DNA of 37,117 bases, from the NCBI GenBank assembly GCA_947588955.1, contig CANPYX010000025.1, positions 1 to 37,117 on the forward strand, given 5' to 3'. Under the pieces are notes generated by a model that was not told where the DNA came from, searched no databases, and was given only the letters and a program-made list of their open reading frames with translations. How positions within the stretch are numbered: the first letter of the stretch is position 1; every line of letters begins with the position of its first letter. This document shows positions 1 to 37,117 of the stretch, piece after piece. The DNA is from an uncultured Oscillospiraceae bacterium (GTDB taxonomy: Bacteria; Bacillota; Clostridia; Oscillospirales; Oscillospiraceae). A program made the position numbers and the translations under genes.

Positions 1-11
1 TACCAAAAAAA

Positions 12-50
12 GAAGAGAGTTACCAGGGTCCCTTGGTAACTCTCTTCCTT
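12..50 (-). terminator. Intrinsic terminator at left edge
   Basis: A perfect 14-bp stem (12-25 with 34-47) encloses a short loop. Read on the minus strand it is followed by a run of T (the A-run at 5-11). It lies just after the stop codon of the minus-strand coding remnant at 67, so it probably served that gene. A shorter T run on the plus side could make it bidirectional. Confidence 0.75.
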
Positions 51-66
51 TTTTACGGGACTTTTT

Positions 67-171
67 TCACAGCCCCATTAGTTTGTCAAAGCCACCCATT
101 TTCCCATCGAATATGGTAAAGTAGTCCGAGGGGTGCGCCAGTTCGGTGCAGGTAATATAGTCCGGTGAGAG
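67..171 (-). pseudogene. 3' remnant of an unidentified minus-strand gene
   Basis: The last ~34 codons of a minus-strand frame (ending DYFTIFDGKMGGFDKLMGL) have protein-like composition, end in TGA at 67 and are followed at once by a good terminator. Upstream of about 172 the frame becomes low-complexity Arg/Ser/Pro/Leu text without a start site, as expected when foreign or decayed DNA replaces the rest of a gene. I do not recognise the family. It could also be chance coding. The stop-terminator geometry is the main support. Confidence 0.3.
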
Positions 172-282
172 ACCGGACCCGGCAAAGCGTAGCGAGCAGC
201 CAGTACTCAGCCTTGGAGCCGGAGCAGTGAGGTGAGGCTTAAGCGTAGGCAGAGGAGCGCGAGAGCCGCAATCTAACAACGA

Positions 283-520
283 TTATTGCCAACTACGTGG
301 AACACTGCGAGAACGTAAGAAACTCTCGGCGTATACGCTGAAAACGTAACGCATTGATCTTGCGCAATTTCGAGATTTTGTAGTGGAGGGATGGGCTGAA
401 AAAGAAAATTGAATCGGCACATCATGCACCTAACCGGAGCTTTGCTACCCGGTCCGTGAAGCGAAAGTTTGCCGGCGTTCGGGCGTTTTTCAATGACCTG
501 ACACCATCCCAAATTCGAAT
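283..520 (+). pseudogene. Decayed N-terminal part of a tyrosine recombinase
   Basis: Three plus-strand frames, read in succession, give the SAM-like core-binding domain of XerC/D-type recombinases. They are IIANYVEHCENV from 283, then ERKKLSAYTLKT-stop-RIDLAQFRDFV from 311, then FATRSVKRKFAGVRAFFNDL from about 439. At least two frameshifts and a TAA inside the second block show it is dead. The catalytic domain is missing: the sequence ends at the 20-base repeat at 527. Family assignment rests on the typical LSxxTLxxYRxDLxxF and TVKRKxAxxRAFF patterns. Confidence 0.6.
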
Positions 521-526
521 GGAGGT

Positions 527-546
527 GGTGTTTGTCTACAGTCTGA
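527..546 (+). repeat. 20-base repeat, copy 1 (inverted copy at 37041)
   Basis: The bases ggtgtttgtctacagtctga occur here and, exactly as the reverse complement, at 37041-37060. In both places they touch GC-rich hairpins in non-coding DNA. Here the repeat also marks the break point of the decayed recombinase. It may be a conserved edge of a small interspersed element. Confidence 0.6.
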
Positions 547-578
547 ACCCCCGCCTCTGTTGAGAGGCGGGGGTTTTG
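546..578. terminator. 13-bp GC hairpin behind the DUF5658 gene
   Basis: A perfect stem (546-558 with 563-575, loop of 4) is followed by TTTT on the plus strand and bordered by AAAA on the minus side. It lies 6 bases after the stop of the minus-strand DUF5658 gene and could end transcription from either side. The T run is short. Confidence 0.5.
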
Positions 579-580
579 GC

Positions 581-928
581 TCACCCAAGGACGCGGCGCC
601 AGTAGGTGAGGACTATGTAGAGGGCGAAGGCGTCGAAGGCGAGGTAGGCGAGGAAGCAGAGCCACAGGCCGAAGCGCGCCAGCGGGCGGCGGCGGAAGTG
701 GTAGAGGAGCCAGAGGGCGGCGGGGATCAGGACGAACTTCAGCCCCAGCGTGGCCCAGGGGGTGCCGAGGATGTTGCCAAGGAAGGGGTTCATCTCAAAG
801 CTCCCCGGAATGAGCCGGAGGCCCACGGTGGTGTAGATGAAGTCCAAAAGGCTTAAAATCTGCGTACCCACGGCGAGGGCCAGGTACAGGCGGCTTTTTG
901 AGCGTCGCGTTTTTACTTCCGGTGTCAT
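581..928 (-). CDS. DUF5658 family small membrane protein
   Basis: Codes for 115 residues starting MTPEVKTRRSKSR. The start at 928 is chosen because AAGGAG lies 7-8 bases upstream, and the longer frame up to 1321 runs through the antitoxin gene on the other strand. A basic N-terminus is followed by three or four hydrophobic helices. The first contains LLDFIYTTVGL and the following loop SFEMNPFLG, matching the 'D..xT...E.NP' pattern of DUF5658 proteins. Function is unknown; an integral membrane location is inferred. It is a single gene with a hairpin directly downstream. Confidence 0.7.
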   Translation of the reverse strand: MTPEVKTRRSKSRLYLALAVGTQILSLLDFIYTTVGLRLIPGSFEMNPFLGNILGTPWATLGLKFVLIPAALWLLYHFRRRPLARFGLWLCFLAYLAFDAFALYIVLTYWRRVLG

Positions 929-973
929 ACGCGGTCTCCTTGCGGCATAAAATGATGGGCGGCGTCTCAGGGC

Positions 974-1024
974 TTGACGGAAGACGCCGAATATGGTACA
1001 ATAATCAGGGCAGAATATTGTACA
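974..1024 (+). promoter_or_regulatory. Promoter and operator of the yefM-yoeB pair
   Basis: TTGACG (974-979) and TACAAT (997-1002) are 17 bases apart, a good sigma-A promoter. GTACAATA (996-1003) and TATTGTAC (1016-1023) form an inverted repeat over the -10 and start region, and TGTACA occurs at 1019-1024. TGTACA-cored palindromes are the known YefM-YoeB operator in E. coli, so autorepression by the antitoxin complex is likely. Confidence 0.75.
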
Positions 1025-1045
1025 TAATAGGAGGGGGTGTATACT

Positions 1046-1315
1046 GTGATCGCAGTCAACTTTACAACGGCTCGGAGCAGGTTCAAGGACTTTTGCAACA
1101 AGGTGACGGACGAGGCGGAAACCGTGGTCGTCACCAGAAAAGCCCAAAAAAACGTGGTGATCATCAGCGCGGAGCGGTATAATGAGCTGGCGAAGGCCGA
1201 ACTCAACGCCGCCTTTCTCGGCAAGCTGGAACGCGGCCTTGCGCAGGTCCACGCGGGCCTGGGCATCGTGAAAACGATGGATGAGCTGGAGGCCATGGCG
1301 GACGATGGCGAATAA
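1046..1315 (+). CDS. yefM: YefM/Phd-family antitoxin
   Basis: An 89-residue protein, IAVNFTTARSRFKDFCNKV after the first residue, then VVVTRKAQKNVVIISAERYNEL, the standard Phd/YefM fold that binds operator DNA and, by its C-terminal half, wraps the toxin. I chose GTG at 1046, 11 bases after AGGAGG. The in-frame GTG at 1037 is only 2 bases from that site and less likely. The stop overlaps the toxin start by 11 bases, so the pair is translationally coupled. The protein should neutralise the YoeB-like RNase next door and repress the shared promoter. Confidence 0.85.
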   Translation: MIAVNFTTARSRFKDFCNKVTDEAETVVVTRKAQKNVVIISAERYNELAKAELNAAFLGKLERGLAQVHAGLGIVKTMDELEAMADDGE

Positions 1316-1568
1316 CATCACCTTTTCGCCGGAGGCATGGGCGGACTATCTCTACTGGCAGTCGGAGGACAAGAAGACCCTGAAGCGGATAAACCGGCTG
1401 ATTCAGGAGATCCAGCGTGACGGGAACGTGCGCGGCGTCGGCAAGGCGGAGCTGCTGCGTCACGCCGCGTGTATCAGCAGGCGTATCGACGAGAAAAACC
1501 GGCTGGTTTACACCTTGGAGGGCGAAAGCGTTGTGGTCCTGTCATGCCGGGGACACTATGAGGATTGA
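1305..1568 (+). CDS. yoeB: YoeB-family ribosome-dependent mRNA interferase
   Basis: An 87-residue toxin starting MANNITFSPEAWADYLYW, matching the family's opening W-x-D-Y-x-x-W. Residues equivalent to the E. coli catalytic set are present: Glu49 (GKAEL), Arg66 (NRLVY), and His84-Tyr85 (GHY). Family members bind the ribosome and cut mRNA in the A site. The ATG lies inside the last codons of the antitoxin gene, as is normal for this pair. The protein is full length, so the module should be functional. Confidence 0.9.
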   Translation: MANNITFSPEAWADYLYWQSEDKKTLKRINRLIQEIQRDGNVRGVGKAELLRHAACISRRIDEKNRLVYTLEGESVVVLSCRGHYED

Positions 1569-1570
1569 AC

Positions 1571-1613
1571 GAGGGCCAGGTATAACCTTGCGTGTACCTG
1601 GCCCTCAGTGTTT
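1571..1613. terminator. Hairpin between yoeB and the secreted-protein gene
   Basis: A perfect 12-bp stem (1571-1582 with 1595-1606, loop of 12) starts 3 bases after the yoeB stop. It is followed by a T-poor tail (AGTGTTTGT), so it may work with reduced efficiency. It also faces the end of the minus-strand gene at 1642. Confidence 0.6.
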
Positions 1614-1641
1614 GTGGGGTGTGTGCGGTCAGGGGTGGGGG

Positions 1642-2994
1642 TCATTCAGCGGTGGTGGCGGTGGGGGAGTAAGTCTCAAAGGTCACATAATCGGGCAAAA
1701 TGGCTAAGCTGCCCTGCTCATACTCACCAATTCTTTGTGTACCGTTTCCAGTGACACCCGCGGCAAGTATGTTGGAAAAATCTGTTGCGGTACTGCCAAT
1801 AACTCCCTCTACGTTGATAACGCCATTTTCACCCTTAGAGAGTGTGGCGCTGGATGAGTTTGTCCATCCGGCATTGTTGTATTTTGCCAGATACATATCA
1901 GCTGTATAGAAAAACATTTCTCCGTTTGACAAAATATTCAGGGTGCCTAAAACGTCGAGGCTAAAACCGGGAAGACATTTATACTTGTTGGCGATATTCA
2001 TTGTTGCACCACTGTTGATAACAGCTTTTGTATTATATCCAAACGGGCAGTAAAGATCGGCGCTGTCAAACTCATAAATTAAAGCGTTTAATTTTAAGCT
2101 GCCAGTTTGAATGGTGCAGTTGTTAAGAGTGAAGGTTTGCACGTTATTTGCACCGTATGTAAAAGTGATGTCGCCTGTACCTGAGATATTGTATATGCAC
2201 CCGGATGAGCTGCCAACCTCGGCGATGTAGGGAATCTCGACAGGAATCTCCTGGCTTGCGGCGTAAATATATGCCTGACCGTTCAAAACGGCGCCGCCCT
2301 TATAAATGGTAGTGCTTTCGATTCCGCCAAGAGAGTACAGGTTAAACGGGAAAACCCTGCGGTTGTAGGCCCTGAGTGACTGTGTGCCACCGCGCCAATC
2401 GGCAATTTGGAAGCGTTGGTACACTGTCCCAGTGTCGGCAACATTTATTTCGCCGCTACCGTACACACGCCCACGAGCGTAAAGTGTGCCGTTAACGGTC
2501 ATTTTCCCTCCATCCAGATTAAGTGCGCCATAATCTCCGCTGAGGAACCCGGTTCGAGGAACCTGGCTTTGCTGATTGCCGGCAACAATCAGAGTACCGT
2601 CAACTTCCAGAGTTAATCCCGTCGGAATCGTCAGTGTCGCAAAGGCTTTTCCTTCAGCGGGAGCTGCACCGTTATAATACTTAGCACCTTTTGTGTTTAG
2701 GTCGGCTGCGTAGTCAGTGCTGGTGGGAATGACGAGGGTAATAGTGCTTGGAATATTGAGGACGCCATCAGTTCCTACGGCTTTATAATTTGCGGTGAGA
2801 TACACAGTATCGACCTCAAGCTCAACCGCGGCTTCAAAGGCCTCTTCAAGTGTGTCAAACGGATAATACTCACCCTCGTATTCAAAAGTAGCAACGGGAC
2901 CTTCTTCTTGATCTGCGTATCCGCTTAGTATAAGGGAACACACCAGCGCAAAAGTGAGAATAACGGTTACTATTGGTTTACCTTTTTTAGACAT
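1642..2994 (-). CDS. Secreted, probably beta-helical surface protein
   Basis: A 450-residue protein with a classical signal peptide: MSKKGK, a hydrophobic stretch, and a likely cut after SGYA near residue 27. The mature part is rich in Asn, Thr, Gly and Tyr, with repeated short strands such as LTIPTGLTLEVDGTLIVAG and MTVNGTLYARG, suggesting a parallel beta-helix or autotransporter-like passenger. I see no sortase motif, SLH domain or catalytic motif. An AAGGAGG site is 8 bases before the ATG. It follows the prepilin-like gene on the same strand by 117 bases, and both are poorer in GC than their surroundings, so they probably came and are expressed together. Function unknown. Confidence 0.65.
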   Translation of the reverse strand: MSKKGKPIVTVILTFALVCSLILSGYADQEEGPVATFEYEGEYYPFDTLEEAFEAAVELEVDTVYLTANYKAVGTDGVLNIPSTITLVIPTSTDYAADLNTKGAKYYNGAAPAEGKAFATLTIPTGLTLEVDGTLIVAGNQQSQVPRTGFLSGDYGALNLDGGKMTVNGTLYARGRVYGSGEINVADTGTVYQRFQIADWRGGTQSLRAYNRRVFPFNLYSLGGIESTTIYKGGAVLNGQAYIYAASQEIPVEIPYIAEVGSSSGCIYNISGTGDITFTYGANNVQTFTLNNCTIQTGSLKLNALIYEFDSADLYCPFGYNTKAVINSGATMNIANKYKCLPGFSLDVLGTLNILSNGEMFFYTADMYLAKYNNAGWTNSSSATLSKGENGVINVEGVIGSTATDFSNILAAGVTGNGTQRIGEYEQGSLAILPDYVTFETYSPTATTAE

Positions 2995-3092
2995 AGCAAA
3001 GAACCTCCTTAAAATTATTTTTTGGGATAAAATAAAATAAATGAGGTTTGGTCACTCCTTTCACGTGGTTTTGAAATTTGCAATATATGTAA

Positions 3093-3108
3093 ACATCTTT
3101 TGCAAGAT
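3093..3108 (-). terminator. Weak hairpin between the two surface genes
   Basis: A 6-bp stem (3093-3098 with 3103-3108) lies just after the prepilin-like stop on the minus strand and is followed by TTTACA. It is too weak to be a firm terminator and may only attenuate transcription into the downstream secreted-protein gene. Confidence 0.3.
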
Positions 3109-3111
3109 GAT

Positions 3112-4704
3112 TTAATGAACATTTACAGTTAAAGTAAGAGTTTTAACCCCTTTCGGGCCGGTAGCCGTAAGTTGAATCGTACAAGTACCTTTTTTGACAG
3201 CGGAGATAGTCAATCCGCTTATAGTAATGCAACTGCCGTCCCCACCCGTAACAGCGATACTTCCGTTGGTAACTCCTTCCAGTAGTTCCAGCGTGCAGGA
3301 ACCAGCGCTCTTGTTAATTGAGCAGATCTCTATTGTACTTACCTTCGCCCCTACCTTTGAGTCGCTTACCTTCTCAGTACTTCCTTTAAGAGCCCCTATT
3401 GTTGTGTTAGCTTCAACATAAACCCGATTGGTGTGAGTTGTTGTGCATTCCCCACCGGGTTCGTCAGGCTCAACAGGAGTAGGACTATTTGTTTCGTTAT
3501 CCTTCCTCGGATTTGCGGAATTAGGGTTAACTTTCAAAATCATTGTTCCGTCGCTGTTTCTCTTCGCCGTAATGGTTATGCCCTGAGTCCCGCTATTGAT
3601 AAACCTCTGGATATCGTCCAAATTTGAACTTCCGTCCATGACAGAACCCGCAAGAGAAACATAACCGCCAATAGCTTCGGCAAGCTCCTCATCGCTCGGT
3701 GTCTTCCCCTTGCTTGCATATTCATTGTATACAAGCCCGCCGCACTCCATAAGCGCCAAATATGCCTTTGCATCAGATTCAGCCTGGTCTGACAAATAAG
3801 TAGAAATTATGCCACTCCAGTCAGAAGAGTTCTCCCCTTTTACAAAAATGTCATTATTGAAAAACGACGTGGCAATCTTTTCGTGATTTGCCAACTGGTC
3901 AGCATAATTTTCAATGTCCGCAGCCAGCTTAGCATTTGAAGCAACAGTATCAAGCCTTTGTGCATAAGAGAGAAATGCATAGTTTCGGGCAAGCTCAAGA
4001 TCAAATCCGCTAAATTGTACACCAGGGACCTCACCGGCTATGGCAAAGTTACTTTTCCATGCGCGAACTACTGTATCAGCATCAATGTTGCCGCTACTGT
4101 ATCCTGCCAATATATGTCCCGTCATTGACTTTTCATCATATTTTGAAGGATCAATTTTGAGCGGTGTTCCACTTCCGTTTACATCAATCCCCTCAGACGT
4201 AAGAAGACTTGTTACATCCTTGTAAATTTCCCAATAATCAGAAAAATCTGAGGCAAAGGAAGCCTTGGGATGGTCATTTATGTGCGTCATATAAGAATCA
4301 AGACTGCCGCCTACCTTTTTAAGTTGAGCAATTATGTCTCCGTTTATACCGTTCCAATCATCGCTGGACAGCTTGACTGCGCTGATGTCGCCCATTGCAT
4401 CTTCAATCGCCGCTTTGACAGCAGAATTATTGGTAAATGTTCCTTTTGAAGTGACAAATACCGCCGTGGTTTCCCCATCTGCCAAAAGCTCAGGATTGGA
4501 ATACCCAGCAATGTCCAGCGCGTGCATGATTTCGCCCACGGTCTGCCTGTCCACGCCCTTGTGAGTGTAGTCTATGTACCCGTTATACGCCACAGCGCCG
4601 ACGCCCGCGAGAATGGCGAGGACGGCGATGACCACCACCAGCTCCACCAGCGTAAAGCCGGCGTCACCATAGCGGCGCTTAGGTTTTGAAGAATTTCTTT
4701 TCAT
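3112..4704 (-). CDS. Large prepilin-like surface protein with C-terminal Ig-like domain
   Basis: A 530-residue protein with a type IV prepilin N-terminus. A basic leader ending in Gly16 is followed by FTLVELVVVIAVLAILAG, with Glu at mature position 5, so prepilin peptidase processing after Gly16 is expected. Pilins are usually 120-200 residues, so this one is very large. A mainly helical middle (about 40-420) leads to a Pro/Glu linker (PTPVEPDEPGG) and a last ~80 residues with a bacterial Ig-like (BIG2) pattern. The ATG at 4704 has AGGAGG 8 bases upstream. No pilus assembly ATPase is in the window. Expression is probably controlled by the invertible promoter at 5111-5436. It may be an adhesin displayed on a pseudopilus. 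Confidence 0.7.
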   Translation of the reverse strand: MKRNSSKPKRRYGDAGFTLVELVVVIAVLAILAGVGAVAYNGYIDYTHKGVDRQTVGEIMHALDIAGYSNPELLADGETTAVFVTSKGTFTNNSAVKAAIEDAMGDISAVKLSSDDWNGINGDIIAQLKKVGGSLDSYMTHINDHPKASFASDFSDYWEIYKDVTSLLTSEGIDVNGSGTPLKIDPSKYDEKSMTGHILAGYSSGNIDADTVVRAWKSNFAIAGEVPGVQFSGFDLELARNYAFLSYAQRLDTVASNAKLAADIENYADQLANHEKIATSFFNNDIFVKGENSSDWSGIISTYLSDQAESDAKAYLALMECGGLVYNEYASKGKTPSDEELAEAIGGYVSLAGSVMDGSSNLDDIQRFINSGTQGITITAKRNSDGTMILKVNPNSANPRKDNETNSPTPVEPDEPGGECTTTHTNRVYVEANTTIGALKGSTEKVSDSKVGAKVSTIEICSINKSAGSCTLELLEGVTNGSIAVTGGDGSCITISGLTISAVKKGTCTIQLTATGPKGVKTLTLTVNVH

Positions 4705-5107
4705 CTGATTAAACCTCCTGAAAATAGTTTCGGACGCGCCCTGGGCGCCCGGATTTTCCCTCATACGCTTTGGAGCGGAGGGATGAAAGATATATGTAAA
4801 GGTCCGCGGAGGCTCTCCGCGTTCCGGTCCAGCCGCCTCTTTCCGGGCGGCGATGTGGCAGCGAATGAACACCTTTACCCCCTAAAATAAAGGCAGGATG
4901 TGACCATACGTTCACACCCTGAGCATTGCCGTATTCTGCTTGATTCACAAGACCGCCAGAGAGTAGGCGGCATCGGCAACGCCCCATATCTACCACTGAC
5001 GTGCCGAGGCTTTTTTCCAATTCTGAGGCGGAGCGTGAATTTCTCCGTCAAAATGAACAAAAACGCCGCGGCTGATTTCGATGACCTGCCCCTCCCCACC
5101 GGGTTAC
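4705..5107 (-). ncRNA. Long structured 5' leader or RNA upstream of the prepilin-like gene
   Basis: About 400 bases without a convincing gene, read here on the minus strand. Helices, given by plus-strand positions: 4974-4982 with 4923-4931 (9 bp, one G-U) closing a junction that holds 4966-4970/4953-4957 and 4948-4951/4939-4942; then 4912-4921 with 4894-4903 (10 bp); then 4888-4893 with 4872-4877. Further GC hairpins follow toward the gene. This density of consecutive helices suggests a riboswitch or other folded RNA. I could not match it to a known class, and it lacks the conserved c-di-GMP-I (GEMM) core. Small minus-strand frames here look like by-products of the RNA. Confidence 0.45.
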
Positions 5108-5131
5108 GAAACATTATAGATATAATGTTTC
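5108..5131. repeat. Left inverted repeat of the invertible segment
   Basis: A near-perfect palindrome: 11-bp arms (5108-5118 and 5121-5131) around a central GA. The inner 18 bases (5111-5128) are identical to the reverse complement of 5419-5436. Short symmetric arms around a small asymmetric centre are typical of tyrosine recombinase core sites. The GA/TC centre gives the site its direction. Confidence 0.75.
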
Positions 5132-5161
5132 ACTCGGCTTAACTCGAAGGGTGTCGAAGGC

Positions 5162-5190
5162 TCCCCCGGACGGCGTTCCGGGGCTTTTCT
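5162..5190 (+). terminator. Terminator 1 inside the invertible segment
   Basis: A GC stem (CCCCGGA with TCCGGGG around a 6-base loop) is followed by CTTTTC on the plus strand. It changes strand with the inversion. In the ON state it would stop transcripts coming from the recombinase side. Confidence 0.6.
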
Positions 5191-5225
5191 CGTCTTTACA
5201 CTTTGACGAATTAAACACTTTTGGG

Positions 5226-5298
5226 CACGCCGCGACGCGCTCTCCGCTGTTCCGTTTTTTGGAACCAGTCCGAGAGCGTGTCGCGGCGTGTCTTTTTT
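5226..5298 (+). terminator. Terminator 2 inside the invertible segment
   Basis: A strong stem of about 17 pairs (5226-5243 with 5273-5290, one mismatch) is followed by TCTTTTTT. It lies about 45 bases before the promoter at 5341 and shields it from upstream transcription in either orientation. Confidence 0.75.
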
Positions 5299-5340
5299 AT
5301 GTATCCGGAAGAAATTTTCATCGAAATTTCTCATCGACTC

Positions 5341-5368
5341 TTGACAATTTGTTCAAATCGTCTATAAT
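5341..5368 (+). promoter_or_regulatory. Consensus sigma-A promoter inside the invertible segment
   Basis: TTGACA (5341-5346) and TATAAT (5363-5368) match both consensus hexamers with a 16-base spacer. In the present orientation the only thing downstream is the antisense strand of the recombinase gene. No plus-strand gene follows, which supports the idea that its real target is reached only after inversion. Confidence 0.85.
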
Positions 5369-5417
5369 GGGGAATGAAGAATTTCGTGAGGCTTGCGCTT
5401 TCCCGCCGGACGTGCGT

Positions 5418-5437
5418 GACATTATATCTATAATGTC
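5418..5437. repeat. Right inverted repeat of the invertible segment
   Basis: A perfect palindrome with 9-bp arms (5418-5426, 5429-5437) around TC. Bases 5419-5436 are the exact reverse complement of 5111-5128. It ends 3 bases before the recombinase stop codon. Confidence 0.75.
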
Positions 5438-5440
5438 CGC

Positions 5441-6331
5441 TTATTTTTTTGCCCTTTTTCCTCTCCCGCGCCTTTTCACGCGGGGAGGATTTTTCATTTT
5501 CGGCGCCAACCCCAGGGCGTTCACGAGCTTTCTATGCTCCGCGCCGCTGGACTTGGTGTAAATGCGGGTCGTCTCAATGCTGCTGTGGCCCAGAACGTCC
5601 GCCAGCTTCACCACGTCATGGTTGGCCTCGTAAAACGTCCGGGCGAAGAGCTTGCGGAGATTGTGCGGGAACGCTTTCGCGGCCCGGACTTTTGCGCGGA
5701 ACGCCGCCCGCTTCATAATGGCCCAGACACGCCCTCGGCTCAGGGGCTTTCCCTTACTCCCAAGAAATATTGCGCCGGAGGTGATGCCCTCGCTTTCCGC
5801 GTACTCCTCCAGCTCCCGTCCGATGTCGTCGGGGACCATGATTCGCCGCGTCTTCCGCTTGCAGGTCACCAGAATTTCCCGACCCTTCACGGCCTCCAGC
5901 GTGAAAAAAGCCAGCTCCGAAACACGAATCCCTGTGGAGCAAATCGTAGCAATAATAAGCCTGTCCCGCCCTTTTGCGGCGTCCAAAAGCGCCTCGTAGT
6001 CCGTTCGCGTAAGCTCCCGTTCCTCCGGGCAGTAGGCATCCCTCTGAATGACCAGCCGCTGTGTCCGGCAGTCCTCCCAGCCCGTAAATTTGAAGAACGC
6101 AAAGAGGGATTCGAGGATCGTGTTGACGCTGCCGGGCCTGTAGCCCTTTTCAATCAGCTCTCTCTTGAACCTCCCCGTCTCCTCCCCGCTGGACTCCCGC
6201 CCGTCAAGAAAAACGGCGTAGGCGCGAACGTCATGGAGATACCTGCCGATGGTGTGGGGGCTTCGCTCGTGCAAAACGAGGTCTGCCTCGAAACCGGAGA
6301 CGGCCTCCGGGGTGATAATGCGAGTGTCCAT
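5441..6331 (-). CDS. Tyrosine recombinase, probable invertase of the adjacent switch
   Basis: A 296-residue XerC/D-like recombinase. An N-terminal SAM-like DNA-binding domain (about 10-90) is followed by the catalytic domain with all expected residues: Arg136 (TGIRVSEL), a Lys near 158-160, His223 and Arg226 (PHNLR), His249 (LGHSS) and the nucleophile Tyr258 (RIYTK). A basic tail, RRGRGKRAKK, ends the protein. The ATG at 6331 is preceded by AAGGAGG at 6 bases. The gene ends 3 bases from the right inverted repeat at 5418-5437 and is convergent with the switch promoter. A chromosomal Xer role is less likely given the location and paired sites. Confidence 0.85.
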   Translation of the reverse strand: MDTRIITPEAVSGFEADLVLHERSPHTIGRYLHDVRAYAVFLDGRESSGEETGRFKRELIEKGYRPGSVNTILESLFAFFKFTGWEDCRTQRLVIQRDAYCPEERELTRTDYEALLDAAKGRDRLIIATICSTGIRVSELAFFTLEAVKGREILVTCKRKTRRIMVPDDIGRELEEYAESEGITSGAIFLGSKGKPLSRGRVWAIMKRAAFRAKVRAAKAFPHNLRKLFARTFYEANHDVVKLADVLGHSSIETTRIYTKSSGAEHRKLVNALGLAPKMKNPPRVKRRGRGKRAKK

Positions 6332-6507
6332 GTTGTGCCTCCTTAAAAAGTGTAGATGTATTTTGCCCGAAAAGGGCGCAGTCAATCTATCACTCTAAAT
6401 GAGGGGACAGTCAAGGAATTGTTCGCGTTTTGTGTGTAAAAACCTCATAATATAAGTTTTTTGACGGTTTCCGATTACACGAAGACCGCCCTTATCTCAT
6501 CCAAAAA

Positions 6508-6551
6508 AAGCGGTCATCGCAACGCCCGTGTTGGCATTGTGATGACCGCTT
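6508..6551 (-). terminator. Terminator of the small XRE regulator gene
   Basis: A 15-bp stem with one G-U pair (6508-6522 with 6537-6551) is followed on the minus strand by seven T. It lies 15 bases after the stop of the regulator gene. Confidence 0.85.
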
Positions 6552-6565
6552 CCGTTCGATTCATA

Positions 6566-6808
6566 TCAGCACGCGATCTTGCTGATCTGCGTCTCCCTCA
6601 CATTTGGCTCCTCCGGCTCTTCAAAAAACTCTCCCATCGTGACACCCAAGCCCTGGCAGAGCCTGTACAGCGTTTCCACCGTTAGCTGATTGCCCCGCTG
6701 ACGCGCCGCTTTTATTGTTGAATAGGGCACGCCGCTAACCTTCGCCAATTGGTAGAGGGACATATTACGTCCTTCAGTCAATTCAAGAACCCGATCCATT
6801 GTGTTCAC
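6566..6808 (-). CDS. Small XRE-family helix-turn-helix regulator
   Basis: An 80-residue Cro/CI-type protein: LYQLAKVSGVPYSTIKAAR gives the helix-turn-helix, followed by VETLYRLCQGLGVTMGEFF, typical of the single-domain XRE group. The start is GTG at 6808, with AGGAGG 8 bases upstream; the internal ATG three codons later lacks a well-placed site. It probably binds DNA as a dimer in control of the neighbouring mobile region. It lies on the same strand as the LexA-like repressor, 56 bases downstream of it, and has its own terminator. Confidence 0.8.
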   Translation of the reverse strand: MNTMDRVLELTEGRNMSLYQLAKVSGVPYSTIKAARQRGNQLTVETLYRLCQGLGVTMGEFFEEPEEPNVRETQISKIAC

Positions 6809-6864
6809 CGTCGCAACCTCCTGTTCAAAATAATAAAGAAGAACGGCCGATAAGGTGATCCGCC

Positions 6865-7716
6865 TCAGTTCAAAACTTGACCGACCACCCGAAACATCGC
6901 CTGCGGAGATACCTGAATGGGAGCGTATGCCGGATTATACGATATAAGCAGCGGCTGAGGACGAAGGACGCCGTTGCTGTCCACAAAGCCCTCCCTGTCC
7001 GGTTCCTCCGGCTCCCGCTCACCGTACTTTTTTAAATATCCGTTCCCGTCATATACAAAAATGCCTATATCGCCGGGGAGAAGTGTTTCGCAACGCTTTA
7101 CCCATACGATCTGACCGTCATGGTAGACCGGCTCCATGCTGTCACCATGTACCCGTACCCCAAAGTCGGCATTCGACGGAACTGCGGATACCGGAAAAGA
7201 TACCTTTTCAAACCCGCCTTCGTCGAGAATATTGCCGGTCCCCGCCGATGCCTCCAGGAGGCTTATATCCATTTCAATAGTTTCCTCATTATCTGCGCAT
7301 ACCGGCCTTTGCCTGTAAAGCCCCGTGGCGATAAGATCCGCCTTGTATTCCGCCACTTTTTTCAGTCCTGTTTCGTTCAGCTCCTCGCCAAGCCCTGGCT
7401 CCTGAGTAAAATACGCAATGCCGTCTTCTATCCCAAGAGCATGGCATATAGCGATCAGCTGGTAAGCATTTGGCACTGACCCGCCCGTCTCCCATTTCCA
7501 TACTCCCGGACGGTGAACAGAAAGACCGTGCTGTGAAAGCAGCTCCGCAAACGCCGGAAGACTCAGCCCCCGCGACATCCTCGCCTGCTGGATCCTTCTG
7601 CCTATTACGTTGTTCTCCCGCTCCTTTACCGAGTCATAAAACTCCTTCTTGCAGGGAAACACGGTAATAGTCTTTCCCGCCTTATTGGATATTGAATAAT
7701 TCTTCCTTTCCGCCAT
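6865..7716 (-). CDS. LexA/CI-like repressor (XRE plus S24 peptidase domains)
   Basis: A 283-residue protein. An XRE helix-turn-helix (about 36-100) is joined to a C-terminal S24 self-cleavage domain with Ser193 in VHGDSMEPVYHDG and Lys229 in GYLKKYG, the catalytic dyad. Ala158-Gly159 in the linker is a plausible cleavage point. Such proteins keep phages and integrative elements silent and inactivate themselves after DNA damage. The ATG at 7716 has a GAGGGGG site 8 bases upstream. The gene is divergent from an ImmA/IrrE-type protease gene across a two-promoter region, recalling ImmR-ImmA control of ICEBs1, although ImmR lacks an S24 domain. Two inactivation routes may coexist here. Confidence 0.85.
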   Translation of the reverse strand: MAERKNYSISNKAGKTITVFPCKKEFYDSVKERENNVIGRRIQQARMSRGLSLPAFAELLSQHGLSVHRPGVWKWETGGSVPNAYQLIAICHALGIEDGIAYFTQEPGLGEELNETGLKKVAEYKADLIATGLYRQRPVCADNEETIEMDISLLEASAGTGNILDEGGFEKVSFPVSAVPSNADFGVRVHGDSMEPVYHDGQIVWVKRCETLLPGDIGIFVYDGNGYLKKYGEREPEEPDREGFVDSNGVLRPQPLLISYNPAYAPIQVSPQAMFRVVGQVLN

Positions 7717-7741
7717 AACAGCACCCCCTCGTATATAAGGG

Positions 7742-7833
7742 ATTATATACTGCAAGATATTGTCTGTCAAGAAAAACTTTAACTATTAGGTTGCAAATGC
7801 GTCCTTGACAGTTACTAATAGTTGAATTATAAT
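7742..7833. promoter_or_regulatory. Divergent promoters with shared operator (repressor / protease)
   Basis: Leftward promoter: TTGACA (complement of 7765-7770), 17 bases, TATAAT (complement of 7742-7747). Rightward promoter: TTGACA (7805-7810), 17 bases, TATAAT (7828-7833). Both are perfect. The inverted repeat AACTATTAG (7781-7789) / CTAATAGTT (7815-7823) places one arm upstream of the left -35 and the other inside the right promoter spacer, as expected for a repressor that shuts both. Confidence 0.85.
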
Positions 7834-7900
7834 TCGTGCCATAGAAACGTACTGCCAAGAAATGGCGGGACATTTTATATTTGTAACAGGAGGGGTCGTC

Positions 7901-8629
7901 ATGGTTTTATCTTACGACATGATAGAGGCATACGCCATCTGCTTTTTGGACGCCTTCAGGCGGCGATGCCATGTGGAGATGAATCCCGCCAGGCGCAGAT
8001 CCGCCAGAGCAACACCTATCGAACAATTCGCGGAGCAGTATCTGGAGCTGGAGCTTAAGTATACACAGCTCTCCGGAATCGGCGATGTGTTGGGGCTTAC
8101 GGCGTATGCGGACACCGAATACAAATATACAGAGAACGGAATTGAGAGGACTATACCGTTGTTGAAAAGCCAGGTGCTTCTGGACACAAGCCTTGCCCCA
8201 AACCTGTACAGGGATGCAAATCGAAATCGGCGCAGATTCACCATCGCCCACGAGTGCGCCCACCAGATCCTCTTCCGCATGGAGAACGCGGAGAACCGGG
8301 AGGTGTGTCAAAAGCTGTACTCCATGGGGGAACCATACTCACTGCGGGATCTCAAGACCCGAGAGGACTGGAACGAGTGGCAGGCCAACGCCCTTGCTGC
8401 CGCGCTGCTTATGCCCTGCGAGGAGATAAAGCGTTCCATCGGACACCGCCCCAATGAGCTTGTATGCTATGAAGGACGGTTCACCGCAATGGACAAGTAT
8501 GACCTTGATTCTCTCTGCAATTCCCTTCTGGTCTCCCGGCAGGCGATGATCATCCGTCTTCGCCAGCTTGGTTATCTGATAGACCGGCCTGTCCATGAAT
8601 TTTATGACCCACTGGAGGTGATGGTATGA
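7901..8629 (+). CDS. ImmA/IrrE family metallo-endopeptidase
   Basis: A 242-residue protein with the zinc motif His117-Glu-Cys-Ala-His121 in FTIAHECAHQ and a downstream EWQANALAAALLMP segment that supplies the third ligand in the family. ImmA cuts the element's repressor upon damage or cell signals; IrrE acts similarly in Deinococcus. I prefer the ATG at 7901 (AGGAGGGG 7 bases upstream) to the frame's earlier ATG at 7862, which has no ribosome site. Cut target is probably the divergent repressor at 6865-7716, which is inference. The stop overlaps the next start by 4 bases (ATGA). Confidence 0.85.
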   Translation: MVLSYDMIEAYAICFLDAFRRRCHVEMNPARRRSARATPIEQFAEQYLELELKYTQLSGIGDVLGLTAYADTEYKYTENGIERTIPLLKSQVLLDTSLAPNLYRDANRNRRRFTIAHECAHQILFRMENAENREVCQKLYSMGEPYSLRDLKTREDWNEWQANALAAALLMPCEEIKRSIGHRPNELVCYEGRFTAMDKYDLDSLCNSLLVSRQAMIIRLRQLGYLIDRPVHEFYDPLEVMV

Positions 8630-8904
8630 GCGCGAGACGCAGAAAGATACGACCGGCAGACATCCCTGAGCCCTTGAAGGAGAAAATGATACACGCCATT
8701 GAGGACACCCAGGAGTTGTCCTCCCGCTATATGCTATGCCCCTATTGCAAGCACCCGGTGATGATGGCGTACTCTGACGCCAAGGGGCATTTCAGCAACA
8801 AATGTCCCAAATGTGGGCGTATCACGATTTTTGACGCGGCGAGTATGCGCAGAGCAAGTCCGCAGCCGTGTCCATCGCCCGGTTATACATACCGGCAAGT
8901 ATGA
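8626..8904 (+). CDS. Small zinc-ribbon protein
   Basis: A 92-residue protein with two CxxC knuckles, Cys38-Cys41 (CPYC) and Cys60-Cys63 (CPKC), a classic zinc ribbon. The N-terminus is basic. Its start overlaps the protease stop (ATGA), so the two are coupled and probably work in one process. The C-terminal 20 residues are poorly structured. Zinc ribbons of this size bind nucleic acid or protein partners. No enzyme activity is implied. Confidence 0.65.
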   Translation: MSARRRKIRPADIPEPLKEKMIHAIEDTQELSSRYMLCPYCKHPVMMAYSDAKGHFSNKCPKCGRITIFDAASMRRASPQPCPSPGYTYRQV

Positions 8905-8952
8905 GCTTTTCCTGAAAATTGAATGAGCAGAGCCCTGGAGCCGCCTGATGGC

Positions 8953-9045
8953 GTAGACATCCTATGTGCCGCATGAGTTGAGGAATCTCACCGGATTCCT
9001 TGAATTTATCGGTACAGGACTGTCTACCCTCATGCGGCTCTTTTT
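8953..9045 (+). terminator. Terminator with crossing helices (possible attenuator)
   Basis: GCCGCATGAG (8968-8977) pairs with CTCATGCGGC (9029-9038) and is followed by TCTTTTT, an intrinsic terminator with a large loop. The loop holds a 7-bp hairpin (8981-8987 with 8994-9000). GTAGACA (8953-8959) can pair with TGTCTAC (9021-9027), which crosses the terminator stem. This allows either a pseudoknot or two exclusive folds. It lies between the zinc-ribbon and sigma-like genes. Confidence 0.65.
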
Positions 9046-9080
9046 ACGTCCTTCCCGCTCCACGGCGGAAAGGACGTAAA
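9043..9080. repeat. Strong hairpin after the terminator
   Basis: TTTACGTCCTT (9043-9053) pairs with AAGGACGTAAA (9070-9080), with a GC extension inside. Its left arm overlaps the T run of the preceding terminator, so the two structures compete. Function unknown. Confidence 0.6.
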
Positions 9081-9113
9081 TGTTTATCTGGCTTGCTTAT
9101 ATAGCGAAATACC

Positions 9114-9162
9114 CGTGATCTCCCTCGTTTTCCCCAAACCGAAAACGAGAAAGGAGATCACG
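9114..9162 (+). promoter_or_regulatory. Hairpin masking the ribosome site of the sigma-like gene
   Basis: CGTGATCTCC (9114-9123) pairs with GGAGATCACG (9153-9162), and CTCGTTTTC (9124-9132) with GAAAACGAG (9141-9149). This gives 19 pairs with a 3-base bulge and an 8-base loop. The ribosome site AAGGAG falls inside the right arm. Unless the hairpin is opened, initiation at 9166 should be blocked. Confidence 0.7.
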
Positions 9163-9165
9163 AAA

Positions 9166-9723
9166 TTGAAAAAAACGCAATATCTGCTTTTGAAGAAGCA
9201 GCCTGACGGATCGGTACGGCTCGAAGCCGTAACGCAAAGCGAGTGGAACGAGACGTTGTCCGCAAACCGCCTTGTATCGGCTGACCAGCGCCGTCATTTC
9301 ATCGTGGACTGTATAGAGGACGGCAATGATCTGGACTGTATGTACATTGAGGTCTCGCCGCAGGAGCATCGAAGCTGGAACATTGGAAACACCATGCGCC
9401 AGAAAAACCGAAAGCGTGGTCAAGATTATACCTTCCTGCCTATTGACGCTTCTATCCGAGAGGATCTTGCCACTATACAAGATTCCTTGGTCTCTGATTG
9501 TGACCTTGAGCGACTGGCAACGGATAACGTTCTGATGGATGAGTTGAGAAAAGCCTTGAAAGCATGGAAGCCGTGGGCCGAAGAACTATTGGATCTTTAC
9601 ATAAGCGGTGAAAAACATGCTTGCACCCCTTATCTCTGCAGAAAGCATAAGCTTGGGAGAAGCTCTATCCAGAAGCGGAAATCTCAGTTTGAAAAATTTA
9701 TTTTAGATTTTTTGAAAAAATAA
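9166..9723 (+). CDS. Sigma-like / HTH protein of a mobile element
   Basis: A 185-residue protein beginning KKTQYLLLKKQPDGS after a TTG start, which is 10 bases from AAGGAG. The upstream ATG at 9115 lies inside the masking hairpin and lacks a site. The last ~45 residues (LCRKHKLGRSSIQKRKSQFEKFI) look like a sigma-70 region 4 or similar helix-turn-helix. Charged, helical text precedes it. Small sigma-like proteins of this length are frequent in clostridial integrative elements, where they lie next to excision and replication genes. I cannot assign a precise family. Expression is probably limited by the 9114-9162 hairpin. Confidence 0.55.
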   Translation: MKKTQYLLLKKQPDGSVRLEAVTQSEWNETLSANRLVSADQRRHFIVDCIEDGNDLDCMYIEVSPQEHRSWNIGNTMRQKNRKRGQDYTFLPIDASIREDLATIQDSLVSDCDLERLATDNVLMDELRKALKAWKPWAEELLDLYISGEKHACTPYLCRKHKLGRSSIQKRKSQFEKFILDFLKK

Positions 9724-9762
9724 TTCCACTTTGAGGCCCTGCGAGTTGTGGTAATAGAAGTG

Positions 9763-10178
9763 TAGGGGTAAACAGCCCCTCACCGCTCTTTGACAATTTC
9801 ATATCCGGCAACTGGATAACTTTAGCGGACGGTCCCCGAAAGGGACAGCGGCGGGCGGATGCGCCAAGACCTTCCTGTGCAGACTTCTGCATAAAAAGAC
9901 GGCCTTTAAGGAAGCGAGCGTGTACCCATCCGAACCGCACCGGCTTTGGCAAGCCGCGCCATGACCCCGTCCGCCTACAATGATACCCCTGCCCAGCCAC
10001 AGACTCAAGCAATGGGGGCAGCTCGGAGAGATCCTCGGAGGGGTGAGATTCCCGGAGTGTGACGCCAGTCGCAGTCCAGTTGTACGCCCTTGGCTTCGGG
10101 AAGTAGTGTCGAATGGAAGCCGTAAGAAGAAAGCATCAAAACACAACCAAGGGGCCGCTCTGTCTGAACGGCCCCTTT
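9763..10178 (+). ncRNA. Candidate structured non-coding RNA, about 400 bases
   Basis: No believable gene is present between 9724 and 10274. A 5-bp hairpin (about 9763-9780) follows the sigma-like gene, then TTGACA at 9790-9795 with only a poor -10. Small hairpins follow, such as GTCCCCGAAAGGGAC near 9830-9845 and GCAG/CTGC near 9880. The block ends with a terminator (10149-10157 paired with 10169-10177, then TTT). A promoter-like box, dense hairpins and a terminator suggest a stable RNA of the element. I do not recognise the class. It could also hold an origin or transfer site. Confidence 0.4.
10149..10178 (+). terminator. Terminator ending the non-coding block
   Basis: AAGGGGCCG (10149-10157) pairs with CGGCCCCTT (10169-10177) around an 11-base loop, ending in TTT. 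It separates the non-coding block from the metallophosphoesterase gene. Confidence 0.65.
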
Positions 10179-10211
10179 CAAAGAATATTCCTCTCCGCAA
10201 ATCTTTTGATG

Positions 10212-10254
10212 GCTATTCCGACAAAACTGTGGTATTGTGTGTTGCTGTCAAAAG
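10212..10254 (+). promoter_or_regulatory. Motif shared with the integrase upstream region, copy 1
   Basis: GCTATTCC (10212-10219), 8 bases, TGTGGTAT (10228-10235), then TGTCAA 10 bases on. The same words with the same first spacing occur at 14002-14039 before the integrase gene. A shared promoter or regulator site is possible. Neither copy fits the sigma-A consensus well. Confidence 0.4.
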
Positions 10255-10274
10255 ACACGAACGGAGGGAGAAAA

Positions 10275-11021
10275 ATGCTATTCTGCACAGGAGATACCCA
10301 CGGGGATTTCGACCGCTTCAAGCTGCGGTTCTTCCCGGAGCGGGAAACCATGGACCGCAGCGACTTTGTCCTCATCTGCGGTGACTTCGGCGGCCTGTGG
10401 TTCGGCACGACACTGGACGACATGGCCCTCGACTGGCTGGAGGCTCTGCCCTTCACCACGCTTTTCGCAGACGGTAACCATGAAAATTATGACCTCCTCT
10501 ATAAGCTCCCTGTGGAGCATTGGAACGGAGGCAAGGTCCATCGACTCCGGCCCCATGTGCTCCACCTCATGCGCGGACAGGTCTTCAACATTGACGGCCG
10601 CACCTTCTTCACCATGGGCGGCGCCAGCTCCCACGATGTGCAGGACGGGATATTGGACAGGGACGATCCTGAATTTGACCTCAAGTACTATTACCTTCGC
10701 CGTGAACACGCTCGTTTCCGCATAAACCATGAAAGCTGGTGGAAGGAGGAGCTTCCCTGTGATGAGGAGTACGCCGAGGCCATAGAGAATTTGGCGAAAG
10801 CCAATCATCAGGTAGACTTCATCATCACCCACTGCGCTCCGTCGAGCGTTGAGGACATCATCGGCAAATCCACATACATACATGACCGCCTGACAGACTT
10901 CTTGGAGGAGGTCGATCATACGGTTACGTTCCGCCATTGGTACTGCGGACATTACCATATGAACAAGGAGATCAACAGCAAATTCACAGTCCTGTACAAG
11001 AACGTCGTGCAGGTCATATAA
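10275..11021 (+). CDS. Calcineurin-like metallophosphoesterase
   Basis: A 248-residue protein with the family's metal-binding blocks in order: GDTHGD (6-11), GDFGG (36-40), GNHE (67-70), THCAPSS, and GHYH near the C-terminus. These coordinate two metal ions for phosphoester cleavage. The substrate is not predictable. The ATG at 10275 has GGAGGGAG 5-6 bases upstream; the longer frame from 10113 runs back through a terminator and is rejected. Similar single-domain phosphoesterases are common cargo in clostridial integrative elements. It is followed by its own terminator. Confidence 0.85.
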   Translation: MLFCTGDTHGDFDRFKLRFFPERETMDRSDFVLICGDFGGLWFGTTLDDMALDWLEALPFTTLFADGNHENYDLLYKLPVEHWNGGKVHRLRPHVLHLMRGQVFNIDGRTFFTMGGASSHDVQDGILDRDDPEFDLKYYYLRREHARFRINHESWWKEELPCDEEYAEAIENLAKANHQVDFIITHCAPSSVEDIIGKSTYIHDRLTDFLEEVDHTVTFRHWYCGHYHMNKEINSKFTVLYKNVVQVI

Positions 11022-11043
11022 GAAAAAAAGAATCTATAGGAAA

Positions 11044-11069
11044 GAGGACGGAGCCATCCGTCCTCTTTT
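11044..11069 (+). terminator. Terminator of the metallophosphoesterase gene
   Basis: GAGGACG (11044-11050) pairs with CGTCCTC (11060-11066), extended inward by G-C and A-T pairs, and is followed by TTTTG. It starts 22 bases after the stop codon. Confidence 0.75.
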
Positions 11070-11099
11070 GTGCTGAAAAATAGGAAAAGAGAGATTTAT

Positions 11100-11669
11100 A
11101 TGAAGCATAAAATCAGTACGGATTGCAGATTGTGTACGGACTACCGAGCCTGCCGCAAGGGCAGCAAAGACATATGCCCTTGGGACAGGGAGCGAATCGA
11201 GGCAGAAGATATGAGCTACAGGAACGCCATCCAAGAAACGCTGAATCTCGGAGAAAAACTTGACCCGCGTCTTGAAAAGCTGGTCAGCAGCTTCACCGGA
11301 ATGTGGAAAGACGAAGCACACTCACTCAGAATGAAGACCGCAAGAGAAATGACATCTACCTCCGCTGAGATCGATGACCCTCCGTACAACGCCGCGCTCT
11401 ACCTTCTGACCTCCAGCTACAACCTGTTTGCCAGGGCCATCGATTGCTTTCAGCACGATGGTCTCCATCTGGACCGCGCCCGCCTTTGTCATATCTGGTA
11501 CCGAGACTACGCAATATATCTGGCCGCGTGGAACATCTATCACGGGGAAAGGCAAGTCCTGACGGAACGAGCGCTCAAGCACGTTACGAACGACACGGAT
11601 CTGGCGTTTATCGTCAACGCTCTCATCATTGCCAGGCTCGGTCCCGCTGCGTTTGACCTCAAACGATGA
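11100..11669 (+). CDS. Unknown cysteine-containing protein coupled to MazF
   Basis: A 189-residue protein I do not recognise. The N-terminus has Cys pairs (CRLCTDYRACRKGSKDICPW), possibly a metal site. The middle is charged and helical, and the last half is rich in aromatic and aliphatic residues. The ATG at 11100 follows a weak AAAGAGAG site; a GTG ten codons earlier is possible. Its stop overlaps the mazF start by 4 bases (ATGA), so the two are translated together. That is the position normally taken by the MazE antitoxin, but this protein is far larger than MazE and has no AbrB-like start. Whether it counteracts MazF is open. Confidence 0.55.
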   Translation: MKHKISTDCRLCTDYRACRKGSKDICPWDRERIEAEDMSYRNAIQETLNLGEKLDPRLEKLVSSFTGMWKDEAHSLRMKTAREMTSTSAEIDDPPYNAALYLLTSSYNLFARAIDCFQHDGLHLDRARLCHIWYRDYAIYLAAWNIYHGERQVLTERALKHVTNDTDLAFIVNALIIARLGPAAFDLKR

Positions 11670-12025
11670 GAAGAAATGAAATATGGTCCATCCGGCGAGG
11701 AGACATCTTCTATGCCGACCTGCGCCCCGTCCGTGGCTGTGAGCAGGGCGGCATCCGCCCCGTGCTGATCCTTCAAAACAACACGGGCAACAAGCACAGC
11801 CCCACGGTCATAGCGGCGGCCATCACTACCAGCCGAACGAAGACAAACTTGCCGACCCATGTGCCGTTGGACAGTCTACCTCAGTTGAGATGCGATTCAA
11901 CAGTGCTGTTGGAGCAGATCAGAACCATAGACAAGCGCCGCCTGCTGGAGTGGGTCTGTGCAGCTACCCCGGAGATCATGGACAAAGTGGATGCCGCCCT
12001 CGCCATCAGCGTCGGCGGCGATTGA
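11666..12025 (+). CDS. mazF: MazF/PemK-type endoribonuclease toxin
   Basis: A 119-residue protein close to B. subtilis MazF (NdoA) in sequence: RRGDIFYADLRPVRGCEQGG, RPVLILQNNTGN, TVIAAAITT, LEQIRTIDKRRL. The residues equivalent to Arg25 and Thr48 of B. subtilis MazF are Arg31 and Thr54. Such enzymes cut single-stranded mRNA at short sequences, independently of the ribosome. The gene begins inside the stop of the 189-residue unknown gene, and no MazE-like gene is seen on either side. An extra six or so residues at the N-terminus are the only length difference. Confidence 0.9.
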   Translation: MRRNEIWSIRRGDIFYADLRPVRGCEQGGIRPVLILQNNTGNKHSPTVIAAAITTSRTKTNLPTHVPLDSLPQLRCDSTVLLEQIRTIDKRRLLEWVCAATPEIMDKVDAALAISVGGD

Positions 12026-12044
12026 CATCTAACAGGAGGAGAAA

Positions 12045-12272
12045 ATGCTTACATTTATCATAGGAATGATGGTCGGCGGTATCGTCGGCTTTTTTGCTTT
12101 CTGTTTGCTGACCGCGGGCAAGGACAGCGACAGGTACACGGAACCTGAGAAGTACAACCTCTTAGAGAAATCTCAGGCCACAACGGTTACAAATACCTTC
12201 ACGGATGACAGCAGAAGAAGACAGGGAACTGCGAATGCAAAGCAAAATCTTTATGGAAGTGACAGGACATGA
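12045..12272 (+). CDS. DUF3789-like small membrane protein
   Basis: A 75-residue protein with one N-terminal membrane helix (LTFIIGMMVGGIVGFFAFC) and a charged, flexible tail. The start matches DUF3789, tiny membrane proteins often found in clostridial conjugative elements just before regulatory or excisionase genes. AGGAGGAG is 5 bases before the ATG. Its stop overlaps the excisionase start by 4 bases. The tail is longer than usual for the family. Function unknown. Confidence 0.6.
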   Translation: MLTFIIGMMVGGIVGFFAFCLLTAGKDSDRYTEPEKYNLLEKSQATTVTNTFTDDSRRRQGTANAKQNLYGSDRT

Positions 12273-12454
12273 AGAAGCGTATGTTTGAAAGCTATCCGGA
12301 TGTAGTTACCGTCAATGAGCTTTGTGAAATGCTGGGAATCAGCAAAAAGCTGGCCTACCGGATCCTTGACAGACAGGATATCAGAAGCGTCAGGGTGGGG
12401 CGAATTTACAGGATTCCAAAGTCGGCGGTAATTGACTATCTCACAGACGAATGA
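12269..12454 (+). CDS. Excisionase-like helix-turn-helix protein
   Basis: A 61-residue MerR-like winged helix protein: VTVNELCEMLGISKKLAYRIL, then VRVGRIYRIPKSAVIDYL, the HTH_17/excisionase pattern. Such proteins bend att-site DNA and steer the integrase toward excision. The start overlaps the preceding stop (ATGA). Directly downstream is a truncated copy of the integrase gene rather than the intact gene, which is 1.6 kb further on. This implies the xis-int unit was split by insertion. Confidence 0.75.
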   Translation: MKKRMFESYPDVVTVNELCEMLGISKKLAYRILDRQDIRSVRVGRIYRIPKSAVIDYLTDE

Positions 12455-12477
12455 AAGTTAATAATTCATGTTTTCCG

Positions 12478-12667
12478 ATGGATAGCCACCGGCCTGCCTG
12501 TGGAGGGCACAAGTATCAGAAAAGCTCAAAAGGCATTTGACCAGATCAGGGTATCCTACGAGAAGATTGAGGAGGAACAGCTTATATGGCTTATCCTCCC
12601 CACCGGCATTGGACACTCATTGTATCGGGTGACGTTGCACAAATCTGGCTTTACAGGAGAATACTAA
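12478..12667 (+). pseudogene. Truncated int copy (5' fragment)
   Basis: Bases 12478-12583 match 14159-14264 of the intact integrase gene at 103 of 106 positions (WIATGLPVEGTSIRKAQKAF and following). Identity stops abruptly after GAACAGCTT. The frame then runs on with unrelated codons to a TAA at 12665. The fragment has no start codon of its own in place. It marks a recombination or insertion event between two int copies. Confidence 0.85.
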
Positions 12668-12687
12668 AAAGAAACTCTCAGAACCTA

Positions 12688-12728
12688 TTGCATATTTGTC
12701 CCGAATAATATATAATATTCAGGACAAA
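12688..12728 (+). promoter_or_regulatory. Promoter and operator of the AbiE-type module
   Basis: TTGCAT (12688-12693), 17 bases, TATAAT (12711-12716). A perfect inverted repeat TTTGTCC (12695-12701) / GGACAAA (12722-12728) brackets the -10. Antitoxins of AbiE systems repress their own promoter through such repeats, so this is probably the operator. Confidence 0.75.
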
Positions 12729-12742
12729 AGGAGGCAAGCAAA

Positions 12743-13447
12743 ATGACGAATGGGTATTCCCGGCAGATACAGGAACGGATCGGCACCGCAGCAGACGGAA
12801 CAGTTTTCGTCGGTTCCGACTTTGCGGATATTGCGGATACGGAAACCATACGGCGAAACCTGAACCGTTTGACGCAGGCAGGGACACTTCGGCGGATCCT
12901 GCGGGGCGTTTATGAAAAGCCGGAATACAGCGAAATGCTGAAAGAATATGTGGCAGCAGACCCGGAGGCCGTAGCGAAAGCTCTGGCCCGCAATTATCAC
13001 TGGACGATTGCGCCTTGCGGGAATACCGCTTTGAACCTGCTGGGACTGTCCACGCAGGTCACGGCGGTGTGGTCCTACATCAGTGACGGGCCCTATAAGA
13101 CGTATAGCTGGAACAACACAAAGCTGGAGTTCAAACATCGGACAAATAAGGAGATCACGGGACTTTCCTACATGACGATCCTGGTTATTCAGGCATTGAA
13201 AACCCTGGGACGGGAAAACGTCACTTCCAAGACGGTCAGGGTCCTCCAATCACGGTTAAGCGATGATGACAAAACTACCATGCTACAGGAGGCGGCAGCG
13301 TCTACGGATTGGGTCTATGATACGATACGGCAGATTGCCAGATCCGGCTACACTGCAGGTGATCCGACTGGAGATTGGCGCACTGGCCGCATGGACGGTG
13401 GAATCGGAGCGGACATTTTGGGAAAAGGCTACGATCCTTCACCATGA
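12743..13447 (+). CDS. DUF6088 / AbiEi-like antitoxin, with a foreign C-terminal tail
   Basis: A 234-residue frame. Residues 1 to about 200 match the DUF6088 group related to AbiEi antitoxins: a winged-helix start (VGSDFADIADTETIRRNL, RRILRGVYEKPEYSE), then IAPCGNTALNLLGLSTQV and WSYISDGPYKTYSW. The last ~35 residues read out of frame through toxin-gene sequence, because a deletion joined the two genes. AGGAGG is 10 bases before the ATG. The DNA-binding and autorepression part is complete, so the protein may still act as a repressor or as an antitoxin against a related toxin elsewhere. Confidence 0.75.
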   Translation: MTNGYSRQIQERIGTAADGTVFVGSDFADIADTETIRRNLNRLTQAGTLRRILRGVYEKPEYSEMLKEYVAADPEAVAKALARNYHWTIAPCGNTALNLLGLSTQVTAVWSYISDGPYKTYSWNNTKLEFKHRTNKEITGLSYMTILVIQALKTLGRENVTSKTVRVLQSRLSDDDKTTMLQEAAASTDWVYDTIRQIARSGYTAGDPTGDWRTGRMDGGIGADILGKGYDPSP

Positions 13448-13787
13448 GGCCAACCGGCCGGAGCATCTGGCAATGCCAAGCCGGTATTCCAGACATTATT
13501 ATGACCTGTACCGCATGGCGCAGACGCCTGTAAAGGACGTCGCTTTTGCCAGGCTGGATTTGCTGAAAAAGGTGGTGGATTTCAAAATGAAATTCTATCC
13601 GAGGGCATGGGCCAAATACGCCGAGGCTGTCCCCGGCACCCTGAAGCTGACACCGCCGGAGTACCGGCTGGATGAGTTGGGGGCGGAATGTGACGCAATG
13701 AGGGATATGCTGTATGGCGACATCCCATCTTTCGCTGCCATTCTGGACGGCGTAAAGGTGCTGGAGCAGCAGATTAACGCACTATAA
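13353..13787 (+). pseudogene. 3' remnant of an AbiEii-family nucleotidyltransferase toxin gene
   Basis: From 13353 the frame reads LQVIRLEIGALAAWT, then ERTFWEKATILHHEANRPEH, SRHYYDLYRMAQTPVKD and on to a TAA at 13785. These are C-terminal blocks of AbiEii toxins of the large (~340-residue) type. The N-terminal nucleotidyltransferase domain with its GSxxD-type site is absent. The usual ~40 residues between the 'EIGxLAxW' and 'ERTFWEK' blocks are also missing. Two deletions have therefore killed the toxin. Codons upstream of 13353 in this frame overlap the antitoxin gene and are not homologous. Confidence 0.8.
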
Positions 13788-13808
13788 TTACATATCATCA
13801 AGCCAGAG

Positions 13809-13849
13809 ATCCCGGTTATTCTGTTTTTCAGAATGCCGGGATTTTTCTA
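13809..13849 (+). terminator. Terminator after the AbiE remnant
   Basis: ATCCCGG (13809-13815) pairs with CCGGGAT (13836-13842), with an inner ATTCTG/CAGAAT helix, and is followed by TTTTTCT. It is intact and closes the antitoxin transcript. Confidence 0.8.
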
Positions 13850-13861
13850 TCTACAAGGAGG

Positions 13862-13964
13862 GATGCCTTATCACACAGAATGAAGTCAACGAAGTCTTTA
13901 TCGAGCAGGCCGGGTTTTCGGAATCCCCAAGACGGCAGTTATTGATTACCTTGTCGGCGAATGA
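13862..13964 (+). pseudogene. Decayed second excisionase-like fragment
   Basis: The end reads IPKTAVIDYLVGE then TGA at 13962, parallel to IPKSAVIDYLTDE at the end of the intact excisionase at 12269-12454. Upstream codons (TQNEVNEVFIEQAG) are a faint, frameshifted trace of the helix-turn-helix. An AAGGAGG sits at 13855-13861. The nucleotide identity is lower than for the int fragment, so this is an older or separately derived copy. Confidence 0.6.
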
Positions 13965-14001
13965 CTCACAAAAAAGTTGAGATTCTTCAATTGTTGTAAT
14001 A

Positions 14002-14039
14002 GCTATTCCTCAAAAGTTGTGGTATGTTTGTACTGTCAA
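14002..14039 (+). promoter_or_regulatory. Motif shared with the metallophosphoesterase upstream region, copy 2
   Basis: GCTATTCC (14002-14009), 8 bases, TGTGGTAT (14018-14025), 8 bases, TGTCAA. It matches 10212-10254 and lies about 40 bases before the integrase ribosome site. See that entry for the comparison. Confidence 0.4.
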
Positions 14040-14075
14040 CGGCAGGAAAGCGGCCAAATCAAGGAGGTAAAAATA

Positions 14076-15305
14076 ATGATTACTGGCAGCCTGCAAAAGA
14101 AAAACGGACATTATTACGCGGCATTAAATCTAAAGGTCGATGGGAAAAGAAAGGTCAAATGGATAGCCACCGGCCTGCCTGTGGAGGGCACAAGTATCAG
14201 GAAAGCTCAAAAGGCGTTTGACCAGATCAGGTTATCCTACGAGAAGATTGAGGAGGAACAGCTTGCACGTGCGGCTCTGGAGGCACAGCGAAGGCTCAAC
14301 CCAGATGCGGAACTCATGTTCCAGGACTATATGGTCAAGTGGCTGAAATCAACACGCTCCACCATTGCAGCTACAACATACATAAGCTATGACGACATGG
14401 TCAAGACACGAATCACCACTTGGTTTGCTGCCCACCCGGTTATGGTCAGGGAGCTGACGCCGGAGGATATCAACAGCTTCTACGACAGCATTTTGGCCGA
14501 CAACTGCACCCCCAATACGGTCATCCATTATCACGCTATTATTCGAAAAGCACTGCAAAACGCTGTGCGTCGGGACGTCATTCCCAAGAATCCGGCAGAT
14601 CAGGCCAACAAGCCCAAGAAAAACGTGTTCCTTGGCTCCTTCTATAGTGAGGAGGAGATGATGACCCTCTTTGATGTGTCCGAGGGCGACCCTCTTGAGG
14701 TGCCAATCAGAATTGCGGCCTATTATGGGCTCCGTCGCAGTGAGGTACTTGGACTCAAATGGGATGCCATAAACTTCGACAAGAAGACCGTCTCCATACG
14801 CCACAAGGTCGTTGAGCTGGAGGTGGACGGTAAATTCGTACCGGTAGGGGCGGATATGCTTAAGACCAAGTCCAGCTTCCGTACCCTTCCTCTGATTCCG
14901 GCAATTGAACAACTGCTCTTGCAGGAGAAAGAAAAGCAGGAGATGTATCGGAAGCTCTTCAAAAAAAGCTACTGTACAGATTATCTTGACTATATTTGCG
15001 TGGACCAGATGGGCAGACTACTTCGGCCCAACTATGTGACTGAGCACTTTGGATGGCTTTTGGAGAAGTACGGACTTCGGAAGATACGCTTCCATGACCT
15101 TCGCCACAGCTGTGCCAGTCTATTGCTCCAAAATGGTATCTCCATGAAGCAGATCCAAATCTGGCTCGGACACAGCACATTCTCAACCACGGCGGACATC
15201 TACGCTCATCTGGACTACACAGCTCAGGAGGAGTCAGCGGCGACTATGGGGAGCCTGTTCAAGAAAGACGGGTCGGCGGACAAAAAAGCCGCCGCAGGTC
15301 AGTGA
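14076..15305 (+). CDS. int: Tyrosine integrase of the mobile element
   Basis: A 409-residue Tn916/phage-type integrase. An N-terminal arm-binding region (MITGSLQKKNGHYYAALNL) is followed by a core-binding domain (about 95-190) and the catalytic domain with Arg220 (GLRRSE), His340 and Arg343 (HDLRH), His366 (LGHST) and nucleophile Tyr376 (DIYAHLDY). The ATG at 14076 has AAGGAGG 8 bases upstream; the longer frame lacks a site. The gene stops 14 bases before the 3' end of tRNA-Ser, so this gene is likely the attachment target. Its last codons overlap the tRNA terminator. A truncated near-identical copy lies at 12478. Confidence 0.95.
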   Translation: MITGSLQKKNGHYYAALNLKVDGKRKVKWIATGLPVEGTSIRKAQKAFDQIRLSYEKIEEEQLARAALEAQRRLNPDAELMFQDYMVKWLKSTRSTIAATTYISYDDMVKTRITTWFAAHPVMVRELTPEDINSFYDSILADNCTPNTVIHYHAIIRKALQNAVRRDVIPKNPADQANKPKKNVFLGSFYSEEEMMTLFDVSEGDPLEVPIRIAAYYGLRRSEVLGLKWDAINFDKKTVSIRHKVVELEVDGKFVPVGADMLKTKSSFRTLPLIPAIEQLLLQEKEKQEMYRKLFKKSYCTDYLDYICVDQMGRLLRPNYVTEHFGWLLEKYGLRKIRFHDLRHSCASLLLQNGISMKQIQIWLGHSTFSTTADIYAHLDYTAQEESAATMGSLFKKDGSADKKAAAGQ

Positions 15306-15313
15306 CCTGCGGC
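15283..15313 (-). terminator. Terminator of tRNA-Ser, inside the int 3' end
   Basis: GCCGCAGGTCA (15291-15301) pairs with TGACCTGCGGC (15303-15313) around one base. On the minus strand it is followed by GGCTTTTTTG, a good terminator for the tRNA. The same bases encode the last residues and stop of the integrase. Confidence 0.8.
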
Positions 15314-15318
15314 GACAA

Positions 15319-15409
15319 TGGCGGAGATGGAGGGATTTGAACCCCCGCGCCGGTTGCCCGACCTATCGGATTTCGAATCCGAACCCTTCAGCCTCTTGGG
15401 TACATCTCC
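15319..15409 (-). tRNA. tRNA-Ser (anticodon CGA)
   Basis: On the minus strand the acceptor GGAGATG (from 15409) pairs with CATCTCC near the 3' end, followed by G and an encoded CCA (15319-15321). The anticodon arm has a UCGGA/UCCGA stem around UUCGAAA, so the anticodon is CGA, reading UCG. The long variable arm (GGUCGGGCAACCGGC region) and the GGUUCAAAUCC T-arm are typical of serine tRNA. Length is 91 with CCA. It borders the integrase gene. Confidence 0.95.
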
Positions 15410-15567
15410 ATATTCAGAAAAGCTGCGGATACTTGCTGAGGAAACTGCAAAAGGTGCTAGAAAAACGTTAGAAAAAGCGTAGAAAGCGGGCGTAGAAATT
15501 CGAACCCAAAATTGAAAGCCTTACGGCGGCAAGGAAAATCAGGCGGGCCCGGAAATCGAACGACAAC

Positions 15568-15603
15568 ATTTCGAGTCAGCCCCGTTATGACCGCTTCGAT
15601 ACC
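15568..15603 (-). pseudogene. Fragment of a second serine tRNA
   Basis: On the minus strand 36 bases read GGTATCGAAGCGGTCATAAC and on through GGGGCTGACTCGAAAT, the D-arm and anticodon loop of a serine tRNA with anticodon CGA. The acceptor 5' strand and everything after the anticodon loop are missing. It lies about 160 bases upstream of the intact tRNA-Ser and breaks within the anticodon arm. It may be a relic of integration or rearrangement. Confidence 0.5.
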
Positions 15604-15617
15604 GCTGCATTTTTTTG

Positions 15618-15646
15618 TTGCAAATATTAAAATACACTATTATAAT
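15618..15646 (+). promoter_or_regulatory. Promoter of thyA-folA
   Basis: TTGCAA (15618-15623), 17 bases, TATAAT (15641-15646), in AT-rich DNA, 39 bases before the thyA start. No operator or riboswitch is seen between it and the gene. Confidence 0.8.
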
Positions 15647-15684
15647 TGATTTGTCAAATAGATTTATAAAGGGGACGGAAAAAT

Positions 15685-16515
15685 ATGAGCAGGGCGGACA
15701 GCATTTTTATCTCCAACTGCCGGGATATACTCAGCACCGGCGTGTGGGACACGAATTTCAACGTGCGTCCCAGGTGGCAGGACGGGTCGCCTGCCCACAC
15801 CATCAAGAAGTTCGGCATAGTCAACCGCTACGACCTGTCCAAGGAGTTCCCCATCCTCACGCTCCGCCGGACCTACTGGAAAAGCGCGGTGGACGAGCTT
15901 TTGTGGATCTGGCAGGCAAAGTCCAACAACATAAAGGACCTGCGCGGGCACATCTGGGACAGCTGGGCGGACGAGAACGGCTCCATCGGAAAGGCATACG
16001 GCTACCAGCTGGGGGTGAAGCACATCTACCCAGAGGGGGAATTCGACCAGGTGGACAAGGTGCTTTACGACCTGAAGCACGACCCGGCGAGCCGGAGGAT
16101 AATGACGAACATATATAACCACGCGGACCTTCACGAGATGGGACTGTATCCCTGCGCCTACTCCATGACCTTCAACGTCTCCGGGAACAGGCTCAACGCA
16201 ATACTCAACCAGCGAAGCCAGGATATGCTCACCGCCTCGAACTGGAACGTGGTGCAGTACGCGGTGCTGGTACATATGATCGCCCAGGTCTCTGGGCTTG
16301 AGGCGGGGGAGCTGGTGCACGTCATCGCCGACGCGCACATATACGATAGGCACGTGGCCATCGTCAAGAAGCTTTTGACGCGGGAGCCCAAGCCCGCGCC
16401 GAGGTTTATAATTGATAAGTCCGTCACCGACTTTTACGCCTTCACCAGGGACAGCTTCAAGCTGGAGGGGTACGAGTACAACGAGTTTGACGAGAAGATA
16501 CCGGTGGCGATATGA
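15685..16515 (+). CDS. thyA: Thymidylate synthase
   Basis: A 276-residue ThyA converting dUMP to dTMP with methylene-tetrahydrofolate. The nucleophile Cys157 lies in LYPCAYS, the phosphate-binding RSQD at 177-180, and LRGHIWDSWAD near 86-96 matches the family. The ATG at 15685 has a GGGGAC site 8 or so bases upstream. Its stop overlaps folA by 4 bases. The pairing is functional, because ThyA turns the cofactor into dihydrofolate, which the next enzyme reduces. The sequence is complete. Confidence 0.95.
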   Translation: MSRADSIFISNCRDILSTGVWDTNFNVRPRWQDGSPAHTIKKFGIVNRYDLSKEFPILTLRRTYWKSAVDELLWIWQAKSNNIKDLRGHIWDSWADENGSIGKAYGYQLGVKHIYPEGEFDQVDKVLYDLKHDPASRRIMTNIYNHADLHEMGLYPCAYSMTFNVSGNRLNAILNQRSQDMLTASNWNVVQYAVLVHMIAQVSGLEAGELVHVIADAHIYDRHVAIVKKLLTREPKPAPRFIIDKSVTDFYAFTRDSFKLEGYEYNEFDEKIPVAI

Positions 16516-17006
16516 GGCGTGACCTTCAGGCGGTGGTCGCCGCGGATATAAACTGGGGAATAGGGAAGGACGGCACGCAGACGTTGGTGATCCCAGAGGA
16601 CAGGAAGCACTTCCGAAGCGTGACAGGCGGCGGGACGGTGATAGTCGGGCGCAGGACGCTGGCGGATTTTCCGGGGGGAAGGCCGCTGAAGAATCGGCGG
16701 AACATCGTGCTCACCCGCGATGCCTCGCTGAAAATCGAGGGCGCGGAGGTCGCCCATTCGGTGGAGGAGGCGCTGGAGAAATGCCGGGACGACGGGGAGG
16801 TTTTCGTCATCGGCGGAGAGAGCGTGTACAGGGCGTTTTTGCCCTACTGCGCAAAGGCGCACGTCACAAGAATATACGCCGCCGCGGACAACGACGCCTA
16901 CTTCCCCCCGCTTGACACCCTCCCGGACTGGATACTTTCAGCCCCCGGCGAGGAGGCGGAGTCCAACGGCCTCAAGTACGCGTTCCAGACGTGGGAGAGA
17001 GTATAA
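16512..17006 (+). CDS. folA: Dihydrofolate reductase
   Basis: A 164-residue DHFR recycling dihydrofolate with NADPH. Family blocks are visible: AVVAADINWGIGKDG near the N-terminus, VIVGRRTLADFPGGRPL near 43-60, NIVLTRD, and VFVIGGESVYRAFLPY near 97-112, which binds cofactor. The substrate-site acid is expected around residue 29 (PEDRKHF). It overlaps the thyA stop (ATGA), so the two are coupled. A short hairpin follows the stop. Confidence 0.93.
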   Translation: MRRDLQAVVAADINWGIGKDGTQTLVIPEDRKHFRSVTGGGTVIVGRRTLADFPGGRPLKNRRNIVLTRDASLKIEGAEVAHSVEEALEKCRDDGEVFVIGGESVYRAFLPYCAKAHVTRIYAAADNDAYFPPLDTLPDWILSAPGEEAESNGLKYAFQTWERV

Positions 17007-17047
17007 AGCCTGCAAACGCCCCAAATTTGCAGACCGTCAAAAATCCC

Positions 17048-17095
17048 AAAATCACCTTATGTCGCGCAAGTGTGCCGCCTCCAGCGGCGCGCGCA
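17048..17095 (+). repeat. 48-base intergenic repeat, copy 1
   Basis: Matches 21040-21087 at 45 of 48 positions in the same orientation. It contains GTCGCGCAAGTGTGCCGCC followed by a self-complementary GC block (GCCGCC/GGCGGC in the other copy). Both copies are non-coding and beside other hairpins. It looks like a member of an extragenic palindromic family. Confidence 0.75.
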
Positions 17096-17212
17096 TAATT
17101 GGGGTCCCCGACGGGCGAAAGCCCGTTGGGGAGAGGACGAGCCGAGCCCGCGCCTGAGCCCTGCGCTTGCGCGGGGCGAGGTTAAGCGGCTCGAGCGAGG
17201 ACGACGGCAGGA

Positions 17213-17250
17213 AAAAAATCCGTGAATTCCGCAGAATTCACGGATTTTTT
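17213..17250. terminator. Perfect bidirectional terminator
   Basis: A 17-bp perfect stem (17213-17229 with 17234-17250, loop CGCA) has six A at the left foot and six T at the right, so it can end transcription both from folA and from the minus-strand RNA at 17304-17485. Confidence 0.9.
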
Positions 17251-17264
17251 CTGAACGTTCCCCT

Positions 17265-17297
17265 TTGTCTCAAAAGGGCGCAGCCCTTTTGAGACAA
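17265..17297. repeat. Perfect 15-bp hairpin next to the 6S-like RNA
   Basis: TTGTCTCAAAAGGGC (17265-17279) pairs with GCCCTTTTGAGACAA (17283-17297) around 3 bases. On the minus strand it directly follows the RNA candidate. There is no T run, so it may be a processing or protective structure. Confidence 0.7.
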
Positions 17298-17303
17298 GCT
17301 CTT

Positions 17304-17485
17304 GTGGAGCGGGGGGCGGGCCCATTTATAACCTGCACAATATATGCAGGTGGGTTGCTCCCTGACGTCTTTATCGCTTCCAACTTCCAACCGCAGACGG
17401 CAGCCGGGAGGCCTGCGAACCAAAGCCAGAGGGTGGCATCCCTTATAAGAGATGTGGGTTTAAACAGACCCGCCCCTCGCTCCAC
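17304..17485 (-). ncRNA. Candidate 6S-like RNA
   Basis: A 182-base minus-strand segment whose ends pair over 17 bp: 17304-17320 with 17469-17485, interrupted only by one G-U. A small hairpin (17332-17337 with 17345-17350) lies in the 3' half, an apical hairpin (17392-17396 with 17413-17417) in the middle, with unpaired flanks between. A long rod of this length with a central bubble and a small 3'-side hairpin is the plan of 6S RNA, which binds and holds sigma-A RNA polymerase. Terminators follow at 17265 and 17213. The primary sequence was not checked against the family. Confidence 0.45.
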
Positions 17486-17525
17486 AGAAAGCTATGATGT
17501 ATTTTAACGGGTGAGACGGAGAAGG

Positions 17526-17810
17526 TCACTCCCCATCGTCCTCGTCGGAGAAAAGCTCCTCCATGAAGATGTCGTAGGCGCGGTCGACCTCCTCGTCGGT
17601 GGGGACCACAAGGTAATCCTCGCCGTCCTCGCCGCGCTCGGTCTTTAAAATGACCATGCCCAGATCCTCGTCGCCCTTGCCGTCATTCACCGGCAGGAAG
17701 GAGAGGTAATATACGCCGTCCATCTCGATGGTGTCAAGGTGCTCCAGCTCATAGGTGTTGCCCTCGTCGTCGGTGATGGAGACGATGTTTCCGCTGTATT
17801 CCTCGCTCAT
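17526..17810 (-). CDS. DUF1292 family protein
   Basis: A 94-residue acidic protein: IVSITDDEGNTYELEHLDTI, then YYLSFLPVNDG and GMVILKTERGEDGEDYLVV, the DUF1292 (YrzB-like) beta-rich pattern. Function is unknown. In many Firmicutes these genes lie near yrrK/yrzL, but here the gene stands alone, 36 bases upstream of the 6S-like RNA on the same strand. GGGG at 8 bases before the ATG serves as ribosome site. Confidence 0.85.
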   Translation of the reverse strand: MSEEYSGNIVSITDDEGNTYELEHLDTIEMDGVYYLSFLPVNDGKGDEDLGMVILKTERGEDGEDYLVVPTDEEVDRAYDIFMEELFSDEDDGE

Positions 17811-17893
17811 TTTGCTATCCCCTTTACGTCACCTATTATAGACTAAGCGGAGGCATAAATCAAGGGGAAATTATGGTTCTGCCGAAATTCGGC

Positions 17894-18211
17894 TCAATCC
17901 CCGAAATCCTCCAAAAGCGCCAGGGCGTCCTCGTAGGTTTCGGCGGTGATGCCGTTTTCGATGAGCTCACGGTCCACGCGGCGGAGCCCGGACACGTCCA
18001 CGTCTGTGGTGTAAATGAGCTCGTCCCCGTGGTAAAGACCGATTCGCCCGCCGCACCTGGCAAGGGTGTAGCCCATATCGGCGGGGTCGGGCGCCGCGTT
18101 TTTCGAGACAGCCGCTTTTTCGCTGTACTGAGCCGCCGCGGCGACGGACGCCACGCCGCCAACCGTGGCAAGGGACAGGGCGAGAAGAAGTATCCAAAGA
18201 CGGTATTTCAT
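17894..18211 (-). CDS. Small secreted or anchored protein, BofC-like C-terminus
   Basis: A 105-residue protein starting MKYRLWILLLALSLATVGG, a signal peptide or anchor, then about 45 residues with YTLARCGGRIGLYHGDELIYTTDVDVSGL. That last part resembles the C-terminal domain of BofC-type proteins ('YxLkxxdGxIaVY'), which in B. subtilis act in the forespore intermembrane space. The start at 18211 has AAGGAG 8 bases upstream; the frame's GTG three codons earlier lies inside that site. The family call is tentative. Confidence 0.55.
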   Translation of the reverse strand: MKYRLWILLLALSLATVGGVASVAAAAQYSEKAAVSKNAAPDPADMGYTLARCGGRIGLYHGDELIYTTDVDVSGLRRVDRELIENGITAETYEDALALLEDFGD

Positions 18212-18362
18212 GCTATCCACTCCTTTTTTGGTGACGGGACCGGAGTTTGTAATCGGTTTTCTTATAGTATCGCCGTGTTTGCGCGGTTGTATACCTTTGC
18301 GCGCGGCGTGGATAATTTATTAAAAATTTAAAGAAATGCTACAAATCCCCATGAGTTTGTGT

Positions 18363-18368
18363 TACAAT
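18363..18368 (+). promoter_or_regulatory. Likely -10 element of the penicillin-binding protein gene
   Basis: TACAAT sits 72 bases before the TTG start, with a poor TACAAA 17 bases upstream (18340-18345). The weak -35 suggests low basal strength or need of an activator. Confidence 0.4.
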
Positions 18369-18440
18369 ATTCGGGTACAGTTGTATTGTTACGCGGAGAT
18401 TTTTTCGCGGGGCGGTTTTCCGCATTTTCGAGGTGATATT

Positions 18441-20939
18441 TTGGACTACAAGACGAAAAGGGCAATCAAAAAGACGGCGAAGGCGGGGTTCGGTACTGCC
18501 GCTGCCGTCATTTCCGGCGCTTTGCGTGTCATTGGTGTGCTGTTTCTCATACTCATCACAACTATTGCCATATTTGCCTGCATTTTTGTGATATATATAA
18601 AGACGAATCTGGCGTCCGAGGACCTGGGCGTCTCCCTGGAGGAGTATCAGCTCAACGAGACGAGCGTCATCTATTACTACGACAAGAACACGGATCGATG
18701 GGTGGAGTCCGCCTCCATAGTCAGCGAGGAGGGCTTTATGTACTGGGTGCCGTACTCCAAGATACCAAAGGACATGGAGCACGCCCTTGTCGCCGTGGAG
18801 GATCGGCGCTTTTACAAGCACCACGGGGTGGACTGGGCGCGCACAGCCAAGGCGTTCGTCTACATGTTCCTGGGCGACAGCACCTTCGGTGGCTCAACGC
18901 TTACGCAGCAGCTTCGGAAAAACGTCACGGGCAACAACGAGGCGACGGTGCGGCGCAAGCTCACGGAGATATTCGCGGCGCTTGACATGGAGAAGACGTA
19001 CGAAAAGTGGCAGATCATCGAGTGGTATCTGAACTGGGTAAACTTCGGGCACGGAGAGTCAAAGGGTATCGGCGACGCCGCCAGGTACTACTTCGACAAG
19101 GACGTGGAGAATCTGTCCCTCGCGGAGATATGCTCCATCATCGGTATCACCAACAACCCGTCCATGTACAACCCGTATTACCACCCGGAGGCCAACAAGC
19201 GCCGCCAGGAGACTATACTTTACCTGATGTACGACCAGGGCTACATCGACAGGCAGACCTACGAGGAGGCGAAAGCCGAGGAGCTCCACTTTGTCTATGC
19301 CTCCACAGGCGGAAACTCCAATCAGATATACTCCTGGTTCGATGAGACCGTTCGCGAGGACGTGGCGGAGTTTTTGGCGGAGCAGAGGGGAATAACCGTC
19401 AAGGCGGCAAAGGGAATCCTTGCCACGGGCGGGTTCAAGATATATTCCACCATGGACCCCGACATTCAGGCGGCGGTGGACAAGGTATACGGAAGCACGG
19501 ATTTCATCAACAGCCTAAAGGCCTCCGGCTCAAGCCAGCAGTTCCAGTCCGCCATAGTGGTGACGGACCCCTACACCGGCAACATCGTCGCCCTGGCAGG
19601 AGCGGTGGGGGAGAAGACCGGAAACCTTCTTTTGAATATGGCGACGACCTCCCGCCGTCCGCCCGGCTCCTCCTTCAAGCCCATCTCAGTTTACGCCCCC
19701 GCCATGGACCTGGGACTTATAACGCCGGATACGCAATACGATGACGACGCCACGGAGCTCAGCGGGAAGCCGGGGTGGATGCCCAATAACGATGACAACC
19801 GGACACACGGCATAGTGAGCATACGTCTGGCGATCCACCAGTCTTTCAACCGCATTTCCGCCCAGGTGTTGGACGATTTGACGCCGGAAAACTCCTACGA
19901 CTTCCTTACGCAGAAGCTCAGGATGAACCTGGAGGCTTCCGACGAGGATTACGCGCCGCTGTGCCTGGGGCAGCTGACCTACGGCATAACCGTCAGGGAG
20001 ATGGCGCAGGCCTTCGGGATATTCCCCAATGAGGGGCAGTTCATCGAGACGCGCACCTTCACGCAGATTTATGACTCCGACTGGAATCTGCTCTATGAAA
20101 ACGAGCCTGAGTCGGAGAATGTGATAACCCCGGTCACCGCCTATTGGATGACCGATATGCTCCAGGGCGCTGTCCAGCGGCGCATGGAGGTACAGGGCAA
20201 GTCCAAGAGCGGCACGGGCTATGAGGCGAGTTTGGGCTCCATGCCCACCGCCGGCAAGACGGGCACCTCCGGCAAAAGGATGGACAGGTGGTTCGTGGGC
20301 TTCACGCCCTACTACGTCGCCGCTGTCTGGACCGGCTACCCCTATCCCGCGTCCATATCCGTCAGCGGGAACCCGGCGTCGAAGATCTTCAAGGAGATCA
20401 TGACAGACATCCATGAGGACCTGCCCGTAAAGGAATTCAATAAGCCCTCCAACACGTATCAGCCGCCTGTACAGGGCGTGGAGACAGTGGAGTATTACGT
20501 CCACGGAATGGCTTACAACGGTCTTGGCGGCACGCAGCTCATTTACAACGAGGCCGGCGGCGTGGGCATAGTGGGCAAGGAGATCACCGTCACGGCGCCG
20601 GAGATAGAGGGCTATGACCTTGTGAGCGAGCCTGAGGCGACTATGACCCTATCCGTGGAGCCCCAGGACAACGTGGTGGTTTTTAACTACGTCCCCAGCA
20701 CTCCGGTGATACCGGACGACCCGGTGCCGCCCGTTGACAATCCTGACGACCCCGACGATCCCGGCGGCGAGGACCCCGGCAGCACCGGAAATCCGGGCGG
20801 AACAGACACCCCAGGCGGCGAGGACCCCGGTGGGACCGAAAACCCCGAAGAAACGGAGCCGCCGGACGGCAATCCGGACAATCCGGACACCCCCGCCCCC
20901 GAAAATCCGCCCCCGGAAACAGACCAGCCAATAATATAA
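18441..20939 (+). CDS. Class A penicillin-binding protein (transglycosylase/transpeptidase)
   Basis: An 832-residue bifunctional peptidoglycan synthase. A short basic cytoplasmic start and a membrane helix near 30-60 lead to the GT51 glycosyltransferase domain (Glu120 in VAVEDRRFYKHHG, GGSTLTQQLRKN from 150). Then comes the transpeptidase domain with Ser410-x-x-Lys413 (GSSFKP), SFN at 468-470 and KTGTS at 606-610. After about 750 the protein ends in a long Pro/Gly/Asp/Glu tail, probably a flexible wall-spanning segment. The TTG at 18441 is chosen because GAGGTGAT precedes it; upstream codons overlap the promoter. Product lies on the outer face of the membrane. Confidence 0.92.
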   Translation: MDYKTKRAIKKTAKAGFGTAAAVISGALRVIGVLFLILITTIAIFACIFVIYIKTNLASEDLGVSLEEYQLNETSVIYYYDKNTDRWVESASIVSEEGFMYWVPYSKIPKDMEHALVAVEDRRFYKHHGVDWARTAKAFVYMFLGDSTFGGSTLTQQLRKNVTGNNEATVRRKLTEIFAALDMEKTYEKWQIIEWYLNWVNFGHGESKGIGDAARYYFDKDVENLSLAEICSIIGITNNPSMYNPYYHPEANKRRQETILYLMYDQGYIDRQTYEEAKAEELHFVYASTGGNSNQIYSWFDETVREDVAEFLAEQRGITVKAAKGILATGGFKIYSTMDPDIQAAVDKVYGSTDFINSLKASGSSQQFQSAIVVTDPYTGNIVALAGAVGEKTGNLLLNMATTSRRPPGSSFKPISVYAPAMDLGLITPDTQYDDDATELSGKPGWMPNNDDNRTHGIVSIRLAIHQSFNRISAQVLDDLTPENSYDFLTQKLRMNLEASDEDYAPLCLGQLTYGITVREMAQAFGIFPNEGQFIETRTFTQIYDSDWNLLYENEPESENVITPVTAYWMTDMLQGAVQRRMEVQGKSKSGTGYEASLGSMPTAGKTGTSGKRMDRWFVGFTPYYVAAVWTGYPYPASISVSGNPASKIFKEIMTDIHEDLPVKEFNKPSNTYQPPVQGVETVEYYVHGMAYNGLGGTQLIYNEAGGVGIVGKEITVTAPEIEGYDLVSEPEATMTLSVEPQDNVVVFNYVPSTPVIPDDPVPPVDNPDDPDDPGGEDPGSTGNPGGTDTPGGEDPGGTENPEETEPPDGNPDNPDTPAPENPPPETDQPII

Positions 20940-20942
20940 ACC

Positions 20943-20973
20943 AAATCCCCTCCAATTTTAGGAGGGGATTTTA
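20943..20973 (+). terminator. Terminator of the penicillin-binding protein gene
   Basis: AAATCCCCTCC pairs perfectly with GGAGGGGATTT around a 7-base loop, followed by TACTTT. It begins 3 bases after the stop codon. Confidence 0.85.
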
Positions 20974-21014
20974 CTTTCCCAAAAACGTTCGATTTACTAA
21001 TCCAAAATTAAATA

Positions 21015-21043
21015 TTTTTCCGACGACATGCGCGTCGGAAAAA
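21015..21043. repeat. TTTTTCCGACG hairpin, copy 1
   Basis: TTTTTCCGACG (21015-21025) pairs with CGTCGGAAAAA (21033-21043). The same 11-bp arms and an ACATGC-containing loop recur at 26994-27022. With A/T runs on both feet it can work as a terminator in either direction. Confidence 0.75.
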
Positions 21044-21087
21044 TCACCTCTTGTCGCGCAAGTGTGCCGCCTCCGGCGGCGCGCGCA
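21040..21087 (+). repeat. 48-base intergenic repeat, copy 2
   Basis: Matches 17048-17095 at 45 of 48 positions. It overlaps the end of the preceding hairpin and contains the palindromic GCCGCCTCCGGCGGC block. It is part of a chain of hairpin modules between the penicillin-binding protein and tuf genes. Confidence 0.75.
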
Positions 21088-21098
21088 GCGCGACAGCA

Positions 21099-21144
21099 GG
21101 AAAGCCTCTGCGAAAGGTCCGCAGACCTTTCGCAGAGGCTTTCC
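21099..21144. repeat. Perfect 21-bp hairpin
   Basis: Bases 21099-21119 pair with 21124-21144 without mismatch around a 4-base loop. No T run follows. It is one of three or four hairpins stacked between two convergent genes. Confidence 0.8.
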
Positions 21145-21155
21145 GCACGTTCTTG

Positions 21156-21195
21156 TTGGCATTGGAAGGTCGCAAAGCGACCTTCCAAGCCAGCT
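21156..21195 (-). repeat. AGCTGGCTTG hairpin module behind tuf
   Basis: On the minus strand, directly after the tuf stop, comes AGCTGGCTTGGAAGG, a hairpin, and CCTTCCAATGCCAA. The same arrangement with the same outer words follows the dgt stop at 26946-26980. It is probably the tuf transcript end. Confidence 0.7.
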
Positions 21196-21196
21196 T

Positions 21197-22405
<1,209 letters not shown>

Positions 22406-22460
22406 TGGTAGTTATCCTCCTTAATAAATTTAGAAAAAGGCTTCGGATTTTTCTGAGTGT

Positions 22461-22489
22461 ATTCTAATACAAATCAGGGGATTTTGCAA
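22461..22489 (-). promoter_or_regulatory. Separate tuf promoter
   Basis: On the minus strand TTGCAA (22484-22489), 17 bases, TAGAAT (complement of 22461-22466), about 55 bases before the tuf start. It should give tuf extra transcription beyond the operon promoter. Confidence 0.7.
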
Positions 22490-22511
22490 CTGTTTTGTGG
22501 GACCGGAGAAA

Positions 22512-24590
22512 TTATTTTCCGCCGTGTCCCTTGACTATCTCCTCGCAGAGGTTCTTGGGCAGCTCGATGAAGTGGCTGGGCTCCATGGAATAGTTGGCGC
22601 GTCCCTGGGTCTTGGAGCGCAGGTCGGTGGAATAACCGAACATGGTGGAGAGCGGCACGTCGCAGGTGACCTGGACGGTCCCGTTGCGTATATCCGTTCC
22701 CGTTACGCTTCCGCGTCGGGAGCTGATGTCGCCGATGATGTCGCCCATATACTCGTCGGGACCTATGACGGTGACCTTCATGATGGGCTCCAGAATGGTG
22801 GGATTCGCCTTTGCCATAGCCTCTTTAAACGCCATGGAGCCGGCGATCTTGAACGCCATCTCAGAGGAGTCGACCTCGTGGAAGGAGCCGTCGTAGAGGT
22901 GGACCTTCACGTCCACCACGGGGAAGCCGGCGAGCACGCCCGCCTGCATCGCGCCCTGGATACCGGCGTCAACCGAGGGGATGTACTCCTTGGGAATGGC
23001 ACCGCCGGTGATCTCGTTGATGAACTCATAGCCCTTGCCGGACTCGTTGGGTTCGATGCGGATCTTAACGTGTCCGTACTGCCCCTTGCCGCCGGACTGA
23101 CGGGCGTACTTGCAATCCACGTCCGCGGTGCCGGTGATGGTCTCCTTGTAGGAGACCTGGGGACGGCCCACGTTCGCCTCAACCTTGAACTCCCTGAGGA
23201 GCCGGTCGACGATGATCTCAAGGTGCAGCTCGCCCATTCCGGCGATGATGGTCTGACCCGTCTCCTCGTCGGTGTAGGTCTTGAAGGTGGGGTCCTCCTC
23301 GGCGAGCTTCTGGAGGGCGATGGCCATTTTCTCCTGTCCGGCCTTGGTGCGGGGCTCGATGGCCACGCGGATGACGGGCTCAGGGAACTCCATGGATTCC
23401 AGAACTATCTGGTGGTCGGCGTCACAAAGAGTGTCGCCGGTGGTGGTGTTCTTGAGGCCCACTGCCGCGGCAATGTCGCCGGTGTAGACCTTCTCAATGT
23501 CCTCCCGGTGGTTGGCGTGCATCTGGAGGATGCGCCCCAAACGCTCACGCTGGCGCTTCACGGGGTTTATCACCGTGGCTCCCGCCTCAGCCGTGCCGGA
23601 ATAGACACGGAAGAAGCTGAGACGCCCCACGTAAGGGTCGGTCATGATCTTGAACGCCAAAGCCGAGAAGGGGGCGTTGTCGTCCGCCGGACGCTCCTCC
23701 TCCTCACCGGTCTGGGGGTTGGTGCCCTTGATCGGGGGGATGTCCAGGGGGGAGGGCATATAGTCAACGATGGCGTCAATGAGCTTCTGAACGCCCTTGT
23801 TGCGGTAGGATGTGCCGCACACTACGGGCACCAGCTCGTTGGCGATGGTCGCCTTGCGGATGGCCGCCTTGATGGACTCGGAGCTTACCTCCTCGCCCTC
23901 AAGATACTTCTCCATGATCTCGTCGTCAAAGTCGGAGACCGCCTCCAGGAGCTTCATCCTGTACTCCTCGGCAAGCTCGCGCATATCCTCGGGGATGGGC
24001 TCCACGCGCATATCCTGGCCGAGCTCGTCGTAGTAGACGTCGGCGTTCATCTCGATGAGGTCGACAATGCCGCGGAAGTCCGCCTCCCTGCCTATGGGCA
24101 GCTGGATGGGGACGGCGTTGGCCTTGAGCCGGTCATGGACCATGTTGATGACGTTGAAGAAATCAGCGCCCATGATGTCCATCTTGTTGACGTAGATCAT
24201 GCGGGGGACATGGTAGTTGTCGGCCTGGCGCCATACCGTCTCGGATTGGGGCTCCACGCCGCCCTTGGCGCACATCACCGTGACTGACCCGTCCAGGACG
24301 CGCAGGGAACGCTCCACCTCAACGGTGAAGTCCACGTGGCCAGGGGTGTCGATGATGTTGATGCGTGTGCCTTTCCAGAAGCACGTGGTGGCGGCGGAGG
24401 TTATGGTGATGCCGCGCTCCTGCTCCTGGACCATCCAGTCCATGGTAGCGGCGCCCTCGTGGACCTCGCCCAGCTTGTGGGTGCGCCCGGTGTAAAAGAG
24501 GATGCGCTCCGTGGTAGTGGTCTTTCCGGCGTCGATGTGGGCCATGATGCCGATGTTTCTTGTTCTCTCTAAGGAATATTGTCTGGGCAT
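22512..24590 (-). CDS. fusA: Elongation factor G
   Basis: A 692-residue EF-G, the translocation GTPase. The start [20 protein letters not shown] leads to the P-loop [20 protein letters not shown] and DTPGHVDF, followed by the four further domains; the length is usual. It follows rpsG by 75 bases in the str operon. Nothing unusual is seen. The 596-residue plus-strand frame over it is an antisense shadow from GC-rich codon use. Confidence 0.98.
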
Positions 24591-24665
24591 AAAATGATCT
24601 TTCTCCTGATGCGCCCGGAACTCCGTCGGTCCCGGACCATACTCAAAATGGGACTCGCTGTCAGC

Positions 24666-25136
24666 TTACCAACGGAAGTGCGCGAACGCCTTGTTGGATT
24701 CTGCCATGCGGTGGGTCTCCTCGCGCTTCTTCACAGAGGAGCCGGTGTTGTTGGCGGCGTCCATGATCTCGCCTGCCAGCTTTTCCTTCATGGTCTTCTC
24801 GCCGCGGGCGCGGGTGTAGGTGGTGAGCCAACGAAGACCCAAGGTCTGGCGGCGTGCGGGACGGACCTCGATAGGCACCTGATAGGTGGCGCCGCCCACG
24901 CGGCGGGCCTTTACCTCAAGGCTGGGCATGATGTTTTCAAGGGCGGCCTGGAACACCTCAAGGGGCTCCTTGCCGGTCTTTTCCTTGACGATGTCAAAGG
25001 CTCCGTAGACCACCTTCTGCGCCACGCCCTTCTTGCCGTCAAGCATGATGGAGTTTACAAGCTTCGTGACGAGCACGGAGTTGTAAACAGGATCGGGCAA
25101 AATTTCTCTTTTGGGAACATTACCTCTTCTGGGCAC
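24666..25136 (-). CDS. rpsG: Ribosomal protein S7
   Basis: A 156-residue S7 ([20 protein letters not shown], then [20 protein letters not shown]). It nucleates the 30S head by binding 16S rRNA and in many bacteria represses its own operon. AGGAGGGAAG lies just before the ATG. It is the second gene of the str operon. Confidence 0.97.
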
Positions 25137-25268
25137 TTTGCTTCCCTCCTTCTTAAAAGAATAAAGAATTCACAGGTACTCGCGGCAATAAATGCCGCGT
25201 TCGCGCCCCGAGGTGTCCATACATTAAATATATAAACACAACAACGAGGACGCTGTTGGGAAATGGGC

Positions 25269-25694
25269 TTACTTCTTCTTTCCGGCCTTGGGCCTCTTGG
25301 CGCCGTACTTGGAGCGGGCCTGCATACGGCCGTTGACGCCCTGGGTATCCAGAGTGCCGCGGATGATGTGGTAACGCACACCGGGCAGGTCCTTGACACG
25401 GCCGCCGCGGATCATGACCACAGAGTGCTCCTGAAGATTGTGACCCACGCCGGGAATGTAGGCGGTGACCTCAAAACCGTTGGTGAGGCGCACACGGGCG
25501 ATCTTACGAAGGGCGGAGTTCGGCTTCTTCGGGGTCATTGTCCTGACCGCGGTGCAGACGCCGCGCTTCTGGGGGGAGCTTAAATCAGTGGCACGATTCT
25601 TCAGGGTGTTGAGCCCCTTCTGGAGAGCCGGGGAGGTGGACTTGTAGACGCTGGTCTGACGTCCCTTCCTGACGAGCTGATTTATTGTCGGCAT
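25269..25694 (-). CDS. rpsL: Ribosomal protein S12
   Basis: A 141-residue S12 starting [19 protein letters not shown]. The decoding-site block [20 protein letters not shown], whose second lysine is the usual site of streptomycin resistance changes, reads as wild type (Lys at PKKPNS); [13 protein letters not shown] is also intact. A slightly longer than usual N-terminal region ([20 protein letters not shown]) reflects the Gram-positive type. The start at 25694 has AAAGGAGG 7 bases upstream; the frame upstream of it is leader. First gene of the str operon. Confidence 0.96.
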
Positions 25695-25782
25695 TGTTTT
25701 CCTCCTTTCTTCAATAATGGAAAAATATTCGCATGGGCTTATTGTACCCGCAAAAGGGCGCAAAAACCCCACGCAAGCAGAT

Positions 25783-25811
25783 ATTTTAACATGATTATAC
25801 TTGAAAGTCAA
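25783..25811 (-). promoter_or_regulatory. Promoter of the str operon
   Basis: On the minus strand TTGACT (complement of 25806-25811), 17 bases, TAAAAT (complement of 25783-25788), about 90 bases before rpsL. A TATAAT inside the spacer could serve as an alternative -10. Confidence 0.7.
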
Positions 25812-25932
25812 CACTTTTTTGAACCTTGGGCGGCAAAATACGTGGGTATTTAAAACAAAAATTTAAAAAAATAAAAAGGTTTTTCGGTCTTTACGGCGTA
25901 TAAAGATAATACGGTGTAAGGAGGGCGGACAA

Positions 25933-26946
25933 ATGGCGAACATCAGGGAAAAGCGGGAGGAGTTGGAAAAACTCCTTGTCTGCGACGCGGGAGTTCGCGC
26001 CGAGGACTCCTTGGGGCGGTTGAAACCTGAGCCGGAGGACCGGGTGCGCACCTGCTTCCAGCGGGACATTGACAGGATAACCCACTCAAAGGCATTCCGC
26101 AGACTCAAGCAGAAGACCCAGGTTTTCCTTGAGCCGGAGGGCGACCACTACCGCACCCGGCTCACCCACACTTTGGAGGTCACGCGCATAGCCCGCACCA
26201 TCGCCAGGGCACTCTGCCTCAACGAGGACCTGACCGAGGCCATCGGGCTGGGGCATGATCTGGGGCATACCCCCTTCGGGCACGCCGGTGAGCGGGCGCT
26301 CAATGAGCTCCTCTCCGACGACGGCGGCTTTAGGCACTACGAGCAGAGCCTTAGAGTGGTGGATATTATCGAGAAGGAGGGGCGCGGGCTCAACCTCACC
26401 AACGAGGTCCGAGAGGGCGTACTGAGGCATACCTGCGACCCGTTATCAGCCACGCTGGAGGGGCAGGTGGTGAGGTTGGCGGACAAGATAGCCTACATAA
26501 ACCATGATGTTGACGACGCCATCCGCTCCGGTACACTTCGGGGCGAGGAGATACCAGAGAGCGTCCGCCGTGTCCTGGGGCACAGGTATAGCGCCAGGAT
26601 AAACACCATCGTTGAGGATGTGATTAACGAGGGGACAAGCTCCGGAACCGTTCATATGAGCGAACCCGTGGCAAAGGCGGTGGAGGAGTTTTCCTGTTTT
26701 CTCTATGAGCGGGTGTACCTGAACCCGGTTGTAAAGGGCGAGGAGAGGAAGGTTTTGGGGCTCCTTTCAGGCATTTTTGATTATTTCGTTGCAAATCCGG
26801 CAAAAATGTCGGCAGAGTACCTGGAAATAGCCGAGCGTGACGGCGTGCGCCGCGCGGCGGCGGACTATGTTTCGGGGATGACCGACCCATACGCCATAGA
26901 GATACACAATTCGATTTTCGTGCCAATGGCGTGGACGGTAAAATAA
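25933..26946 (+). CDS. dgt: dGTP triphosphohydrolase-like HD-domain protein
   Basis: A 337-residue dGTPase-like protein. The HD metal ligands are His79 (RLTHTLEV), His108-Asp109 (GLGHDLGHTPFGHAGE) and a later Asp in RLADKIAYINHD. It hydrolyses dNTPs to nucleosides plus triphosphate. AAGGAGGGCGG is close before the ATG. It is divergent from the str operon and directly upstream of dnaG and rpoD, a common order in Clostridia, which ties nucleotide pools to replication priming. Substrate choice is not proven by sequence. Confidence 0.92.
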   Translation: MANIREKREELEKLLVCDAGVRAEDSLGRLKPEPEDRVRTCFQRDIDRITHSKAFRRLKQKTQVFLEPEGDHYRTRLTHTLEVTRIARTIARALCLNEDLTEAIGLGHDLGHTPFGHAGERALNELLSDDGGFRHYEQSLRVVDIIEKEGRGLNLTNEVREGVLRHTCDPLSATLEGQVVRLADKIAYINHDVDDAIRSGTLRGEEIPESVRRVLGHRYSARINTIVEDVINEGTSSGTVHMSEPVAKAVEEFSCFLYERVYLNPVVKGEERKVLGLLSGIFDYFVANPAKMSAEYLEIAERDGVRRAAADYVSGMTDPYAIEIHNSIFVPMAWTVK

Positions 26947-27022
26947 GCTGGCTTGAAAGGGTTGCGCCCTTTCAATGCCAAGGGGGAAGGCAATTTTTCC
27001 GACGTACATGCCGTCGGAAAAA
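26946..27022. repeat. Hairpin modules between dgt and dnaG
   Basis: Two hairpins sit in tandem. AGCTGGCTTGAAAGGG...CCCTTTCAATGCCAA (26946-26980) matches the module behind tuf. TTTTTCCGACG/CGTCGGAAAAA (26994-27004 with 27012-27022) matches 21015-21043. The second could end the dgt transcript in front of dnaG. Confidence 0.75.
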
Positions 27023-27047
27023 TATTGGATAAAAGGGGGTGGAGAGA

Positions 27048-28787
27048 GTGGCGATTCCGGACAGGTTTATTGAGGAGCTGCTGGCGCGGTCGGACATTGT
27101 GGACGTGGTGTCGGAGTATGTGCAGCTGACGAAGCGCAGCGGCTCCAACAGGTTTGGTTTGTGCCCGTTCCACTCGGAAAAGACTCCCTCCTTCTCCGTG
27201 TCGCCGGACAAGCAGATATACCACTGCTTCGGCTGTGGCAAGGGCGGCAACGTCATCGGCTTTATAATGGAGGTAGAGAACCTGACCTTTCCCGAAGCGG
27301 TGGAATTTCTCGCGCGCAGGGCGCACATGGAGGTTCCCGAAGACGGGACGGACAGGGAGCTGCGCGGCAGGCGCGAGAGGCTCTTTGACCTGAACCGTCA
27401 GGCGGCGAGGTGGTTTTACGACAACCTCTCAAAACCGGAGGGAGCGGGTTCGGTGGAGTATATCCGCAAGCGCAGGCTCACGAAAAAGACGGTGACCGCC
27501 TTTGGGCTGGGCGCCGCGCCAAACGACTGGTACGCCCTGGTCAACGAAATGCGAAAGCGCGGCTTTACAGATACGGAGCTTTTGGACGCCGGACTTGCAA
27601 AGAAGGGGAAAAACGGCGGCGTGTACGACGTTTTCCGCAACAGGCTGATGTTCCCGGTAATCGACGTGCGGGGGAATGTGATAGGCTTCTCCGGCAGGAT
27701 ACTTGACGACGGGGAACCCAAGTACCTGAACACCCCGGATACGCCGGTATTCTCCAAGAGCCGCAACCTCTTTGCCATGAATCTGGCGAAAAGGTCCAAG
27801 AGGGATATGTTCATCCTGGCGGAGGGGAATGTGGACGTGGTCATGCTCCACCAGGCGGGCTTTGACTGCGCCGTGGCGTCCCTGGGCACGTCCCTGACGG
27901 CGGAGCAGGCGAGGCTCATGAAGAACTACAAGGAGAAGGTGGTCATAGCCTACGACTCCGACTCCGCCGGCGTAAAGGCGGCACAGAGGGCAATCGGGCT
28001 TCTGGAGCCCGCGGGGCTGTCGGTGAGGGTGCTGAAAATGGAGGGGGCAAAGGACCCGGACGAATTTATAAAGCTCAAGGGACCCGACGCCTTCCAGGTG
28101 CTTCTGGACAGCAGCGCCAACCATGTGGAGTATAGAATACTGGCGGCGAAATCAAAATACGATATGAATACGGACGACGGGCGCCTGGGCTTTCTGCGTG
28201 ACGCCACGGAGATACTGGCGGAGAACAAAAGCCCCGTGGAGCGGGAGCTTTACGCCGGCAGGGTGGCTCAGATGATCGGAGTGTCATCCGAGGCGGTGAA
28301 GGCGGAAATAAGGAAAGCAGCCAAGAACAAAGCATGGGCGGAAAAACGCCGCGAGGAGCGGCAGGTGACGCGCCCGGAGGTGACCGCACAGCCGTCGGAG
28401 CGAAATTACAGGTACGACAACGTGCCCTCGGCGCTGGCGGAGGAGGGGGTCATAAGGCTTCTCATGGCGGACCCGGAGCTAGTGAGATACACCGACGGGC
28501 TTGAAAGCGGGGACTTCACCGCCCCGTTCCTGGGCAGGATCTACGACAATATCCGCGCCCGCGCCCTGGAGCGCCGGGAGGTGGCTCCGGCTGTGATCGC
28601 GGCTTCCCTGGAGCCCGGAGAGGCGGCGCAGCTGACAACGATACTTCAAAAGCCGCAGGAGATGTCCAATGCCGCGGATTCTCTGCGAGATTACATAAAA
28701 AAGATAAAAACCGAGGCCATGCGCCAAAGCCCCGACAGGGATCTTGCCGCTTATGCTGAGCAGAAGAAAAAAGGTTATGGAGGATAA
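27048..28787 (+). CDS. dnaG: DNA primase
   Basis: A 579-residue primase. The CHC2 zinc domain has Cys39, His42, Cys60 and Cys63 (CPFH, CFGC). The core polymerase domain includes a TOPRIM fold with Glu near 259 (ILAEGNVD) and DSDSAG near 302. A C-terminal region for DnaB helicase contact follows. It makes the RNA primers of replication. I chose GTG at 27048 (start [16 protein letters not shown], the usual beginning) instead of the frame's GTG at 27039, which touches the GGGGG ribosome site. It is 4 bases upstream of the rpoD start, in the conserved dnaG-rpoD order. Confidence 0.96.
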
Positions 28788-28791
28788 AGAT

Positions 28792-30090
28792 ATGGAAGAA
28801 GACAAAATCACCGCCGCCGAGGACACAGTGCCCGAAGCTAAGGAAGACACCGCTGCCGATACCGAAGGGACCGCGGCGGTGCTCCCGGAGACCGACAAGG
28901 AAAACGCAGCAGATACCGATACCGAGAACATCGCCGGGACCGGCGCGGGGAACCCGCCAGAGGCAGACGCCGAGCCCACACCCGAACAGATCGTTCATGA
29001 CAAGCTGGAGGCTCTCATAAAAGAGGGACAGCGCAAGGGTCAGCTATCCGCCAAGGAGCTCACGGTCCTTGACACCATGAACCTGGACCCGGAGCAGATA
29101 GATAAGTTCTACGAGCGTCTGGAGCGGCTTGGCGTGGAGACCACCGAGGACGAGGCGCTGGAGATGTTCGGGGATCTCGACGCATCCATCGAGGAGCTTG
29201 AGAACATCGACGAGATCACCAGGGAGGAGCTGGAGAGCACCGACGCTCTGTCGGACACATTTGCCATTGACGACCCGGTGAGAATGTACCTCAAGGAGAT
29301 AGGCAAGGTGCCCCTTCTCACGCCTGAGGAGGAGGTGGAGCTTGCCCAGCGCATGGCGGAGGGCGACGCGGAGGCGAAAAACCGCATGGCAAACGCCAAT
29401 CTGAGGCTTGTGGTGTCCATCGCCAAGCGCTATGTGGGCCGCGGTATGCTCTTCCTTGACCTTATCCAGGAGGGCAACCTGGGGCTTATCAAGGCCGTGG
29501 AAAAGTTCAACTACCAGAAGGGCTACAAATTCTCCACCTACGCCACCTGGTGGATTCGTCAGGCGATAACCCGCGCCATTGCGGACCAGGCCCGCACCAT
29601 ACGCATACCAGTCCATATGGTGGAGACCATAAACAAGGTCATACGCGTAAGCCGCCAGCTCCTTCAGGAGCTCGGACACGACCCCAGCCCGGAGGAGATA
29701 GCCGAGGAGATGGAAATGCCCGTGGAGAAGGTCAGGGACATCCTGAAGATAGCCCAGGAGCCGGTGTCCATCGAGACTCCCATCGGCGAGGAGGAGGACT
29801 CCCGCCTTGGGGACTTTATACCTGACGAGGACGTTTCGGAGCCCGCTGAGGCGGCAAGCTTTACCCTTTTGAAGGAGCAGCTCATGGAGGTATTGGACAC
29901 CCTGACTCCCAGGGAGAAGAAGGTCCTGGAGCTGCGCTTCGGCATCATAGACGGCCGCACCCGAACCCTTGAGGAGGTGGGTAGGGAGTTCAACGTGACC
30001 CGTGAGCGCATCCGCCAGATCGAGGCGAAGGCGCTCCGCAAGCTCCGCCACCCCTCCAGGTCCAAGAAGCTCAAGGACTTCCTCAACTGA
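28792..30090 (+). CDS. rpoD: Housekeeping sigma factor sigma-A
   Basis: A 432-residue primary sigma factor. Region 1.2 is [16 protein letters not shown] near 160; region 2 includes [20 protein letters not shown] near 243-262, which binds the -10; region 4 includes [20 protein letters not shown] near 395-415, which binds the -35. The first ~75 residues are an Ala/Asp/Glu/Thr-rich acidic extension, replacing an ordinary region 1.1 start. ATG at 28792 has GGAGG 8 bases upstream inside the dnaG end; an ATG at 28777 is possible. Coupled with dnaG. Confidence 0.97.
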
Positions 30091-30157
30091 AAAATAATCA
30101 AAAAGGGTTGTAATATATTGTTGAAGGCGCGCATATGAATCACTAAGAGGTGAGCAT

Positions 30158-30511
30158 ATGCAGTGCAGGATAGGGGACCTACGTTACAAGGAGGTCATAA
30201 ACGTCAACACAGGGCTCAGGCTGGGCTATGTGGGGGACGCGGTATTTGACACAAGGGCCGGAAGAATGATTGCGCTGGTGGTCCCGGGGGCGTATAAGGT
30301 CATGGGGCTCTTTGGAAAGGCCGAGGACTACATCATCCCCTGGGACGCCATAAGGCGCATAGGCGACGACATAATCCTTGTGGAGGACGACCACACCGAG
30401 ACGCGGGAGAAGCGCCCGCGTCAAAAAAGCCAGTTCTCCGCAAAGGATAACGCACAACAGAAATACGGAGAATACTATGGCGAAGAAAGAGAACAAACAA
30501 AGGGAAAATGA
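30158..30511 (+). CDS. YlmC/YmxH family PRC-barrel protein
   Basis: A 117-residue protein. Residues 1-80 form a PRC-barrel of the YlmC/YmxH type (IGDLRYKEVINVNTGLRLGY, then GRMIALVVPG and YIIPWDAIRRIGDDIILVE), a family annotated as sporulation-related in Firmicutes. The rest is a charged tail. AAGAGGTGAG lies 8 or so bases before the ATG. The end overlaps the following hydrolase gene by 35 bases. Function is unknown beyond the family's link to sporulating species. Confidence 0.85.
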   Translation: MQCRIGDLRYKEVINVNTGLRLGYVGDAVFDTRAGRMIALVVPGAYKVMGLFGKAEDYIIPWDAIRRIGDDIILVEDDHTETREKRPRQKSQFSAKDNAQQKYGEYYGEEREQTKGK

Positions 30512-32057
30512 AAATAAGCCAAAGATGTCCTGGAAAAAGAAGCTCCTCATCCTCATCTGCGCGGGCGCCTTGCTCGTGATGGGGGCGTTGGGCTTTATTT
30601 TCGTGTTCGTGTATGACGGCTTCGGACTGGAGAGCTGGGCCCTTGGCTGGAGCGGCACTCTGCCGGAGGATATGTCGCTATGGGGCGCGTCCAGCGATGG
30701 GTATTACGCTGAGGGACGCAACGGCTACCTTTACGCCCGCGTCACCAGGGAGCGCAGCACATACATCGACGTGGACGAATACATCGCGGGGTACCACGAC
30801 CTGTATATAAGAAACTCCGACTGGCTCAGGCAGAACGACGTCACTGTACTGCGGGATGAGACGCGCGGCAGGGTGAGCATATACTCGATACAGGTGGGAG
30901 CCATGCCGGATTGGAATGATGACGTGTACACGTACGTCATTCTCAGGACGAACACGAGGTATTTTGTCCGGGCGCTTTTCAAATACCGGAGCGACAGGAA
31001 CGCCGAGGAGGCGGTGAAGGCGATAGACGAATTTGCCGACACCGTGAAGATGACCGTAAGCTTTCCCGAAAAGCGGGAGGGGTACGATGACATCTCCCCT
31101 GAAATTTCCTACAGCTGGTCCGACGAGACACTGGAGACCTACGAAAGGCTGGCGAACACGCAGCGGGCGTATTTCGGAGCTTTCAGCGCGGACCTTGGGG
31201 AGCTGGAGGACAAGCTGGGGAGGCAGCTCCCCATGGCTATGACGTATTTCCACATTGAGGAGCCGATGCCGCTGGAGAAGCTTCAGGGCTGGTACGAGGA
31301 GGGCAAGCTCACGGAGCTGACGTTGCAGCTCACCGCCACCAACAATCTGGAGCTTGCCAACGCCCCGTCGCCGCTGATCGATGTCATTTCAGGGCGGTAT
31401 GACGGCAAGCTCCGTGAGATCGCCGAGGACCTGAAAGCCTTCGGACACCCGGTGCTTTTTAGGCTTAACAACGAGATGAACTCCGACTGGACGAGCTATT
31501 CCGGCGTTGTGAATCTGGCGGACCCAGAGCTTTTCTCCCAGGCGTGGCGGTATATATACGAGTTTTTCGTGGAAAACGGCGTGGACAACACCATATGGAT
31601 ATTCAACCCCAACGGGCTGGACTTCCCGGCGGCGAGCTGGAACAGCTATCTCTCCTATTACCCCGGCAACAGATATGTGCATATGCTGGGCGTCACGGGC
31701 TACAACACCGGCACCTACTACGCCAATGTGACAAAGGAGAAGTGGCAGAGCTTCAAGGAGATATACGACGGCATAGAGAAAAAATACGAGAAACATTTTG
31801 GAGAATTCCCGTGGATAATCACGGAGTTTGCCAGCTCCTCCATCGGCGGGGACAAGGCGGGGTGGATAGAGGATATGTTTGAAGAGCTCCCGAATTACGG
31901 GAACATAAAGGCGGCGGTTTGGTTCGACTACGCCGACTTTGACCCCGCTAAACCCGGAACCGTGGCGCGTCCGTACTGGATAGCGGAGACGGAGGAGACC
32001 CTTGAGGCGTTTAAGAAGGGCATTGAGGGTATGCCGGAGCGGTTTTACGGGGATTGA
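30477..32057 (+). CDS. Membrane-anchored GH26-like glycoside hydrolase
   Basis: A 526-residue protein. A lysine-rich start (about 1-18) is followed by one membrane helix (KLLILICAGALLVMGALGFI), a spacer domain (about 50-220) and a C-terminal (beta/alpha)8-type domain. Glu333 in RLNNEMNSDW and Glu450 in WIITEFASS match the acid/base and nucleophile of GH26 mannanase-like enzymes. The product should act outside the cell on mannan or a related beta-glycan, or on the cell's own wall polymer; the substrate is inferred only by family. It overlaps the ymxH-like gene by 35 bases. The ATG has CGGAGA 8 bases upstream. Confidence 0.7.
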   Translation: MAKKENKQRENENKPKMSWKKKLLILICAGALLVMGALGFIFVFVYDGFGLESWALGWSGTLPEDMSLWGASSDGYYAEGRNGYLYARVTRERSTYIDVDEYIAGYHDLYIRNSDWLRQNDVTVLRDETRGRVSIYSIQVGAMPDWNDDVYTYVILRTNTRYFVRALFKYRSDRNAEEAVKAIDEFADTVKMTVSFPEKREGYDDISPEISYSWSDETLETYERLANTQRAYFGAFSADLGELEDKLGRQLPMAMTYFHIEEPMPLEKLQGWYEEGKLTELTLQLTATNNLELANAPSPLIDVISGRYDGKLREIAEDLKAFGHPVLFRLNNEMNSDWTSYSGVVNLADPELFSQAWRYIYEFFVENGVDNTIWIFNPNGLDFPAASWNSYLSYYPGNRYVHMLGVTGYNTGTYYANVTKEKWQSFKEIYDGIEKKYEKHFGEFPWIITEFASSSIGGDKAGWIEDMFEELPNYGNIKAAVWFDYADFDPAKPGTVARPYWIAETEETLEAFKKGIEGMPERFYGD

Positions 32058-32089
32058 GCGAAAATATGGCTGAAAATCAAAAATAATCC

Positions 32090-32235
32090 TTGCAATTTCA
32101 AAGCGCCTTTGCTATAATGCTAAAGCCCCTCATGGGGTATTACGCACACGGAGGGACCGGGCGTCTGTGCCAACGGTTGGCGTTCGGGTGGATAGCCGTG
32201 GAGGTAAGAACTAAATCGAAAAGGAGAAAAAACAA
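32090..32235 (+). promoter_or_regulatory. Promoter and leader of rpsB-tsf
   Basis: TTGCAA (32090-32095), 17 bases, TATAAT (32113-32118) gives a strong promoter. The following ~115-base leader holds several short helices, such as GCACA/TGTGC and CCAAC/GTTGG. Ribosomal protein operons often have such autoregulatory leaders; I cannot name a class for this one. Confidence 0.7.
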
Positions 32236-32976
32236 ATGGCAGTAGTATCAATGAAGCAGCTTTTGGAGGCCGGAGTGCATTTCGGTCACCAGACCCGCAG
32301 GTGGAACCCCAAGATGGCCCCCTACATCTACATGGAGCGCAACGGCATCTATATCATAGACCTTGCCAAGACCGTGAAGAAGCTGGAGGAGGCCTACAAC
32401 TTCGTGCGTGAGCTTTCCGAGAACGGCGGCACCCTTCTCTTCGTGGGCACCAAGAAGCAGGCCCAGGATGCCATGAAGGAGGAGGCCGAGCGCGTGGGCA
32501 TGTACTATGTCAACGCCCGGTGGCTGGGCGGAATGCTCACCAACTTCAAGACCATGCGTACCCGCGTGGACCGTCTTGCGCAGCTTAAGAAGATGCAGGA
32601 GGACGGCACCTTCGACATGCTTCCCAAGAAGGAGGTCATGAAGCACCTGGGCGAGATGGCAAAGCTTGAGAAGTACCTGGGCGGCGTCAAGGAGATGAAC
32701 AAGCTCCCCTCCGCTCTCTTCATCGTCGATCCCCGCAAGGAGCGCAACGCCATTGCCGAGGCAAGAAGGCTGGGTATCCCCGTTGTCGCCATTGTGGACA
32801 CCAACTGCGACCCCGACGAGGTCGATTACGTCATTCCCGGCAACGACGACGCCATTCGCGCCATCCGCCTCATAGCCGCCACCATGGCAAACGCCGTCCA
32901 GGAGGGACGCCAGGGCGAGGACGCAGCCGAGGCGAAAACCGAGGCCGAGGCAGATACTGCGGAAGCCGCTGAGTAA
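32236..32976 (+). CDS. rpsB: Ribosomal protein S2
   Basis: A 246-residue S2 ([20 protein letters not shown], then [12 protein letters not shown] and [14 protein letters not shown]). It binds the 30S subunit late in assembly, near S1 or the mRNA exit. The last ~25 residues are an Ala/Glu tail. AAAAGGAG is 7 bases before the ATG. It is followed 18 bases later by tsf, the usual pair. Confidence 0.98.
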
Positions 32977-32994
32977 TTAGAGGAGGATAAGGAA

Positions 32995-33909
32995 ATGGCA
33001 ATTACCGCCGCAGATGTAAAGAATCTTCGTGAGATGACCGGCGTCGGCATGATGGACTGCAAGAAGGCCCTTGCCGCCACCGACGGTGATATAGACAAGG
33101 CAGTTGAATGGCTGCGCGAGAAGGGCCTTGCCGCCGCCCAGAAGAAGGCGGGACGCATCGCCGCCGAGGGCGTGGCGTATGCCGCCGTCATTGACGGCGT
33201 GGGCGTGTGCGTTGAGGTCAACGCCGAGTCCGACTTTGTCGCGAAGAACGACGTGTTTGTGGATTACGTCCACCAGGTAGCCGCCGTCATAGCCCATGAC
33301 GGTCCCGCCGACTTGGACGCGCTTATGGCCTGCAAGTACCCCGATTCCCAGCTCACCGTCAAGGAGGCGCAGAATGAGAAGGTACTGGTGATCGGCGAGA
33401 ACATCAACGTCCGCCGCTTCGCCCGCTTTGCTGACGGCGTCTCCGTCCCCTACGTCCACATGGGCGGCAAGATCGGCGTCATCGTCAACCTGAAGACCGA
33501 CCTGCCCGCCGAGAAGGTGGAGACCGTGGGTAAGGACGTGGCAATGCAGATCGCCGCGCTCAATCCCCGCTTCTGGGACAAGAGCCAGGTGGGACAGGAT
33601 ACCCTGGACGAGGAGAAGAAGATACTCATGGCGCAGATGGCCAACGACCCCGCCATGGCAAATAAGCCTGAGCAGGTCCGCGAGCGCATAGTCATGGGCA
33701 AGATGGGCAAGTTCTACGCCGAGAACTGCCTCCTCCAGCAGGAGTTTGTCAAGGACAACACCATGACCGTGGAGAAGTATATCGCCTCCGCCGCCAAGTC
33801 CATGGGCGGAAACGTGACCTTTGCCGACGCTGTCCGCTTTGAGAAGGGCGAGGGCATTGAGAAGCGCCAGGACGACCTGGCAGCCGAGGTCGCCAAGCTG
33901 GTAAAATAA
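32995..33909 (+). CDS. tsf: Elongation factor Ts
   Basis: A 304-residue EF-Ts, the nucleotide exchange factor of EF-Tu. The N-terminal UBA-like domain (DVKNLREMTGVGMMDCKKAL) and the TDFV-type block (VNAESDFVAKND) that touches EF-Tu are intact. AGAGGAGGATAAG lies before the ATG. It shares a transcript with rpsB and ends in a strong terminator. Confidence 0.98.
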   Translation: MAITAADVKNLREMTGVGMMDCKKALAATDGDIDKAVEWLREKGLAAAQKKAGRIAAEGVAYAAVIDGVGVCVEVNAESDFVAKNDVFVDYVHQVAAVIAHDGPADLDALMACKYPDSQLTVKEAQNEKVLVIGENINVRRFARFADGVSVPYVHMGGKIGVIVNLKTDLPAEKVETVGKDVAMQIAALNPRFWDKSQVGQDTLDEEKKILMAQMANDPAMANKPEQVRERIVMGKMGKFYAENCLLQQEFVKDNTMTVEKYIASAAKSMGGNVTFADAVRFEKGEGIEKRQDDLAAEVAKLVK

Positions 33910-33926
33910 AATCCATTCGACATCAC

Positions 33927-33959
33927 ACCCCTGAGCGTTCGCTCAGGGGTATTTCTTTT
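33927..33959 (+). terminator. Terminator of rpsB-tsf
   Basis: ACCCCTGAGC (33927-33936) pairs with GCTCAGGGGT (33941-33950) around 4 bases, followed by ATTTCTTTT. Confidence 0.9.
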
Positions 33960-34025
33960 GGGGAATTAAGGATAAAGCGGCATCATCACATCATTTGACG
34001 TCATATACATTTTTAAACAAATCCC

Positions 34026-34054
34026 TTGAATTTTCGCGGGGCTTGTGGTAATAT
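34026..34054 (+). promoter_or_regulatory. Promoter of the SLH-domain protein gene
   Basis: TTGAAT (34026-34031), 17 bases, TAATAT (34049-34054), about 100 bases before the start. It is a moderate sigma-A match. The transcribed leader includes the G10 tract at 34118. Confidence 0.6.
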
Positions 34055-34117
34055 GCATATGTAACCGATAAATACGCTCCCGCCAGACAACGGGAACGCC
34101 CCCTCCCAGATTTTTCC

Positions 34118-34127
34118 GGGGGGGGGG
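34118..34127 (+). repeat. Run of ten G in the SLH gene leader
   Basis: Ten consecutive G lie 27 bases before the ATG. CGCCCCCTCCC upstream (34098-34108) can pair with the run to form a hairpin. Homopolymer runs of this length are prone to slippage, which could change hairpin strength or promoter-to-site spacing. Confidence 0.7.
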
Positions 34128-34154
34128 TGTATTATTTTCTAAGGAGGAAGAACC

Positions 34155-37007
34155 ATGAATAAAGTAATTTTGAAGCGGGTTCTTGTGACCCTTCTGGCGG
34201 CGTGTATGGTGACCGTCCTGATCCCCAACGCCCTTCCGGGCGTCCGGGCAGATGAGGAGCATACCCACCCTGACGACACTGCGGACACAAAGTGGGTCCC
34301 GCTGACGTTGGAGAAGAAAGGCGAAGGCGAAAAGGATGTGCTCAAGGCTGGGGATACTCCCATATCCGACAACAAGCTCCCCGAAGGGCACTATTACCTG
34401 GCGGAGGACATGACTCTGTCAAACACTACTACGGAGGGAGGCTTTGCTCTGCACTTCGTCGGCACGTCCGTGCTGTGCCTGAACGGGCACACCCTGACCG
34501 GCAGGGTTTACGGCGACAGTAATTGCGATCTGACGGTCTGCGACTGCGGGGAGGGCGGGACCATCACCCGTAATAGCTCTTCCGCTGTCTACATCCAAAA
34601 TGACGGCATCTTCCGTCTGGTCAGTGGGACGTTGAGCAGCAGCGAAGACGGAAACAGTAACGACTGGAATGTGTACGTTATGCCCAGAGGAACATTTGAG
34701 ATGCTTGGCGGAACGGTGGACGCTCCGAAGCAGAACGGTGTGGCTGGAAGCGGTACAATAGTGATTTCCGGCGGCACTATCTCCTCAGGCTATGACGCGG
34801 TCCAAGCGAACGGTAATTTTACCCTCTCCGGGTCACCCGTCCTTATCGGCGGTGAGGCGAAAGATTCCGCCAGTATCTTCCTGGGCACGGGCATACTCAT
34901 CACCCTGAAAGACTTTACCGGCGCGCCGAACGGTCAGCCCTACACTGTGCGCACCCCCGATACCTCGGTACACCAATTCGCCGAGGGAGCGGTCAGCGAT
35001 GACGCCGACTCCTTCGTGCCCAAGACCGCAGGCCTCGTGACGGAGTACCGGGCGGACGGTCAGCTCTGGTTCACGCAGCACCAGCACCAATGGGACGAGG
35101 GCTGGACCTACAACGACACGGAGCATTGGCACGTCTGTCTTGGCGCCGGGGCGTGCGACGTGGGCAAAAATGAAGCGGCGGCGCATACCGCCGACCCGGA
35201 TGATTGGCAGGTTGATGAAGAAACCGATCAGCATTACAAAACGTGTTCGGTCTGCGGCGCGGAGTTCAGCCGCGCCGACCACGAGTGGGTCAAGGGAGCA
35301 GTAGCAGACGGTGTGCGCGTTGACACCTGCGAGACGTGCGAGGCAACCCGCACGGTGACTCTCTACGGCATTTCCGGCAAGGTTATTACGGGGGAGAATG
35401 AAGATCCCGTCAACGGCGCGAGCGTGGAGCTCAAGCAGGGAAAAAACACGGTCGCCACGGTCACCACCGATGAAAACGGCGCGTATTCCTTCCCCGGAGT
35501 GGAGCCCGGCGTCTACAACGTGGTGGTCACCGCCGGGGACAAGGCCATGACTATCCTGGTGACCGTCTCCGGCTCCGACTTGCAGTATCAGAACATAGTG
35601 ATACCCCAGAGCAATGTGAGCTCCGAACTTAATGTGAGCGGCACTTCCGCTCCCGACATAGTGGTGGGTGGACTACAGGAGGAAGCGGTCGAGTGGGCGG
35701 AAAACAATGCCTCCGTCTCTTTCACAATGAGCATCACATATAAGAACCTGGTCTACAGCGGCGACGAGGAAGCCGTCAATATCAATAAGGAGGTCCGGGA
35801 GAAGTTCACCAACACCGAGAGGAGTGAAGTGGAGCTCCAATACTTCCAAATCGATGTGGAAAAAGAGGTAAAAGACAGCGGCGTGACCAGCACCCCAAAG
35901 AAAATTGAAGAGACCAACAACGTCCTTACCATCGTCATTCCCTACTCCATGGGCGGCAGGACCAACGTTGCTGTCCACCGCTACCATAACGAAAAAGTCG
36001 AAGCCCTCAAAAGGCTCTGGTCAAAACCATCCGAGACAACGGACGGGACCTTCTGGGCTGATCTTGAGCACAACCTGATCTACATTTACGCCAACAAATT
36101 TTCCACTTATGCCATTAGCTCCACCAACGGAAACAACGTCGCCGAGAAGAACCCTGAACCCGAACCGGAGGCGCCCTTTGTGCCTACCTACTACACGCGA
36201 ATAGTGGAAAGCAAGAACGGCAAGGTGACGGCAGGTTTCGCATATTCTGTGGCAGGCGGCAGGGTGACCCTGACCGTGACGCCAGACGAGGGCTATGTTC
36301 TGGATTCTCTCACCGTCACCGACAACACCGGCAAGGAGGTTGAGTACAGGGACAACGGAGACGGGACGTACACCTTCACCATGCCCTATGGCGGCGTGAC
36401 GGTAACGGCGGCGTTTAAGCTCAAGCCCTGCGACGGCGGAGACGACTGCCCGTCTCACAGTTATACCGATGTGGACATCAGCGAGTGGTATCACGACGGC
36501 GTGGACTACGCCATTAGGAACGAGCTGATGACCGGCAAAGCCGAGGGCATCTTCGACCCCGACGGCGTCACCACCCGCGCGGAAATGGCAGGTATCCTCT
36601 GGAACCTTGAGGGTCAACCGGTTGTCAACTACTTAATGACCTTCACCGACATACACGAGGGCAAGTGGTACACCGAGGCTATCCGCTGGGCGGCAAGTGA
36701 GAAAATCATCTCCGGCTTCGACGACGGCACTTTCAAGCCTGAGGACGCCATTACCCGTGAGCAGATGGCGCTGATCCTCTGCCACTATGCCGAGTACAAG
36801 GGCTATGACACGGCCAAGCTTGCGGACCTCACCGGCTACACCGATGCCGATAAGGTGAGCAGCTGGGCGGCTGACGCAATGCAGTGGGCTGTCGCAGAGG
36901 GTCTCATCGGGGGCACAAGCAGCACTACCATCAGTCCATCCGGCGACTCCACCCGCGCCCAGGCAGCGACCGTCACCAAGTACTTCTGCGAGAACATTGT
37001 GAAATAA
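34155..37007 (+). CDS. S-layer-homology surface protein
   Basis: A 950-residue secreted protein. The signal peptide (MNKVILKRVLVTLLAACM..., cut near GVRA/DEEH, about residue 32) is followed by a beta-strand-rich stretch with beta-helix-like repeats (about 90-260). A region with CxxC-like pairs (TCSVCG, CETC) covers about 310-400. Then come a carboxypeptidase-regulatory/Cna-B-like domain (SGKVITGENEDPVNGASVEL, 406-480), a bacterial repeat domain (about 680-755), and three SLH domains at about 770, 830 and 895. SLH domains bind pyruvylated wall polymers, so the protein is displayed on the wall. AAGGAGG is 8 bases before the ATG. Ligand unknown. Confidence 0.85.
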   Translation: MNKVILKRVLVTLLAACMVTVLIPNALPGVRADEEHTHPDDTADTKWVPLTLEKKGEGEKDVLKAGDTPISDNKLPEGHYYLAEDMTLSNTTTEGGFALHFVGTSVLCLNGHTLTGRVYGDSNCDLTVCDCGEGGTITRNSSSAVYIQNDGIFRLVSGTLSSSEDGNSNDWNVYVMPRGTFEMLGGTVDAPKQNGVAGSGTIVISGGTISSGYDAVQANGNFTLSGSPVLIGGEAKDSASIFLGTGILITLKDFTGAPNGQPYTVRTPDTSVHQFAEGAVSDDADSFVPKTAGLVTEYRADGQLWFTQHQHQWDEGWTYNDTEHWHVCLGAGACDVGKNEAAAHTADPDDWQVDEETDQHYKTCSVCGAEFSRADHEWVKGAVADGVRVDTCETCEATRTVTLYGISGKVITGENEDPVNGASVELKQGKNTVATVTTDENGAYSFPGVEPGVYNVVVTAGDKAMTILVTVSGSDLQYQNIVIPQSNVSSELNVSGTSAPDIVVGGLQEEAVEWAENNASVSFTMSITYKNLVYSGDEEAVNINKEVREKFTNTERSEVELQYFQIDVEKEVKDSGVTSTPKKIEETNNVLTIVIPYSMGGRTNVAVHRYHNEKVEALKRLWSKPSETTDGTFWADLEHNLIYIYANKFSTYAISSTNGNNVAEKNPEPEPEAPFVPTYYTRIVESKNGKVTAGFAYSVAGGRVTLTVTPDEGYVLDSLTVTDNTGKEVEYRDNGDGTYTFTMPYGGVTVTAAFKLKPCDGGDDCPSHSYTDVDISEWYHDGVDYAIRNELMTGKAEGIFDPDGVTTRAEMAGILWNLEGQPVVNYLMTFTDIHEGKWYTEAIRWAASEKIISGFDDGTFKPEDAITREQMALILCHYAEYKGYDTAKLADLTGYTDADKVSSWAADAMQWAVAEGLIGGTSSTTISPSGDSTRAQAATVTKYFCENIVK

Positions 37008-37017
37008 GTGCTCAATG

Positions 37018-37043
37018 AGGGCGGGACCACGGTCCAGCCCTCA
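37018..37043 (+). terminator. Hairpin after the SLH gene
   Basis: GAGGGC (37018-37023) pairs with GCCCTC (37038-37043), enclosing a GGACC/GGTCC helix. No T run follows. It overlaps the 20-base repeat by 3 bases. Confidence 0.55.
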
Positions 37044-37060
37044 GACTGTAGACAAACACC
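37041..37060 (-). repeat. 20-base repeat, copy 2
   Basis: Exact reverse complement of 527-546. It is bordered by the hairpin at 37018-37043 and by a 9-bp hairpin (37057-37065 with 37073-37081) that shares its last four bases. Confidence 0.6.
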
Positions 37061-37117
37061 GCCCCTCGGCTTGGGGCGGTGTGCTGTTCTGTATATTCCG
37101 AAAAATGACCCTGCTAA

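What the first reader, a model, noticed from the sequence alone, without database searches (positions are those of the whole stretch)
5108..6331. Recombinase-linked invertible promoter predicted to switch a prepilin-like surface operon
Exact 18-bp inverted repeats (5111-5128, 5419-5436), each palindromic around an asymmetric GA/TC centre, bound a segment with a consensus promoter and two terminators. A complete tyrosine recombinase gene ends 3 bases from the right repeat. In the written orientation the promoter drives no gene. After inversion it would read through a 470-base leader into the prepilin-like gene at 4704 and probably the secreted-protein gene at 2994. Recombinase-adjacent invertible promoters are established phase-variation devices; the link to this surface pair is new inference.
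Basis: partly seen in the sequence, partly recalled or inferred. Interest (0 to 1): 0.92.

Follow-up and report, generated by a model that had tools for sequence, protein, structure and literature searches.

The report
Multi-locus invertible promoters switching variable pilins
A gut bacterium carries a small DNA segment with a promoter that a neighbouring enzyme appears to flip on and off, controlling a variable pilus protein; relatives have up to a dozen such switches, some caught in the opposite position.

Summary
The 18-bp repeats (5111-5128/5419-5436), the 12/12 promoter (5341-5368) and the adjacent tyrosine recombinase recur as one module: 26 complete switches in 8 genomes, each with paired sites ACATTAT-nnnn-ATAATGT, a promoter and, in 25 of 25 where the contig continues, a prepilin-like gene. 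Opposite orientations exist: the window and L098 share a 300-nt leader at 95% identity, but the segment matches (93%) only when flipped; L055/L098 and, in the window's own genome, a second switch type (L111/L112) behave alike. Assembled state: 22 of 26 OFF, 4 ON. Not foreseen: (i) after inversion the inner segment and outer flank pair into a long 5'-leader hairpin (24 of 25 loci z<=-4.5; 68 G.U against 1 A.C in the outer stem of 16 loci), implying selection on the ON RNA; (ii) prepilins share a conserved head but vary beyond it (11 in one genome: 74% against 21% identity); (iii) the sites track a type IV pilus operon, itself behind a related switch in this genome. Flipping within one strain, and expression, remain unshown. 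New variant of a known kind.

The parts
5111..5128 (+). distal (pilin-side) recombination site ACATTATAGATATAATGT
5419..5436 (-). proximal (recombinase-side) recombination site, exact inverted copy
5341..5368 (+). promoter TTGACA-16-TATAAT, pointing at the recombinase 3' end (OFF) in this assembly
   Evidence: 10-12 of 12 matches in all 26 switches
5376..5409 (+). conserved leader arm 1 (GAAGAATTTCGTGAGGCTTGCGCTTTCCCGCCGG), first part of the ON transcript after inversion
5075..5102 (-). leader arm 2 outside the distal site (CCGGTGGGGAGGGGCAGGTC...), pairs with arm 1 only after inversion
5164..5183 (+). terminator-like hairpin upstream of the promoter
5223..5293 (+). long hairpin followed by TCTTTTTT; probable terminator/insulator upstream of the promoter
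5441..6331 (-). tyrosine recombinase, the presumed invertase; R136, K158, H223, R226, H249, Y258 invariant in 26 recombinases (window included)
3112..4704 (-). prepilin-like protein, 530 aa: N-methylation head, helical region, C-terminal beta domain (model mean pLDDT 77.7)
1642..2994 (-). secreted protein without a Pfam or NCBIfam match, predicted beta-rich; homologue follows the prepilin in 8 of 26 loci, window included
581..964 (-). DUF5658 membrane protein; its cluster has members in 7 of the 26 loci, window included

Best explanation
A site-specific promoter inversion switch (inverton). The adjacent tyrosine recombinase recombines the two 18-bp sites and flips the 326-bp segment. As assembled, the promoter faces the recombinase 3' end and the pilin operon is OFF. 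When flipped, it transcribes the prepilin-like gene 4704-3112 and probably the secreted gene 2994-1642; the new junction gives the mRNA a long 5' hairpin, which I infer stabilises or otherwise licenses the message, while hairpins upstream of the promoter insulate the operon from recombinase read-through. The locus is one of a family of such switches that vary which large, hypervariable prepilin a type IV pilus machine displays. Shown by sequence: module conservation, opposite orientations between relatives and paralogues, RNA-type covariation, pilin variability, presence of the pilus operon. Inferred: flipping in this strain, that this recombinase does it, transcription, hairpin function, display on a pilus.
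For: Module: 26 complete switches, prepilin adjacent in 25 of 25 with sequence. Inversion between homologues: window vs L098 inner 93% flipped/50% unflipped, leader 95%; L055 vs L098 blastn reversed only between the sites, 97.3%; own-genome L111 vs L112 97% flipped/47% unflipped, flanks 95% and 96%. Recombinase clade: among more distant relatives with full flank a 3'-side inverted repeat of 13 bp or more in 13 of 16, on the 5' side 0 of 16 (L010 dropped because it is the L055 locus, L011 and L012 because cut). ON leader: 24 of 25 loci z<=-4.5; on 16 of those 25, 97.0% cells paired vs 90.8% in shuffles (0/500 reach it), 46-52% when slid; outer stem 178 Watson-Crick, 68 G.U, 1 A.C, 4 other. Type IV pilus operon (PilB, PilT, PilC, PilD by Pfam): PilB at E<=1e-150 in 6 of 7 site-bearing vs 1 of 27 other genus genomes, p=3.5e-5 uncorrected for phylogeny.
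Against: No reads: both orientations were not seen in one strain, and L098 is a homologue whose recombinase is only 54% identical to the window's. 15 of the 16 rows of the covariation alignment are in-silico flips, and I left out L043 and L044, which fit the leader model worst, besides 7 identical or near-identical rows. L043 (promoter to pilin) lacks the leader hairpin (z -0.9), and L043 and L044 fold strongly on the recombinase side. Seven of 25 loci, these two among them, also fold strongly (z<=-6) in the transcript towards the recombinase. The own-genome switch type L111/L112 folds on the recombinase side (z -4.0, -3.5), not the ON side (1.2, 0.7). In six loci (L039-L042, L096, L097) the promoter is 10 of 12 and, in four of them, the other strand has a 9 of 12 match; their orientation rests on the conserved downstream block. 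G042 carries the site and an N_methyl prepilin fragment but no T2SSE ATPase over cut-off. Pilin fold matches were weak, none at E<=0.001.
Confidence: 0.88

Rival explanations
1. A locked relic: the promoter inverted in ancestors but is now fixed OFF, and the recombinase or sites have decayed.
For: 22 of 26 assembled switches are OFF; the window and its sister-species counterpart L038 are both OFF.
Against: Sites are exact in the window, the catalytic residues are invariant, the recombinase is open and 98% identical to its counterpart, L098 is ON with almost the same promoter and leader, and the leader arms keep RNA pairing.
Confidence: 0.07
2. The recombinase is a mobile-element integrase and the repeats are its attachment or binding sites; the pilin is a bystander.
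For: It matches phage integrase profiles (phrog_216); a repressor-like S24 gene lies within 1 kb upstream of it and a second integrase about 8-9 kb away.
Against: In the 26 loci the recombinase ends between 14 bases inside and 51 bases before the proximal site, with a prepilin in 25 of 25 with sequence and otherwise different downstream genes. No relative was confirmed in IMG/VR.
Confidence: 0.04
3. The hairpin reflects a DNA-level need (recombinase accessory arms or duplicated site arms), not RNA; it biases inversion towards the state in which the promoter points away from the outer arm.
For: By my reading the arms form direct repeats next to each site in the OFF state. If L043 and L044, whose partner arm lies on the recombinase side, are counted by arm rather than by gene, only L098 and L090 of 25 are clearly in the paired state (L044 folds on both sides).
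Against: The strand-asymmetric excess of G.U (68) over A.C (1) in the outer stem fits RNA on the ON strand. A long near-palindrome could also bias assembly against the paired state.
Confidence: 0.2
4. The leader hairpin is a terminator or attenuator, so the flipped state is also repressed unless a factor acts.
For: In C. difficile cwpV inversion is proposed to make a terminator in the OFF transcript (PMC2784873, abstract and passages).
Against: By my reading of the leaders no U-run follows the stem directly; in L039-L042 and L096-L097 the stem lies just upstream of a GGAGG ribosome-binding site.
Confidence: 0.12

Closest known systems
Recombinase-linked invertons of gut Clostridia: group 139 with invertase group 35 in hCom2 (PMC11892184; section 7 read, other passages by term search)
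   Same: Inverted repeats next to a tyrosine recombinase, 32 of 33 members from Clostridia
   Different: That main text has 0 occurrences of pilus, pili or pilin. Whether group 139 has this site could not be checked: its motif is in supplements that I could not read
E. coli fim switch (FimB/FimE) (passages in PMC5903667 and PMC2784873)
   Same: Promoter inside a segment of about 300 bp; recombinases encoded nearby; controls a pilus
   Different: Chaperone-usher pilus (recalled) and two recombinases. Here one recombinase per locus, many loci per genome, type IV prepilins and an ON-state leader hairpin
C. difficile cwpV and flagellar switches (RecV) (PMC2784873, PMC7446863, passages)
   Same: Clostridia, site-specific recombinase, inversion changes the RNA leader
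   Different: In cwpV the promoter lies outside the inverted region, the hairpin is proposed in the OFF transcript as a terminator, and recV is remote
Bacteroides fragilis Mpi multi-promoter system (passage in PMC5903667)
   Same: At least thirteen invertible regions in one genome, for surface structures
   Different: One serine recombinase acts on all; here each locus has its own tyrosine recombinase
Moraxella bovis pilin inversion (only the title as cited in PMC11868660 and PMC5903667; otherwise recalled)
   Same: DNA inversion changes a pilin
   Different: There the pilin genes invert; here only a promoter segment does

Membership tests
Invertible promoter (inverton) | Inverted repeats bounding a segment that holds a promoter | tested here: met
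Invertible promoter (inverton) | Segment found in both orientations between conserved flanks | tested here: met
   between homologous loci, not within one strain
Invertible promoter (inverton) | Both orientations in reads of one population | not testable with these tools
   no reads available
Tyrosine recombinase | Catalytic R..K..HxxR..H..Y | tested here: met
   R136, K158, H223, R226, H249, Y258 invariant in 26; assignment of roles recalled; Pfam; XerC-like 4a8e best PDB match
Known XerC/XerD/XerA equivalog | NCBIfam curated cut-off | tested here: not met
   128.3 bits vs 220 for XerA, 99.6 vs 329.6 for XerD, 99 vs 335.15 for XerC
Type IV pilin | N-methylation motif GFTLVE plus hydrophobic helix | tested here: met
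Type IV pilin | Cognate machine and prepilin peptidase in the genome | tested here: met
   PilB/PilT/PilC/PilD on G000:C37; that this machine handles the window's prepilin is inferred
Type IV pilin | Assembly into a filament | not testable with these tools
   no experiment
cwpV-type switch | Promoter outside the inverted region; OFF-state terminator | tested here: not met
   promoter inside; hairpin in ON leader
Shufflon / coding inversion | Inverted segment carries coding sequence of the variable gene | tested here: not met
   prepilin start lies 406 bases outside the distal site

The most novel reading that the evidence does not exclude
A commensal antigenic-variation system for type IV pili. 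Up to a dozen or more scattered prepilin loci, each with its own recombinase but one shared site sequence, flip promoters independently or in trans. Flipping also assembles an mRNA-protecting leader hairpin. Switch and leader are homogenised among loci, while the pilin tail and its partner secreted protein are replaced as a cassette, and in this genome the pilus machine operon itself sits behind a related switch.
Probability: 0.45. Interest if true: 0.87.

Novelty: new variant of a known kind. Interest (0 to 1): 0.76.

Why it matters
It would make type IV pilin display in uncultured Oscillospiraceae a multi-locus, heritable ON/OFF code, readable from metagenome reads. The leader hairpin that exists only after inversion is a testable second layer of control and a sequence-only criterion for which orientation of an inverton is the functional ON state. 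The shared site at many loci raises the testable question of cross-talk between recombinases.

Tried and rejected
Rfam on 4500-6700: no match up to E=1. IMG/VR: no relative of the recombinase confirmed; 12 contigs hold the 18-mer, one site each, taken as chance and not studied. A terminator reading of the ON hairpin was considered and left as a rival. The simple phage-integrase reading was set low because of the module's conservation. Strain-level flipping could not be tested: one genome per species is held, and the metagenome scans were capped at 0. Foldseek of the pilin model gave no match at E<=0.001; the secreted protein gave one weak match, TibA fragment 4q1q, E 3.8e-4, TM 0.16, used only as 'beta-rich'. 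Literature: 10 searches were answered; I saw listings with the starts of abstracts, and none of the listed titles or abstract starts was about invertible promoters for type IV prepilins in Oscillospiraceae or a leader hairpin assembled by inversion. Some listings were the top of longer lists (25 of 37, 25 of 470, 12 of 26, 12 of 27, 10 of 15). Most subscription papers are not held; Jiang et al. 2019 was not held. Papers opened, by passages: PMC11892184 (plus section 7), PMC11868660, PMC5903667, PMC7446863, PMC3244431, PMC2784873.

Full report
What is there. The window is a whole contig (G000:C25) of a 2.56-Mb, 58-contig genome. The named relatives found are metagenome-assembled Oscillospiraceae and Clostridia; six of the seven loci have isolate names beginning 'Lapin' (French for rabbit, so a rabbit-gut origin is inferred).

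The module recurs. A search of 60 relatives with the recombinase led me to fetch 40 stretches; the 7 loci were added. Complete paired sites of the form ACATTAT-nnnn-ATAATGT lie beside the recombinase in 26 loci: the window, 16 of 20, 8 of 20, and 1 of 7 (L090). The misses: L048, L052, L056, L099, L102, L105-L107, L109, L113 and L114 are cut by contig ends; L108 has one exact site and an imperfect partner; L057, L110, L111 and L112 carry other repeats. In one search, L088, L089, L091 and L092 repeat contigs already held, L093 carries another repeat and L094 is cut. The 26 come from 8 genomes: 12 from G024, 4 from G019, 3 from G016, 2 each from G002 and G032, 1 each from G000, G031 and the L090 genome. 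A prepilin-like gene follows in 25 of 25; L095 ends 3 bases after its site. All 26 segments hold a promoter with 10 to 12 of 12 consensus matches. Across the genus the site pattern is in 7 of 34 genomes and its reversed control in none; in an order-wide sample it is in 3 of 394: G000, G024 and G042.

The recombinase clade is tied to such segments. Among the more distant relatives L012-L028 (E<1e-60), 13 of 16 with full 3' flank have an inverted repeat of 13 bp or more on the 3' side and 0 of 16 exceed 10 bp on the 5' side; L018, L023 and L025 fail, L012 is cut (L010 is the L055 locus and L011 is cut, both dropped). Of five much weaker relatives, L029-L033, none exceeds 10 bp on either side.

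Opposite orientations. Promoters face the recombinase (OFF) in 22 of 26 and the prepilin (ON) in 4: L043, L044, L098, L090. Window and L098 share a leader flank at 95% over 300 nt, while the inner segment matches at 93% only when flipped, 50% otherwise. L055 and L098 align collinearly on both sides and in reverse (97.3%) between the sites; the second copy in the window's own genome, L056, is likewise reversed relative to L098 in the 81 bases it keeps. In the window's own genome a second switch type (188 bp, ACAAAATAATCATTTTGCC) occurs in opposite orientations: L111 and L112, inner 97% flipped against 47%, flanks 95% and 96%. So inversion has happened repeatedly; flipping within one strain was not observed.

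A leader hairpin made by inversion. Two conserved elements, one just downstream of the promoter inside the segment and one outside the distal site, are joined only when the promoter faces the prepilin. The predicted leader then folds into a long hairpin: z<=-4.5 in 24 of 25 loci (MFE -41.9 to -65.1; L043 -30.8); the transcript towards the recombinase reaches that z in 7 of 25. On 16 of these loci (15 flipped in silico; L043 and L044 left out) 97.0% of cells pair, above all 500 shuffles, and 46-52% when slid. In the outer stem 178 cells are Watson-Crick, 68 G.U, 1 A.C and 4 other: substitutions are tolerated when they keep pairing in RNA of the ON strand. I take this as evidence, independent of orientation counts, that the flipped state is transcribed and selected. 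Natively ON L098, L090 and L044 have the hairpin (z -6.6, -6.8, -7.3); L043 does not (-0.9). L043 and L044 also fold strongly with their recombinase side, which I cannot explain. The other switch types L111/L112 and L057/L110 do not show an ON hairpin. A role in mRNA stability is my inference from general knowledge of 5' hairpins.

Pilins and machine. Eleven prepilins of G024 share on average 74% identity (minimum 53%) over the first 45 residues from the GFTLVE motif and 21% (11-35%) beyond. Window and sister-species counterpart L038 align at 97.3% over 4514-6439 and 99.7% over 6434-7388, and again at 97.1% over 1508-1645, where the L038 contig begins; from about codon 63 of the prepilin to the end of the secreted gene no blastn match of 60 bp or more appears, and the proteins are 32% and 31% identical. 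In G024 five loci have identical 294-bp segments (0 variable columns) while the adjoining 260 bp on the recombinase side has 32 variable columns; L042 and L097 have identical segments but recombinases 56% identical. I infer that switches are exchanged or converted among loci. The genome encodes PilB, PilT, PilC and prepilin peptidase on G000:C37, behind an SLH-protein gene and the ON switch L111. In G024 the ON pilin switch L043 lies upstream of its pilB; no recombinase was found upstream of the operon in the stretches of G002, G011, G031 and G032, and in G016 a pilin switch lies nearby on the other strand. PilB at E<=1e-150 occurs in 7 of 34 genus genomes, 6 of them site-bearing (p=3.5e-5, not corrected for phylogeny). 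G019, the seventh site-bearer, has a PilT-like fragment at a contig start; G011 has PilB without sites; G042, of another family, has a site and prepilin head but no such ATPase over cut-off.

Mechanism and status. Best reading: recombinase-driven inversion toggles prepilin expression, with hairpins upstream of the promoter insulating it. In the OFF state the promoter would transcribe antisense into the recombinase gene, a possible feedback (inference). It works like the fim switch and the Clostridia invertons of PMC11892184 (section 7 and passages seen); it differs from cwpV (PMC2784873, passages) in carrying the promoter inside and the hairpin in the ON transcript. Hence a new variant of a known kind.

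Noticed in passing
L111:848-17524 (G000:C37): A complete-looking type IV pilus operon, preceded by an SLH protein, lies behind its own recombinase and a 188-bp switch in the ON orientation; in G019 (L151) the same recombinase and switch are seen before the contig ends.
   Followed up: partly
L057 and L110 (G000:C32, G000:C13): A third switch type (259 bp, ACAAAATTnCTATTTTGT repeats) with related recombinases, both with the promoter towards the recombinase, precedes signal-peptide-like proteins.
   Followed up: partly
L105, L106, L107, L109, L114 (G042): In a genome of another family several related recombinases lie at contig ends just before or at the site, suggesting repeated or mixed-orientation switches that broke the assembly.
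   Followed up: no
L151 (G019:C56), about 3862-4117: The switch of G019 that matches L111 appears to carry an extra copy of the repeat with a short spacer, as if partly duplicated.
   Followed up: no
window 1037-1568 (+): Phd/YefM antitoxin and YoeB toxin pair by Pfam between the secreted gene and the DUF5658 gene.
   Followed up: partly
window 6566-15305: Likely mobile-element remnant: HTH protein, S24 peptidase/repressor, IrrE-like protein, PemK/MazF-like toxin, DUF6088 protein and a phage-type integrase.
   Followed up: partly
window 34155-37007 (+): A 950-aa SLH-domain surface protein at the other end of the contig.
   Followed up: no
L043, L044 (G024): An outer leader arm appears on the recombinase side, so the logic of the hairpin looks mirrored relative to the other loci.
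   Followed up: partly
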